A stretch of 39,190 bases of DNA from a virus. Positions within the stretch are counted from its first letter, which is position 1; each line of letters begins with the position of its first letter. The notes under the pieces are model-generated. The model did not search any database and had not been told where the DNA came from. It was given only the letters and a program-made list of their open reading frames with translations. Shown piece after piece: positions 1 through 39,190 of this stretch. The stretch covers positions 1 through 39,190 of IMG/VR virus record IMGVR_UViG_3300036407_000013; one strand, given 5' to 3'. The position numbers and the translations under genes are program-made.

Positions 1-228
1 ATGGCCGGAAGCGGCGGCGTGTTCCTGACGGAGTTCCGCGCCATCAGCTCAGACGGCACGGAGTGCACCCTGGGAGGCGACCTAATCGCCCTCGACTGGG
101 ACCACGCGCAGCAGCGGGCAGACGAGCGAGGGCTTGGCGAGAAGGTGATCGGCGCGCTCTCAACGATGGTGCCTGCCGAAGAGGACGACGAGCCACCCGC
201 CCTCTCCCTCCCGGAACCTCCCCAATGA
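1..228 (+). CDS. Small acidic hypothetical protein
   Basis: A 75-residue acidic protein that I do not recognise. It begins at the first base of the window, so an upstream start or ribosome site cannot be judged and the gene could be longer. The C-terminus is rich in Glu, Asp and Pro. No membrane segment, signal peptide or metal motif is visible. Its stop overlaps the next start as ATGA, which indicates translational coupling in a three-gene plus-strand cluster facing the minus-strand lysis genes. Function unknown; the position at the prophage edge suggests an accessory gene. Confidence 0.6.
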   Translation: MAGSGGVFLTEFRAISSDGTECTLGGDLIALDWDHAQQRADERGLGEKVIGALSTMVPAEEDDEPPALSLPEPPQ

Positions 229-506
229 CCACACACGTAGAGCCAGCAGGGACGGAGATGGTGGAGAGGGTTCAGCAGGCGATCAATGACGCCCTGTTCG
301 GCCCAGGCGCGCCGATGATGGCTGGCGTGAGTGAAGCCGCCCGAGCCGCCTTAGGGGCTATGCGAGTGCCGACGATGGAAATGGCCCAGCGGGGCATGCG
401 GGAGATGTACGACCGAGGCCTGTCTGGTATCGACTACAGCGCCGCGCACCACACGTTCAACGTCATGATCGACGCCGCTCTCTCTCCTGACGGAGAAGGG
501 GGATGA
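225..506 (+). CDS. Small hypothetical protein, coupled to neighbours
   Basis: A 93-residue soluble protein that I do not recognise. The start at 225 is chosen because its ATG overlaps the preceding stop as ATGA; the longer reading of this frame from base 63 would lie inside the first gene. The middle has a Met/Ala-rich amphipathic stretch (residues about 27-60), and the rest looks helical. The stop overlaps the following ATG, again as ATGA. No catalytic or DNA-binding motif is visible. Confidence 0.65.
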   Translation: MTTHVEPAGTEMVERVQQAINDALFGPGAPMMAGVSEAARAALGAMRVPTMEMAQRGMREMYDRGLSGIDYSAAHHTFNVMIDAALSPDGEGG

Positions 507-679
507 GTGGCGGGAAGGTAGTCAGCTTGGCGGATCGCCGCGCCAGGATCGAGCGCCCCGCGTCAGGCGACCCGAACGAGTGGATCATCAGCCGCATCGT
601 TGGCGTGCCCGTCCAGCACTCAGACGACGTAGACCCGACAGACCCGAACGTCACCAACGAAACAGGCCCCGACACCTAA
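503..679 (+). CDS. 58-residue hypothetical protein
   Basis: A short gene running from the ATGA overlap at 503 to TAA at 677-679. The product is polar, with an N-terminal basic stretch (KVVSLADRRARIERP) and an Asp/Pro/Thr-rich tail (DDVDPTDPN). I do not recognise it. Its last codons form the left arm of the hairpin listed at 664-693, so transcription of the plus-strand trio probably ends here. Support comes from the coupling and the clean stop-terminator arrangement. Confidence 0.55.
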   Translation: MSGGKVVSLADRRARIERPASGDPNEWIISRIVGVPVQHSDDVDPTDPNVTNETGPDT

Positions 680-693
680 GCGTCAGGGCCTTT
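664..693. terminator. Bidirectional terminator-like hairpin
   Basis: AGGCCC (664-669) pairs with GGGCCT (686-691), then one mismatch, then GAC with GTC, around an 8-nt loop. Plus-strand reading is followed by TTT and minus-strand reading by GTTTCGTT. It lies between the convergent plus-strand trio and the minus-strand lysis cluster, where a shared terminator would be expected. The short T-runs make intrinsic termination plausible but not strong. Confidence 0.5.
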
Positions 694-782
694 GGGTTCG
701 TGGTGCGACACCAGCTCTCGGAGGGGGTGTGTACGTGAGGGGCTGCCGTCGCACTCGGGTAACGCAGTAGCTGGGGAGAGGT

Positions 783-1160
783 TCAGTCCGGCGAGCCGAA
801 ACCAGAACCCCCGCCAAGCCTCACAGCCCGATACATCAGACTCCGCTTCCACCATGGCACGCCAAGCTCGGCCATCAGGTCTAGGAAGATCCGATCGCAC
901 TCAGCCCGGGTGAAGTAGCCGAACAGGCCAGCAGTGGCGTAAAGCCAGTCGTGCAGCACGGCAGCCGGGGCGTAGGGTCCGAACGCCGGAACGATGCCGT
1001 CCAGCAGACCAGGCACGCTGGCCCAGTCGCTGACGAAGTGCTTCGGAACCACGATCCCGTCGCGCTCGTACCGGCTGAGCAGCCTGACGCACTGGCGCCC
1101 TTCCCTCACCCCCTCCTTGCCGGGGACCAGCTCGAAGATGAGGGCTGAGGCCTCGTTCAT
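783..1160 (-). CDS. DUF1353 family protein of the lysis region
   Basis: A 125-residue protein matching the DUF1353 pattern seen in tailed phages: a conserved core with VPKHFVSDWASVP, a turn at FGPYAPAAVLHDWLY with the characteristic HDWLY, and a C-terminal DRIFLDLMAELGVPWWK segment. The family has no proven activity, although its conserved His/Asp residues suggest a hydrolase-like fold. The ATG at 1160 overlaps the lipoprotein stop as ATGA, so the longer upstream reading is rejected. It is the last gene of the minus-strand lysis cluster and faces the hairpin at 664-693. Confidence 0.85.
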   Translation of the reverse strand: MNEASALIFELVPGKEGVREGRQCVRLLSRYERDGIVVPKHFVSDWASVPGLLDGIVPAFGPYAPAAVLHDWLYATAGLFGYFTRAECDRIFLDLMAELGVPWWKRSLMYRAVRLGGGSGFGSPD

Positions 1161-1372
1161 TGGGCCGGGGCCTCGGGAGCGGGGAACGGACGCGGCGGGC
1201 ACTCGATGTTGATGCTGCCGCCGTTCGTGCCAATGCCGCCCAGGATGGCAGTGTAGCTACGACGGCAGAACTCGAGGTTCCCGAGGGCCTTTTCGCCCAG
1301 GCCCGAGTTGGAAGCACAAGCCGAGAGGCTGAACAGGCACAGAGCCGCGATGGCCCGCTTGAGGGTCCGCAT
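1157..1372 (-). CDS. Small lipoprotein, lysis region
   Basis: A 71-residue predicted lipoprotein. An N-terminal signal (MRTLKRAIAALCLFSLSAC) ends in the lipobox LSAC, giving lipid attachment at Cys19. The mature part has two further cysteines and a Pro-rich tail (PPRPFPAPEAPAQ). The start at 1372 is preceded by GGAG at 8 nt. The same frame stays open upstream to a GTG at 1462 or ATG at 1453 and encodes an extra hydrophobic segment, so a longer two-segment product is possible. The Pro-rich lipoprotein form resembles outer-membrane spanins, but a better spanin pair lies at 3927-4410. Stop overlaps the DUF1353 start. Confidence 0.65.
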   Translation of the reverse strand: MRTLKRAIAALCLFSLSACASNSGLGEKALGNLEFCRRSYTAILGGIGTNGGSINIECPPRPFPAPEAPAQ

Positions 1373-1463
1373 GAGGATATCTCCGGTGATTGCGAGAAGG
1401 AGGATGAGAGCCAGGGCCACGACGCAGGCGAGCGCCTTGCGGTCCCCGGGCATCAGGCGCACG

Positions 1464-1568
1464 TCAGCGCCGGGCTACGCCGACGATCGCCAGCGCCAGG
1501 CCCATTCCGATGAAGAGGCCGGGGATCAGCCCAGCCATGAAGAAGGACCAGCGCAGCAGCTCGTCCAT
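1464..1568 (-). CDS. 34-residue membrane protein, holin candidate
   Basis: A very small gene whose ATG (1568) overlaps the lysozyme stop as TGATG and whose TGA is at 1464-1466. The product starts MDELLRW and is then one continuous hydrophobic segment (about residues 7-31, with Met, Gly, Leu, Ile) and ends VARR. This gives one transmembrane helix with a basic end. The adjacent lysozyme has no export signal, so a holin is required somewhere; this protein is a candidate by position, topology and coupling only. It is shorter than most known holins. Confidence 0.5.
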   Translation of the reverse strand: MDELLRWSFFMAGLIPGLFIGMGLALAIVGVARR

Positions 1569-2002
1569 CAAGCCTTGCCCGTCCGCATCATCGTGGCCAG
1601 GCGCTGCGCACGAGCACCAACCTGCTGCGCCCAGAGCGACGCGAGCATTCCGACCGCCGCCCGCTCCCAGTCATGGGCCTTGATGGCGGCCAACGTGTTC
1701 TTGAACCCGGCCAGCTTCGGCCAGCCGAGATTGAAGCACATGTTCTCGAGCACCCGGCGACGCACTGGGTCCAGGTCGCGCCACCACGGGATGTGCTTGT
1801 CCATCTCCGACCGGACCAGGGCGATGTCGCCCCGCAGCAGGTAGCGGGCCTCGTCCACGGTGATGCCGCGGTCTTCGATGTTCCGCCCGATGCCAATGGT
1901 CAGCTTCCCGGCGGTGCAGCGGTAGGGCTTGGCGCGGAAGCCTTCGTCCCGGAACAGCTCGTCCACCAGGGTCGCGTCATGGTCCGGTGCGTTGTCCGTC
2001 AT
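1568..2002 (-). CDS. Phage lysozyme, GH24 family endolysin
   Basis: A 144-residue T4-type lysozyme (muramidase) that hydrolyses peptidoglycan glycan strands. The GH24 catalytic triad spacing is visible as E20-x8-C29-x5-T35 (DEGFRAKPYRCTAGKLT), followed by IGIGRNIEDRGIT. The Cys at the second position is the variant seen in R21-type lysozymes. There is no signal peptide or N-terminal membrane anchor, so export should depend on a holin. ATG at 2002 is preferred over an upstream in-frame GTG at 2014. The downstream 34-residue membrane protein is translationally coupled to it. Family assignment is firm. Confidence 0.92.
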   Translation of the reverse strand: MTDNAPDHDATLVDELFRDEGFRAKPYRCTAGKLTIGIGRNIEDRGITVDEARYLLRGDIALVRSEMDKHIPWWRDLDPVRRRVLENMCFNLGWPKLAGFKNTLAAIKAHDWERAAVGMLASLWAQQVGARAQRLATMMRTGKA

Positions 2003-2049
2003 GGCTGTTCTCACTTTGTGCTAGAACCGGGTTCGGCTAGACTCCGCTC

Positions 2050-2712
2050 ATGGGACGTCTAGTCACCGACGATGAGATGATCGGCCGCCGCTTCGGCCAG
2101 CTGGTGGTCACTGCCCGAGCGCCGAGGCTTCGCGGGCGCACGGCCTGGCTCGTGACATGCGACTGCGGAGAGCACGCCACGATCATCGGCAACGCCCTGC
2201 GCACCGGGAATTCCAAGTCGTGCGGTTGCGCCAAGTTGGCGAGCGCTCCGGGGCGAACCCACGGCCTTAGCGGCACCCGGGCGCACGCCCATTGGAAGGC
2301 GGCAAAGCAACGATGCTTCGATGCGAACGCAGAGAACTACCCCTACTACGGCGGGCGCGGGATCATCATGGATCCCGTGTGGGCGAGCGACTTCGCCGCG
2401 TTCTTCCGTGACATGGGCGAATGCCCACCTCGCCACACGCTGGAGCGCATGGACTTCGACGGAAACTACGAGCCCGGAAACTGCCGCTGGGCCACCCAGG
2501 CCGAGCAGGTCAAGAACACCTCACGGAACATCTTCGTGGAACACGGTGGCGAGCGCCTGTGCCTGAAAGACTACGCCCACTTGCTTGGCGTCGGTTACAA
2601 CGGGCTCCGGTACCGTATGCGCGAGAAGGGTGAGGACGCATCCACGGCCGCTAAGCGGCTGCTCGAACGTCGCCACCAGCGCCGGAATAGCGCTCCCGCA
2701 GCTTCAACATAG
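2050..2712 (+). CDS. HNH/homing-type endonuclease-like protein
   Basis: A 220-residue plus-strand gene in the middle of minus-strand lysis genes. The N-terminus carries paired cysteines (VTCDCGEH, then SCGCAK) that look like a zinc ribbon. The middle has the YYGGRGI...W..DF..F..DMGECPPRHTLERMDFDGNYEPGNCRWAT pattern, split here for brevity, typical of phage HNH/AP2-type DNA-binding and homing endonuclease relatives. The C-terminus (about residues 165-205) is an HTH-like repeat segment. No ribosome site precedes the ATG, so the message may be leaderless. Its 3' end overlaps the convergent phosphoesterase gene by 62 bp. Likely a selfish insertion with its own expression. Confidence 0.75.
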   Translation: MGRLVTDDEMIGRRFGQLVVTARAPRLRGRTAWLVTCDCGEHATIIGNALRTGNSKSCGCAKLASAPGRTHGLSGTRAHAHWKAAKQRCFDANAENYPYYGGRGIIMDPVWASDFAAFFRDMGECPPRHTLERMDFDGNYEPGNCRWATQAEQVKNTSRNIFVEHGGERLCLKDYAHLLGVGYNGLRYRMREKGEDASTAAKRLLERRHQRRNSAPAAST

Positions 2713-3760
2713 AGATCGCCTCGAAGTCCACGATCTCCCCGCCCCACACGGTGAGCATCAGGACGCCCCACCACCAGCCGCCCGGGCCAGTGGAGGCATA
2801 GTGCTCGTACTCGCCCCACGGGAGCGCGCAGCCCGCCTGGATGACGCTGATGCGCTCGACGGGGCCTGACTTGGCGGCGGAGTAAAGCTGGAGCTGGTGC
2901 GTGTGCCCGTGGACCAGGGCGCAGGACAGCATGTCCCCAGCCCTGTGCGTGGAGGCCTTGCCACCCATCGGACGCCCCATGCCGTTGATGGGCGCGTGAG
3001 AAAACGCCACGCCATCAACGTAGGCGAACTCGCCGAAGGGCCGCTCCTGCCAGCCAAATTGCAGCAGCTCCTGGCTGTAGCGGTGCGTGTGGGAGCCCTC
3101 CGTCTCAGGGTGCTCGTTCTCGAAGCCCCACAGGCGCTGTTCGTGGTTGCCCCGCGTCTTGATCTTCCGGGGTTTCCAATCGGCGTCCCGGCCAAGCTCG
3201 AAGGCCCGCAGGCTTTCCGTGTGGTTGTCGAGGTCGGCCTTGATGGTGGGCTTCATGCGCCCCTTCACCGTCTCGTTCCGGTCATGCCGGCTGCAGGAGT
3301 CCATGGTGATGGAGTCCCCGAGATCCACCACCACCTTGGGCCGGCGCTCCGAGCCTAGGCGCGCGATCCAAGTGGTGCAGGCCAGACGGTGCGGGTGACG
3401 TGGGTCGTTATGCCGGTCGGGGATGACGAGGACGCTTGTGGGCTCCCCGCGCGGGATCGCCAGCGACGGCTCCGGCGGCGCGGCGTCGCGCACCATAATC
3501 GCTGGAAGCGGCTGCTGATACCTGGCGGGCCGATACAGGTTCCAATCAGGCTCCATGTCGCCGGTCAGCTCGTATGCCGCCGTGTTGAAGGAGCGGACAG
3601 CGCCGAACTCCCCTTCCCTCACCGCCTCTTCGGCAGCAACGGCGATGGCGCCGGGACCAGGCCCAGCCATGCCCTTGGGCCTGAAGCCTTCGCGCAGCTT
3701 CTGTTCGATGCGCGCCTTTACGCTCAGGCGTTGTTCGTCAGACCGGGGAGGAGTGGGCAT
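2651..3760 (-). CDS. Calcineurin-like metallophosphoesterase
   Basis: A 369-residue protein with the metallophosphoesterase motif series: VLVIPDRHND, VVDLGDSIT, KTRGNHEQR, SHAPING and HGHTHQ, which supply the two-metal ligands. The N-terminal 100 residues are a basic helical extension containing an HTH-like piece (SVKARIEQKLREGFRP). The start at 3760 has AGGAGGG just upstream and overlaps the preceding stop as ATGA; the much longer open frame upstream is not coding. The substrate is unknown; phage members can be nucleases or phosphatases. It ends inside the convergent HNH gene. Confidence 0.85.
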   Translation of the reverse strand: MPTPPRSDEQRLSVKARIEQKLREGFRPKGMAGPGPGAIAVAAEEAVREGEFGAVRSFNTAAYELTGDMEPDWNLYRPARYQQPLPAIMVRDAAPPEPSLAIPRGEPTSVLVIPDRHNDPRHPHRLACTTWIARLGSERRPKVVVDLGDSITMDSCSRHDRNETVKGRMKPTIKADLDNHTESLRAFELGRDADWKPRKIKTRGNHEQRLWGFENEHPETEGSHTHRYSQELLQFGWQERPFGEFAYVDGVAFSHAPINGMGRPMGGKASTHRAGDMLSCALVHGHTHQLQLYSAAKSGPVERISVIQAGCALPWGEYEHYASTGPGGWWWGVLMLTVWGGEIVDFEAISMLKLRERYSGAGGDVRAAA

Positions 3761-3930
3761 CAGCCCTCCTGCTCTAGAGCGTCGATGACGCCGGGGATGG
3801 GCTTGCGCTTGCGGCTTCTCCGACGCGGCCACTGGGCCAGGTCGGGATGCGCTGCGATGAAGGCTCTGCGACGATCGACGTACGCCTGCTGGAGAAGCGG
3901 GCCGACCGTTGGCCAGAGGTTGGAGTTCAT
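3760..3930 (-). CDS. 56-residue basic hypothetical protein
   Basis: A short gene coupled at both ends: its ATG (3930) overlaps the outer-spanin stop as ATGA, and its stop overlaps the phosphoesterase start as ATGA. The product has a helical start (NSNLWPTVGPLLQQAYVDRR) and a strongly basic middle (WPRRRSRKRKP). It may be a small nucleic-acid-binding or adaptor protein. I do not recognise a family. Confidence 0.6.
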   Translation of the reverse strand: MNSNLWPTVGPLLQQAYVDRRRAFIAAHPDLAQWPRRRSRKRKPIPGVIDALEQEG

Positions 3931-4076
3931 GTGCGGACCCATCCGTCAGGGCCTCGCGCAGGCGGGCCGGGATATGGCGTGTGAGGGGTGCTCCAGCCGT
4001 GGCGGGTTGGCGTCGGCAGAGACGCCGTGGCGCAGGCGGCCAAGAGGGCTGCGACGAGGAGGCTAAGAGCCCGCAC
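3927..4076 (-). CDS. Putative outer-membrane spanin (Rz1-like lipoprotein)
   Basis: A 49-residue lipoprotein starting at GTG 4076. The signal MRALSLLVAALLAAC ends in a good lipobox (LAAC, Cys15). The mature part is short and Pro-rich (PTPTRHGWSTPHTPYPGPP), as in Rz1-type o-spanins, which fuse outer to inner membrane during lysis by partnering an inner-membrane coiled-coil protein. It begins 14 nt inside the end of the candidate i-spanin in another frame, the usual overlapped Rz/Rz1 layout. Its stop overlaps the next start as ATGA. Function is inferred from architecture and position. Confidence 0.7.
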   Translation of the reverse strand: MRALSLLVAALLAACATASLPTPTRHGWSTPHTPYPGPPARGPDGWVRT

Positions 4077-4410
4077 GGCGGGGCGTCCGGCTGATCTCGG
4101 TGTAGGTGGCGATCTCGCCGCGCATCAGGCGTTCGATCAGCGCGCGGTCGGCGGCCTGCTTGGCCTTCAGGTCGTCCAGCTCTTCCCGGTCTTTCTGCCT
4201 CTTGGCCTCGCACTCTTCATGCTGGCGGTGGCAGTCCATCAACCGCTCGTCCATGCCGGTGACTTGGCCTGAGAGCGTCTGAACCGTCTGGCTCAAGGCC
4301 TCCACGTCCGCCTTCCGACGTCCGAAGACCATCTGTCCCAAGGTCACGGCGGCAGCGCCAAGACCTCCAGACGTGAGCCATTCCGCCCAGGGAAGGGTGC
4401 TTTGGGCCAT
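4063..4410 (-). CDS. Putative inner-membrane spanin (Rz-like)
   Basis: A 115-residue protein with one N-terminal transmembrane segment (about residues 11-30, WLTSGGLGAAAVTLGQMVFG) followed by a long charged coiled coil (residues about 34-105, rich in Glu, Lys, Gln and Asp). This single-anchor plus periplasmic coiled-coil topology is that of i-spanins. The ATG at 4410 is chosen over an upstream reading without hydrophobic content. The o-spanin candidate begins inside its 3' end. Alternative: a generic phage coiled-coil membrane protein, but the paired lipoprotein makes spanin more likely. Confidence 0.7.
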   Translation of the reverse strand: MAQSTLPWAEWLTSGGLGAAAVTLGQMVFGRRKADVEALSQTVQTLSGQVTGMDERLMDCHRQHEECEAKRQKDREELDDLKAKQAADRALIERLMRGEIATYTEISRTPRRAGS

Positions 4411-4548
4411 TCGTAGCTCTCGCGTCTTGGGGTGGAGTCTGGTAGAGTTACCGGGTGGAGTTTGAACCCGGCTCACCGCTCTGGATCGCCGCCGCTGCTG
4501 CGTGCGTCGTCATAATCACCGGCCTGCTGCGGCAGGCGGAGGCGTGGA

Positions 4549-6498
4549 TTACCGCCGCTCTTTCGCGCGGGCCTGACTCGCCGCCGAGGCCCCGATCAGA
4601 CCCGCAGCCGGACGAACCTTCTGGGCCACCGCCTCTAGCGCCCGAGACGCTGGCGTTGCCTGCTTCTTCAGAGCTGACCTGGATCCGCCAACAGCGATCA
4701 GCTTCAGAAGCTCCTCGACGTTCTTCTGCGACATCCGACCGCTGACGGCGGTCGAGGCCAGACCGAGCGGGATGCTGGCCAGCGACAGCCCGCCGGACTT
4801 TGCCGCGCCCGTCGCTTGAAGCCCCATGCCGATCACGCCGCGGGGGTCCAGTAGCGTCCCCATCGTGCGGACGACGTTCTGAGCCGGGGAGCCCGTGACG
4901 ACGCGCTTTAGGGCCTTCGCCTCGTCGCTCGTGGCGTTCCGCAGCCGGCCGCCGTGCATCGGGTCGATGAGCGGGCTGAGCTTCTGGCGGATGGTGTTGT
5001 CGGTGTTCTTGCCGGTGTAGGCCCGGCCGCGAGCCAGATCTGCGCTCTCCAGCCGCTTCGTGACCACGTTGGCCTTAGCCCACCGAGTGTTCAGGTCGCG
5101 GGCCTCACGCAGCAGAGCGTTCTCGTTAGAGGCAGTGGCGATCAGGCCGTCGATCTTCTCCCGCATGGCCTTGCCGACGACGCTCTCGCTGCCGCCCGGC
5201 TTCACCATGGCCTCGTAGATGTCGCTGCGAAGCTCGTCGAGTTGGGTCAGCGGTACGCCCCCCTTCTGGGCAGCGAGCGCCTTCAGGCGAGCAGCAAAGG
5301 CGTCGCCGGCCGGGAACAGCTTGGCAGCCTTCGGACCACCCTTGGCGCGCACGAGCGCCTCGACGTCGCCGGCCAGAGCCTGGGCGTCGGCCTTGTTGAA
5401 GGTGAAGCCGCTGGCGTCGACCTTGGCGTAGGCGGCCTTCTTCGCAGCCTCGAGTTCGGGCAGCGCCATGGCCTTGACCTTGCCGAGGATCGGCTGTGCG
5501 GCCTTCCCGACCAGCTTCAGCGCTTCGTCCCCGACCCTGCCGGCGACAGCGCCGAACGCAGCGTCACCCGCGATCCCCCGAGCATCCTCTGCGTCACTCA
5601 GGAAGCCGCCCGCGAGCGCGCCGGAGGTCATGGGGCCGCCCGCGCCGCCGAGCGGCAGGGCAGCGAGCACGTTGCCGGCGAACTGACCGACCTTGCCCGG
5701 GCGGGCGCCACCGGCTTCCGCCGCGGCGATCGCCGGCATCGCCTGCTTGCGCGTGGTGTCGAGCATCCCGCGGAGTGCGCCCATCATCGGAAACGCGGCG
5801 GTCGCCTGGTCAGCCATGCGGTCGAGGACCGAGTTGCCCTCAATGCGCCCCGACAGGCGCGCGAGGGGCTCCATCGCGCCCTTGGCGAGGCCGAGCCCCT
5901 GAGAGGTGCGCTGGGGCTGCTGGGGCCGCCCTGGGGCCTGCTGGGGCGCTGCCGGCGGTAGAACCTCCATGGTCACGCCGCCGTTGGCCGTGCGCGCGAT
6001 CTCGCGTCCCTGCGGAGCAGCCTGCTCGCCGCCCTGGTACATCGCCAGCAGCTCGTCGTCGGAGAGGCTGGAGAGGTCAGCGCCACCTTCGGCCGGAGCG
6101 GCGCCAACGCCAAGCTGAGCCTGGATGGAGCGCGCGTAGGCGTCGGTTTTCGGCCCCCACTGCTGACGGTTCGGGCCGCCGTGGTAGTAGCGCAGCCCGC
6201 CGTCCAGGTCGCCGGTAGCCTCGATGCCCTCGCGCAGGTACGCCTCGCCGAGGCGCTGCTGATACTCCGCAGCTTCAGGCGTGTCGCCGCGCATCAGTTC
6301 CGGCTGCCAGGGCATCCCGATCTTCTGGGCCGTGGCGCGGGCGGTATCCGGCAACATCTGGGTCATGCCCTCGGCGCGCCCATACTTGGTCTGCGGACCC
6401 AGCACGCCGGCTCGCCCGCCCGACTCCTGCTTCACCAGGGCCGGCAGGGCGTACATGGCGAGCAGTTCGCTATCGGACATCTTGGAGAGGTCGGACAT
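4549..6498 (-). CDS. Virion protein with SLT lytic transglycosylase domain
   Basis: A 649-residue protein, probably ejected with or carried in the virion to open peptidoglycan during DNA entry. Residues about 17-125 form a soluble lytic transglycosylase domain: catalytic Glu25 in LVKQESGGR, then GMTQMLPDTA and GLRYYHGGPNRQQWG. A short motif, SDSELLAMY at the N-terminus, recurs as SDDELLAMY near residue 145 just after the domain. The remaining 450 residues are Ala/Lys-rich and helical with a Gly/Ala hydrophobic stretch (about 265-300). Start overlaps the next upstream gene as ATGA. It is the last large protein of the tail block. Confidence 0.85.
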   Translation of the reverse strand: MSDLSKMSDSELLAMYALPALVKQESGGRAGVLGPQTKYGRAEGMTQMLPDTARATAQKIGMPWQPELMRGDTPEAAEYQQRLGEAYLREGIEATGDLDGGLRYYHGGPNRQQWGPKTDAYARSIQAQLGVGAAPAEGGADLSSLSDDELLAMYQGGEQAAPQGREIARTANGGVTMEVLPPAAPQQAPGRPQQPQRTSQGLGLAKGAMEPLARLSGRIEGNSVLDRMADQATAAFPMMGALRGMLDTTRKQAMPAIAAAEAGGARPGKVGQFAGNVLAALPLGGAGGPMTSGALAGGFLSDAEDARGIAGDAAFGAVAGRVGDEALKLVGKAAQPILGKVKAMALPELEAAKKAAYAKVDASGFTFNKADAQALAGDVEALVRAKGGPKAAKLFPAGDAFAARLKALAAQKGGVPLTQLDELRSDIYEAMVKPGGSESVVGKAMREKIDGLIATASNENALLREARDLNTRWAKANVVTKRLESADLARGRAYTGKNTDNTIRQKLSPLIDPMHGGRLRNATSDEAKALKRVVTGSPAQNVVRTMGTLLDPRGVIGMGLQATGAAKSGGLSLASIPLGLASTAVSGRMSQKNVEELLKLIAVGGSRSALKKQATPASRALEAVAQKVRPAAGLIGASAASQARAKERR

Positions 6499-7652
6499 CA
6501 GCGGAGGAGCCCCCTACGGCGGAGTTCAGCTTCGACGGCGGAGCGGTCGGGACGAGGGCCGGCAGGGCGAGCACCGGCCTTAGCCTGAGCGCGCTCGGCG
6601 CCGCGTTGGACGATCTGCTCGAGTTCGGCCAGCGCCTGCAGGAAGCCCTCTTCCGACTGGGTGCGGTCCAGACGGGCGATCGCGGCCTGGGCGGCCTGGC
6701 CTTCCCGCTCGCTGATCGCGCCGCCCCCCTTCAGCGACCCGAAGGCTTCCAGGAAGGTCTTGCCCTTCGCCTGCTCCAGCAGGGTGATGAAGTCTTTCTG
6801 CGGGGTGCCTGGAATTGGCGGCAGAACGCCCGTTCCCCCGGTCCCGAGCTTACGGCCGGGGTGCTCCCGTAGCTGACCGATCGTCTCAAGCATGGACTGC
6901 GCGGTGGCGAGGTTGTTCGGAAGCTCCACGCGCGCCTGCGCGCCGGCATCCGCCTCGATCTTCGCCGCGGATAGCTGAGCGGCCGGAGGCGTGTAGCCCA
7001 GCCGGCCGCCTTGGCCACCTTGCCCTCCGCCCTGACGCGCCAGCCAGTCAGCACCCAGCATGAGCTGAGAGCCGCCGTCGCCAGTGGGAACGGGCATGGA
7101 GGAGCCGCGGAGCTTGCCGAGTTCCTGGGCTTCGGTGGACTGGCCGATCGCCGCGAGGGCGCCTTCCGCCATGCGCCAGCCGACTTCCCGGCCCTGGCGG
7201 TCATACACCGGCTCAGCGCCCTTCGCGGGGGCCTCCCCGAAGAACTGACCGATGTTGCTCGGGTCGCGCTCGTCGATGACGCGTCCGTTGACATTCATCG
7301 CCTTCGGGGCGGCCATCTCTGCGAGCTTGGCGTAGGGCGAGATGTCAAAGCCCTTGGTGTTGCTGAGCTGCGCCAGAGCCTCGGCGATCTCCTGCGGGGA
7401 GCGGCGGCGACCGGGGCCTTGCTCCATCACTGGGGCAAAGGCGGCCGAGATGTCCTCTCCGTTGTCGTTGGGGATCGCGGCCTGTCGGACCGCGCCTGGG
7501 ACCGGCTGAAAGAGGCCGGCGGCTCGCTGCTTCGCGACCTCCAGCGCCTCAAGCTGCGCCCGACGCCGCTTCTGCCCCTCGAAGTCCACGCCGAGCAGGC
7601 CGATACCAGCCATGTTGAGGGCCTGCTTTGCGGCCGAACCAAACATCCCCAT
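6498..7652 (-). CDS. Putative ejection/internal virion protein
   Basis: A 384-residue protein beginning with a hydrophobic Ala/Gly N-terminus (MGMFGSAAKQALNMAGIGLLG), as in many phage ejection proteins. The centre has a Gly/Gln linker (GGGQGGQGG) and the C-terminal third a helical region with LLEQAKGKTFLEAF and AISEREGQAAQAAIARLD, a pattern common in podovirus proteins encoded beside the transglycosylase. It sits between the S74-domain protein (3-nt gap) and the SLT protein (ATGA overlap), suggesting the three form one internal/ejection complex. No enzymatic motif is visible. Confidence 0.65.
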   Translation of the reverse strand: MGMFGSAAKQALNMAGIGLLGVDFEGQKRRRAQLEALEVAKQRAAGLFQPVPGAVRQAAIPNDNGEDISAAFAPVMEQGPGRRRSPQEIAEALAQLSNTKGFDISPYAKLAEMAAPKAMNVNGRVIDERDPSNIGQFFGEAPAKGAEPVYDRQGREVGWRMAEGALAAIGQSTEAQELGKLRGSSMPVPTGDGGSQLMLGADWLARQGGGQGGQGGRLGYTPPAAQLSAAKIEADAGAQARVELPNNLATAQSMLETIGQLREHPGRKLGTGGTGVLPPIPGTPQKDFITLLEQAKGKTFLEAFGSLKGGGAISEREGQAAQAAIARLDRTQSEEGFLQALAELEQIVQRGAERAQAKAGARPAGPRPDRSAVEAELRRRGLLR

Positions 7653-7655
7653 GGA

Positions 7656-9044
7656 TCAGGCCTCCAGCGCGGCGTAGTTGACGAAGAGGAAGCCGCCGGG
7701 GCCTTCGCGCACGGCGTGCGGGTCGGTCTTGATGACCTCCTGGGCGATGACGCCGCGGAAGCGCTTGCCAGGCCAGAAGCGGTAGGTCCATTCCACCCAG
7801 CGGCGGCCCTTGGCGTCGTGCCCGATCGTCTCGATGTCTTCCTTCAGGCGCTCGTCCGAGGCCCCGGCCGCAGCGGCGGCTTGGGCGTTCGCCGAGAGGT
7901 AGCTGAGCCAGTCGCCCATCGAAGCGCCGCTTTCCTTGGTCTTGGTCGTGCCGGTCATGGTCCCGGTGCTGGTCTGGCCTTTCAGGAGGTCCAGCGGCAG
8001 CGAGTTCCAGAGCGAGCCTTCCATGCCGAGGGCAGCGATCGGCGCCATGGCCTGCTGCTGCTGGATCTGGCGCAGCATCTCGCCCATGCCGGACTGCGAC
8101 GCGATGTTCTGGCGCTGCTGCTCCTGCATCTCGCTTGCGGTGCCTGCGAGGCCGGCAGCCCCGGCCATCTGACGCTGAAGCGCGCCGTCGCGCTGGCTGG
8201 CGTTGAACTGAGCGCCGCTGTTCTGCGCGTCCATGTTGGCGAGGCCGAAGGTGTTCTGCGCGTTCAGGTTGGCGAGGCTCATGCCCTGACGGCGGTCTGC
8301 GTCCTGATTGCTGAGCATGGCGCCCGTGTTGAAGGCGTCGGCGCGAAGCCCGCTCTCAAGCTGGCCGCGGGACAGGCCAAGTTCGCCTTCCGTGAGGGCG
8401 CGCAGGATGGATCCGCCCGAGCCGCCGAACGTCTCGTCGCCGGCCAGGTCTAGCGCCTGCTGCTGACGGGTGAGGTTCCGGTCGCGGTCGAAGCCCGCCA
8501 GCGAGGTGTCCACCACGCGGTCGGTGTACGGGTTCATGTAGGCGTCGAGGTTGTCGAGCAGCGAGGCCGCATTGCCGCTCGTCGCCTGCCCCGTCGAGAT
8601 GCCGGCGAGGTTCGCCTGGCTGCCTCGCATGTCGTTGAACGTGGACATGGCGTCGCCGTAGGGGTTCCCCGTCGAGGCAGCGCCGCCCTGACCAGAGGCC
8701 AGCATTGCCGCCCGCTTCGGGCCAGCGCTCTCCGCGAACAGGCCGGGGCCGCCGCTGCTGCCACCGTTCGCCATCATCGCGGCTCGCTTCGGGCCCATGG
8801 CCGCGGCGCTGCCGCCGCCGTAGCCTCCGAACTGTCCAAGCCCGGCCGCGCCCTGCGCCGCCTGGGTCTGCAGCGGGTCGGCGCCCGGCACGAGGCTGGA
8901 CGGGTCCAGGCCCGCAAAGGTGGACGAGATGCGCCCACCCAGAGCCCCCAAGCCCGACGTGACCCATTCGGGGTTCGTCGGCGTCGAGGTCATCGACGTG
9001 TTCTGCGTTGTCGAGGTCTTCGACTTCTTCGAGCTAATGCCCAT
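7656..9044 (-). CDS. Virion protein with C-terminal S74-like chaperone domain
   Basis: A 462-residue Gly/Ala/Gln-rich protein. The last 75 residues (SDERLKEDIETIG...FRGVIAQEV) match the Peptidase_S74 intramolecular chaperone that trimerises and then cleaves itself from tail fibres. Here it follows a helical Gln-rich region (residues about 160-370) with repeated LANLNAQN / LANMDAQN units, rather than a beta-rich fibre. A direct repeat, GPKRAAMMANG and GPKRAAMLASG, occurs in the first quarter. The N-terminus is Ser/Thr/Lys-rich. Its neighbours are putative ejection proteins, so the role could be ejection or fibre. The ATG at 9044 overlaps the previous gene by 11 bp. Confidence 0.75.
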   Translation of the reverse strand: MGISSKKSKTSTTQNTSMTSTPTNPEWVTSGLGALGGRISSTFAGLDPSSLVPGADPLQTQAAQGAAGLGQFGGYGGGSAAAMGPKRAAMMANGGSSGGPGLFAESAGPKRAAMLASGQGGAASTGNPYGDAMSTFNDMRGSQANLAGISTGQATSGNAASLLDNLDAYMNPYTDRVVDTSLAGFDRDRNLTRQQQALDLAGDETFGGSGGSILRALTEGELGLSRGQLESGLRADAFNTGAMLSNQDADRRQGMSLANLNAQNTFGLANMDAQNSGAQFNASQRDGALQRQMAGAAGLAGTASEMQEQQRQNIASQSGMGEMLRQIQQQQAMAPIAALGMEGSLWNSLPLDLLKGQTSTGTMTGTTKTKESGASMGDWLSYLSANAQAAAAAGASDERLKEDIETIGHDAKGRRWVEWTYRFWPGKRFRGVIAQEVIKTDPHAVREGPGGFLFVNYAALEA

Positions 9045-9393
9045 CCACCAGTGCCTTTCGTACAGTGACCGACCAGCGGCGGTAGTTCAGATCCTTGAGA
9101 GCCCGCGCCCATCCGGGGTGGCCCTCGATCAGCATTTCGGAGCAGCCGTTGGCCTTGGCCCAGCGCTCCACGAGAACGAGGTTTTGCGTCAGCGCCGGGA
9201 GTGAACCCGCAGCCCACATCACCTGACAGGCCGTTTCAGTCGGGTAGGCCACCACCTCCACGATGAAGCAGCAGTCGGGCTGGGTGAGCAGGTGCGCCCG
9301 GCCCTCAGCCAGCTCCCGCTCGATGCCCTCAATGGTGTGGTGCGAGCCGTCGCAGGCCTTGGCGATCTCAGGCCGCCAGCGTTCCCAGCTCAC
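9034..9393 (-). CDS. GNAT-like small structural-region protein
   Basis: A 119-residue protein with features reminiscent of compact phage GNAT-fold proteins: CFIVEVVAYPTETACQVMWAAGS, then a helix LVERWAKANGCSEMLIEG and a C-terminal RALKDLNYRRWSVTVRK, similar to the last strands of an acetyltransferase. The canonical acetyl-CoA loop is not evident, so activity is doubtful. It starts at GTG 9393, overlapping the upstream stop as GTGA. Similar small proteins are commonly encoded next to nozzle genes in podoviruses; the role is unknown. Confidence 0.6.
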   Translation of the reverse strand: MSWERWRPEIAKACDGSHHTIEGIERELAEGRAHLLTQPDCCFIVEVVAYPTETACQVMWAAGSLPALTQNLVLVERWAKANGCSEMLIEGHPGWARALKDLNYRRWSVTVRKALVDGH

Positions 9394-10952
9394 TTGCGCC
9401 CCCGCGGCTTCGCGTCGAACAGCAGCCGCCCGAGCCTGGCGCTCGTGGGCGCGCTCGACCCCGAGAACTTCACCCGGAACAGCAGGCCCTCGGCCAGGAA
9501 GTCCACTCGATCCTCACCGGGCGGCATGGCGTAGGGGCCGTAGGTGGTCCCCTCCCCTTGCGGGTAAGCCCGGGTGGTCAGGGTGAGCTGCACCGCGCCC
9601 ATCTGCTGGGCGATGTCCGGCCAGGCCCCGCGAACCAGGAAGTGGCGGTCCTCGTCGAGGTAGATGTCGGCGCTTTCGATGAACCAGGAGAGTTGCCCCC
9701 CGTCCGCCGAATTGCCCTTCTCGTGCCAGTAGATGGCCCCGCCGTAGGTCACGCCGCAGGGGTAGGACGTCGGCCCCGCATCGACCATGGCCGTGCGCGC
9801 CTCGGCGCCCTTGTACCAGCTCCCGGCGTCGGGACCTTCCACCGCAACCGCCACGTAGCGGCTGTTCTCGTAGCCGTCGCGGGCGTCGGGGTAGTCCCAG
9901 CGGACTTCCGAGAACTCGGCCACGGTGCTGGCCACGATCTTGTCGCCCTGAGAGGCGGCAAGGTTCTCGGCGAAGTCCTCCCGGATCGGGCACGGGATCG
10001 GCTCGGGCCGTCCACCCAGCATGTAGCGCCAGAACTGCCGGTCAGGGCTGATCCAGTAGGCCACGCCGTTGAGCACCGCCGCCGCATTCGGCCCAATCAG
10101 CCCGCAGCGGTCGGAGATGCGCGAGAACTCCCAGATCTTGGTGACCTGGCCGACGTAGGTTCCGAGGAACAGGCCCCAGTTCGTCCACACCAGCAGGTAC
10201 TTGCCGATCACGCGGCCGGCGACGATGCGCCCGCCACCCGGCAGGATGTACTCGCGGTGCGTGCCGTTGGAGGCCAGCGAGGTCGTCCAGGCGGTGTTGT
10301 CCCGCGCCGCCGAGTGCCGAATGCACATCGGGTTGAAGTCGCCCGACGTCTCCTCGTTGCAGCCCAGCGCGAACACCTGGAACTGCGGAGACACCAGCAT
10401 GTGCGTGATGTTGTCCGGCGCGTTGGCGATGGCGACAGCGGGAGACGCGGTGTTGTTGGACCACTCGAACAGGGTCTGGTTGCGGGGGCTGCCGAGCAGC
10501 TTCTGGCCCCACGCCGCTAGGCTCCAGGTCAGCGGGAAGTAGTCGCTGGCCGAGTCCTCGCCGTAGTCACCGACACCATAGGTCCCGGTGCCGTACCCGG
10601 CCGAGCCCGCGCCATCGATCGCGCCGGCCGTGAAGCCAGAGGTAGGCGTGATGTCGGCAAGCGTGCCGGACTTCCAGACGTGCAGCTTGTTGTGCTGTCC
10701 GAGGCCGAGGTGCTGCTGGGCGTTGTTGTCGGTCCAGGCGAAGACGGTCCTGCAGATGCCGGGGATGGTCGAGAGCGTCACCCGCTCCCAGCCGCCGATG
10801 ACCTGCGCGCGGCCGAGGCGGAAGCGAACGTTGGATCCATCAGACCAGCCGGGAGCCGCAGCCGAGGCGGTGTCATCGGTCTTGATGCCGGGGGGCACGT
10901 CGAGGGGAATTCTGATGCTCGCCTCCCTGTGATAGGTTCTTCCGATGGACAC
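9390..10952 (-). CDS. Tail nozzle / P22 gp10-like beta-propeller protein
   Basis: A 500-residue class beta-rich protein whose N-terminal pattern (RIPLDVPPGIKTDD, then SDGSNVRFRLGRAQVIGGWE) matches the packaged-DNA stabilisation or nozzle proteins that close the portal vertex in P22- and SU10-type phages. Repeated blade-like segments (e.g. RTVFAWTDNNAQQHLGLG) fit a propeller. The start is uncertain: the listed GTG at 10952 has no ribosome site, whereas a very good AGGGAGG precedes an ATC at 10916 that would give the expected short N-terminus IRIPLDVPPG. No ATG lies nearby. Located just downstream (in transcription) of the tail fibre genes. Confidence 0.75.
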   Translation of the reverse strand: MSIGRTYHREASIRIPLDVPPGIKTDDTASAAAPGWSDGSNVRFRLGRAQVIGGWERVTLSTIPGICRTVFAWTDNNAQQHLGLGQHNKLHVWKSGTLADITPTSGFTAGAIDGAGSAGYGTGTYGVGDYGEDSASDYFPLTWSLAAWGQKLLGSPRNQTLFEWSNNTASPAVAIANAPDNITHMLVSPQFQVFALGCNEETSGDFNPMCIRHSAARDNTAWTTSLASNGTHREYILPGGGRIVAGRVIGKYLLVWTNWGLFLGTYVGQVTKIWEFSRISDRCGLIGPNAAAVLNGVAYWISPDRQFWRYMLGGRPEPIPCPIREDFAENLAASQGDKIVASTVAEFSEVRWDYPDARDGYENSRYVAVAVEGPDAGSWYKGAEARTAMVDAGPTSYPCGVTYGGAIYWHEKGNSADGGQLSWFIESADIYLDEDRHFLVRGAWPDIAQQMGAVQLTLTTRAYPQGEGTTYGPYAMPPGEDRVDFLAEGLLFRVKFSGSSAPTSARLGRLLFDAKPRGRK

Positions 10953-11166
10953 GATCGAACTGCGCGAGCCGCCGGAGCCCACCGTGGAGAGGCAGGCCCT
11001 TGTCGAGATCCGGTGGCGGGTAGAGACCGCGGCTGGCGAGTTGCTGGCTGAGCATCCGGGTCAGTGGGCGGCCCAAGCCGATGCTGTCCGCCTTAAGGCG
11101 CGGCTTGTGAGATCTACCCGCGTGACGACGCTAGATGTGCTCGAGGACTACAGCCCCGCGATGTAG
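10945..11166 (+). CDS. Small plus-strand protein in the tail block
   Basis: A 73-residue acidic protein that I do not recognise, with a helical middle (VEIRWRVETAAGELLAEHPGQW) and a C-terminal TTLDVLEDYSPAM. ATG 10945 is preceded by AGG at 8 nt. It fills the only gap in the minus-strand tail genes, is divergent from the nozzle gene and overlaps the 3' end of the next minus-strand gene by 19 bp. The codon third-position GC bias and lack of any minus-strand candidate in the gap support it being coding. Probably an autonomously expressed cargo gene. Confidence 0.5.
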   Translation: MDTIELREPPEPTVERQALVEIRWRVETAAGELLAEHPGQWAAQADAVRLKARLVRSTRVTTLDVLEDYSPAM

Positions 11167-11885
11167 CTGGTGAGCGCGGCGTTCAAGGCAGCCACCTGCG
11201 ACGCCGTTAGCGACAGGCCAAGGTGGGCCGCGGCTAGCGTGACCGTATTGCTGCAGTCCACCAGCAGAGCCGGGTTGATGTTGAAGGTGCCTGCCGCCAA
11301 CGCGGGGGCCGCGACCAGGGCGCTGTTCGCGTAGACGTCGTAGCCGCCCGAATTGGAGCGTGACAGGGCAACGTGGCCCATCGCTGCTGCGGGCGTCACG
11401 TCCGTTGAACCTGCGCTTCGCGTCCGGATCTTAGCGCCGCTATCCCAGTTGTTGATGTGAGTGCCGCCGTCGATCTGCACCACGGCGGCGTTGGCGAGCG
11501 ACTGCCCACCGTAAGCGGTCGTGTAGCTGCCGAGCGCGTGGTTGGTCTGCGCGTAGGCGCCCGTGCCCGGCATGGTTATCCCGACAGCGCTGCCGTTCCC
11601 CACGAAGCCCACGTCTGCGGTAAACGGCAGGCCGCCAGCGTTCGTCGCAGCCTCGTTCTTGGTCCAGTTGAGCAGGGATGCCTGGCTGTCGTGAGCGGCG
11701 GTGACGTAGAATGCATCCAGCCGCGACCAGACCCCAGCGTTCTTCAGCGCCATGATCGTGCGGTTGATGAGGTATTTCCGCTCGGCATTGGGCTGGGTCG
11801 TCATGCGCGCGATGAGCGCTTTCGCCTCGTCGCACAGCGAGCCGCGGCCGGCGTTGAACCCCTGAAGGCGGGTCAGGTACAGCAT
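11148..11885 (-). CDS. Putative tail surface/fibre protein
   Basis: A 245-residue protein with an N-terminal helical part (LIARMTTQPNAERKYLINRTI) and a beta-rich Gly/Ser/Thr/Ala body, ending in LSLTASQVAALNAALTSYI. The composition and short alternating motifs resemble ConA-like or host-contact domains of tail fibres, and a related closing motif (SGQAAQLYTYLK) occurs in the protein at 15587-16342. The ATG at 11885 overlaps the preceding stop as ATGA; a much longer open frame through it is not coding. Probably a distal receptor-binding or fibre component. No catalytic residues recognised. Confidence 0.65.
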   Translation of the reverse strand: MLYLTRLQGFNAGRGSLCDEAKALIARMTTQPNAERKYLINRTIMALKNAGVWSRLDAFYVTAAHDSQASLLNWTKNEAATNAGGLPFTADVGFVGNGSAVGITMPGTGAYAQTNHALGSYTTAYGGQSLANAAVVQIDGGTHINNWDSGAKIRTRSAGSTDVTPAAAMGHVALSRSNSGGYDVYANSALVAAPALAAGTFNINPALLVDCSNTVTLAAAHLGLSLTASQVAALNAALTSYIAGL

Positions 11886-12958
11886 CAGCTGTCGCTGCCC
11901 GCGTCCGTGGTGATGGTCAGGCGAACGCCGATGAGCTTGGCGTCGATCGCAAGCGTGTCGTTCGTGCCGTCGTCGGCCTTCCGCAGCACCTGGAACACGA
12001 CAACGTCCTGCGCCGCGGGCGTACCGCCGATGGTGACGGCAGCACTCTCGTCGCCGATGTAGATGTCGTCCGTCGTGCCGCCAGTGTCGTTGGAGTACTG
12101 GGCAGTCCCGAAGGCAGCGTCCATGGGGTCGTCGTTGGACAGCGCCATCCCCTGCAAGCCCCAGGACACCTTGAAGTTCGTCGTGGTGGCGCCGTGCGAC
12201 CAGATCGGCTGGAACGTGACGGTGCCTTCGTTCCAGCTCTTCGGCATGGCGACCTGGAACTGCGCGTACTCCACCGTGGAGGGGTCGAAGTCGAGCGTGC
12301 TCAGCATCACCTTGTTGGTGGTCAGCTCCGACAGGCCCACTGCAGCGCCATTGGTGTTGCGCGCAATCATGGCGCTGGCCGGGATCCAGAGCTGCTGCTT
12401 GCCGACGATCTGGGTGGCGTAGTCGGAGAGGTCCGTGGAGACGACCTGGCTGGGAACCCAGGATCCGCTGCGGACGAACAGGGCCTTGCCCTCGTTGCCG
12501 GCGGAGGCTGGCAGGGAGCCCGAGGCCGAGAGCGCCGCGGCGTCGGCGTACTGCTTGAAGCTGAGGCCGCCGATCATGAGCTGGCGCACGTTCGTGCCGT
12601 CGCAGATGACCGTGGTCAGGTCGCCGCTCTCGATCGTGACCGTGGAGCCCGAGCCGGTCGTAAGCGTGAGGTTGCCCGTCAGGGCAGACCAGACCATGTA
12701 CGTCTTCTCGACGCTGGGCAGGGTGACCGTGTAGCTGCCCGTTCCGGTGAACTTGAGGCACCGAGCGCGGGCCTCGTCGGCCGTGCCGTTGGCGGAGGTG
12801 AGCGTGTAGTTGCCGGTCAGCGCCTTGGTGGTCCAGCCATCCATGGCGAAGTCGGCGAGGTCGAAGACGCCCGCGTTCTGGACGTCGCCCCAGATGTTGG
12901 TTCCTTCGCCGGTCGCCTGCTTGGTGAGCCGGTTGCGGGCTGTGTAGGAGCTGGGCAT
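11885..12958 (-). CDS. Tail fibre protein
   Basis: A 357-residue beta-rich protein with a typical phage tail-fibre N-terminus (SYTARNRLTKQATGEGTNIW) and the GTGSYTVTLPS and SGSTVTIESGDLTTVICDG repeats found in trimeric fibre shafts and tips. The C-terminal half (AMIARNTNGAAV onward) is a distinct globular module resembling phage-encoded surface-binding domains. It lies in a run of adaptor, short coiled-coil protein, fibre and second fibre protein, so it probably contacts the host receptor. The start is the first ATG after the upstream gene. Confidence 0.8.
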   Translation of the reverse strand: MPSSYTARNRLTKQATGEGTNIWGDVQNAGVFDLADFAMDGWTTKALTGNYTLTSANGTADEARARCLKFTGTGSYTVTLPSVEKTYMVWSALTGNLTLTTGSGSTVTIESGDLTTVICDGTNVRQLMIGGLSFKQYADAAALSASGSLPASAGNEGKALFVRSGSWVPSQVVSTDLSDYATQIVGKQQLWIPASAMIARNTNGAAVGLSELTTNKVMLSTLDFDPSTVEYAQFQVAMPKSWNEGTVTFQPIWSHGATTTNFKVSWGLQGMALSNDDPMDAAFGTAQYSNDTGGTTDDIYIGDESAAVTIGGTPAAQDVVVFQVLRKADDGTNDTLAIDAKLIGVRLTITTDAGSDS

Positions 12959-13195
12959 CTAGATCACTGCTCCGGTGTCTTGGCGGATCCACGACGTGCC
13001 GTCGCTCACCGCGAGGATGTTCAGGGTGGTGTTCTTCAGGACGCAGTTCGGGTAGCTCGCCGCGGCCGGCATGTTGGCCGTCGTGCAGGCGAACACCGGA
13101 CCCGGGCTTTGCGGCTCCTCGAGCAATGCGACGCGGGCTTCCACCTCGGCCAGGTACTCGGCCAGGTCGGGGGTCGTCCCCAGCGGCACCGGCAT
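12959..13195 (-). CDS. Short coiled-coil tail protein
   Basis: A 78-residue protein with an N-terminal coiled coil (LAEYLAEVEARVALLEE) followed by a compact beta module (TTANMPAAASYPNCVLKN and SDGTSWIRQDTGAVI) that is commonly found at the tip of phage tail fibres. It directly follows the adaptor (TAATG overlap) and precedes the fibre by a few bases. A small fibre-attachment or tip protein is likely. Confident as a gene, less so for its role. Confidence 0.7.
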   Translation of the reverse strand: MPVPLGTTPDLAEYLAEVEARVALLEEPQSPGPVFACTTANMPAAASYPNCVLKNTTLNILAVSDGTSWIRQDTGAVI

Positions 13196-13818
13196 TAGGC
13201 GAAGGGCCGCATACGACGGGCCGGCGAGGAGCCGTAGGACTGCCGTTGGTCCTGTCCGTTGATGGCGAGAAGTCCGCGCTCAAACAGCGTCCGGTGCTTC
13301 AGCTCCATCTGGTCGTCTTCCATGTCCCCGAAGGCGTAGGCGAGCGCGCCGTTCAGGTAGACGTCGGGGTGCGCTGTCAGCAGCCAGTTCGTGGTGTTGG
13401 ACTCGGTCAGTGCCGGCAAGGTGCGCCGATAGACCAGGGTCGCGGTGTAGGTGGTGTCCGGGGTCGGAGCCATCAGGAACGCATCGCCCACGATGGTGTA
13501 GTAGAGCGGTCGCCCCACGCCCTCGCTGGCGGCTTCCCGGACGTCGTCGAACTCGTCCGCCTTGACGTACTGCAGGCGGGTGACAGGGTTGGTGTTCAGG
13601 TGGAAAGACCGCACGCCCGCGAAGGTCGCCGGCAGCGCCGGGTTCACCGTCATGACGGTGAAGCTGTCGTTCCGCACGTACATCTGGCGGCAGTCGAGAA
13701 CGCGGTTCGCCTCGGCTTCAGCAAGCGCGATGAACTCGCCGTAGCGGGTGGCGAGGTCCGAGCGCACGATGCGGACGCCGAGGGCCGTGACCAGCTCTGC
13801 GTATGTGGTGATCGCCAT
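13195..13818 (-). CDS. SU10-type head-tail adaptor protein
   Basis: A 207-residue protein with the adaptor pattern: N-terminal TYAELVTALGVRIVRSDLATRYGEFIALAEAEANRVLDC, split by the family as two helices, then a beta layer (DDVREAASEGVGRPLYYTIVGDAFLMAPTP) and a C-terminal helical extension (DQMELKHRTLFERGLLAI). This matches the phage adaptor (SU10/gp4-type) that rings the portal and receives the nozzle. Its position downstream of major capsid and before fibres and nozzle is consistent. Its ATG at 13818 lies directly next to the stop of the metallopeptidase lipoprotein gene (13819). Confidence 0.8.
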   Translation of the reverse strand: MAITTYAELVTALGVRIVRSDLATRYGEFIALAEAEANRVLDCRQMYVRNDSFTVMTVNPALPATFAGVRSFHLNTNPVTRLQYVKADEFDDVREAASEGVGRPLYYTIVGDAFLMAPTPDTTYTATLVYRRTLPALTESNTTNWLLTAHPDVYLNGALAYAFGDMEDDQMELKHRTLFERGLLAINGQDQRQSYGSSPARRMRPFA

Positions 13819-14244
13819 TCAGCGGGCTCCCCAGGCCGACCCGATGAGCGGCTTCGGCTTCAAACTCTGCGGGCTCGTGCCGCGTCCATCATCGTTGTGC
13901 CGCCAGCCCCGCGCGTGCGCCCACTCGTGCTGAATGAGTTCCTGCCGCTCACGCTCGGAGGGCCACGCGCCCCTTGCCGGAACCACGACCGTATCGAGCC
14001 CAGCGATGTAGCAGCCGTTGATGTAGCGTGTGCCCGCGGCCATGCCGTTCCAGTGCCGGCACAGGTCGTGGATCGCCTTGAGGTCGCGCAGTTCTAGCTG
14101 CTGCGTGCTCCCCGTCTGCGTTTGCCCGGCGCGGTATTCGGCCGGAGGTCGCTCTACTGGTCGGTTCGGCTTAAACATAGCCGCGCACCCTCCGAAGACG
14201 AGCGCCCAGATAAGCGTCGGGAGGGTCTGGCCGAGCCGTCGCAT
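13819..14244 (-). CDS. Lipoprotein with HExxHxxGxxH metallopeptidase motif
   Basis: A 141-residue protein with a hydrophobic N-terminus (LPTLIWALVFGGC, Cys20) that looks like a lipoprotein signal with an atypical Phe at -3. Near the C-terminus is a complete zinc-metallopeptidase motif, HEWAHARGWRH (residues 106-116), with both His pairs, the catalytic Glu107 and the turn Gly113. It is small for a metzincin and lacks an obvious Met-turn. The start at 14244 has GGAG at 7 nt. It is divergent from the acyltransferase and lies between surface-protein genes and the adaptor. Possible roles are surface or peptidoglycan processing, lysis, or lysogenic effector; none is proven. Confidence 0.7.
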   Translation of the reverse strand: MRRLGQTLPTLIWALVFGGCAAMFKPNRPVERPPAEYRAGQTQTGSTQQLELRDLKAIHDLCRHWNGMAAGTRYINGCYIAGLDTVVVPARGAWPSERERQELIQHEWAHARGWRHNDDGRGTSPQSLKPKPLIGSAWGAR

Positions 14245-14277
14245 TTGGTCGCTCCGCAACCTGTGGTACCGTCAGGC

Positions 14278-15303
14278 GTGGGGCAGAGTTCTCAAACACA
14301 GGCGGGGCGCTTGGCGCACCTGGACGGCTGGCGCGGCTTGGCGATCCTCGCCGTCCTGGCTGGACATTTCGGGCCTTGGCCTGCGTTCGGCGCGGTAGGC
14401 GTAGAGCTGTTTTTCGTGCTCAGCGGCCGGCTGATGGCCGAGATCCTATTCGTCCGTCGTCATCCCCTGCCCGACTTCATCCGCCGCAGGCTCAGCCGGG
14501 TCTTGCCCGCGCTGCTCGTGTTCCTGGGGCTCATGTTTCCGGTGGCCTGGTTCGCCGGCCAGGCGATCGTGGGGCGCCCGCTGGCGGAGCCCATCGACCT
14601 TCTCGCCGCCCTGACCTTCACAACCAACTACGTCGCACCTGGACTCGGCCGGGTGTCGGTCTTCGATCACACCTGGTCCCTTGCGGTCGAGGAACACGCC
14701 TACCTCGCGCTTGCGGCGCTGGCCGTCCTGACCGGCCGGGTGTGCAAGCGAGCTGCGCTCGGGCTGTTGCTTGCCGGCGTCGCCTGCATGGCCAACGGCC
14801 TGATCCAAGCGCTGGTCTTCCCGCCCGCGGAAGGCATCAGCCATGGAGTTTACTGGCGAACCGACGTGAGGGCGGCGTCAGTCTTCCTCTCCGCAGCGAC
14901 CTATCTCTTCCTCCGGGATCGAAGCTACGGCCTTGGTTGGGTCCCCGCTGTCGCCGCGGCGATCGGCGCTGGCCTAATCATGTCCTCAGCCCCGCTGGGA
15001 TTTACCGCGGGCACGCTGCTCATGTGCTTGTCGGTGAATACGCTGGAGGCGGCGTCGCCGAGGTTGCGAACCTTCCTATCGACGCCTGTTCTGGTTCACG
15101 CCGGCGTCTTGTCGTACTCGCTTTATCTGTGGCAGCAGCCGTTTTACCTCGCCAGCCAGCGCATCCCTGCGCCGGTCGCCCTGTTGGGCGCGGTTATTGC
15201 GGCCTACCTTAGCTACCGGCTGGTGGAGCAACCCGCCCGCGCCTACCTGAACCGCATCGCGGCTCCTCGAAAGCCGGCACTCACACAACCCGCGAGGGTC
15301 TAG
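14278..15303 (+). CDS. O-acyltransferase (acyltransferase 3 family)
   Basis: An integral membrane protein of about 341 residues. The family signature HLDGWRGLAILAVLAGHFG carries the RG and catalytic-region His residues; the next helices include FFVLSGRLM, and TWSLAVEEHAYL and SYSLYLWQQPFYL match the conserved SLxVE and LYLWQ blocks. About ten transmembrane helices are visible. Such phage enzymes O-acetylate surface polysaccharide and cause serotype conversion or superinfection exclusion. The gene is on the plus strand inside the minus-strand structural operon, a typical cargo position. Start uncertain among GTG 14263, GTG 14278 and TTG 14311. Its stop shares CTAG with the convergent gene. Confidence 0.9.
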   Translation: MGQSSQTQAGRLAHLDGWRGLAILAVLAGHFGPWPAFGAVGVELFFVLSGRLMAEILFVRRHPLPDFIRRRLSRVLPALLVFLGLMFPVAWFAGQAIVGRPLAEPIDLLAALTFTTNYVAPGLGRVSVFDHTWSLAVEEHAYLALAALAVLTGRVCKRAALGLLLAGVACMANGLIQALVFPPAEGISHGVYWRTDVRAASVFLSAATYLFLRDRSYGLGWVPAVAAAIGAGLIMSSAPLGFTAGTLLMCLSVNTLEAASPRLRTFLSTPVLVHAGVLSYSLYLWQQPFYLASQRIPAPVALLGAVIAAYLSYRLVEQPARAYLNRIAAPRKPALTQPARV

Positions 15304-15587
15304 GCGTCCTCCTCGGCGGGCCAGACGGCGTAATCGTGCAGGACGCCTGCTGCGCGCATCGCCGCGCCGCCTGGGGGTTCCGCGAACTCTACCGTGTTCC
15401 ACGCGAACGGCGGCCCAAGGTAGGGCACCACCCACTGGTCGAAAGCATCCCGGCGGACGTAGGCCCAAGATCCGCTGTTGTCGGCGGGGGCCGGCTGGGT
15501 GAAGGGGTTGTTGTTGTCGGTCCACGCCGCATAGGCGCGAGCCGCAGCCTCCGCGGACACCGGGAAAATCACAACCTTGTTCGCCAT
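15300..15587 (-). CDS. 95-residue structural-region hypothetical protein
   Basis: A small protein with aromatic-rich segments (AYAAWTDNNNPFTQPAP, WAYVRRDAFDQWVVPYLGPPF). No family recognised. It is coupled to the upstream ConA-like protein by ATGA, and its TAG overlaps the acyltransferase TAG at a shared CTAG palindrome. Co-transcription with spike and surface proteins suggests a virion or assembly role. Confidence 0.6.
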   Translation of the reverse strand: MANKVVIFPVSAEAAARAYAAWTDNNNPFTQPAPADNSGSWAYVRRDAFDQWVVPYLGPPFAWNTVEFAEPPGGAAMRAAGVLHDYAVWPAEEDA

Positions 15588-16342
15588 CAGGCGATCCCCC
15601 CTCGGGTTTTAAGATAGGTGTAGAGTTGCGCGGCCTGCCCGCTCGTCAGCGGTGCTGTGACCAAGATTGCGGACTGCACGCCCTGGAAGAAGCTCGTGCT
15701 CGCCGTTGTCGCGCCGAGCGTGGTTCGCAGTGAGCCCGTGGAGGGAACGACCGAGGACGGAGCGCCCTCGAACCCGTCAATGTCGGCGCGCGTCGCGGTG
15801 GCGCCAATCACGAAACGGGTGACATGGCGACCCGTGAAGTCCACCGCCGCGTTGACTGCGGAAACGCCAGCCGCCCCATCGCCGATGAACGCCTGGATCT
15901 GGTTGGTTGGATTATTGGACAGGCGGCTTACGCGACGGTCCGTGGCCGCCGCCCCGCCCCCGTAGGCCGCGATTGTCTTGGACCCGGCTACGGCTCCTGC
16001 GGCGGTCTGATCCACCAGCGCCCAGATCTCGACCGGGGCGGCCCCGATCGGGAACGGAACGCTCTGAAGCGCCAGCACGTCATCCACCCCGTCAAAAGTC
16101 ACGCCTGGGCGGCTGTTGAAGCTGGTCGCTGAGTACACCGGCTTGAGAGAGCCGGTCGCCTGAACGACGTCGTATCCGGCGACCTTGTCCCGCCAGGAGG
16201 ACACCAGCCCCCCACTCTGCGTGAAAGACGACGAGTCCTCAGCGTCCCAATAGCCGAGCAGCGACGAGCCGAGGGCGGCCGGGGTCCAGCCTGCCGCGCC
16301 CACTCTCGCGCTCTGGCACAGGGCCAGCGCCAGCATGGTCAC
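15587..16342 (-). CDS. ConA/LamG-like virion surface protein
   Basis: A 251-residue beta-rich protein with the pattern found in phage surface proteins of the ConA-like lectin class: PAALGSSLLGYWDAEDSSSF, then FNSRPGVTFDGVDDVLAL and the final helix SGQAAQLYTYLKTRGGIA. Such modules are common on phage spikes and capsid or tail decorations. The start overlaps the spike base stop as GTGA (GTG 16342), with an ATG two codons later. It follows the spike base protein, which suggests it forms a spike that binds the host surface polysaccharide. Confidence 0.7.
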   Translation of the reverse strand: MTMLALALCQSARVGAAGWTPAALGSSLLGYWDAEDSSSFTQSGGLVSSWRDKVAGYDVVQATGSLKPVYSATSFNSRPGVTFDGVDDVLALQSVPFPIGAAPVEIWALVDQTAAGAVAGSKTIAAYGGGAAATDRRVSRLSNNPTNQIQAFIGDGAAGVSAVNAAVDFTGRHVTRFVIGATATRADIDGFEGAPSSVVPSTGSLRTTLGATTASTSFFQGVQSAILVTAPLTSGQAAQLYTYLKTRGGIA

Positions 16343-16575
16343 GCGAGGAAGCCGACGATGTTGGAGGCCGTCGTGCCGGTCGCCTTCACCTGGGTGATGA
16401 CCATTGGGATGATGGCGCCGGCCGGCACGTTGGAGAACGTCAACGCTGCGCCAAGGCCAGTCGTCACTGCGACGTTGCCGCCTGTGCCGACATACAGCCC
16501 GACGTAGCGCGCCTGAGTGCTGTCCGACGCCGTGACGGCTTCGCCGCCCGTAGGGACGAGGTTATTCGTGTGCAT
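16339..16575 (-). CDS. Spike base protein, RCAP_Rcc01079 family
   Basis: A 78-residue beta-sandwich protein whose core, RYVGLYVGTGGNVAVT, then LTFSNVPAGAIIPMVITQVKATGTTASNIVGF, fits the spike base protein family first described for the Rhodobacter gene transfer agent (Rcc01079), which supports head spikes. The following gene encodes a ConA-like protein that could be the spike. The family is mostly alphaproteobacterial, which supports the host inference. Recognition is by pattern only. Confidence 0.75.
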   Translation of the reverse strand: MHTNNLVPTGGEAVTASDSTQARYVGLYVGTGGNVAVTTGLGAALTFSNVPAGAIIPMVITQVKATGTTASNIVGFLA

Positions 16576-16587
16576 GTCTAGGGCTCC

Positions 16588-16911
16588 TCAGACTGTGCCG
16601 GGGCGGGTGCGGAAAGCCCGGTTGTCCGGGTCATTGAGCCAGCGCTTCCAGGCTTCCTGGTCGTTGCCGAAGCGCTTCTTCAGCTCGAAGAATATGTTGA
16701 GCGGGATGGACGCGACCCACGTCCGACCACCAATCCCGTCGCCCCAACTGTCGGCGCCAGAACTGAAGTGGTTGAAGCGGTCCTTGTTGGCCTCCACCAG
16801 CGCGTCGACGTCCTGCGACGACTGGATCGTGAAGGTGTCGTCGCTGTGGTCGTACTCGAACCACTCGGTAATCCCGGTAAGCGGGTCGTGGTCGAAGAGG
16901 CGCTTGGTCAT
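16588..16911 (-). CDS. Conserved capsid-adjacent hypothetical protein
   Basis: A 107-residue protein beginning MTKRLFDHDPLTGITEWFEYD. The start is supported by GGGAG at 6 nt. The middle reads VEANKDRFNHFSSGADSWGDGIG and the end FFELKKRFGNDQEAWKRWLNDPDNRAF. Proteins of this kind are frequent directly after major capsid genes in podoviruses, but I know no function. It is separated from the capsid gene by a strong terminator, so it needs readthrough or its own promoter. Confidence 0.7.
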   Translation of the reverse strand: MTKRLFDHDPLTGITEWFEYDHSDDTFTIQSSQDVDALVEANKDRFNHFSSGADSWGDGIGGRTWVASIPLNIFFELKKRFGNDQEAWKRWLNDPDNRAFRTRPGTV

Positions 16912-16921
16912 GCAAGCTCCC

Positions 16922-16953
16922 AAAGAAAGGGGGCCACCCCGAAGGATGGCCCC
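16922..16953 (-). terminator. Strong intrinsic terminator after major capsid
   Basis: Read on the minus strand, GGGGCCATCC pairs with GGGTGGCCCC around a TTCG loop and is followed by CTTTCTTT. It starts 18 bases after the major capsid stop. Stem strength and the UNCG-type loop make it the best intrinsic terminator in the window. It would let capsid message exceed the downstream tail messages by partial termination. Confidence 0.85.
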
Positions 16954-16971
16954 GCAGTCAGGTCCGAGGGC

Positions 16972-17925
16972 CTAGAGGAGGTCGCGAACGACCGCCATGG
17001 CCTGTTCGTTCGTCACTTCGAGGCCGGCTTCCTCGATCATGTGCCACTTCTCAGCGTCGCCGGTCTTGGCGAGCTGCTCGGCGAAGTAGGGGCGCAGGAC
17101 GCGCTTCTTCGCCTGCGACGGGTCGATGAGGTACGCCAGGTCGGTCGGCATGAAGCGGTTCGGGACCACTTCCACGTTGCCGAAGTCGGACACGTAGATG
17201 TCCACCGCGCCGATCACCACGCCCGGCTTGGCGCCGTTCACGTTGTAGCGGTTCACGGCGATGCCGGCGAAGGCCGAGGTTTCCTGCTTCTTGGCCGGGG
17301 AGACCATCAGCATGGAGACTTCGCCGCCGGACTCGAACTGCAGGCGCAGGGCTTCCTTCAGCAGGGTTTCCGACCAAGCGCGGTCGGTGCCGTTGGTGCG
17401 GGCCGTGGTCGGAACGCCGCCCGCGAAGGTGTAGGCGGTGCCCGAGGTGCCGTTCGTGTCGTTGGTGAACAGCCAGGTGTCGAGCGAGGCGGTCACGCGA
17501 GCGGTCGAGGAGTTGCCAGCGACGGCGACGTTGGTCCCCGTGAAGGCCTTCTCCTGGTCGCGCTTCAGCTCCTTGCCCTTCTTGGCGGTCTGATAGGCGA
17601 TTTCCGACTTGCGGCCGGCCTTCTTCACGGCCTCGAGCGTGCCCGAGATGGTGAAGCTCTTCTTGAAGATCTGCGTGTAGTTCACGTAGCGGGTGGTCGG
17701 GGAAACCGCCGCCGCCGTGGTGTCGTCGCCCTCGATGTTGGCGTTGTTTGCCGCAGCGGCGAGGCTGTCGGTCTGCCAGTCGAACTGGGTCGCCGCGCAC
17801 GACGCCTTGCCGATGTTCGACAGGAACGGCGTGTCCGTGGGCGAGATGTTGCTGATGACGTCCGAGAGGTCTTCCCGGATGCCGATCGCGCTGTACTTGT
17901 CGAAGGTGTTGGTCGGTTGAGCCAT
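16972..17925 (-). CDS. Major capsid protein, SU10/DUF5309 family
   Basis: A 317-residue HK97-fold coat protein. The N-terminus, GIREDLSDVISNISPTDTPFLS, followed by TQFDWQTDSLAAAANNANIEGDD, is the hallmark of the SU10 major capsid (DUF5309) family. The centre contains the E-loop/P-domain region and the end EVVPNRFMPTDLAYLIDP, then AKTGDAEKWHMIEEAGLEV. No separate N-terminal delta domain is present; a scaffold protein is encoded immediately upstream (TAATG overlap). High expression is implied by the terminator just after it. Confidence 0.92.
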   Translation of the reverse strand: MAQPTNTFDKYSAIGIREDLSDVISNISPTDTPFLSNIGKASCAATQFDWQTDSLAAAANNANIEGDDTTAAAVSPTTRYVNYTQIFKKSFTISGTLEAVKKAGRKSEIAYQTAKKGKELKRDQEKAFTGTNVAVAGNSSTARVTASLDTWLFTNDTNGTSGTAYTFAGGVPTTARTNGTDRAWSETLLKEALRLQFESGGEVSMLMVSPAKKQETSAFAGIAVNRYNVNGAKPGVVIGAVDIYVSDFGNVEVVPNRFMPTDLAYLIDPSQAKKRVLRPYFAEQLAKTGDAEKWHMIEEAGLEVTNEQAMAVVRDLL

Positions 17926-18887
17926 TAGCCCAGCATCCTTTCAATGGCGGCAGCCGCGTCATCGACACGGCCGGTTTTTGCGAGACGTTGCTTGGCTCGG
18001 GTCAGATCGCTCGACGGGGTGGGCTTGCTTGCGGTGGAGCCTGGCTTGGCGGTCTTCACCGCATCCACCCGGGCTTTCACGGCAGGGGCCTTGGCCTTCA
18101 GCCGGTCGAATTGCATGGCCTTCCACAGGACGAGGTAGGCGCGGTGATTGTCGGTGTCCTGGATGTCCTCGGGCGTGAAGCCGATGGACAGCGCGTAGCC
18201 GACCGTCTCCTCGAAGTTCTTCTTGTCCTGGAGTTCCGGGACCACCTTGATGAGCGCGAGGGCTTCATCGCGGCGGCGCTCAATGCGCTCCTTTTCCTGC
18301 TCTTCGCGCTGGGCCGTCTCGATCCGCTGGCGTTCTGCCTGGATCGCTTCGGCCTGCTGGCGCAGCTCCTCACGCCGGAGGAGGTATTCCGCCGGGTTGG
18401 TCTGCCGCAGGTCCTGCAGCGCAGGATCTTCCCACTGCTGCTGTAGGTGCGCTTCGAGCTTGGGCAGGAGGCTTGCGTACTGTTCCCGCTCCTGACGCAC
18501 GGCCTGGAGTTCCGGCTCGATGGCCTTTCGGGCCTCGGCCAGCTCCATGGTCTTGCGCGTGTAGTCCTGGGTCCGGGAGTAGCCGCGCTGAAGCTCGTCG
18601 AGCGTCACCACCACTTCCTCGCCGTCGACCTTGACGGTGAAGGTGGGCGGTTGCTCAGCCTCGTCGTCGGGCTGCTCGTCCGTCTCTTCGGACTCGTCCT
18701 CCGGGGTTTCGGGCTCGTCGCCCTCCTCCTCGTCGGATTGAGGGGACTCTTCGTCCTCCTCGCGCGTCTCGCTCCCGTCGCTGTCACCGTCGCCGGTTAG
18801 CAGGGATGCGATCCGGTCTGCGGCTGACTGAACCGTCAGGCCGCCTTCGCTGCCGGTGGCTTCCGCCGTGCCGTCAGGTACGTTCAT
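17925..18887 (-). CDS. Scaffolding protein
   Basis: A 320-residue highly charged helical protein. Residues about 35-75 are almost entirely Glu/Asp/Ser/Pro, followed by a small beta segment (TFTVKVDGEEVVVTLDELQRG) and a long coiled coil (about 105-205, rich in Gln, Glu, Arg). The C-terminus is basic (TRAKQRLAKTGRVDDAAAAIERML), the usual coat-binding helix of scaffolds. Its position immediately upstream of the major capsid gene and its composition make scaffold the best reading. Confidence 0.85.
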   Translation of the reverse strand: MNVPDGTAEATGSEGGLTVQSAADRIASLLTGDGDSDGSETREEDEESPQSDEEEGDEPETPEDESEETDEQPDDEAEQPPTFTVKVDGEEVVVTLDELQRGYSRTQDYTRKTMELAEARKAIEPELQAVRQEREQYASLLPKLEAHLQQQWEDPALQDLRQTNPAEYLLRREELRQQAEAIQAERQRIETAQREEQEKERIERRRDEALALIKVVPELQDKKNFEETVGYALSIGFTPEDIQDTDNHRAYLVLWKAMQFDRLKAKAPAVKARVDAVKTAKPGSTASKPTPSSDLTRAKQRLAKTGRVDDAAAAIERMLG

Positions 18888-18939
18888 GTTGTGCTCTGGG
18901 TTTGACGCCGCTGCTCGAAGCGTGGCGGCTGGGGGTGTG

Positions 18940-19224
18940 CTAGCGGACGAGGCTCAGCGGCCGGCGCTGATTGGCCTTATCCAGCTTCTCTTGTTCGTAC
19001 TTCGCGGCCTCGACCCAGGTCTTGAGCTGACCCCGCACCGCATCGAGCGCAGCGATCTGGTGGAACAGCTCCTCACGACGCTGGGTCATGGGCGAGGTAG
19101 TGGACCGCCACTGCTGCTGCAGTTGGTTCGAGATATGATCCATGGCATCGATGACGGCCTCGTTGCCGAGCACCGTCCGGGCGCGCTCGCCCTGCTCGAT
19201 GATGGCTCGGACGCGGTCGGTCAC
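18940..19224 (-). CDS. 94-residue helical protein between portal and scaffold
   Basis: Starts at GTG 19224, which overlaps the preceding stop as GTGA; the longer upstream reading in this frame is a shadow. The product is helical throughout (RVRAIIEQGERARTVL, then HISNQLQQQWR and a C-terminal VEAAKYEQEKLDKANQRR), consistent with a small assembly or internal core protein. No family recognised. Confidence 0.65.
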   Translation of the reverse strand: MTDRVRAIIEQGERARTVLGNEAVIDAMDHISNQLQQQWRSTTSPMTQRREELFHQIAALDAVRGQLKTWVEAAKYEQEKLDKANQRRPLSLVR

Positions 19225-19388
19225 TCGGGGGCCTTCGCCTTGCGGGCCGGCTTCTCGGCCGACTGCAGGATGGCGCGAGGGGCCTTGACGTACTCGACGC
19301 CCTGCAGCCCAACCACCTTGACCATCACCCACTCGGGATAGGCGCCGGTCACGACGCCTTCCACGAGAACCTTATCGCCTTCTTTCAT
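19221..19388 (-). CDS. 55-residue KOW-like basic protein
   Basis: Reads MKEGDKVLVEGVVTGAYPEW and continues VMVKVVGLQGVEYVKAPR, then a Lys/Arg/Ala-rich tail. The first 30 residues resemble a KOW/SH3-like small barrel (GDKVLVEG...VVG). The ATG at 19388 overlaps the portal stop as ATGA and the stop overlaps the next GTG. It is short but tightly embedded in the portal-scaffold segment. Confidence 0.6.
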   Translation of the reverse strand: MKEGDKVLVEGVVTGAYPEWVMVKVVGLQGVEYVKAPRAILQSAEKPARKAKAPE

Positions 19389-21445
19389 CCGGGTTCTCCA
19401 CCAGGGTTCACTTCGGAGGTGCCGCCCGGGGACTGAAAGCGCATCGCGCCCGTCTCCCGCGCCACCTGGGCCTGCACGAAGCCAAGCTCGCGCTTCAGTT
19501 CGATCTCTGCGGAGAGCTGCTCACGCTTCAGCTGCAGCTCGGCCTGGATCTGCTCGCGCTTCAGCGCCAGGTCGGCCTCAAACTCCATGCGCCGCAGCTG
19601 AAGGTCGGTTTGAGCCTTCTGCTGGTCCATCTGGGCCTGCTGCTGGGCCTTCTGCTGCTCCAGCTGCATCTTCATCTGCGCTTCGACCAGCTTGGGATCG
19701 GGCGGAGCCTCGCCAGTGTCGTTCGCCTGGCCTTCTTCGCTCTCCGGGTCGGTGAAGTAGGCGTCCGGGTTCCGGATGCCGCCAAGCTCCAGGATCTTGC
19801 TCAGCGTGTGGTGATACTGCTTCGGCGTGACCAGCGGGTTCTGGAACCCGGCCTGCGTCAGGATCTGCTCCTGCTTCTGCGCCACCAGCGCCAGCAGTTG
19901 GCCCTTCTGCTGGTCCGAGCCGCCACCCAGGCCGAACGTGCAGACCACGTCCATGTTGACCCGCCAGGCGCGCGGATCGACCGGCGTCCACTTGTTGCGG
20001 AGCTTCACCATCCGCTGGGCGCGCTGGTTCTCGACCACCAGCCGCATGATGCCGCGGAACAGCCGGCGCATACCCGAGGCCATGATGCGGGCGATGAGTT
20101 CGATGCGCTCCTGGGAGCGGGTGAACTGCCCTTCAGCCGCCGCCGCGGTCGTGTTCTGCAGCGACTCCGCGTCCAGGCCCTGGCTGACCTTGGACATGCC
20201 CGTGCGGTTCTCCCGCAGCTCGTCCATGTAGGAGAGGTACGGCAACGCCGCGCCGGACAGGTCCTGCGTCGGCAACTGCATGTAGCCGCCGTTGGTCTTC
20301 GCCCGCAGGATGGCGCCGACCTCGGTGTTCATCGCGTCTTCGACGCTGCCGTCGTTCTCCACCACGACCGTGCGCGGGAAGATGCTCTGCGCGAGGCTGT
20401 CGAGCCCGGCCCGGAGAACAACCGTCTTCACCCGGGCGATGTCGGCCGTCTTGTCCGCGAGCGACTGGCCGAAGAACGTGTGCGGCTCGGGATCGCAGTG
20501 GAAGTCGGCGAAGGGCCGCTCGTCCCACGGCTCGTTGGCCACGACCTTGTAGCCGCTGCCCACAGTGCAGATCTTGCGAAGCTCGGCGATGCCGTCGCCG
20601 TCGAAGTCCACGTACTGGTAGGCCTCGACGTACAGCAGCTCCCGCATCGTCGGGTCGAGCGCGTTGTCGCCGCCGTCCGCGTAGGGGTTGCGCGCGTGGC
20701 GCTCCTGGTTGCCTTCCAGCTCGTCGCCAGAGGCCGCCTCAAGCATCTCGTCCTTGTCGTAGCCCATCGCCACGAGGTCGGAGACGGTCTTGGTCGTGCG
20801 ATGCGCCACCAGGCGCGCGTCATCCAGCGTCTTGGCGTTGCGGCTGATCAGCAGCTCTTCGGGCGGGACGGCCTCGAGCTTCACCCGATCGTGCCGCTTC
20901 TTCATGCGGATGGTGACCGTCAGGCCGTTCTCGTCCTCGCTGGACTCCACGACCTCGGCCTCGACCGCCTTCTGGATGTCCTCCAGCAGGTTGGTGAGCG
21001 CCATCTCGTCCAGGCCGGTGTAGGTCTTGGTCGAGACGGTGACGCTGTCGTCCCACCAGTATTTGACGTAGCCGGTCTTCTCGCGCAGCGCGTTCTTGAT
21101 GACCGCGTAGAGGATGCCGAAGCCGTCGTTATCGTTGGTGACGATGTAGTTGGCGTAGTCGGTCTGCTGCTCGGCCTGCTCGAGGTCTTCCTCGCTCTCC
21201 GGCACGAACTCGACCACGTTCTCAGAGCCGAAGAAGATCCGCATCAGCGACGGCAGGGCCGCGTTGATGGTGTCGTGGACGTCGCGGCTGACGACCTGCG
21301 CCCTGCCCTCTTCCTCGTCGCCGTACGGGCGGCCGAAGTAGCGGTCGAGGGCTTCCTTGCGGTCCCGGCCAATCTCGCTGTCGATGAAGGTGATCGCGTC
21401 TTCGATCTCGGCGGCGACGATCGACTGAAGCTCGGCGTCTTCCAT
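19385..21445 (-). CDS. Portal protein, SU10/P22-like
   Basis: A 686-residue portal that forms the dodecameric DNA channel. The N-terminal clip/stem sequence includes RDRKEALDRYFGRPYGDEEEGRAQ and VSRDVHDTINAALPSLMRIFFG; the core has VPPEELLISRNAKTLDDARLVAHR and GYKVVANEPWDERPFADFH, characteristic of podovirus portals. After residue 590 a Gln/Lys/Glu coiled tail contains near-perfect 11-residue repeats (LALKREQIQAE, LQLKREQLSAE, IELKREL), resembling a barrel or crown helix. The gene directly abuts the terminase. Confidence 0.9.
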   Translation of the reverse strand: MEDAELQSIVAAEIEDAITFIDSEIGRDRKEALDRYFGRPYGDEEEGRAQVVSRDVHDTINAALPSLMRIFFGSENVVEFVPESEEDLEQAEQQTDYANYIVTNDNDGFGILYAVIKNALREKTGYVKYWWDDSVTVSTKTYTGLDEMALTNLLEDIQKAVEAEVVESSEDENGLTVTIRMKKRHDRVKLEAVPPEELLISRNAKTLDDARLVAHRTTKTVSDLVAMGYDKDEMLEAASGDELEGNQERHARNPYADGGDNALDPTMRELLYVEAYQYVDFDGDGIAELRKICTVGSGYKVVANEPWDERPFADFHCDPEPHTFFGQSLADKTADIARVKTVVLRAGLDSLAQSIFPRTVVVENDGSVEDAMNTEVGAILRAKTNGGYMQLPTQDLSGAALPYLSYMDELRENRTGMSKVSQGLDAESLQNTTAAAAEGQFTRSQERIELIARIMASGMRRLFRGIMRLVVENQRAQRMVKLRNKWTPVDPRAWRVNMDVVCTFGLGGGSDQQKGQLLALVAQKQEQILTQAGFQNPLVTPKQYHHTLSKILELGGIRNPDAYFTDPESEEGQANDTGEAPPDPKLVEAQMKMQLEQQKAQQQAQMDQQKAQTDLQLRRMEFEADLALKREQIQAELQLKREQLSAEIELKRELGFVQAQVARETGAMRFQSPGGTSEVNPGGEPG

Positions 21446-22708
21446 CTAGGCGAGCCCCCTGATTTTGCGCCGCACCGGCCCGGAGGCCTTCAGCTCGTCG
21501 CGGTAGGTGATCCCGAGCATCCGCAGCGCATCAGCGCCGTGGCTCGACCAGTCGTGGTAGGGTCTGTCGTGGAACGACTTGCGCTTGTCGTCCCACTGCT
21601 TGCGGTAGTTGCGGAGGCACTCGAGGCCCTGCGCGCAGGCCTTGGCGTCGAACCAAAGGCGCGAGAACAGCACCCGGGTGGCGTTGATCCCGTCTTCCAC
21701 CGCCAGCCGCGGCGCAATCTCGACCTTGCCGGCTCCGAGGATGCCTTCGATCACGCTCTTGCGGGTGATCGCCGTCGTCATCTCGCGGACTTCCGCATCG
21801 TGCGGCAGAACGTGTTTCTCGTAGGCGTAGGGCTTGGCGAGGACGTCCTTGGCGACGCTGGTCAGCGCCTGGCCCGTCCACTCCTGGTAGCCAATCAGCC
21901 GGATCTCGCGGTTGACCACCTGAGCGAACCAGACCGCTGTCGCGTCATCCAGGCCGAGGTCCCAGTAGGTCCGAACCGCAACGGACGGATCATGCGGAAC
22001 GGCGGTGATGCGGTCCTTCTGAGCCTCTTCCAGCTCATCGGCGTAGTAGGCGCCGACAACCGAGGCCTCGAAGCTGCACTCGTACTCCTGAGCGTACTGC
22101 TCGCGGGTCATCTCCCGCTTGGCGTCGCGCAGTTCGTCGTCCGGGATGATCCCCGTTCTCGACGCCTTCAGTTCCGCAAAGAACCACTCTTCCGGGTTCG
22201 ACTTGGCCCGCTCGCAGAGTTCCGCGAAGTGGTTGCGGCCCTTCGGCGTGCCGATGAACGTTGCCTTGCCGCGACGATCGGAGAGAGCCGGCCGGACCAC
22301 CTCGGGCCAAACCCGGGGATCCATGTCGCCGTACTCATCCAGCGCCGCCACATCGAGGTAGAGCCCGCGAAGCCGGTCGTAGTTCTCTGCCCCGTAAAGC
22401 CGGACGCGTGAGCCATCGGGGAAATCCGCCCGAAGCTCTGTCTCGTGGAACTCCACACCGGGGATCGGCCGGCAGATGTCCTTCACGTACTGCCAGGCGA
22501 TGTCCTTGGCCTGAGCGTAGGTCGGCGCGATGTAGGCGCCCCTCGCGTTCGGAAGCGGGCAACGCAGCGTGTCGTCAATCACGTCGGCGAGGGTGCTGAC
22601 CGTCTTCCCCGCCCGCCGGTGCGCCACCTGAGCGGCCCAGCGCTGCGTACGCATGTGGAACGGGATGAACTGCTCCCGCGCCTCGTAGTTAAGTCTGATC
22701 TGCTGCAC
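21446..22708 (-). CDS. terL: Terminase large subunit (packaging ATPase/nuclease)
   Basis: A 420-residue packaging motor. The Walker A motif is AHRRAGKT (29-36) and Walker B LYLDVAALDE (116-125), with motif III in KATFIGTPKG. The RNase H-like nuclease half starts at TYWDLGLDDATAVW (first Asp) and includes HDAEVREM and the C-terminal SSHGADALRML. It packages DNA into proheads through the portal. The start overlaps TerS by 20 bp. This is shorter than P22 TerL but has both domains. Confidence 0.95.
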   Translation of the reverse strand: MQQIRLNYEAREQFIPFHMRTQRWAAQVAHRRAGKTVSTLADVIDDTLRCPLPNARGAYIAPTYAQAKDIAWQYVKDICRPIPGVEFHETELRADFPDGSRVRLYGAENYDRLRGLYLDVAALDEYGDMDPRVWPEVVRPALSDRRGKATFIGTPKGRNHFAELCERAKSNPEEWFFAELKASRTGIIPDDELRDAKREMTREQYAQEYECSFEASVVGAYYADELEEAQKDRITAVPHDPSVAVRTYWDLGLDDATAVWFAQVVNREIRLIGYQEWTGQALTSVAKDVLAKPYAYEKHVLPHDAEVREMTTAITRKSVIEGILGAGKVEIAPRLAVEDGINATRVLFSRLWFDAKACAQGLECLRNYRKQWDDKRKSFHDRPYHDWSSHGADALRMLGITYRDELKASGPVRRKIRGLA

Positions 22709-23084
22709 GAGGCACGCCAGTCACCAGGAACACCGGGCCTTCGGGCGCCGTGTGCTCTTGCTGCACCTTGTCGCCGTAGCGCTTGGGCGCGAGCTTCGAG
22801 AGGTACCAGCGCTCATGGTCGAACAGCAGCCTGGCGCGAGCAACGTCGCCCTCGGTCTCGATGCGCTCGCCAATCCGATCGGCGCGGCAATCGAGGCCGA
22901 TGTCCCGGCTTCGCGTGTATTGCGCAGAAAACCCTTCGCGGTCGTCCACCACCCAGCCGCGCACCGTGCTCTCCGCGGGCATGTCATCACCCTTGCAGAT
23001 CGACCGGAGGCTTTCGCCTGCAGCGATGCGCTCGCAGATCTCGCGGGCTAGTTCGGGTGTGTAGTCGCTGGGCCGTCCGGCCAT
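22689..23084 (-). CDS. terS: Terminase small subunit
   Basis: A 131-residue protein with an N-terminal HTH typical of TerS: GRPSDYTPELAREICERIAAGESLRSICKGDDMPAESTVRGW, read as two halves. This region recognises the packaging site. A helical oligomerisation segment follows (LLFDHERWYLSKLAPKRYG) and a C-terminal tail. It overlaps the TerL start by 20 bp, the usual order. Assignment rests on HTH pattern and position. Confidence 0.85.
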   Translation of the reverse strand: MAGRPSDYTPELAREICERIAAGESLRSICKGDDMPAESTVRGWVVDDREGFSAQYTRSRDIGLDCRADRIGERIETEGDVARARLLFDHERWYLSKLAPKRYGDKVQQEHTAPEGPVFLVTGVPRAADQT

Positions 23085-23131
23085 GTTCCCACCTCTGCCG
23101 GACCCGTTCGGGTGTCCCGGCTCCTGGTTGG

Positions 23132-23329
23132 TTAGCGGTCTTCCTGCGTCAGCTTACCCACGAGGAAGTCTTCGGCGTCCTGGGGCTTCAGGATCTCGCC
23201 GGTCTTCATCCATCCGAGCGGGGTCATGGCCCAGAGGTCGCCGTTGGGGTTGATGCGGTAGGAGTCTTTTAGCTCAGAGGCGGTGATCAGGGCCTTCTGG
23301 ATAAGGCCGTGAAGAATAGCCTGGGCCAC
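23132..23329 (-). CDS. 65-residue hypothetical protein
   Basis: A small protein (MAQAILHGLIQKALITASEL start) with a beta-like middle (SYRINPNGDLWAMTPLGWMKTG) and acidic end. No family recognised. It precedes TerS in the structural operon by 47 bp and follows the 88-residue protein by 32 bp, so it is one of two small leading genes of the late operon. Confidence 0.5.
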   Translation of the reverse strand: MAQAILHGLIQKALITASELKDSYRINPNGDLWAMTPLGWMKTGEILKPQDAEDFLVGKLTQEDR

Positions 23330-23361
23330 GGCTCACGCGCTCCCCTGAGCTTCCGTGTGGG

Positions 23362-23628
23362 CTAGGAAACCAGCTCTTTCCAGAACCGGCGCTCGCGCTC
23401 GACTTCGGCGCGGTAGTCGTTCCACCGAACCTCGTTCCGCACCAGCCGGCCGCGGCGGACGTCGCCGCTGTGCTCGATCGCGTTGGCGAACCAGCCGAAC
23501 ATGATCTCACGGTCCATGTCGGGGTACTGCTCGCAGAAGGCTTCTGCCCACTTCTGGGCGTCGTCGCCGAGGGCAGACAGGAACTCGCCGGCTTCCATAG
23601 CGGCGTACGACTTGGTGGCTTCGCTCAT
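23362..23628 (-). CDS. 88-residue helical hypothetical protein
   Basis: Starts at ATG 23628 with GAGG just upstream; the longer upstream reading is not supported. The product is helical and acidic at first (EATKSYAAMEAGEFLSALGDDAQ) and basic later (GDVRRGRLVRNEVRWNDYRAEVE). It is the first gene after the 226-bp gap that holds the candidate late promoter. No family recognised. Confidence 0.65.
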   Translation of the reverse strand: MSEATKSYAAMEAGEFLSALGDDAQKWAEAFCEQYPDMDREIMFGWFANAIEHSGDVRRGRLVRNEVRWNDYRAEVERERRFWKELVS

Positions 23629-23761
23629 ATGGCCTCGCGTGTAGGGTGGCCCGGAACCGACACAGCTTGAAAGCGTCACCTGGAGAGGTGCGATGTGTGG
23701 TGTTGTTCGGTCGGGCTTCTGGTGGGGCGGGCGCTAGGCGCACTCAGCCCTGTTACTCTTT

Positions 23762-23790
23762 TGTCTAGCTTGGAAGTACTCAGCGGTCAA
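23762..23790 (-). promoter_or_regulatory. Candidate promoter for the structural operon
   Basis: On the minus strand, TTGACC (23785-23790) is followed 17 nt later by TAGACA (23762-23767). It is in the largest non-coding gap of the structural half (23629-23854), about 135 bp before the first structural gene. The -35 is 5/6 and the -10 3/6 to consensus. A sigma70-type activity is inferred only. Confidence 0.4.
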
Positions 23791-23825
23791 GCTGCGTTCC
23801 CGCATGTTGTGGGTCACAGGTGCGT

Positions 23826-23847
23826 GAAGCGCTATACCTTGCGCTTC
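23826..23847. terminator. Hairpin after the 201-residue early gene
   Basis: A perfect 7-bp inverted repeat GAAGCGC / GCGCTTC with an 8-nt loop, 8 bp past the stop of the gene at 23855. No T-run follows on the minus strand, so it may be a weak terminator, an RNA-stability element or an attenuator ahead of the structural operon. The rest of the 23629-23854 gap holds only the promoter listed above. Confidence 0.35.
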
Positions 23848-23854
23848 CCACCCC

Positions 23855-24460
23855 TCACGCAGCCTTCCTCCGCCCTAGCGCCTCACGCTCGATCGCAGCG
23901 TAGGCATCCCGCAGGTTGGCGCAGGAGGATCGCACCGCACCGCATTGGGCGTGGGGGTTCGTCTCTCCCGTCACGTACTCCACCGACTCCCTCCAGGACG
24001 AGCGTTCGGTGCTGGGCTTGATCAGCTCCATGAGCAGCCACCAGTCCCGGGGCGGCAGGCGGGCGACCACGGCCTCAACCCGCTTGGCGGCGTCGATCAT
24101 GGCGTCAGTGACGAGCCCGGCCGTCCGGTCCACCCGCTGCGAGGCTTGGCCCCTGTCCGCCTCCCCTCGCCGAAGCAGGATATCCAGCTCGAAGCGCCTG
24201 GCCGCGTCGTAGCAGCCATGGAAGCGGGGCTGCGTGTTCATCCCGTCTTTGAGCGCGGTGAAGGCATCCAGCCTGCGGACGCTGTCCTCAGTGACTTTCT
24301 GCCCCCCTCGCTTCTGGCCGGCGCGGGTCACTTCGATGTCCTGGCCGTGCGGGAGTGAGGCCGCATCAGTCGGGACGTTGACCGCGTCAAGGTCTAGAGC
24401 GCGGCGCTGTTGGCGCTCTGCTTCAAGCTGCTCGGGTGTCTTTCTGCGGGCTCTTGCCAT
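23855..24460 (-). CDS. DUF6456-like regulatory protein
   Basis: A 201-residue basic protein. The N-terminus is charged (RARRKTPEQLEAERQQRRALD); a central helical part follows (ARRFELDILLRRGEADRGQ) and a domain with RVEAVVARLPPRDWWLLMELI, then a conserved-looking ending SSCANLRDAYAAIEREALGRR. The layout is reminiscent of DUF6456-type alphaproteobacterial phage proteins, but the match is only partial. It sits alone between the primase and the structural operon with its own promoter candidate, so a late transcription regulator is possible. Confidence 0.55.
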   Translation of the reverse strand: MARARRKTPEQLEAERQQRRALDLDAVNVPTDAASLPHGQDIEVTRAGQKRGGQKVTEDSVRRLDAFTALKDGMNTQPRFHGCYDAARRFELDILLRRGEADRGQASQRVDRTAGLVTDAMIDAAKRVEAVVARLPPRDWWLLMELIKPSTERSSWRESVEYVTGETNPHAQCGAVRSSCANLRDAYAAIEREALGRRKAA

Positions 24461-24468
24461 GTGCTTAG

Positions 24469-24497
24469 ACTCTAGCTGATTTGCTTGAAGTTGCTAA
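24469..24497 (-). promoter_or_regulatory. Candidate promoter upstream of the DUF6456-like gene
   Basis: TTAGCA (24492-24497) and TAGAGT (24469-24474) on the minus strand are separated by 17 nt in an A/T-rich 49-bp gap, about 10 bp before the ATG at 24460. Both hexamers match consensus at 4/6. The short leader leaves no strong ribosome site. Confidence 0.4.
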
Positions 24498-24509
24498 GGT
24501 TTTCCACTC

Positions 24510-25472
24510 TCAGGCTGCGACATTTACGTTCGCGGGCTCCATCTCCCGCTGCGCATTCCACACGTCGTTCCAATCCATGCCCGGGGCTGGCGGCAGACGC
24601 ACCTCGACCTCGAACCGCTCCCGGCGCAGGCGCTTCGCCAGGTTGAAGGCGGCGGACTGACCGGCGAAGTTGCCGTCGTTGTCCCCGAAGACGATCACCC
24701 GCACCCCGGCCGGCGGCTCCCAGGCCTCAAGCGTCGTAGTGTTCAAAGCCGACCAGACAGGCACGCCCGTCAGCTCCGAGGCCGCCACGGCCGTCTCAAT
24801 CCCCTCAGCGATGCCGAGCACCTCGCCCGGCTTGTACAGCCGCACGGCGCAGCCCTTGGGCATCGGCAGGGCCATCACGCGGCGGGGCTCCTCAACATCC
24901 GCTTTGAGCCCTCCAGCGGCCAGGAAGGTCCGGTGCAGGTTCACCGCCTTGCCGTCTGCGCCCTGGATGATCGACAGCATGGCCGGGAACACGCCCGCGC
25001 CTGGGCAGCGAAGGGCCGGCGTGGCCCGCACCGTCGTCAGCGTCGGCACACGCCCGATGCGGTTGCGCCACCAGTCCGCCGCCTCCTCCACCATGTGCAG
25101 AGGCATGGCGGCTTTCCACATCCGCTCCATCTCAGCCCGAACCTCGGCCACGTCCGGGCCTTGGCGGATCTTGATGGGCCGGGCGGAACCGACCAGCGCG
25201 GCGACTTCCTCGAGCGCCTTCGGGAAGGTCCAGCCGTTGACGCCCATGACCAGGGCGAACCCGTCGCCGGACTGCTTCGGGCAGTGGTGGCAGAACCATG
25301 TGCCGGCGCCGTCCTTGTCATCGAAACGGAAGCGGGTCCGTCCGTCTTGGCACATCGGGCACGGCCCTAGCCGATTGACCAGGAACGTGTCGCTCACCCC
25401 AAGGGTGCGGAGGATCGAGGGCCACTTGCCGCGGGCTTCGGCCTTCACCTGAGCGGAGTCGATCTTGCTCAT
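24510..25472 (-). CDS. Phage primase with zinc finger and Toprim domain
   Basis: A 320-residue replication protein. The N-terminal zinc finger is C38-x2-C41 ... C61-x2-C64 (CPMC, CHHC). The Toprim core has GIAEGIETAVAA with the catalytic Glu and VIVFGDNDGNFAG with the DxD motif. This is the P4/T7-type primase arrangement without a fused helicase; a separate SF2 helicase is encoded immediately upstream (ATGA). It would synthesise primers on viral ssDNA. Shorter than DnaG because the helicase-binding domain is absent. ATG at 25472 is fixed by the overlap. Confidence 0.88.
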   Translation of the reverse strand: MSKIDSAQVKAEARGKWPSILRTLGVSDTFLVNRLGPCPMCQDGRTRFRFDDKDGAGTWFCHHCPKQSGDGFALVMGVNGWTFPKALEEVAALVGSARPIKIRQGPDVAEVRAEMERMWKAAMPLHMVEEAADWWRNRIGRVPTLTTVRATPALRCPGAGVFPAMLSIIQGADGKAVNLHRTFLAAGGLKADVEEPRRVMALPMPKGCAVRLYKPGEVLGIAEGIETAVAASELTGVPVWSALNTTTLEAWEPPAGVRVIVFGDNDGNFAGQSAAFNLAKRLRRERFEVEVRLPPAPGMDWNDVWNAQREMEPANVNVAA

Positions 25473-26950
25473 GCGGCCCTCCCCCGCGACTTCACGAAGC
25501 GGATGTTCTGGGCTGTGATCCAACTGCGGACCTCGGCACTGACGCCGGCCGCGGGCGGCGCGTACTTCACCCGCGGATCGTTGGGCCAGCACGAGAACCT
25601 AGCCTTGTACTTGTGGGCGACCCAGCCATCGGACTTGCCGGTGCTGACGGCGTAGGCGCGAAGCTGGCGGATGAACCCGACCTTCGCAGCCCAGTCCGTG
25701 TCGCGGTTCGCCTTGCGGGCGGAGGTGAGGTCGACCAGCTCGCCGTCCACCGTCTCAACCTCGGTCGAGCGTTCGGCGACGTGTCCGCAAGACGGACACT
25801 CCCGCACCTTCGGCGCCCGCACATAGTGGCAGGAGGGGCACTCCTTCGGCTTCGCAGGCTCACGCTCGCCGGCCGGCTTGGAGCCTTCGGCCATCGTCCC
25901 GTCGTTCAGCCGGTCGTGGTGGATGTCGGTCACGAACCCCAGCCGCAGCGTGGTGTCGCTGTGGTCGAGCACCAGGCAGTCGTCCTTGCCCTCGGCGGTC
26001 CGCAGGCCGCGGCCAATGATCTGCGTGTAGAGGATCTCGCTTTTGGTTGGCCGGGCCAGGATCACACAGCGCACGTCCCAGTCCACGCCCGTCGTCAGAA
26101 CCCCGACGTTGCAGACGACCTTCAGCTCACCAGACTGGAACGCCTTGCGGATCTGCTCGCGCTCTTCCGGCGGTGTGTTGGCGTCGATGTAGCCGCAGCG
26201 GACGCCCTGCGCCGTGAACTCGGCCTGCAGCGTCTTGGCGTGGAGACGATCGACCGCGAAGCACAGCGTGGGCCGGTTCTCCCCCAGCTCCAGCCAGGTG
26301 GTGACGACGTCGGCCGTCAGCGTGCATTTCTGCATCGCCTCCGAGAGCTGGCCTTCGTGGTAATCCCCGGCGACTGTCTTCACGCCCGTCAGGTCGGGAT
26401 GCGACGGCGCGAAGACCCGGAAGTTCGACAGGAAGCCGGCCTCTATCAGCTCGGACGTGGTGGCCGCGATGATCAGGCGGTCGTACAGCCGCCCCAGGCC
26501 TTTCGTCCAAGGGGTCGCGGACAGGCCGATGAACGGCACTTCGATCCACTCGTCCCGGGTCATCCAGTCGCCGACGAACTCGAAAATCCGGTGCGCTTCG
26601 TCGATCAGAACGAGGTCGGCTTCCGGGATCCAGCGGCGCTGCAGCGTCTGGATGCTGGCGATCTGAACCGGCTTGCTCGGGTCCGTCATCGGGTGATCGG
26701 CCTGGATCACGCCAAGGTCGCGGATGCCCTCGGCGTAGAACTCGCGAACCGTCTGATCCACGAGGCTGATCGCCGGAACCGTGAAGATCACCCGCTTGCC
26801 CTTGGCCCGGGCGCTTTCGATGATCGACGCGGCGAGAACCGTCTTCCCAGCGCCAGTCGGAGCCTGGAGGATCGGCCGCTTGCTGCCCGAGCGGAGCGCT
26901 TCCCGCAGCAGACCGACAGCGCGTTGCTGGTGAGGTCGGAGCGTTCTCAT
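25469..26950 (-). CDS. SF2 DEAD/DEAH-box helicase
   Basis: A 493-residue helicase. Motif I is APTGAGKT (30-37), motif II DEAH (117-120), motif III SATPW and motif VI QIIGRGLRT. After the RecA-like domains comes a zinc ribbon (CPSCHYVRAPKVRECPSC) and a C-terminal region with a conserved WAAKVGFIRQLRAYA helix. Comparable phage proteins pair with a Toprim primase for DNA replication or repair. Both ends are coupled by ATGA. Roles in unwinding viral DNA are inferred from family and neighbours. Confidence 0.9.
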   Translation of the reverse strand: MRTLRPHQQRAVGLLREALRSGSKRPILQAPTGAGKTVLAASIIESARAKGKRVIFTVPAISLVDQTVREFYAEGIRDLGVIQADHPMTDPSKPVQIASIQTLQRRWIPEADLVLIDEAHRIFEFVGDWMTRDEWIEVPFIGLSATPWTKGLGRLYDRLIIAATTSELIEAGFLSNFRVFAPSHPDLTGVKTVAGDYHEGQLSEAMQKCTLTADVVTTWLELGENRPTLCFAVDRLHAKTLQAEFTAQGVRCGYIDANTPPEEREQIRKAFQSGELKVVCNVGVLTTGVDWDVRCVILARPTKSEILYTQIIGRGLRTAEGKDDCLVLDHSDTTLRLGFVTDIHHDRLNDGTMAEGSKPAGEREPAKPKECPSCHYVRAPKVRECPSCGHVAERSTEVETVDGELVDLTSARKANRDTDWAAKVGFIRQLRAYAVSTGKSDGWVAHKYKARFSCWPNDPRVKYAPPAAGVSAEVRSWITAQNIRFVKSRGRAA

Positions 26951-27429
26951 CGAACCGTCCTCCCAACCAACGGGATGACTTCGGCTCCAGTACCAACCTT
27001 AAGCTCTTCAGCTAATCCCTGGTTGGATAGGTTGTTAGATACAGACACTGGACACTGGACATCGCGTATGTCCGCAATTGTGCCCACAATTGTGCACCCG
27101 TCAGAGCCACCTTCACGGACCAATCGGCGGGTCGCGCTGACCCCGAGAGCATGCTCCCGCTTGGCTTCGGTGAAGGGATGCATCCAGCGGCCATCGACCA
27201 GCTCGAACTGGCCGAGCACGGCGCCGCGGACCTTCCGCCAGCGGGCCAGCGGATAGCGAACGGTGCGGGCCAGCGTGGCGTCGTCGTTCGGCGGAGCCCC
27301 GTTGAGCCAGTAGTCCCGGATGAGGCGCAGGTAGGCGCACTCCTCCAGCTCGCTCATGCGGCTGGTGGCCTTGTTCACCTCGGCGAAGTGCAGAGGCATG
27401 AAAACTTCGATCGACGGACGACGGGTCAT
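26947..27429 (-). CDS. DUF1376 (YdaU-like) replication-region protein
   Basis: A 160-residue protein whose start has the DUF1376 pattern: FMPLHFAEVNKATSRMSELEECAYLRLIRDYW, read as two helices. Family members occur next to phage replication genes and are thought to help helicase loading. The C-terminal 50 residues (CTIVGTIADIRDVQCPVSVSNN) are unconserved. ATG 27429 overlaps the DnaA-like stop as ATGA and the stop overlaps the helicase start. Confidence 0.85.
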   Translation of the reverse strand: MTRRPSIEVFMPLHFAEVNKATSRMSELEECAYLRLIRDYWLNGAPPNDDATLARTVRYPLARWRKVRGAVLGQFELVDGRWMHPFTEAKREHALGVSATRRLVREGGSDGCTIVGTIADIRDVQCPVSVSNNLSNQGLAEELKVGTGAEVIPLVGRTVR

Positions 27430-27692
27430 TCCGGCGCCTCCGGGACCATCCGGGCCTCGACCGCGCGCTCGGCGTGCCAGACCGTCGTGTGATCCTTCAT
27501 TCCGAAGAACCCGGCGATCTGGGGCATGGAGTAGCGGTTGGTGCCGTCCTCCCGCTTCACCTGGCGCATCAGCCACATGGCCTCCTGGCGCGGGCGGGCG
27601 ATGTACCGGCGCCGGGACTGCGTCTTCAGTTCGTCAGGCTCCAGGCCATAACGATGGGCCACCTCGGCGGCGATCTCGCGCATCGTGCTCAT
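27426..27692 (-). CDS. Stand-alone DnaA domain IV-like protein
   Basis: An 88-residue protein corresponding to the C-terminal DNA-binding domain of DnaA without ATPase domains. The signature stretches are ARPRQEAMWLMRQV, SMPQIAGFFGMKDHTTVWHA, which align with the DnaA signature helix-turn-helix that reads the DnaA box. It could bind DnaA boxes at the phage origin or compete with host DnaA. ATG 27692 overlaps the next upstream gene as ATGA. Domain assignment is confident; function is inferred. Confidence 0.85.
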   Translation of the reverse strand: MSTMREIAAEVAHRYGLEPDELKTQSRRRYIARPRQEAMWLMRQVKREDGTNRYSMPQIAGFFGMKDHTTVWHAERAVEARMVPEAPE

Positions 27693-28030
27693 GCCGCCAT
27701 CCTCCGGGCGGGAGACAGGACGACGAACGGGAAGCCCCGCCCGCCGTTCGCCGCCTCGATGAGGGACAGGTGCAGCTCGCACTTGCTGAAGCGCGGGGTG
27801 GAGCTGTCGGTCTGATCCGGGTTCGTCGCGGGCTTCAGGTTCGCGTACGAGCGGTAGCGCTCCTGCGGCATCCTGGGCGCGGGCTCATCCCCGAGCTTGT
27901 GCCACTTGGAGGAAACCGAGTTCACGGAGCGCCCCATCTCGCGGGCGATGTCCTTCCAGGAGAGCCCCAGCGCGCGCAGCCGCAGCAGTTGGGCGAGGTC
28001 GTCCGCATTCCAGCTTGGGGAGACGTGCAT
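27689..28030 (-). CDS. GcrA-like DNA-binding protein
   Basis: A 113-residue protein with an N-terminal domain resembling alphaproteobacterial GcrA: SWNADDLAQLLRLRALGLSWKDIAREMG, then SVNSVSSKWHKLG, parallel to GcrA (W..E.v..L..LW..GLSa..IA..LG, then RNAV...vHRLG). The rest is polar and ends in a beta-like FPFVVLSPARR. GcrA co-activates transcription at methylated GANTC sites in Caulobacter; a phage version might redirect host transcription. A general Myb/SANT HTH is the alternative. It is coupled to the DnaA-like gene. Confidence 0.6.
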   Translation of the reverse strand: MHVSPSWNADDLAQLLRLRALGLSWKDIAREMGRSVNSVSSKWHKLGDEPAPRMPQERYRSYANLKPATNPDQTDSSTPRFSKCELHLSLIEAANGGRGFPFVVLSPARRMAA

Positions 28031-28032
28031 GA

Positions 28033-28374
28033 TCAGACCTCCCTCACCGGGAAGCCGACCACGGCCTCGAACAGCTTCGCTTTGATGCGATAGACGGGGT
28101 CCTTGCGCGTGGCGGCGGACTTCACGTCCTCCACGACGACCCGGCCGTCCTTCTCCAGGTACTGGAAGTCCGCGTGATACGTGCAGATCAGCTTGCCCGC
28201 GACGTGGAACGGGAACTTCGGCTGGAGCTGGAGCGCGGTGATCTCGCCCGCCTTCTGGAGCAGGCACAGCTCGTCGTATCGGCGCGCCTCCTTCTTGGAA
28301 TGGAAAGTCAGGTCGCCGCGCTCGGTGATGTGATTGCCGAACTTCTTCCCGATGCGTTTTTTGAGCTCAGCCAT
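28033..28374 (-). CDS. DUF1064 phage nuclease
   Basis: A 113-residue protein of the DUF1064 family, related in fold to T7 endonuclease I/RecU-like nucleases. FHSKKEARRYDELCLLQKAG includes the conserved Glu in KEARRY; TYHADFQYLEKDGRVVVEDVKS gives the catalytic D-(x)n-E-x-K (ADF ... VEDVKS). The C-terminus YRIKAKLFEAVVG is typical. It probably resolves branched DNA in replication. The start at 28374 has GGGGAG at 9 nt. Confidence 0.85.
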   Translation of the reverse strand: MAELKKRIGKKFGNHITERGDLTFHSKKEARRYDELCLLQKAGEITALQLQPKFPFHVAGKLICTYHADFQYLEKDGRVVVEDVKSAATRKDPVYRIKAKLFEAVVGFPVREV

Positions 28375-28627
28375 GGGAACGATCTCCCCTGCCCAGCAGT
28401 TGCTCACGCTGAGTTGTGAGCCCCCCGCCAACGCAGGAAGCCAGCTCATGGCGGGCGATCTTGTCCCAGGCGGCAGCGGCCTTGCCCTTGGCGTCGGCCA
28501 GGGCAGCAGCAGCGCCCCTCACCTGTTCCATGGCGAGGTCGTGCTCGAGCAGGAGCGCAGCGAAGCTCTTCGGAGCCTCGGCGGCATCGGCGCGCTTCGT
28601 GAAGCGTTCAAACCAGGTGACCAGCAT
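28367..28627 (-). CDS. 86-residue Ala-rich helical protein
   Basis: Begins at ATG 28627, which shares A with the preceding TGA (TGATG). The body is almost wholly helical (LLEHDLAMEQVRGAAAALADAKGKAAAAWDKI, read in parts), with a C-terminal GGLTTQREQLLGRGDRSHG. No family recognised. Its last 8 bp overlap the DUF1064 gene. Confidence 0.55.
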   Translation of the reverse strand: MLVTWFERFTKRADAAEAPKSFAALLLEHDLAMEQVRGAAAALADAKGKAAAAWDKIARHELASCVGGGLTTQREQLLGRGDRSHG

Positions 28628-28794
28628 CACCGCCCCCGAAGCTCGGTCAGGCGGGCCTTGGCCCACTCAGCCGCGGAGAGAGTGCCGCCGGTCGCCTTGT
28701 CAAAGATCCAGGCGAGCGGGATCAGGAGAGCGAGAAGGAGGCACAGGCCCCCCGCCGCCAAGGAGCGCAGCCAAGCGCTCGGCGTGTCTGTCAT
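28627..28794 (-). CDS. 55-residue single-pass membrane protein
   Basis: Reads MTDTPSAWLRSLAAGGLCLL and continues as a hydrophobic helix ending LIPLAWIFDKAT (transmembrane segment about residues 12-32), then an amphipathic helix ending LRGR. It is coupled by TGATG to the following gene. It overlaps the 134-residue gene by 95 bp in another frame, more than usual for this genome, so one of the two could be wrong. An early membrane effector is possible. Confidence 0.45.
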   Translation of the reverse strand: MTDTPSAWLRSLAAGGLCLLLALLIPLAWIFDKATGGTLSAAEWAKARLTELRGR

Positions 28795-29104
28795 GTGACG
28801 CCCCAGTGCGTTCTAGGAATTGATCGATGCCGTGCCCGACCACGGCAGCCTCGACGGCCAAGATCACAGGCCAACCGCCGGCCTTTTTGACCTTGTCGTA
28901 GGTAGCGAACGAGGAGCGCCCGGCGACAACGCCGCGCGCCTCGTCAACGGAGAGGTCCCACTCCCGAGCCACCATCTTCGCGGTGTGCGCGGGGAAACGG
29001 TCCCGGCAGTAGTCGGCGAGAGCGTCCCTCGTCGCCTTGTCAAGGGCCGGCATGTGTTGCCGATCCCGTTTGATGTAGCGGACTTCCACATACGCCTCCG
29101 TCAT
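28700..29104 (-). CDS. HTH-like early protein, first of the replication operon
   Basis: A 134-residue protein with a possible HTH in DRFPAHTAKMVAREWDLSVDE, read as two helices, then VVAGRSSFATYDKVKKAGGW. The N-terminus (TEAYVEVRYIKRDRQHMPALD) may be an extension, since an internal ATG (MPALDKATRD) would also serve. The C-terminal tail is Pro/Gly-rich and overlaps the next gene. It is the first minus-strand gene after the plus-strand cluster and may regulate early replication genes. No family assigned. Confidence 0.6.
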   Translation of the reverse strand: MTEAYVEVRYIKRDRQHMPALDKATRDALADYCRDRFPAHTAKMVAREWDLSVDEARGVVAGRSSFATYDKVKKAGGWPVILAVEAAVVGHGIDQFLERTGASHDRHAERLAALLGGGGPVPPSRSPDPARLDL

Positions 29105-29151
29105 TGCTGTGACTCAGCGACGCGCGGCGCAGGGCCGCATTGGAGGGGCAG

Positions 29152-29367
29152 ATGGAGGTGTTCAGGACCGCGGAGGATGCGATCAACCAGCGTGACGGGT
29201 GCCTGCAAGCGATGGTCACGATGGAAGGCTACGATGCGCGGCTCCAACTCTGGCATTTCGCCAAGGAGTGGAACGCGATCGCGAAGAAGAGGGCGGCGGC
29301 GGGCGCTATGGCCGGCCACCGCCAAGTTGGCGCGCTGGGAGAGATCAAGAGCGCGCGGGGAGACTGA
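29152..29367 (+). CDS. 71-residue helical protein, plus strand
   Basis: ATG 29152 follows GGAGGGG. The product is helical (FRTAEDAINQRDGCLQAMV, then LWHFAKEWNAIAKKRAAAG). No family recognised. It is divergent from the replication operon by 47 bp and is the first of a row of small plus-strand genes that lie antisense to the path of leftward early transcription from the immunity region. Confidence 0.55.
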   Translation: MEVFRTAEDAINQRDGCLQAMVTMEGYDARLQLWHFAKEWNAIAKKRAAAGAMAGHRQVGALGEIKSARGD

Positions 29368-29480
29368 TGCGAGGCTCATCACAGAGCCCTCACGAGAAGG
29401 ACCACGCCCCACCACGCCGCAGCGCTGAGGACGAAGATGGCCAGCGCGCAAAGACCCACGGGCAGAGCACGGCAAAGTGA
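29367..29480 (+). CDS. Possible 37-residue hydrophilic protein
   Basis: The ATG overlaps the preceding stop as TGATG. The product is very polar (SSQSPHEKDHAPPRRSAEDE). The same stretch on the minus strand (29379-29528) encodes a hydrophobic 49-residue frame with a transmembrane-like segment, so which strand is coding is unresolved. Listed because of the coupling. Confidence 0.25.
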   Translation: MRGSSQSPHEKDHAPPRRSAEDEDGQRAKTHGQSTAK

Positions 29481-29621
29481 AGCTGTTGAGCAGGGGCGAG
29501 CGTTTGAAGGGGCGGTCGGGAGGCGCATGGCTAGGCCGCGCCCCCGGAATTCACTTTTGCGAGACCGCGGAAAGCATCTTTCCTACCAACTCGTTTACGG
29601 GTTGGAGGCTCGACTCCGCCC

Positions 29622-29906
29622 ATGGCTGGGGAACGCACCAGACGGCCGCCGATGGCACTGCACCTGGCAGCGCATGCGTGGCTGAGTACGCCGCCCAACG
29701 ACGCCTCGGAGGCGGAGGGCTGCAATGCACACTTCGCCAGAGCCCGACGATTTCTGATGCACCGGCCCGCGACGGACGTGGTGGTGCTGGGCGAGCAGGT
29801 GTCGCCCGAACAATTCGAGGAGCTGCGGACAGAGGGCTTGGCCGAGCTGCGCGACATGTGCGCGGCGTGCGGCGGATGCACGCGTTTCGGGCTCAAAGCC
29901 CCATAA
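29622..29906 (+). CDS. Small Cys-motif protein (CAACGGC)
   Basis: A 94-residue protein; the start may instead be ATG 29652, and neither has a clear ribosome site. The body is helical (LHLAAHAWLSTPPNDASEAEG, ARARRFLMHRPATDVVVLGE) and the end carries MCAACGGCTRFGL, three cysteines in CxxCGGC form. The next gene has the related RCETCGGCPL. The shared element suggests a common metal-binding or redox module. The upstream 29481-29621 holds no recognised element beyond a weak stem (GGAG / CTCC). Confidence 0.5.
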   Translation: MAGERTRRPPMALHLAAHAWLSTPPNDASEAEGCNAHFARARRFLMHRPATDVVVLGEQVSPEQFEELRTEGLAELRDMCAACGGCTRFGLKAP

Positions 29907-30011
29907 CGGGTAGCGCGATCACCTTTGGCGCAAGATGTCGCATTCCTTTCACATCCGTTAAGGTTCGCCATATGCGCGAGCGAGAGGGACATCTCGCGGG
30001 AGGAGCGACTA

Positions 30012-30248
30012 ATGCCGGGCCCCCAGCCGTGGCAGATCGAAGCCGCACGGTGCGCCAGACGCACCCGAGAAGAACTGATCGAATACGCGCCGAAGCGGCC
30101 GTTGCCGCTCCGCGACACGTTACGCCTGAAGGTCATGCAGGCCCGCTGCGAGACGTGCGGCGGCTGCCCGCTAATCCTGCGGGCGCTGAACATCATGCTG
30201 CCCGAGGAGGAGAAGCCCTCGGCGCAGATCATCAGATTGGCGGGCTGA
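30012..30248 (+). CDS. Small Cys-motif protein (CETCGGC)
   Basis: A 78-residue protein whose ATG follows a good GGGAGGAG site. It begins PGPQPWQIEAARCARRTREEL and contains RLKVMQARCETCGGCPLILR in the middle, with CxxCGGC matching the end of its neighbour. The C-terminus is polar (EEEKPSAQIIRLAG). Probably a small zinc-binding or regulatory protein. Its stop is 7 bp from the stop of the convergent Cro-like gene. Confidence 0.6.
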   Translation: MPGPQPWQIEAARCARRTREELIEYAPKRPLPLRDTLRLKVMQARCETCGGCPLILRALNIMLPEEEKPSAQIIRLAG

Positions 30249-30255
30249 GCAGACA

Positions 30256-30465
30256 TCAGGCCGCGCCCTTCTCGGGTGGCGTCTGGAACAGCTTCCCAGC
30301 AGGGATCTTCGTCAGCTTCTCCAGCGCGGCCGCAGCTTTGAAGGAGGGCTGCGATGCGCCGTTCTTCAGACGGTTCACCTGGGAGCGACTGACGACGCCT
30401 ACGGCCTCGGCGACTTCCAAGTCGCTCTTGCCGTTCGCGTCCATCCACTTCTTAAGCGCTGTCAT
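30256..30465 (-). CDS. cro: Cro-like HTH repressor
   Basis: A 69-residue HTH protein: MTALKKWMDANGKSDLEVAEAVG, then SRSQVNRLKNGASQPSFKAAAALEKLTKIP, the standard Cro/C1-type HTH with recognition helix in the second part. It is divergent from the S24 repressor, the usual cro position. The ATG at 30465 lies about where transcription from the TTGACC/CACATT promoter would begin, so the message may be leaderless; a longer start at 30480 is possible. Probably counters the repressor and promotes lytic development. Confidence 0.8.
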   Translation of the reverse strand: MTALKKWMDANGKSDLEVAEAVGVVSRSQVNRLKNGASQPSFKAAAALEKLTKIPAGKLFQTPPEKGAA

Positions 30466-30471
30466 GCCCGC

Positions 30472-30501
30472 AATGTGCATCTCATGCACGTATGCGGTCA
30501 A
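30472..30501 (-). promoter_or_regulatory. Leftward early promoter (to cro)
   Basis: On the minus strand TTGACC (30496-30501) and CACATT (30472-30477) are 18 nt apart. Operator 1 covers the downstream part of the spacer and most of the -10, and operator 2 lies just upstream of the -35. The rightward promoter at 31313-31342 has the same plan. Confidence 0.55.
30475..30489. promoter_or_regulatory. Repressor operator 1
   Basis: GTGCATCTCATGCAC, a perfect palindrome with half-site GTGCAT and a 3-bp spacer. It overlaps the cro promoter -10. Centre to operator 2: 34 bp. Confidence 0.75.
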
Positions 30502-30508
30502 TCAAAAT

Positions 30509-30523
30509 GTGCATGGGGTGCGC
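30509..30523. promoter_or_regulatory. Repressor operator 2
   Basis: GTGCATGGGGTGCGC, one good half-site GTGCAT and one degenerate half-site. Lies upstream of the cro -35 and of the repressor gene; 34 bp from operator 1 and 46 bp from operator 3. Confidence 0.65.
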
Positions 30524-30552
30524 TGGTGCGATTGACGCAGGCGACTAGACCC

Positions 30553-31233
30553 ATGTGCATGGCCCGCACAGCCCGCACCGAGTCCCTTACGACCACACAC
30601 AAGGTCCGCGCCTGGCGGCAGAACAGGGGCCTGACTTTGGAGAAGCTGGCCGAGGCTATCGGCATGAGCCACCAGAACCTCGGGCGGATCGAGCGCGGCC
30701 TAGTTCCGCTGGGCGAGGAACATCACGCCCCCCTGGCTGCAGCTCTGAACATCACCCCGCCTGACCTCTTCCGCGATCCCTCCGCGCCGCTCGACCGCGG
30801 GCAGCGCTACGTGCGGATCATCGGGCGGGCCGGCGCTGACACAGAAGGCCGGCTCGTCCAGAGCGACGCTGACGAGAACTACGACTATGCCCCCTTCCCT
30901 CCGGGCGGCACGTCCGATGCTGTCGCAGTTCGGGTGGTAGGTGACAGCATGCGCGCCATCGCCGAAGACGGAGCCCTCATCTACTTCCGGGACCAGAGGA
31001 ACCCGCCCACTCCCGACATGATCGGCTACAACTGCATCGTTGAGCTGGAGGACGGGCGGGTGCTGTTTAAGCGGCTTCTGCGCGGGCCGGAGCCGGGGAT
31101 CTACATGCTCGAGAGCCAGGTTGGCCCGCCCATCGAGGCACGCATCCGGTGGGCTGCCGAGCCGACCGCGATCATCCCGGCGAAGGAAGCGCGCCGGATC
31201 ATCCGCCGCGCCGACGAAAGCCAAGTCGCCTAA
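30553..31233 (+). CDS. cI: CI/LexA-like repressor with S24 peptidase domain
   Basis: A 226-residue prophage repressor. The N-terminal HTH (VRAWRQNRGLTLEKLAEAIG, then SHQNLGRIERGL) binds operators. The C-terminal S24 domain has the catalytic Ser in VVGDSM (Ser132) and Lys in LFKRLL (Lys173), and a candidate self-cleavage Ala-Gly in GRAGAD (residues 93-94). RecA-activated cleavage would cause induction. The start is ATG 30553 or 30559; both sit inside operator 3, which would make repressor synthesis self-regulated, and neither has a ribosome site (possible leaderless message). The divergent Cro-like gene confirms an immunity region. Confidence 0.9.
   Translation: MCMARTARTESLTTTHKVRAWRQNRGLTLEKLAEAIGMSHQNLGRIERGLVPLGEEHHAPLAAALNITPPDLFRDPSAPLDRGQRYVRIIGRAGADTEGRLVQSDADENYDYAPFPPGGTSDAVAVRVVGDSMRAIAEDGALIYFRDQRNPPTPDMIGYNCIVELEDGRVLFKRLLRGPEPGIYMLESQVGPPIEARIRWAAEPTAIIPAKEARRIIRRADESQVA
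30555..30569. promoter_or_regulatory. Repressor operator 3 overlapping the repressor start
   Basis: GTGCATGGCCCGCAC: one GTGCAT half-site and a weaker second half. It covers the repressor start codons and would give negative autoregulation at high repressor concentration. Confidence 0.5.
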
Positions 31234-31290
31234 CCAACCACTGCTGTTGCGGGTCACGTCTTAGCGACAGCACGCCGCATGCGCTCCGAT

Positions 31291-31305
31291 GTGCACGTGA
31301 TGCAC
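31291..31305. promoter_or_regulatory. Repressor operator 4
   Basis: GTGCACGTGATGCAC, half-sites GTGCAC and GTGCAT (reverse). It lies upstream of the rightward -35; its centre is 34 bp from operator 5, the same spacing as operators 1 and 2. Confidence 0.7.
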
Positions 31306-31312
31306 TTTCTTG

Positions 31313-31342
31313 TTGACCGGAGATGTGCATCGGGTGCACAGT
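31313..31342 (+). promoter_or_regulatory. Rightward early promoter (accessory/recombination operon)
   Basis: TTGACC (31313-31318) and CACAGT (31337-31342), 18 nt apart, between operators 4 and 5, with operator 5 covering the spacer end and part of the -10. The downstream gene starts at 31368 behind AAGGAG. Likely repressed in the lysogen. Confidence 0.55.
31325..31339. promoter_or_regulatory. Repressor operator 5
   Basis: GTGCATCGGGTGCAC, both half-sites intact apart from the A/G at one position. It overlaps the rightward promoter -10, so bound repressor should block the plus-strand operon. Confidence 0.75.
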
Positions 31343-31367
31343 GCTCCTACCAACAAGGAGCAGCCAG

Positions 31368-31565
31368 ATGGCGTCTGAACAAAGCCTCGCCCAAGAGTTC
31401 GCCCGCCTCGCCCTGAGCTACCAGCCCGGCGATGAGCGCGAGGAAAAGGCCCGCCAACTGTTCCGGGCCATCGCCAACAGCCTCCGCCCCCTGATGGGTG
31501 AGGACACCATGGCGGAAGAGCTGGGCCTGCAGATGGAAGCCCTGGCCGAACGGAAGGCCGCTTGA
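31368..31565 (+). CDS. 65-residue first gene of the rightward operon
   Basis: A helical protein (SEQSLAQEFARLALSYQPGD, REEKARQLFRAIANSLRPLM). The start has an excellent AAGGAG at 7 nt. It is directly controlled by operators 4 and 5, so it is an immediate-early gene. No family recognised. Its stop overlaps the next ATG as TGATG. Confidence 0.7.
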   Translation: MASEQSLAQEFARLALSYQPGDEREEKARQLFRAIANSLRPLMGEDTMAEELGLQMEALAERKAA

Positions 31566-31936
31566 TGGGAGATTTCATTCATCCCGGAGCCAGCCCGTCT
31601 TCGCCCCAAGAGGCGATCACCGGCCCCGCGCTCGCCTGCACAAAGGCCTTCACCGACGAGAAGGGCAACCGCTTCGTCTTCCCGAGCATGATCCGCTGGC
31701 CGCAGGACGACGAGCACACCCGCCCAGCCAAGCACGACCTCGTGCTGCAGGCGATGTCGCTCGACCTCGCACTGGGCACGAAGGCGGATAAGGGCTGGTT
31801 CGAGTTCGATCCGGCCAAGTTCCCGCATGTGCGGACAGAGATCGGGCACCGTAACTTCGCGCACGGCGGCGCGACGATCTTGCTCTTCGCCGGTCCGGAG
31901 TTCGAGGCCGCCATCGCCAAGACGGAGGGCCAGTAA
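31565..31936 (+). CDS. 123-residue hypothetical early protein
   Basis: A mixed alpha/beta protein: ACTKAFTDEKGNRFVFPSMI at the start, then HDLVLQAMSLDLALGTKADKG and HRNFAHGGATILLFAGPEFE near the end. No catalytic motif I can name. It is coupled by TGATG and TAATG to its neighbours. Confidence 0.6.
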   Translation: MGDFIHPGASPSSPQEAITGPALACTKAFTDEKGNRFVFPSMIRWPQDDEHTRPAKHDLVLQAMSLDLALGTKADKGWFEFDPAKFPHVRTEIGHRNFAHGGATILLFAGPEFEAAIAKTEGQ

Positions 31937-32202
31937 TGGGCTCCGCCACCGACCACGCGAACCTGGTCCTCTCCTACGAGGCCTGGGACGCCGCAGAGCG
32001 CGCCGCGCGCCTCTGCCCTCAGATCCAGGCCCAGCAGGAAAAGGCGGACAGGCTGCACGCGCACCTGACCCAGCTCGCCTTCCGCTGCGGCTACGAGCCC
32101 GGCCGGGAGCACCGACACCTGCTGGTCACTGAGTTCGCAGCCCAGAAGGCAGCGGCCACCCGGCGGTTCCTGCCCCTGCATGTGAAGGAAGCACGCTCAT
32201 GA
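31936..32202 (+). CDS. 88-residue helical hypothetical protein
   Basis: A helical protein (LVLSYEAWDAAERAARLC, QIQAQQEKADRLHAHLTQLA) with two cysteines and a basic C-terminus. No family recognised. Starts at the TAATG overlap and its stop overlaps the next start as ATGA. Confidence 0.6.
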   Translation: MGSATDHANLVLSYEAWDAAERAARLCPQIQAQQEKADRLHAHLTQLAFRCGYEPGREHRHLLVTEFAAQKAAATRRFLPLHVKEARS

Positions 32203-32534
32203 GTGCGCGAGAGAGCAAGCACACTCCTGGGCCTTGGCGGCTGTTCATGACGGCAGACGGCCGCCAGCTCATCGGCATCGGCGAGCAGACCGGCGAGGGC
32301 GTCGCGGACTGCGGCTTCGGCACGTGGCGCGACGGTGAGGAACAACTCGCCAACGCCCGCCTGATCGCGGCGGCTCCTGATCTGCTCGCGGCGCTGAAGG
32401 CTGCCCACGACTTCATAGTGGACGAGGCGGACAATCGCGCGGCGGCGGGTTCGGAGATGTCCGATTACGAACGCGAGCCGCGCGAACTCGCGGAGGGGAT
32501 CGCCGCCGCCATCGCGAAAGCGGAGGGGGTTTGA
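32199..32534 (+). CDS. Conserved phage protein with HTPGPW / AAPDLL motifs
   Basis: A 111-residue protein with the widespread phage pattern HTPGPWRLFMTADG near the N-terminus and ANARLIAAAPDLLAALKAA in the middle. These appear in many temperate phages of Proteobacteria, in accessory regions, without known function. The C-terminus is acidic and helical. Coupled by ATGA and TGATG. Confidence 0.75.
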   Translation: MSARESKHTPGPWRLFMTADGRQLIGIGEQTGEGVADCGFGTWRDGEEQLANARLIAAAPDLLAALKAAHDFIVDEADNRAAAGSEMSDYEREPRELAEGIAAAIAKAEGV

Positions 32535-33292
32535 TGTCCTCCGCCTCTAAGCAAGAGAGAGGTGAGGGCCTGAAACGCCAGTCGGGGGGCAGGCCCTGCG
32601 CTGACGCGCAGGTAACTGCGGGCCTCGCCTCGGAGCCTTCTGCGGCGGTAAGCGTCTCGCCGGCCGAATGCTACACGATCCGCAACAACTTCGCGTGGGC
32701 GCACCTCTTCGTCCGGCACGGTACACGCGCTGAAGACGACGGGCGCGCCTGCACCTGGGCGAATGTGGCGGTTGTCTCGGACTACGGCTCCTTTGGCTTC
32801 TGCTGGACCCACATCGGCAGCCGCCCCTGGCAGCAGTTCCTGGCCGGGCTGAACTTCGACTACGCCATGCAGAAGATGATGGGCGCTCGCTTCCGCGTCC
32901 CGCTGAGCGGCGAGGAGGCGCGGGATAAGGCGCGCGCGGTCGTGCTGGACCTGCGTCGGACCCGGCAGCTCAGCGACGACGAGGCGCGCGACCTCTGGAA
33001 CGCCATTGAGGACTGTCAGGAGGCCGCGAACGGCCACGAGTTCCTGCGCGATTGGGACGACGCCAGCGCGGGCATGGTCTACCGGCACGAGCTTTGGGAC
33101 GGGCTCTGGGACAAGGTGAACCCCGAAGCCGAAGGCTTCTGGGCCAAGCTCTGGCCGCACTTCATCGCCGCGATCTCCGCCCCACCGGGGACACCCACGC
33201 CGCCGCGTGAACGGGCCACGGCACCGTTCACTGCTGAGCGCTGCAACAGCCCCGGGACGCCCTCCTCTATCCTGAAGGGAGAAGGACAGTGA
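32534..33292 (+). CDS. 252-residue hypothetical protein
   Basis: A larger accessory protein with an aromatic-rich core: CYTIRNNFAWAHLFVRHG, VVSDYGSFGFCWTHIGSRPW, then FLAGLNFDYAMQKMMG and a helical segment LWNAIEDCQEAANGHEFL. The N-terminal 40 residues are disordered (Ser, Gly, Ala). The C-terminus is Pro/Thr-rich and disordered. No family I can name with confidence; possibly a host-takeover or defence-related factor. Confidence 0.6.
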   Translation: MSSASKQERGEGLKRQSGGRPCADAQVTAGLASEPSAAVSVSPAECYTIRNNFAWAHLFVRHGTRAEDDGRACTWANVAVVSDYGSFGFCWTHIGSRPWQQFLAGLNFDYAMQKMMGARFRVPLSGEEARDKARAVVLDLRRTRQLSDDEARDLWNAIEDCQEAANGHEFLRDWDDASAGMVYRHELWDGLWDKVNPEAEGFWAKLWPHFIAAISAPPGTPTPPRERATAPFTAERCNSPGTPSSILKGEGQ

Positions 33293-34164
33293 CCCTCTCG
33301 ACAGAGAACGCGGCCACTCCTGCGGGTGTGGAGCTGGACCTAGATGCGCTGGAGAAGGTGGCGCTGGCCGTTACCCCCGGCGACATCGACAGCGCGCCAG
33401 AGGGCGGCGAGTACGGCCGCAAGGAAGCGGGCAAGTGGTACCAGTGCCCGGCCTGCGACGGTCAAGGCGAAGTCGAGGGTGCGACCTACAGCAACTTCGA
33501 CAGCAAGCCGATCGGCGTACAGTTCTTCGGCATAGGCGCAGAGTTTGGCGAGTGGGAGGCCTACTACCGCGCCTTCACGCCCGCCACCGTCCTCCGCCTC
33601 CTCGCCCTAGCCCGCTCCCCCCAGCAACCGGCTCCTGCGAGTGTGGGTGAGGTGGAGAGGTTGGTGGAGCGGCTGGACCAAGTGCTGGCCTTGTATGAGG
33701 ACGGGCTGAGCTACGACATCGCAACCGACGACGGCGCCATCGTCTTCGACCGCGCTGACTTCACAGCAGCCCGACAAGCCCTCTCTCTCTTGGAAGAGGG
33801 GAAGGGTTCATCCGTTGCCGAGAGCGGCGGTACGGCTTCGCCCAAATCCGAGAGCCTCTGCCAGTCGGAAGAGGGAGGCGATCTACCGCCCGGCGACACC
33901 CCCTGGCTGCGCTTTCGGGATGCGAAGCCCGCGTACGACGGCTGGGGCGAGCGCCATCTACTGACGTGGTGCACCCGCGTGGGGACCTACGACATCGGCT
34001 GCATCAACGGCGAGTGGGCAGTCGGCGAAACCATCGACGGGCACCCGGATGACCTCTGGCGCTGGCTGGACGTGAACCCGGAGCGCCGCCTTCCAGCGGA
34101 GAACAACGCCAGCAGTCCGGCCGAAGGCCGTGCAGGCACTCCAGCAACGGATGCCATCAAATGA
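33289..34164 (+). CDS. Ead/Ea22-like mosaic accessory protein
   Basis: A 291-residue modular protein. Residues about 48-60 include CPACDGQGE, a rubredoxin-like CxxC, then a conserved FTPATVLRLLALARS typical of the Ead/Ea22-like phage family (nonessential accessory proteins). A central helical part (VERLVERLDQVLALYEDGL) and a C-terminal domain with GTYDIGCINGEWAVG and DDLWRWLDVNPER follow. It starts with GTG overlapping the previous stop as GTGA. Confidence 0.6.
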   Translation: MTLSTENAATPAGVELDLDALEKVALAVTPGDIDSAPEGGEYGRKEAGKWYQCPACDGQGEVEGATYSNFDSKPIGVQFFGIGAEFGEWEAYYRAFTPATVLRLLALARSPQQPAPASVGEVERLVERLDQVLALYEDGLSYDIATDDGAIVFDRADFTAARQALSLLEEGKGSSVAESGGTASPKSESLCQSEEGGDLPPGDTPWLRFRDAKPAYDGWGERHLLTWCTRVGTYDIGCINGEWAVGETIDGHPDDLWRWLDVNPERRLPAENNASSPAEGRAGTPATDAIK

Positions 34165-34373
34165 GCACCCCCATGACCCGCAAAGACTACCACCTCCGCT
34201 CCGCCACTGGCGCAGTGATGAGAACCTTTGACGACGGCAACGCGGCTCTGAAGTACGCCGAGAGCATCCGTCACGACTTCCCCGGCGTGCACGTGGTCGA
34301 GGTCGTAACGACCGTCACCGAAACGGTGCTCTACCGCGCTCGGATGAGCCCCAAGCTCCGGCTGGTGGCGTGA
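34161..34373 (+). CDS. 70-residue basic beta-rich protein
   Basis: A small protein (DYHLRSATGAVMRTFDDGN, VVEVVTTVTETVLYRARMSP) with a compact alpha/beta look, basic end and no known motif. Coupled by ATGA and TGATG to its neighbours. Confidence 0.55.
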   Translation: MSTPMTRKDYHLRSATGAVMRTFDDGNAALKYAESIRHDFPGVHVVEVVTTVTETVLYRARMSPKLRLVA

Positions 34374-34558
34374 TGGACCGGCTCTCCGACATCGGGCTCG
34401 GCCTGCCGAACCTGCCGCCTCCCCACCAGGTCTGCTGCGACCTCTGCGAGGGCGTGATGACCGTCCCCAGCCACTGCGCCGAGCAAGGCCAGATCATCGG
34501 CCTGCTGACGTGCTCCCAGTGCATCGAGGATGAGCTGCAGTCGAGGGTCTGCCAATGA
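34373..34558 (+). CDS. 61-residue putative zinc-binding protein
   Basis: Contains VCCDLCEGV and CSQCIEDE, giving CxxC...CxxC spacing for a zinc site, with an intervening Cys and His (SHCAEQG). Starts at the TGATG overlap and is coupled by ATGA to the YqaJ-type exonuclease. May regulate or chaperone recombination genes. Confidence 0.55.
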   Translation: MDRLSDIGLGLPNLPPPHQVCCDLCEGVMTVPSHCAEQGQIIGLLTCSQCIEDELQSRVCQ

Positions 34559-35388
34559 ACGCGCATGTGGATCTGGAGACGCTCGGCCTCTCGGCTCAAG
34601 CCGTGGCCCAGCGCGTGCGGTCGATCGGCGGCTCGGATGCCAACTGCATCATGAGCGGCGACGACGCGGCGGTTCTCAGCCTCTGGGAGCAGAAGACCGG
34701 CCGGCGCGAGCCCGACGACCTGTCCGACGTCCTGCCGGTGCAGATGGGCTCGTTCACGGAGCCGCTGAACGCCGCCTGGTTCGAGAAGCAGACGGGCAAG
34801 GCGATCGTCAGTCGCGGGCTGCCGGTCATTGACGACCGCGACCCATGGCGCACCGCCACGCTCGACGGGATGGTCTGCGCCGACGACAGCGGCGAGATGC
34901 TTGGCATCTGGGAAGCCAAGCACGTCGGCAATTTCTGGAAGGACGAACAGCTCCTCGCGAAGTACGCGCCCCAGCTGCACCACAACATGGACGTCGCGGG
35001 CCAGCGGAAAGCCTACCTCTCCGTCTTCAAGGGCAACGCCGACTGGTGCTTCTTCGAGGTGGATTACGACGCCAGCTATAGCGCCGCTGTCCGCAAGGCC
35101 GAGTGGCAGTTCTGGCTGGCCGTTCAGGCCGATGAGCCGCCGGTCGCCTACGACGCCCCGCCCCCGCCCGCGTTCGACGCCATGCGCGAGATCTGCATGG
35201 ACGGCAACAACGAGTGGGCGAACCACGCCATCGACTGGCTGGCGCACCGCGACGCCTCCAAGGCCTTCGAGAAGGCCACCAAGGCTCTGAAGGGCCTGAT
35301 GGAAGCCGACGTGAAGCTCGCCCACGGCCACGGCATCAAGATCAGCCGGTCAAAGGCCGGCGCTCTCAGCATCACGGAGAAAAAGTGA
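34555..35388 (+). CDS. YqaJ-type phage exonuclease
   Basis: A 277-residue lambda-exonuclease/YqaJ nuclease for 5'-3' resection in phage recombination. The catalytic series is E69 (FTEPLNAAWFE), D104 (TLDGMVC), E120-x-K122 (GIWEAKHV), matching D-(x)15-E-x-K. The N-terminal RSIGGSDAN is the conserved substrate-binding start of the family. The gene is immediately followed by a Rad52-like annealing protein, the usual exonuclease/annealing pair. Confidence 0.9.
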   Translation: MNAHVDLETLGLSAQAVAQRVRSIGGSDANCIMSGDDAAVLSLWEQKTGRREPDDLSDVLPVQMGSFTEPLNAAWFEKQTGKAIVSRGLPVIDDRDPWRTATLDGMVCADDSGEMLGIWEAKHVGNFWKDEQLLAKYAPQLHHNMDVAGQRKAYLSVFKGNADWCFFEVDYDASYSAAVRKAEWQFWLAVQADEPPVAYDAPPPPAFDAMREICMDGNNEWANHAIDWLAHRDASKAFEKATKALKGLMEADVKLAHGHGIKISRSKAGALSITEKK

Positions 35389-36221
35389 TGGAAGCCACCG
35401 ACCTCACCACCCAACAGCTCGCGAAGCTGCGCGCGCCGTTCCCCGCCAACCAGGTCAGCAAGCTCCCGAAGGAGACAAAGGCTCAGAAGGAGGAGCGCGA
35501 GAAGGACCGCTCCAAGGGCGTGAGCTGCAACATCTGCGGCGGCTGGCACCACAAGAACACGATCCACCTGGATTACGTGGGCCACGCGGCGCTCACCGAC
35601 CGCCTGCTGGACGTGGACCCGATGTGGTCCTGGGAGCCGGTGGCGTTCCGTGACGGCCTGCCTGCCTTCGACCAGACCGGCGGGTTGTGGATCAAGCTTA
35701 CCGTCTGTGGCGTCACGCGCCTCGGTTACGGACACGCCGCTGGCAAGACCACTATGGACCCTGGCGCGCGCGAGAAGGAAGTCATCGGCGACGCCCTGCG
35801 CAACGCCGCCATGCGCTTCGGTGCGGCCCTGGACCTCTGGCACAAGGGCGACCTGCACGCGCACGAGGAGAGCGCGGAGGAAACCGAAGCGGCCAAGCCG
35901 CCGAAGGTCCAGCCGCAGCGCGCCGCGAAGCCCGAGCCCCACAACGCGCCCCCCGCCAGCAACCCTGTCGACCGCACGGCGGAGGCCGTCCCCTGGCCGA
36001 ACAACCAGGACCCCGACGACTGGGCGCACTGGCGCAAGATCGTGGCCACCAAGATCAACCGCGCCGGCTCGGCGGTGGAAGTTGGACAGGTGCAGGCGAT
36101 CAACGCCGAGGGCCTGGTCCGCTGCGGAGAGGTGCTGCCGGACACCCGCGAGAAGATCGACGCCTTCGTGGCGGACCGCCTCGCCAAGTTGGCCGAGCCC
36201 GAGCACAGGGTCGCCGCCTGA
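35388..36221 (+). CDS. Rad52-like single-strand annealing protein
   Basis: A 277-residue protein with a core resembling Rad52/Sak-type annealing proteins: DYVGHAALTDRLLDVDPMWSWEP, then KEVIGDALRNAAMRFGAALDLW, the region corresponding to the DNA-binding helices. A small Cys/His cluster, SCNICGGWHH, precedes it and may be a zinc knuckle. The C-terminal half has a Pro/Ala linker (about 155-190) and a final helical domain. It pairs with the upstream exonuclease for recombination-dependent replication. Identity is inferred from motif and neighbour. Confidence 0.7.
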   Translation: MEATDLTTQQLAKLRAPFPANQVSKLPKETKAQKEEREKDRSKGVSCNICGGWHHKNTIHLDYVGHAALTDRLLDVDPMWSWEPVAFRDGLPAFDQTGGLWIKLTVCGVTRLGYGHAAGKTTMDPGAREKEVIGDALRNAAMRFGAALDLWHKGDLHAHEESAEETEAAKPPKVQPQRAAKPEPHNAPPASNPVDRTAEAVPWPNNQDPDDWAHWRKIVATKINRAGSAVEVGQVQAINAEGLVRCGEVLPDTREKIDAFVADRLAKLAEPEHRVAA

Positions 36222-36331
36222 TGGCCCCGCAACCGCCAGTCTGGAGAGAGGAGGAACTGCGCGACTTCTGCCGCGCCGTCCTCCGCACCTTTCCCGGGCA
36301 CCAAGATCACCGTGAGGGAGGTCGCCCGTGA
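36221..36331 (+). CDS. 36-residue hypothetical protein
   Basis: A tiny gene coupled to both neighbours: TGATG at 36221 and a GTGA overlap with ninB at the end. The product is charged with an aromatic-rich start (APQPPVWREEELRDFCRAVL) and basic end. Likely real because of the perfect coupling; function unknown. Confidence 0.5.
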   Translation: MAPQPPVWREEELRDFCRAVLRTFPGHQDHREGGRP

Positions 36332-36765
36332 GCAGGGTCGTGTTCCGCCTGATCAACCGCCGGGAGAAGGACCGAGCCGTCCGGTTCGTCCTCAACGCCC
36401 CTGACAACGCGGTCTGCACCTTCACCCGCGCCGACAAGCGCACGCTGGAGCAGAACGCCAAGCTGCACGCCCTCTGCACCGACGTCGCCGGGCAAGTGGC
36501 CTGGCAGGGCAAGAAGCGGGACGTGGAGGCGTGGAAGGACATTTTCACGGCTGCCCTGCGCTCGGCCAAGAACGAGCTGGACGTGGTCCCCGGCATCAAC
36601 GGCGGCTTCGTCCTGCTCGGGATGCACACGAGCGAGATGAGCAAGGGCGAGTGCGCCGAACTGATCGAACTGGTGCTTGCCTTCGGGGCCGAGCACGAGG
36701 TGGTGTTTCATGACGACGCCAGGGACGGGGAGGCTCCTAACAAGGCCTCCCCGAAGGCGGCGTGA
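36328..36765 (+). CDS. ninB: NinB-type recombination protein
   Basis: A 145-residue protein with the NinB hallmark: FTRADKRTLEQNAKLHALCTDVA, followed by WQGKKRDVEAWKDIF and FVLLGMHTSEMSKGECAELIEL, which align with the lambda NinB (Orf) ssDNA/SSB-binding fold. It loads annealing proteins and supports recombination. The start is GTG 36328 by GTGA overlap. Confidence 0.9.
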   Translation: MSRVVFRLINRREKDRAVRFVLNAPDNAVCTFTRADKRTLEQNAKLHALCTDVAGQVAWQGKKRDVEAWKDIFTAALRSAKNELDVVPGINGGFVLLGMHTSEMSKGECAELIELVLAFGAEHEVVFHDDARDGEAPNKASPKAA

Positions 36766-36941
36766 AGACCTGGCGCATCCATCTCTACGGCTTCGACAGC
36801 CATACGGTCCAAGCGCCGACCAGGGGCGCTGCCCGATACGCCGATTGGCGGCGGGCACGCGAGGCCGGCTACTTCACGGGCTCGGATGGCTTCTGGCGCT
36901 TCCTGATCAACTCGCGCGTCGAAGAGGTGCGTCATGGCTGA
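36762..36941 (+). CDS. 59-residue aromatic basic hypothetical protein
   Basis: Reads MKTWRIHLYGFDSHTVQAPT then ARYADWRRAREAGYFTGSDG and FWRFLINSRVEE. It starts at GTG 36762 in a GTGA overlap and its 3' end overlaps the HNH gene by 8 bp. A similar short phage protein occurs next to ninB in other phages, but I have no named family. Confidence 0.6.
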   Translation: MKTWRIHLYGFDSHTVQAPTRGAARYADWRRAREAGYFTGSDGFWRFLINSRVEEVRHG

Positions 36942-37335
36942 TGGCTCCACCTACACCCTGCGTCAGGTCCCCGAGTGGATCGGCAAGACACCGGACACCC
37001 CGGTCCCGAAGGCCGTCAAAACCCGCCTGCTGCTCCGCTACGGCGGCAAGTGCTATCGGACAGGCCACAGGTTCCGCCCGGGCGACGCCATCGAGTTCGA
37101 CCACATCGTGGCCCTCTGCAACGGCGGGGAAAACCGCGAAAGCAACCTCGCTCCCATCCTCGGTGGCAAGCCCCACCAGGAGAAGACCAAGACCGACCGG
37201 GACGAGAAGACCAAGACGGACAGGATGCGGCTGAAGGCGCTGGGTCTGTGGCCGAAGTCGAAGCGACCCCTGCAAGGCCGCGGCTTCTCCTCTGCTCGGG
37301 ATTTTCCGGTCGACAATCGAAAGGGGCGGAAGTGA
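36934..37335 (+). CDS. HNH endonuclease
   Basis: A 133-residue HNH nuclease. The motif includes EFDHIVALCNGGENRESNLAP (His57 and Asn71) and KPHQEKT (final His81), giving the H-N-H/K arrangement. Two cysteines (Cys40 and Cys62) may support the fold. It could help packaging or recombination. The start at 36934 overlaps the previous gene, and its stop overlaps the next GTG. Confidence 0.88.
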   Translation: MADGSTYTLRQVPEWIGKTPDTPVPKAVKTRLLLRYGGKCYRTGHRFRPGDAIEFDHIVALCNGGENRESNLAPILGGKPHQEKTKTDRDEKTKTDRMRLKALGLWPKSKRPLQGRGFSSARDFPVDNRKGRK

Positions 37336-37625
37336 ACCTCGCCACGCTAGCCGCAGCGACAGCAGCCACCCTTCTGACGGCAACGGAGGCCCAGGCCGAC
37401 CCGTGCAAGCTGATCCCGGACAGAGGGTCTGCCCCCGCCTGGCTGAAGCCTGGCGCCACGTTCTCCGGGCCTGTCGTCTACGTCGGTGATGGCGACAGCC
37501 TCTGCGTTGCGCTCGGTCAGGCGCCCAGCCAATGGCTGGAGGTGCGTCTTGCCGACTTCTACGCCCCCGAGCTGAGCCAGCCCGGCGGGAAGCAGGCGCG
37601 GGACGCCCTCGCCGCCTCGTCATGA
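37332..37625 (+). pseudogene. SNase-like nuclease, N-terminal part
   Basis: A 97-residue secreted protein: signal peptide (about residues 1-21, LATLAAATAATLLTATEAQA), then CKLIPDRGSAPAWLKPGATFSG and a thermonuclease-type core VVYVGDGDSLCVAL ... VRLADFYAPELSQPGG ... ARDALA. This is the first half of an SNase-like domain; the frame stops at TGA 37623-37625. The second half continues in another frame at 37622. A single-base deletion, sequencing error or programmed shift could explain it. GTG start at 37332. Confidence 0.6.
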
Positions 37626-37756
37626 ACCGGCGGATCTCCTGCACGGCCGAGAACCGCACGTATGACCGCTACGCCGCCGCCTGCACGCTGAACGGCAGGG
37701 GCTTGGGCGCGCTGCTCCGTGCGGCCGGCGTCAGGGAAGGTGGGAGGGGGCGATGA
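37622..37756 (+). pseudogene. SNase-like nuclease, C-terminal part
   Basis: A 44-residue continuation: NRRISCTAENRTYDRYAAAC, then TLNGRGLGALLRAAGVREGG, which matches the second half of SNase-like proteins (V-x-C ... YGR-type ... R-L-G). Overlaps the first part as ATGA, so it could be separately translated, but the domain spans both frames. The two may assemble if expressed. Confidence 0.6.
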
Positions 37757-38124
37757 GCGCGTTCGAGCACCTACCCCCGCGGCTAACCACGGCCCAAGTC
37801 TGCGAGCTCGCTCACTGCAGCGTCACCACGCTCTGGCGCAAGCGACGGGAGAACCCCGCCTGGCTGCCGGCCGCGGCGGTCCAACTCAGCAAGACCACCA
37901 TGTTTGATCGTGACGCAGTTCTCACGGCGCTCGGTTTGATGAAGGATGCCCCCGCCAATGACCAATGGGCGGTTGACCCCGATGCCATCCGTAAAGCTCG
38001 AGCTCGGAAAGTACGTCACGCTCCGGCGTCGGCAGGACGGCACCTATCGGGTGCTGATGGAGGTTCCCGCCAGGCTGCGGCCCTCCGACTGGCTGCCAGC
38101 AATCCCGCTCCCCATCGAGGGTAG
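37753..38124 (+). CDS. Putative excisionase-like HTH protein
   Basis: A 123-residue reading. The first 65 residues are an AlpA/Xis-type HTH: RLTTAQVCELAHCSVTTLWRK, then RENPAWLPAAAVQLSKTTMF and DRDAVLTALGLM. After that the frame runs through the integrase in another register and loses domain character (Arg/Ala/Gly-rich). Overlap with the integrase reading from 37946 is 179 bp. Location next to the integrase supports an excision role. Confidence 0.6.
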   Translation: MSAFEHLPPRLTTAQVCELAHCSVTTLWRKRRENPAWLPAAAVQLSKTTMFDRDAVLTALGLMKDAPANDQWAVDPDAIRKARARKVRHAPASAGRHLSGADGGSRQAAALRLAASNPAPHRG

Positions 38125-39190
38125 CCGAACGGGTGACCTGACGGACCTGGACGAGCTCGCTCGCATCAAGTCCGATGCGGCGCGGCTCTACACGAACCTG
38201 CTGCGACTGCGAGCGGGCTACGAGCCGGCGGAGCGCACGACGAAGGATCTCCCGCGGCTGGTGCGCGAGTGGGAGAAGTCGCAGTTCTTCAAGGCCAAGA
38301 AGCCGCGCACCCAGAAGGGCTACAGCTACCACGCGGGTCTAGTGCTGGATTGGTCGGAGGCGACGGGCCACAAGCCGGTCGCGGCGCTCTCGCGGAAGGC
38401 CATAGAGGACTTCCTGGCGCTCTATGACGACCGGCCAACCACCCGGCGTCACGTGAAGATCGTTCTCAAGATGCTGCTGGACCACGCCATCGCCATGGAG
38501 TGGCGAGCAGACAACCCGGCCGAACGCATCAAGGTCACGGCGCCCGAGACGGAAGTGACCATCTGGGAGCTCGAGGACGTGCGCCGGGAAGCGTGGGCCT
38601 GCGCCGAAGCTGGCCAGCCGTCGATCGCCGCGCTGATCCTCACCAACTGGGAGATCGGCCAGCGCCTCACAGACGTACGCCTGTTCCGCCGCGGGGCGGA
38701 GTACATCAACGGTGCGTTCCGCTTCTGGCAGTCGAAGACCGGCGCTTACGTCACCATCGAGGTCAGCGCCGAGCTCCAGGAGCTCCTGGCCGCGATCGAG
38801 AAGCCGGACAGCCTCTATCTGTTCACCGATGCGGCCACCGGCAAGCCTTGGGACGAGCAGCGCCTCGGCCACGTGTTCGCAGCGATCCGCACGAAGCCGG
38901 AGCTCCAGCTGCGAGCTCTCCGCCACAGCTGCGTCGTCCAGTTGGCCCGGCACGACGCCACCATTCCCGAGATCGCCAGCATCACCGGCCACTCGCCGTT
39001 CTCGGCCGAACAGATCCTCCGCAAGTACCTGCCGCGGGACAACGAGCTCGCGTGGGCGGCGCAGCGGAAACGGGGTCTGATCGGAACGACTCGCGCACAG
39101 GAGTCTGACGGCGGGTCCGACAGGAAGTCTGACGGTGCGGACGCAGCGCGCTCACCCAACCCGAAAACCGCAACAAGGGCAAAGGGTTAG
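37946..39190 (+). CDS. int: Tyrosine integrase
   Basis: A 414-residue site-specific recombinase, ending at the window edge. N-terminal arm-binding region, SAM-like core-binding domain (about 95-190) and catalytic domain follow. Residues: R240 (EIGQRLTDV), K264 (QSKTGAY), R326-H327 in RALRHSC, H349 in ITGHSPFSAEQ, and nucleophile Tyr361 in ILRKYLPRD. The His of the usual HxxR is Arg323 here. The C-terminus is charged and disordered. Start could be 37946, 37958 or 37982; none has a strong ribosome site. attP is not visible and probably lies beyond the edge. Confidence 0.9.
   Translation: MPPPMTNGRLTPMPSVKLELGKYVTLRRRQDGTYRVLMEVPARLRPSDWLPAIPLPIEGSRTGDLTDLDELARIKSDAARLYTNLLRLRAGYEPAERTTKDLPRLVREWEKSQFFKAKKPRTQKGYSYHAGLVLDWSEATGHKPVAALSRKAIEDFLALYDDRPTTRRHVKIVLKMLLDHAIAMEWRADNPAERIKVTAPETEVTIWELEDVRREAWACAEAGQPSIAALILTNWEIGQRLTDVRLFRRGAEYINGAFRFWQSKTGAYVTIEVSAELQELLAAIEKPDSLYLFTDAATGKPWDEQRLGHVFAAIRTKPELQLRALRHSCVVQLARHDATIPEIASITGHSPFSAEQILRKYLPRDNELAWAAQRKRGLIGTTRAQESDGGSDRKSDGADAARSPNPKTATRAKG

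Follow-up and report, generated by a model that had tools for sequence, protein, structure and literature searches.

The 39,190-base IMG/VR virus record analysed here over its full length (the window) very probably contains a temperate-phage immunity switch that follows the logic of lambda and has an operator system of its own. In lambda, the order is OL/PL, cI, OR/PR and cro, with exonuclease, annealing protein and integrase on the PL side and cro and replication genes on the PR side. The window resembles this scheme in that a CI-like repressor lies between two outward early promoters with three operators on the cro side; the content of the right operon resembles that of the PL operon and the content of the left operon that of PR. 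However, the operator sequence is different, and the 15-bp sites lie 33–35 bp apart versus about 20–24 bp in lambda, which is roughly one helical turn more. In addition, there are two OL sites rather than three, and the cro mRNA is predicted to be leaderless. Because spacing and sequence differ, the switch uses lambda logic but not the lambda operator system. The paired sites represent a widespread lambda-type design of the lysis/lysogeny switch in alphaproteobacterial prophages that, as far as we searched, was previously unreported.

The cro-like and cI-like genes are divergent with operators in between (Table 1). The Peptidase_S24 match of CI scores 25.2 bits against a Pfam cut-off of 23.3, and the protein contains a catalytic dyad of the LexA/S24 type (Ser132 within GDSM, and Lys173), both residues of which are kept in the related repressor of the locus L005. 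Ala93-Gly94 is a candidate self-cleavage site. Leftward, cro is followed by replication genes and then by packaging genes; the right operon begins with small genes of no assigned function, and recombination genes and integrase come later. Judged by gene content, both operons are lytic. Pairs of XRE proteins with palindromes occur also in restriction-modification, plasmid copy and toxin-antitoxin systems, and the HTH profile of CI matches controller proteins as well. Membership of the sites in a restriction-modification controller, a plasmid copy control or a toxin-antitoxin module is nevertheless extremely improbable: one operon has replication genes, terminase and portal, the other has integrase besides recombination genes, and the same distal module is present in the isolated Rhizobium phage PPF1.

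Two small plus-strand ORFs (29622–29906 and 30012–30248) face cro on the opposite strand and encode a C-x2-C-x2-C-like motif (CAACGGC and CETCGGC). Look-alikes of both, in the same order (4218–4493 and 4575–4832), flank the L005 repressor. A minus-strand open frame of 305 aa (29531–30448) overlaps cro and both small ORFs and is probably an artefact of high GC content. An Rfam search gave no match.

Table 1 Features of the immunity region and of the two operons in the window.
Feature	Position	Strand	Remarks
SU10-type portal (left operon)	19385–21445	-	cargo block 19385–27576
Terminase (left operon)	21446–22708	-	
Primase (left operon)	24510–25592	-	
Helicase (left operon)	25469–26950	-	
Primosomal-like protein (left operon)	26947–27576	-	
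Cro-like protein	30256–30465	-	69 aa, HTH_3; Arg at residue-28 position (434 numbering) of recognition helix
PR-like promoter, predicted	30465–30501	-	TTGACC 30501–30496, 18 nt, CACATT 30477–30472; predicted +1 30465
Operator 1 (GTGCATCTCATGCAC), OR1-like	30475–30489		perfect match; in -35/-10 spacer of leftward promoter, overlaps -10
Operator 2 (GTGCATGGGGTGCGC), OR2-like	30509–30523		1 mismatch; upstream of leftward -35, 34 bp from operator 1
CI-like repressor	30553–31233	+	226 aa, HTH_3 (18–71) and Peptidase_S24 (99–185); His at residue-28 position
Operator 3 (GTGCATGGCCCGCAC), OR3-like	30555–30569		degenerate, 1 mismatch to core; on first repressor codons, 46 bp from operator 2
Operator 4 (GTGCACGTGATGCAC), OL-like	31291–31305		perfect match; upstream of rightward -35
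PL-like promoter, predicted	31313–31349	+	TTGACC 31313–31318, 18 nt, CACAGT 31337–31342; predicted +1 about 31349
Operator 5 (GTGCATCGGGTGCAC), OL-like	31325–31339		perfect match; in rightward -35/-10 spacer, overlaps -10, 34 bp from operator 4
Inverted repeat	31342–31362	+	TGCTCCT (31342–31348) / AGGAGCA (31356–31362)
Right operon gene 1	31368–31565	+	65 aa, no assigned function
RecE-like exonuclease (right operon)	34555–35388	+	cargo block 34555–39190
Single-strand annealing protein (right operon)	35388–36221	+	
NinB (right operon)	36328–36765	+	
HNH (right operon)	36934–37335	+	weak match
Integrase (right operon)	from 37946	+	

An earlier note on this DNA had described five copies of GTGCAT-N3-RTGCAC around the immunity genes, arranged as two outward-pointing modules of equal geometry. 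The five sites are present, with the two pairs centred at 30482 and 30516 and at 31298 and 31332, each exactly 34 bp apart, and both modules contain TTGACC with a hexamer (CACATT or CACAGT) spaced by 18 nt that points outward from the repressor. The strict 6-3-6 form of the motif proved too narrow; relaxed patterns give the core xTGCA-N5-TGCAx'. Across the whole window, the core GTGCA-N5-TGCAC has three perfect sites versus 0.0 expected from simulated sequence, which places operators 1, 4 and 5 far above chance, and these perfect copies are confined to the immunity region. One-mismatch sites of the core number four versus 2.0 expected, and two of them are operators 2 and 3. When the window was scanned with the motif of the earlier note, all sites with zero to one mismatch were these operators, but at three mismatches the count was that of background (60 versus 54 ± 9). 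A literature search for the operator motif in its literal form found none. A chance origin of the sites is ruled out by the counts of perfect sites together with zero matches for a scrambled control. Assignment of operator 2 rests on the 34-bp geometry; operator 3, which is weak by itself, gains support from third operators in relatives. Both predicted promoters score far from the sigma-70 consensus, and no cI promoter could be placed in the window, since the TTGACG at 30532 would start transcription past the cI ATG.

A repressor-based search for relatives found one viral contig only, and relatives were hence sought by operator pattern. Scanning IMG/VR for pairs of TGCAY-N3-RTGCA sites spaced by 34 bp revealed 45 viral stretches, compared with none for the same pattern scrambled to CATG. 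Most of the 21-nt gaps between these twin operators hold TTG[AC], in either orientation, at an offset of 8–10. With the gap left free, 45 of 52 TTGAC-bearing pairs were spaced by 32–35 bp, although the 34-bp peak among them partly reflects ascertainment through the first scan. Inclusion of TTGAC in the pattern yielded 48 viral stretches, a further looser pattern yielded 106, and a scan of species genomes that included TTGAC yielded 22 loci, of which 19 are alphaproteobacterial, two come from Brevibacterium and one is a chance repeat in Paenibacillus. The Paenibacillus match (L155) was set aside as a repeat, as were the tandem-repeat matches L018, L020, L021, L022, L027, L029 and L042. The twin module, defined by operators 33–35 bp apart and TTGAC at a fixed offset, occurs in about 100 additional contigs, viral and bacterial, and the named contigs among them are mostly alphaproteobacterial. 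In whole bacterial genomes, the twin pattern has few or no other copies and the control zero. In a class-wide scan, the module was present in one of 385 genomes and is therefore a rare prophage trait rather than a genomic one. The cultured phages RHph_I1_23, RHph_Y1_10, PBC5 and vB_MseS-P1 had no TGCA twin module in the scan.

Pseudanabaena phage Pam5 (L260) contains at most a diverged twin pair (TTGCGAGATGCGCAT / TTGCGAGTTGCGCAA), whose members are spaced by 32 bp and lie close to a related C repressor. The two Brevibacterium loci (L170 and L171) show a twin module with TTGACG in two actinobacterial genomes, and the HTH profile found no XRE pair at either. Members of one group (L069, L076, L107, L129, L182, L183, L185 and L188) have mixed outer bases (TGAG); where found, a Cro-like ARDRAHISKLRRG helix lies near the module, and the downstream ORF has a Shine-Dalgarno sequence and not a leaderless start.

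A divergent pair of CI- and Cro-like XRE proteins was found in nearly all loci with enough readable flank. Among 68 non-redundant loci, whose relatedness was partly handled by clustering at 45–90% identity, 65 have an outward module behind cI, 44 have an intergenic module towards cro, and 41 have both; a second module went undetected in 27 of the 68 under the criteria used. Of the 44 intergenic modules, 32 are accompanied by a third operator towards cI, mostly at 25–26, 33–36 or 43–46 bp; such a third site is rare at distal modules. The distribution of modules and third operators thus indicates a layout in which OL has two sites and OR three. Operator 3 of the window, which the earlier note had placed over the repressor start, lies at a distance consistent with the third-site positions of relatives. 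The geometry of operator 1 is common to the intergenic modules of other phages, and that of the PL-like promoter recurs at the distal modules of other loci. The proposal that one repressor closes both outward promoters and has a site at its own start is supported by the 41 loci with both modules, by the frequent third operator towards cI, by the covariation of helix residue and operator base described below, and by the lytic gene content. The earlier note did not point out that this layout corresponds to the OL/OR scheme of lambda, nor that the Cro-like protein would be expected to recognise these operators too.

The 34-bp spacing might result simply from fitting one -35 box between two sites, with no cooperativity between the two dimers, but this strikes us as somewhat unlikely. 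Spacings of 33 and 35 bp also occur, and the offset of the -35 box may be the real constraint. On the other side, spacing is held to 32–35 bp over very different phages, and L005 keeps 35 bp with another operator sequence, neither of which proves cooperativity. The L005 repressor is 62% identical to that of the window in the best segment; its C-terminal domain is kept, and its HTH is different. GTGCAT-type operators are absent from L005, which has instead a pair of GGTAT-N5-ATACC-like sites at a spacing of 35 bp with TTGAC in the gap. The pair (GGTATGTTTGATACC / GGTAGTTTTAATACC) lies at 4849–4898 with a minus-strand TTGAC between its members and an ATG exactly at the predicted +1. Thus, the geometry may outlive the operator sequence. 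This natural exchange of HTH and operators supports a reading of the sites by residues of the recognition helix.

Comparison of operators with the proteins encoded beside them revealed that the outer base of the operator tracks one recognition-helix residue in both CI and Cro: Arg or His goes with G, Gln with A, and Lys, Val, Ala or Asp with T. The window obeys this rule with His in CI, Arg in Cro and G as the outer base. The HTH profile of CI matches 434 repressor chains (E 3.7e-8), P22 C2 and lambda CI; the CI of the window alone gave one weak PDB match. By the profile offset (profile position 5 to chain residue 10), the residue corresponds to Gln28 of 434 repressor. An unbiased scan of HTH columns in the discovery set ranked the residue-28 column first for Cro and second for CI. 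The rule was noted first as Gln-A, His/Arg-G and Val/Ala-T and was then tested on loci from the looser pattern. It was obeyed by 30 of 31 clusters of held-out loci at 60% identity (p<5e-5), a count that includes Lys with T, a class added after the rule was noted; without Lys the figure is 25 of 25. Exceptions occur in the discovery set, for example L008 and L184. The covariation in both proteins argues that CI and Cro would read the same sites. Alternatively, the sites might be mainly operators of Cro as the lytic repressor, with CI acting on another or partly overlapping set. In the discovery set, Cro does give a stronger column-base signal (z 5.5) than CI does (z 3.4). However, the CI and Cro of one held-out locus usually have the same residue class and both follow the rule, related CIs with a DQS or DAS helix pair with A-rich or T-rich outer bases, and sites lie on both sides of cI, as a CI system requires. 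We consider the Cro-operator alternative very unlikely.

These observations are consistent with a model in which CI dimers, with a 434-type HTH and a LexA/S24 C-terminal domain, would bind the xTGCA-N5-TGCAx' operators, and the residue equivalent to Gln28 of 434 repressor would read the outer base x. Each lytic promoter would be covered by a 34-bp pair, one site upstream of the -35 box and the other in the spacer and on the -10 box. The left pair and operator 3 would form the OR equivalent, shutting the leftward promoter for cro, replication and late genes, and operator 3 over the cI start would tune cI; the right pair would be the OL equivalent and shut the rightward recombination-integration operon. 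Cro would read the same sites and compete with CI. Upon DNA damage, S24 self-cleavage would open both promoters. The sites, their geometry, the gene content, conservation and protein-DNA covariation are observed; from them we infer operator occupancy, repression, the sign of autoregulation and CI cleavage.

Transcription starts were predicted as the position 36 bases past the initial T of TTGAC. For 38 of 39 intergenic modules this +1 places the cro ATG at -1 to +2, and in the window the match is exact, at 0; the cro mRNA is therefore predicted to be leaderless. Since the distal promoter has the same geometry, its +1 is calibrated by cro. The earlier note mentioned neither the leaderless cro mRNA nor the inverted repeat at the right-hand promoter. 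This repeat straddles the predicted +1: the 5' arm lies between -10 and +1, at -7 to -1 in the window, and the 3' arm covers the Shine-Dalgarno sequence of the first right-operon gene. Addition of the 10 bases upstream of +1 lowered the folding energy by a mean of 8.5 kcal/mol with the native arm versus 4.7 with arms from other loci. The native arm was better than swapped arms in 48 of 55 loci (p 2.5e-8), and a duplex test still favoured it in 20 of 25 (p 6e-5) when loci were clustered at HTH identities as low as 45%. For the window, the Shine-Dalgarno sequence has a computed openness of 0.60 in RNA started at +1 versus 0.26 in read-through RNA (means, 0.38 versus 0.20). Openness was lower in read-through RNA at 31 of 58 loci and higher at five, and intergenic modules showed no such effect in the same computation. 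Between native and swapped arms the difference in openness was modest (0.23 versus 0.29, p 0.03).

Because cI is transcribed towards the right operon, these results suggest a lock on read-through RNA. RNA started at the PL-like promoter would lack the 5' arm, leaving the Shine-Dalgarno sequence free; read-through RNA from the cI operon would carry the arm, which would hide the Shine-Dalgarno sequence of the first gene and keep the lytic genes untranslated. We tentatively propose a two-layer guard, in which CI operators would stop initiation at the PL-like promoter and the hairpin would stop translation of cI read-through, together with a one-residue operator code that would sort alphaproteobacterial immunity groups; we put its chances at slightly below even. 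About as probable is that the inverted repeat forms an ordinary hairpin at the mRNA 5' end, or serves as a protein site, and locks no read-through RNA. The +1 is predicted, and a start 6–8 nt earlier would put the hairpin in every transcript; moreover, CTCC is common to many 5' arms. What speaks for the lock is that the cro start falls on its ATG by the same promoter geometry, which sets the position of the arm relative to +1 in the window, that the variable loop length argues against a protein dyad, and that native arms pair better than swapped ones. In Tn10/IS10 fold-back inhibition and in the early/late control of T4 gene e, read-through RNA hides the ribosome site, and transcripts begun at the proper promoter are without the 5' arm. 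The putative lock would differ from these in that it would guard the lytic operon of a prophage, and the read-through would come from the cI operon of that prophage. If true, it would explain how lytic genes stay silent despite cI transcription towards them.

Several known systems share parts of this arrangement. The repressors of 434, P22 and lambda belong to the same HTH family as CI, but the TGCA core with its 5-bp centre differs from their known operators. The operator motif of Rhizobium phage 16-3, whose switch is well studied, is reported to be 434-like. This phage (DQ500118) likewise has an alphaproteobacterial host and a C repressor between PL and PR with two operators each; its operators are annotated as 12 and 14 bp, however, with centre spacings of 17 and 26 bp calculated from coordinates versus 34 bp here. 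In PY54, leaderless cI and cro mRNAs have been mapped, and in the PY54/N15/phiKO2 switch the specificity of Cro depends on base pairs at the periphery of the operator (PMC4488713). The window shares with PY54 a leaderless cro, predicted here and mapped there, and a tie between outer operator bases and specificity; the operators are different, and a single operator is reported in PY54. An isolated example is Rhizobium phage vB_RleM_PPF1, which contains a twin module of TTGCA-N5-TGCAA sites spaced by 34 bp with TTGAC between them. The outer base in PPF1 is T instead of G, the same scan found the distal module alone, and its CI is 86% identical to that of L160. PPF1 provides a test system for the switch.

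Among Sinorhizobium phiLM21-like prophages, a 2025 survey detected no lambda or 16-3 operators and did not settle which operators these prophages use (PMC12429752). The operators of alphaproteobacterial prophages are largely unknown, and the twin module offers a sequence signature by which to locate the switch. It also suggests, through an outer base of A, G or T, which prophages may share immunity, and it gives exact predictions of start sites.

Operator 4 together with TTTCTTGTT scores as terminator-like. The count of T after the upstream operator averages 3.9 of 8 positions at distal modules versus 2.6 of 8 at intergenic ones (p 3e-5); operator 4 and the T-rich stretch may end cI transcripts or serve as an UP element.
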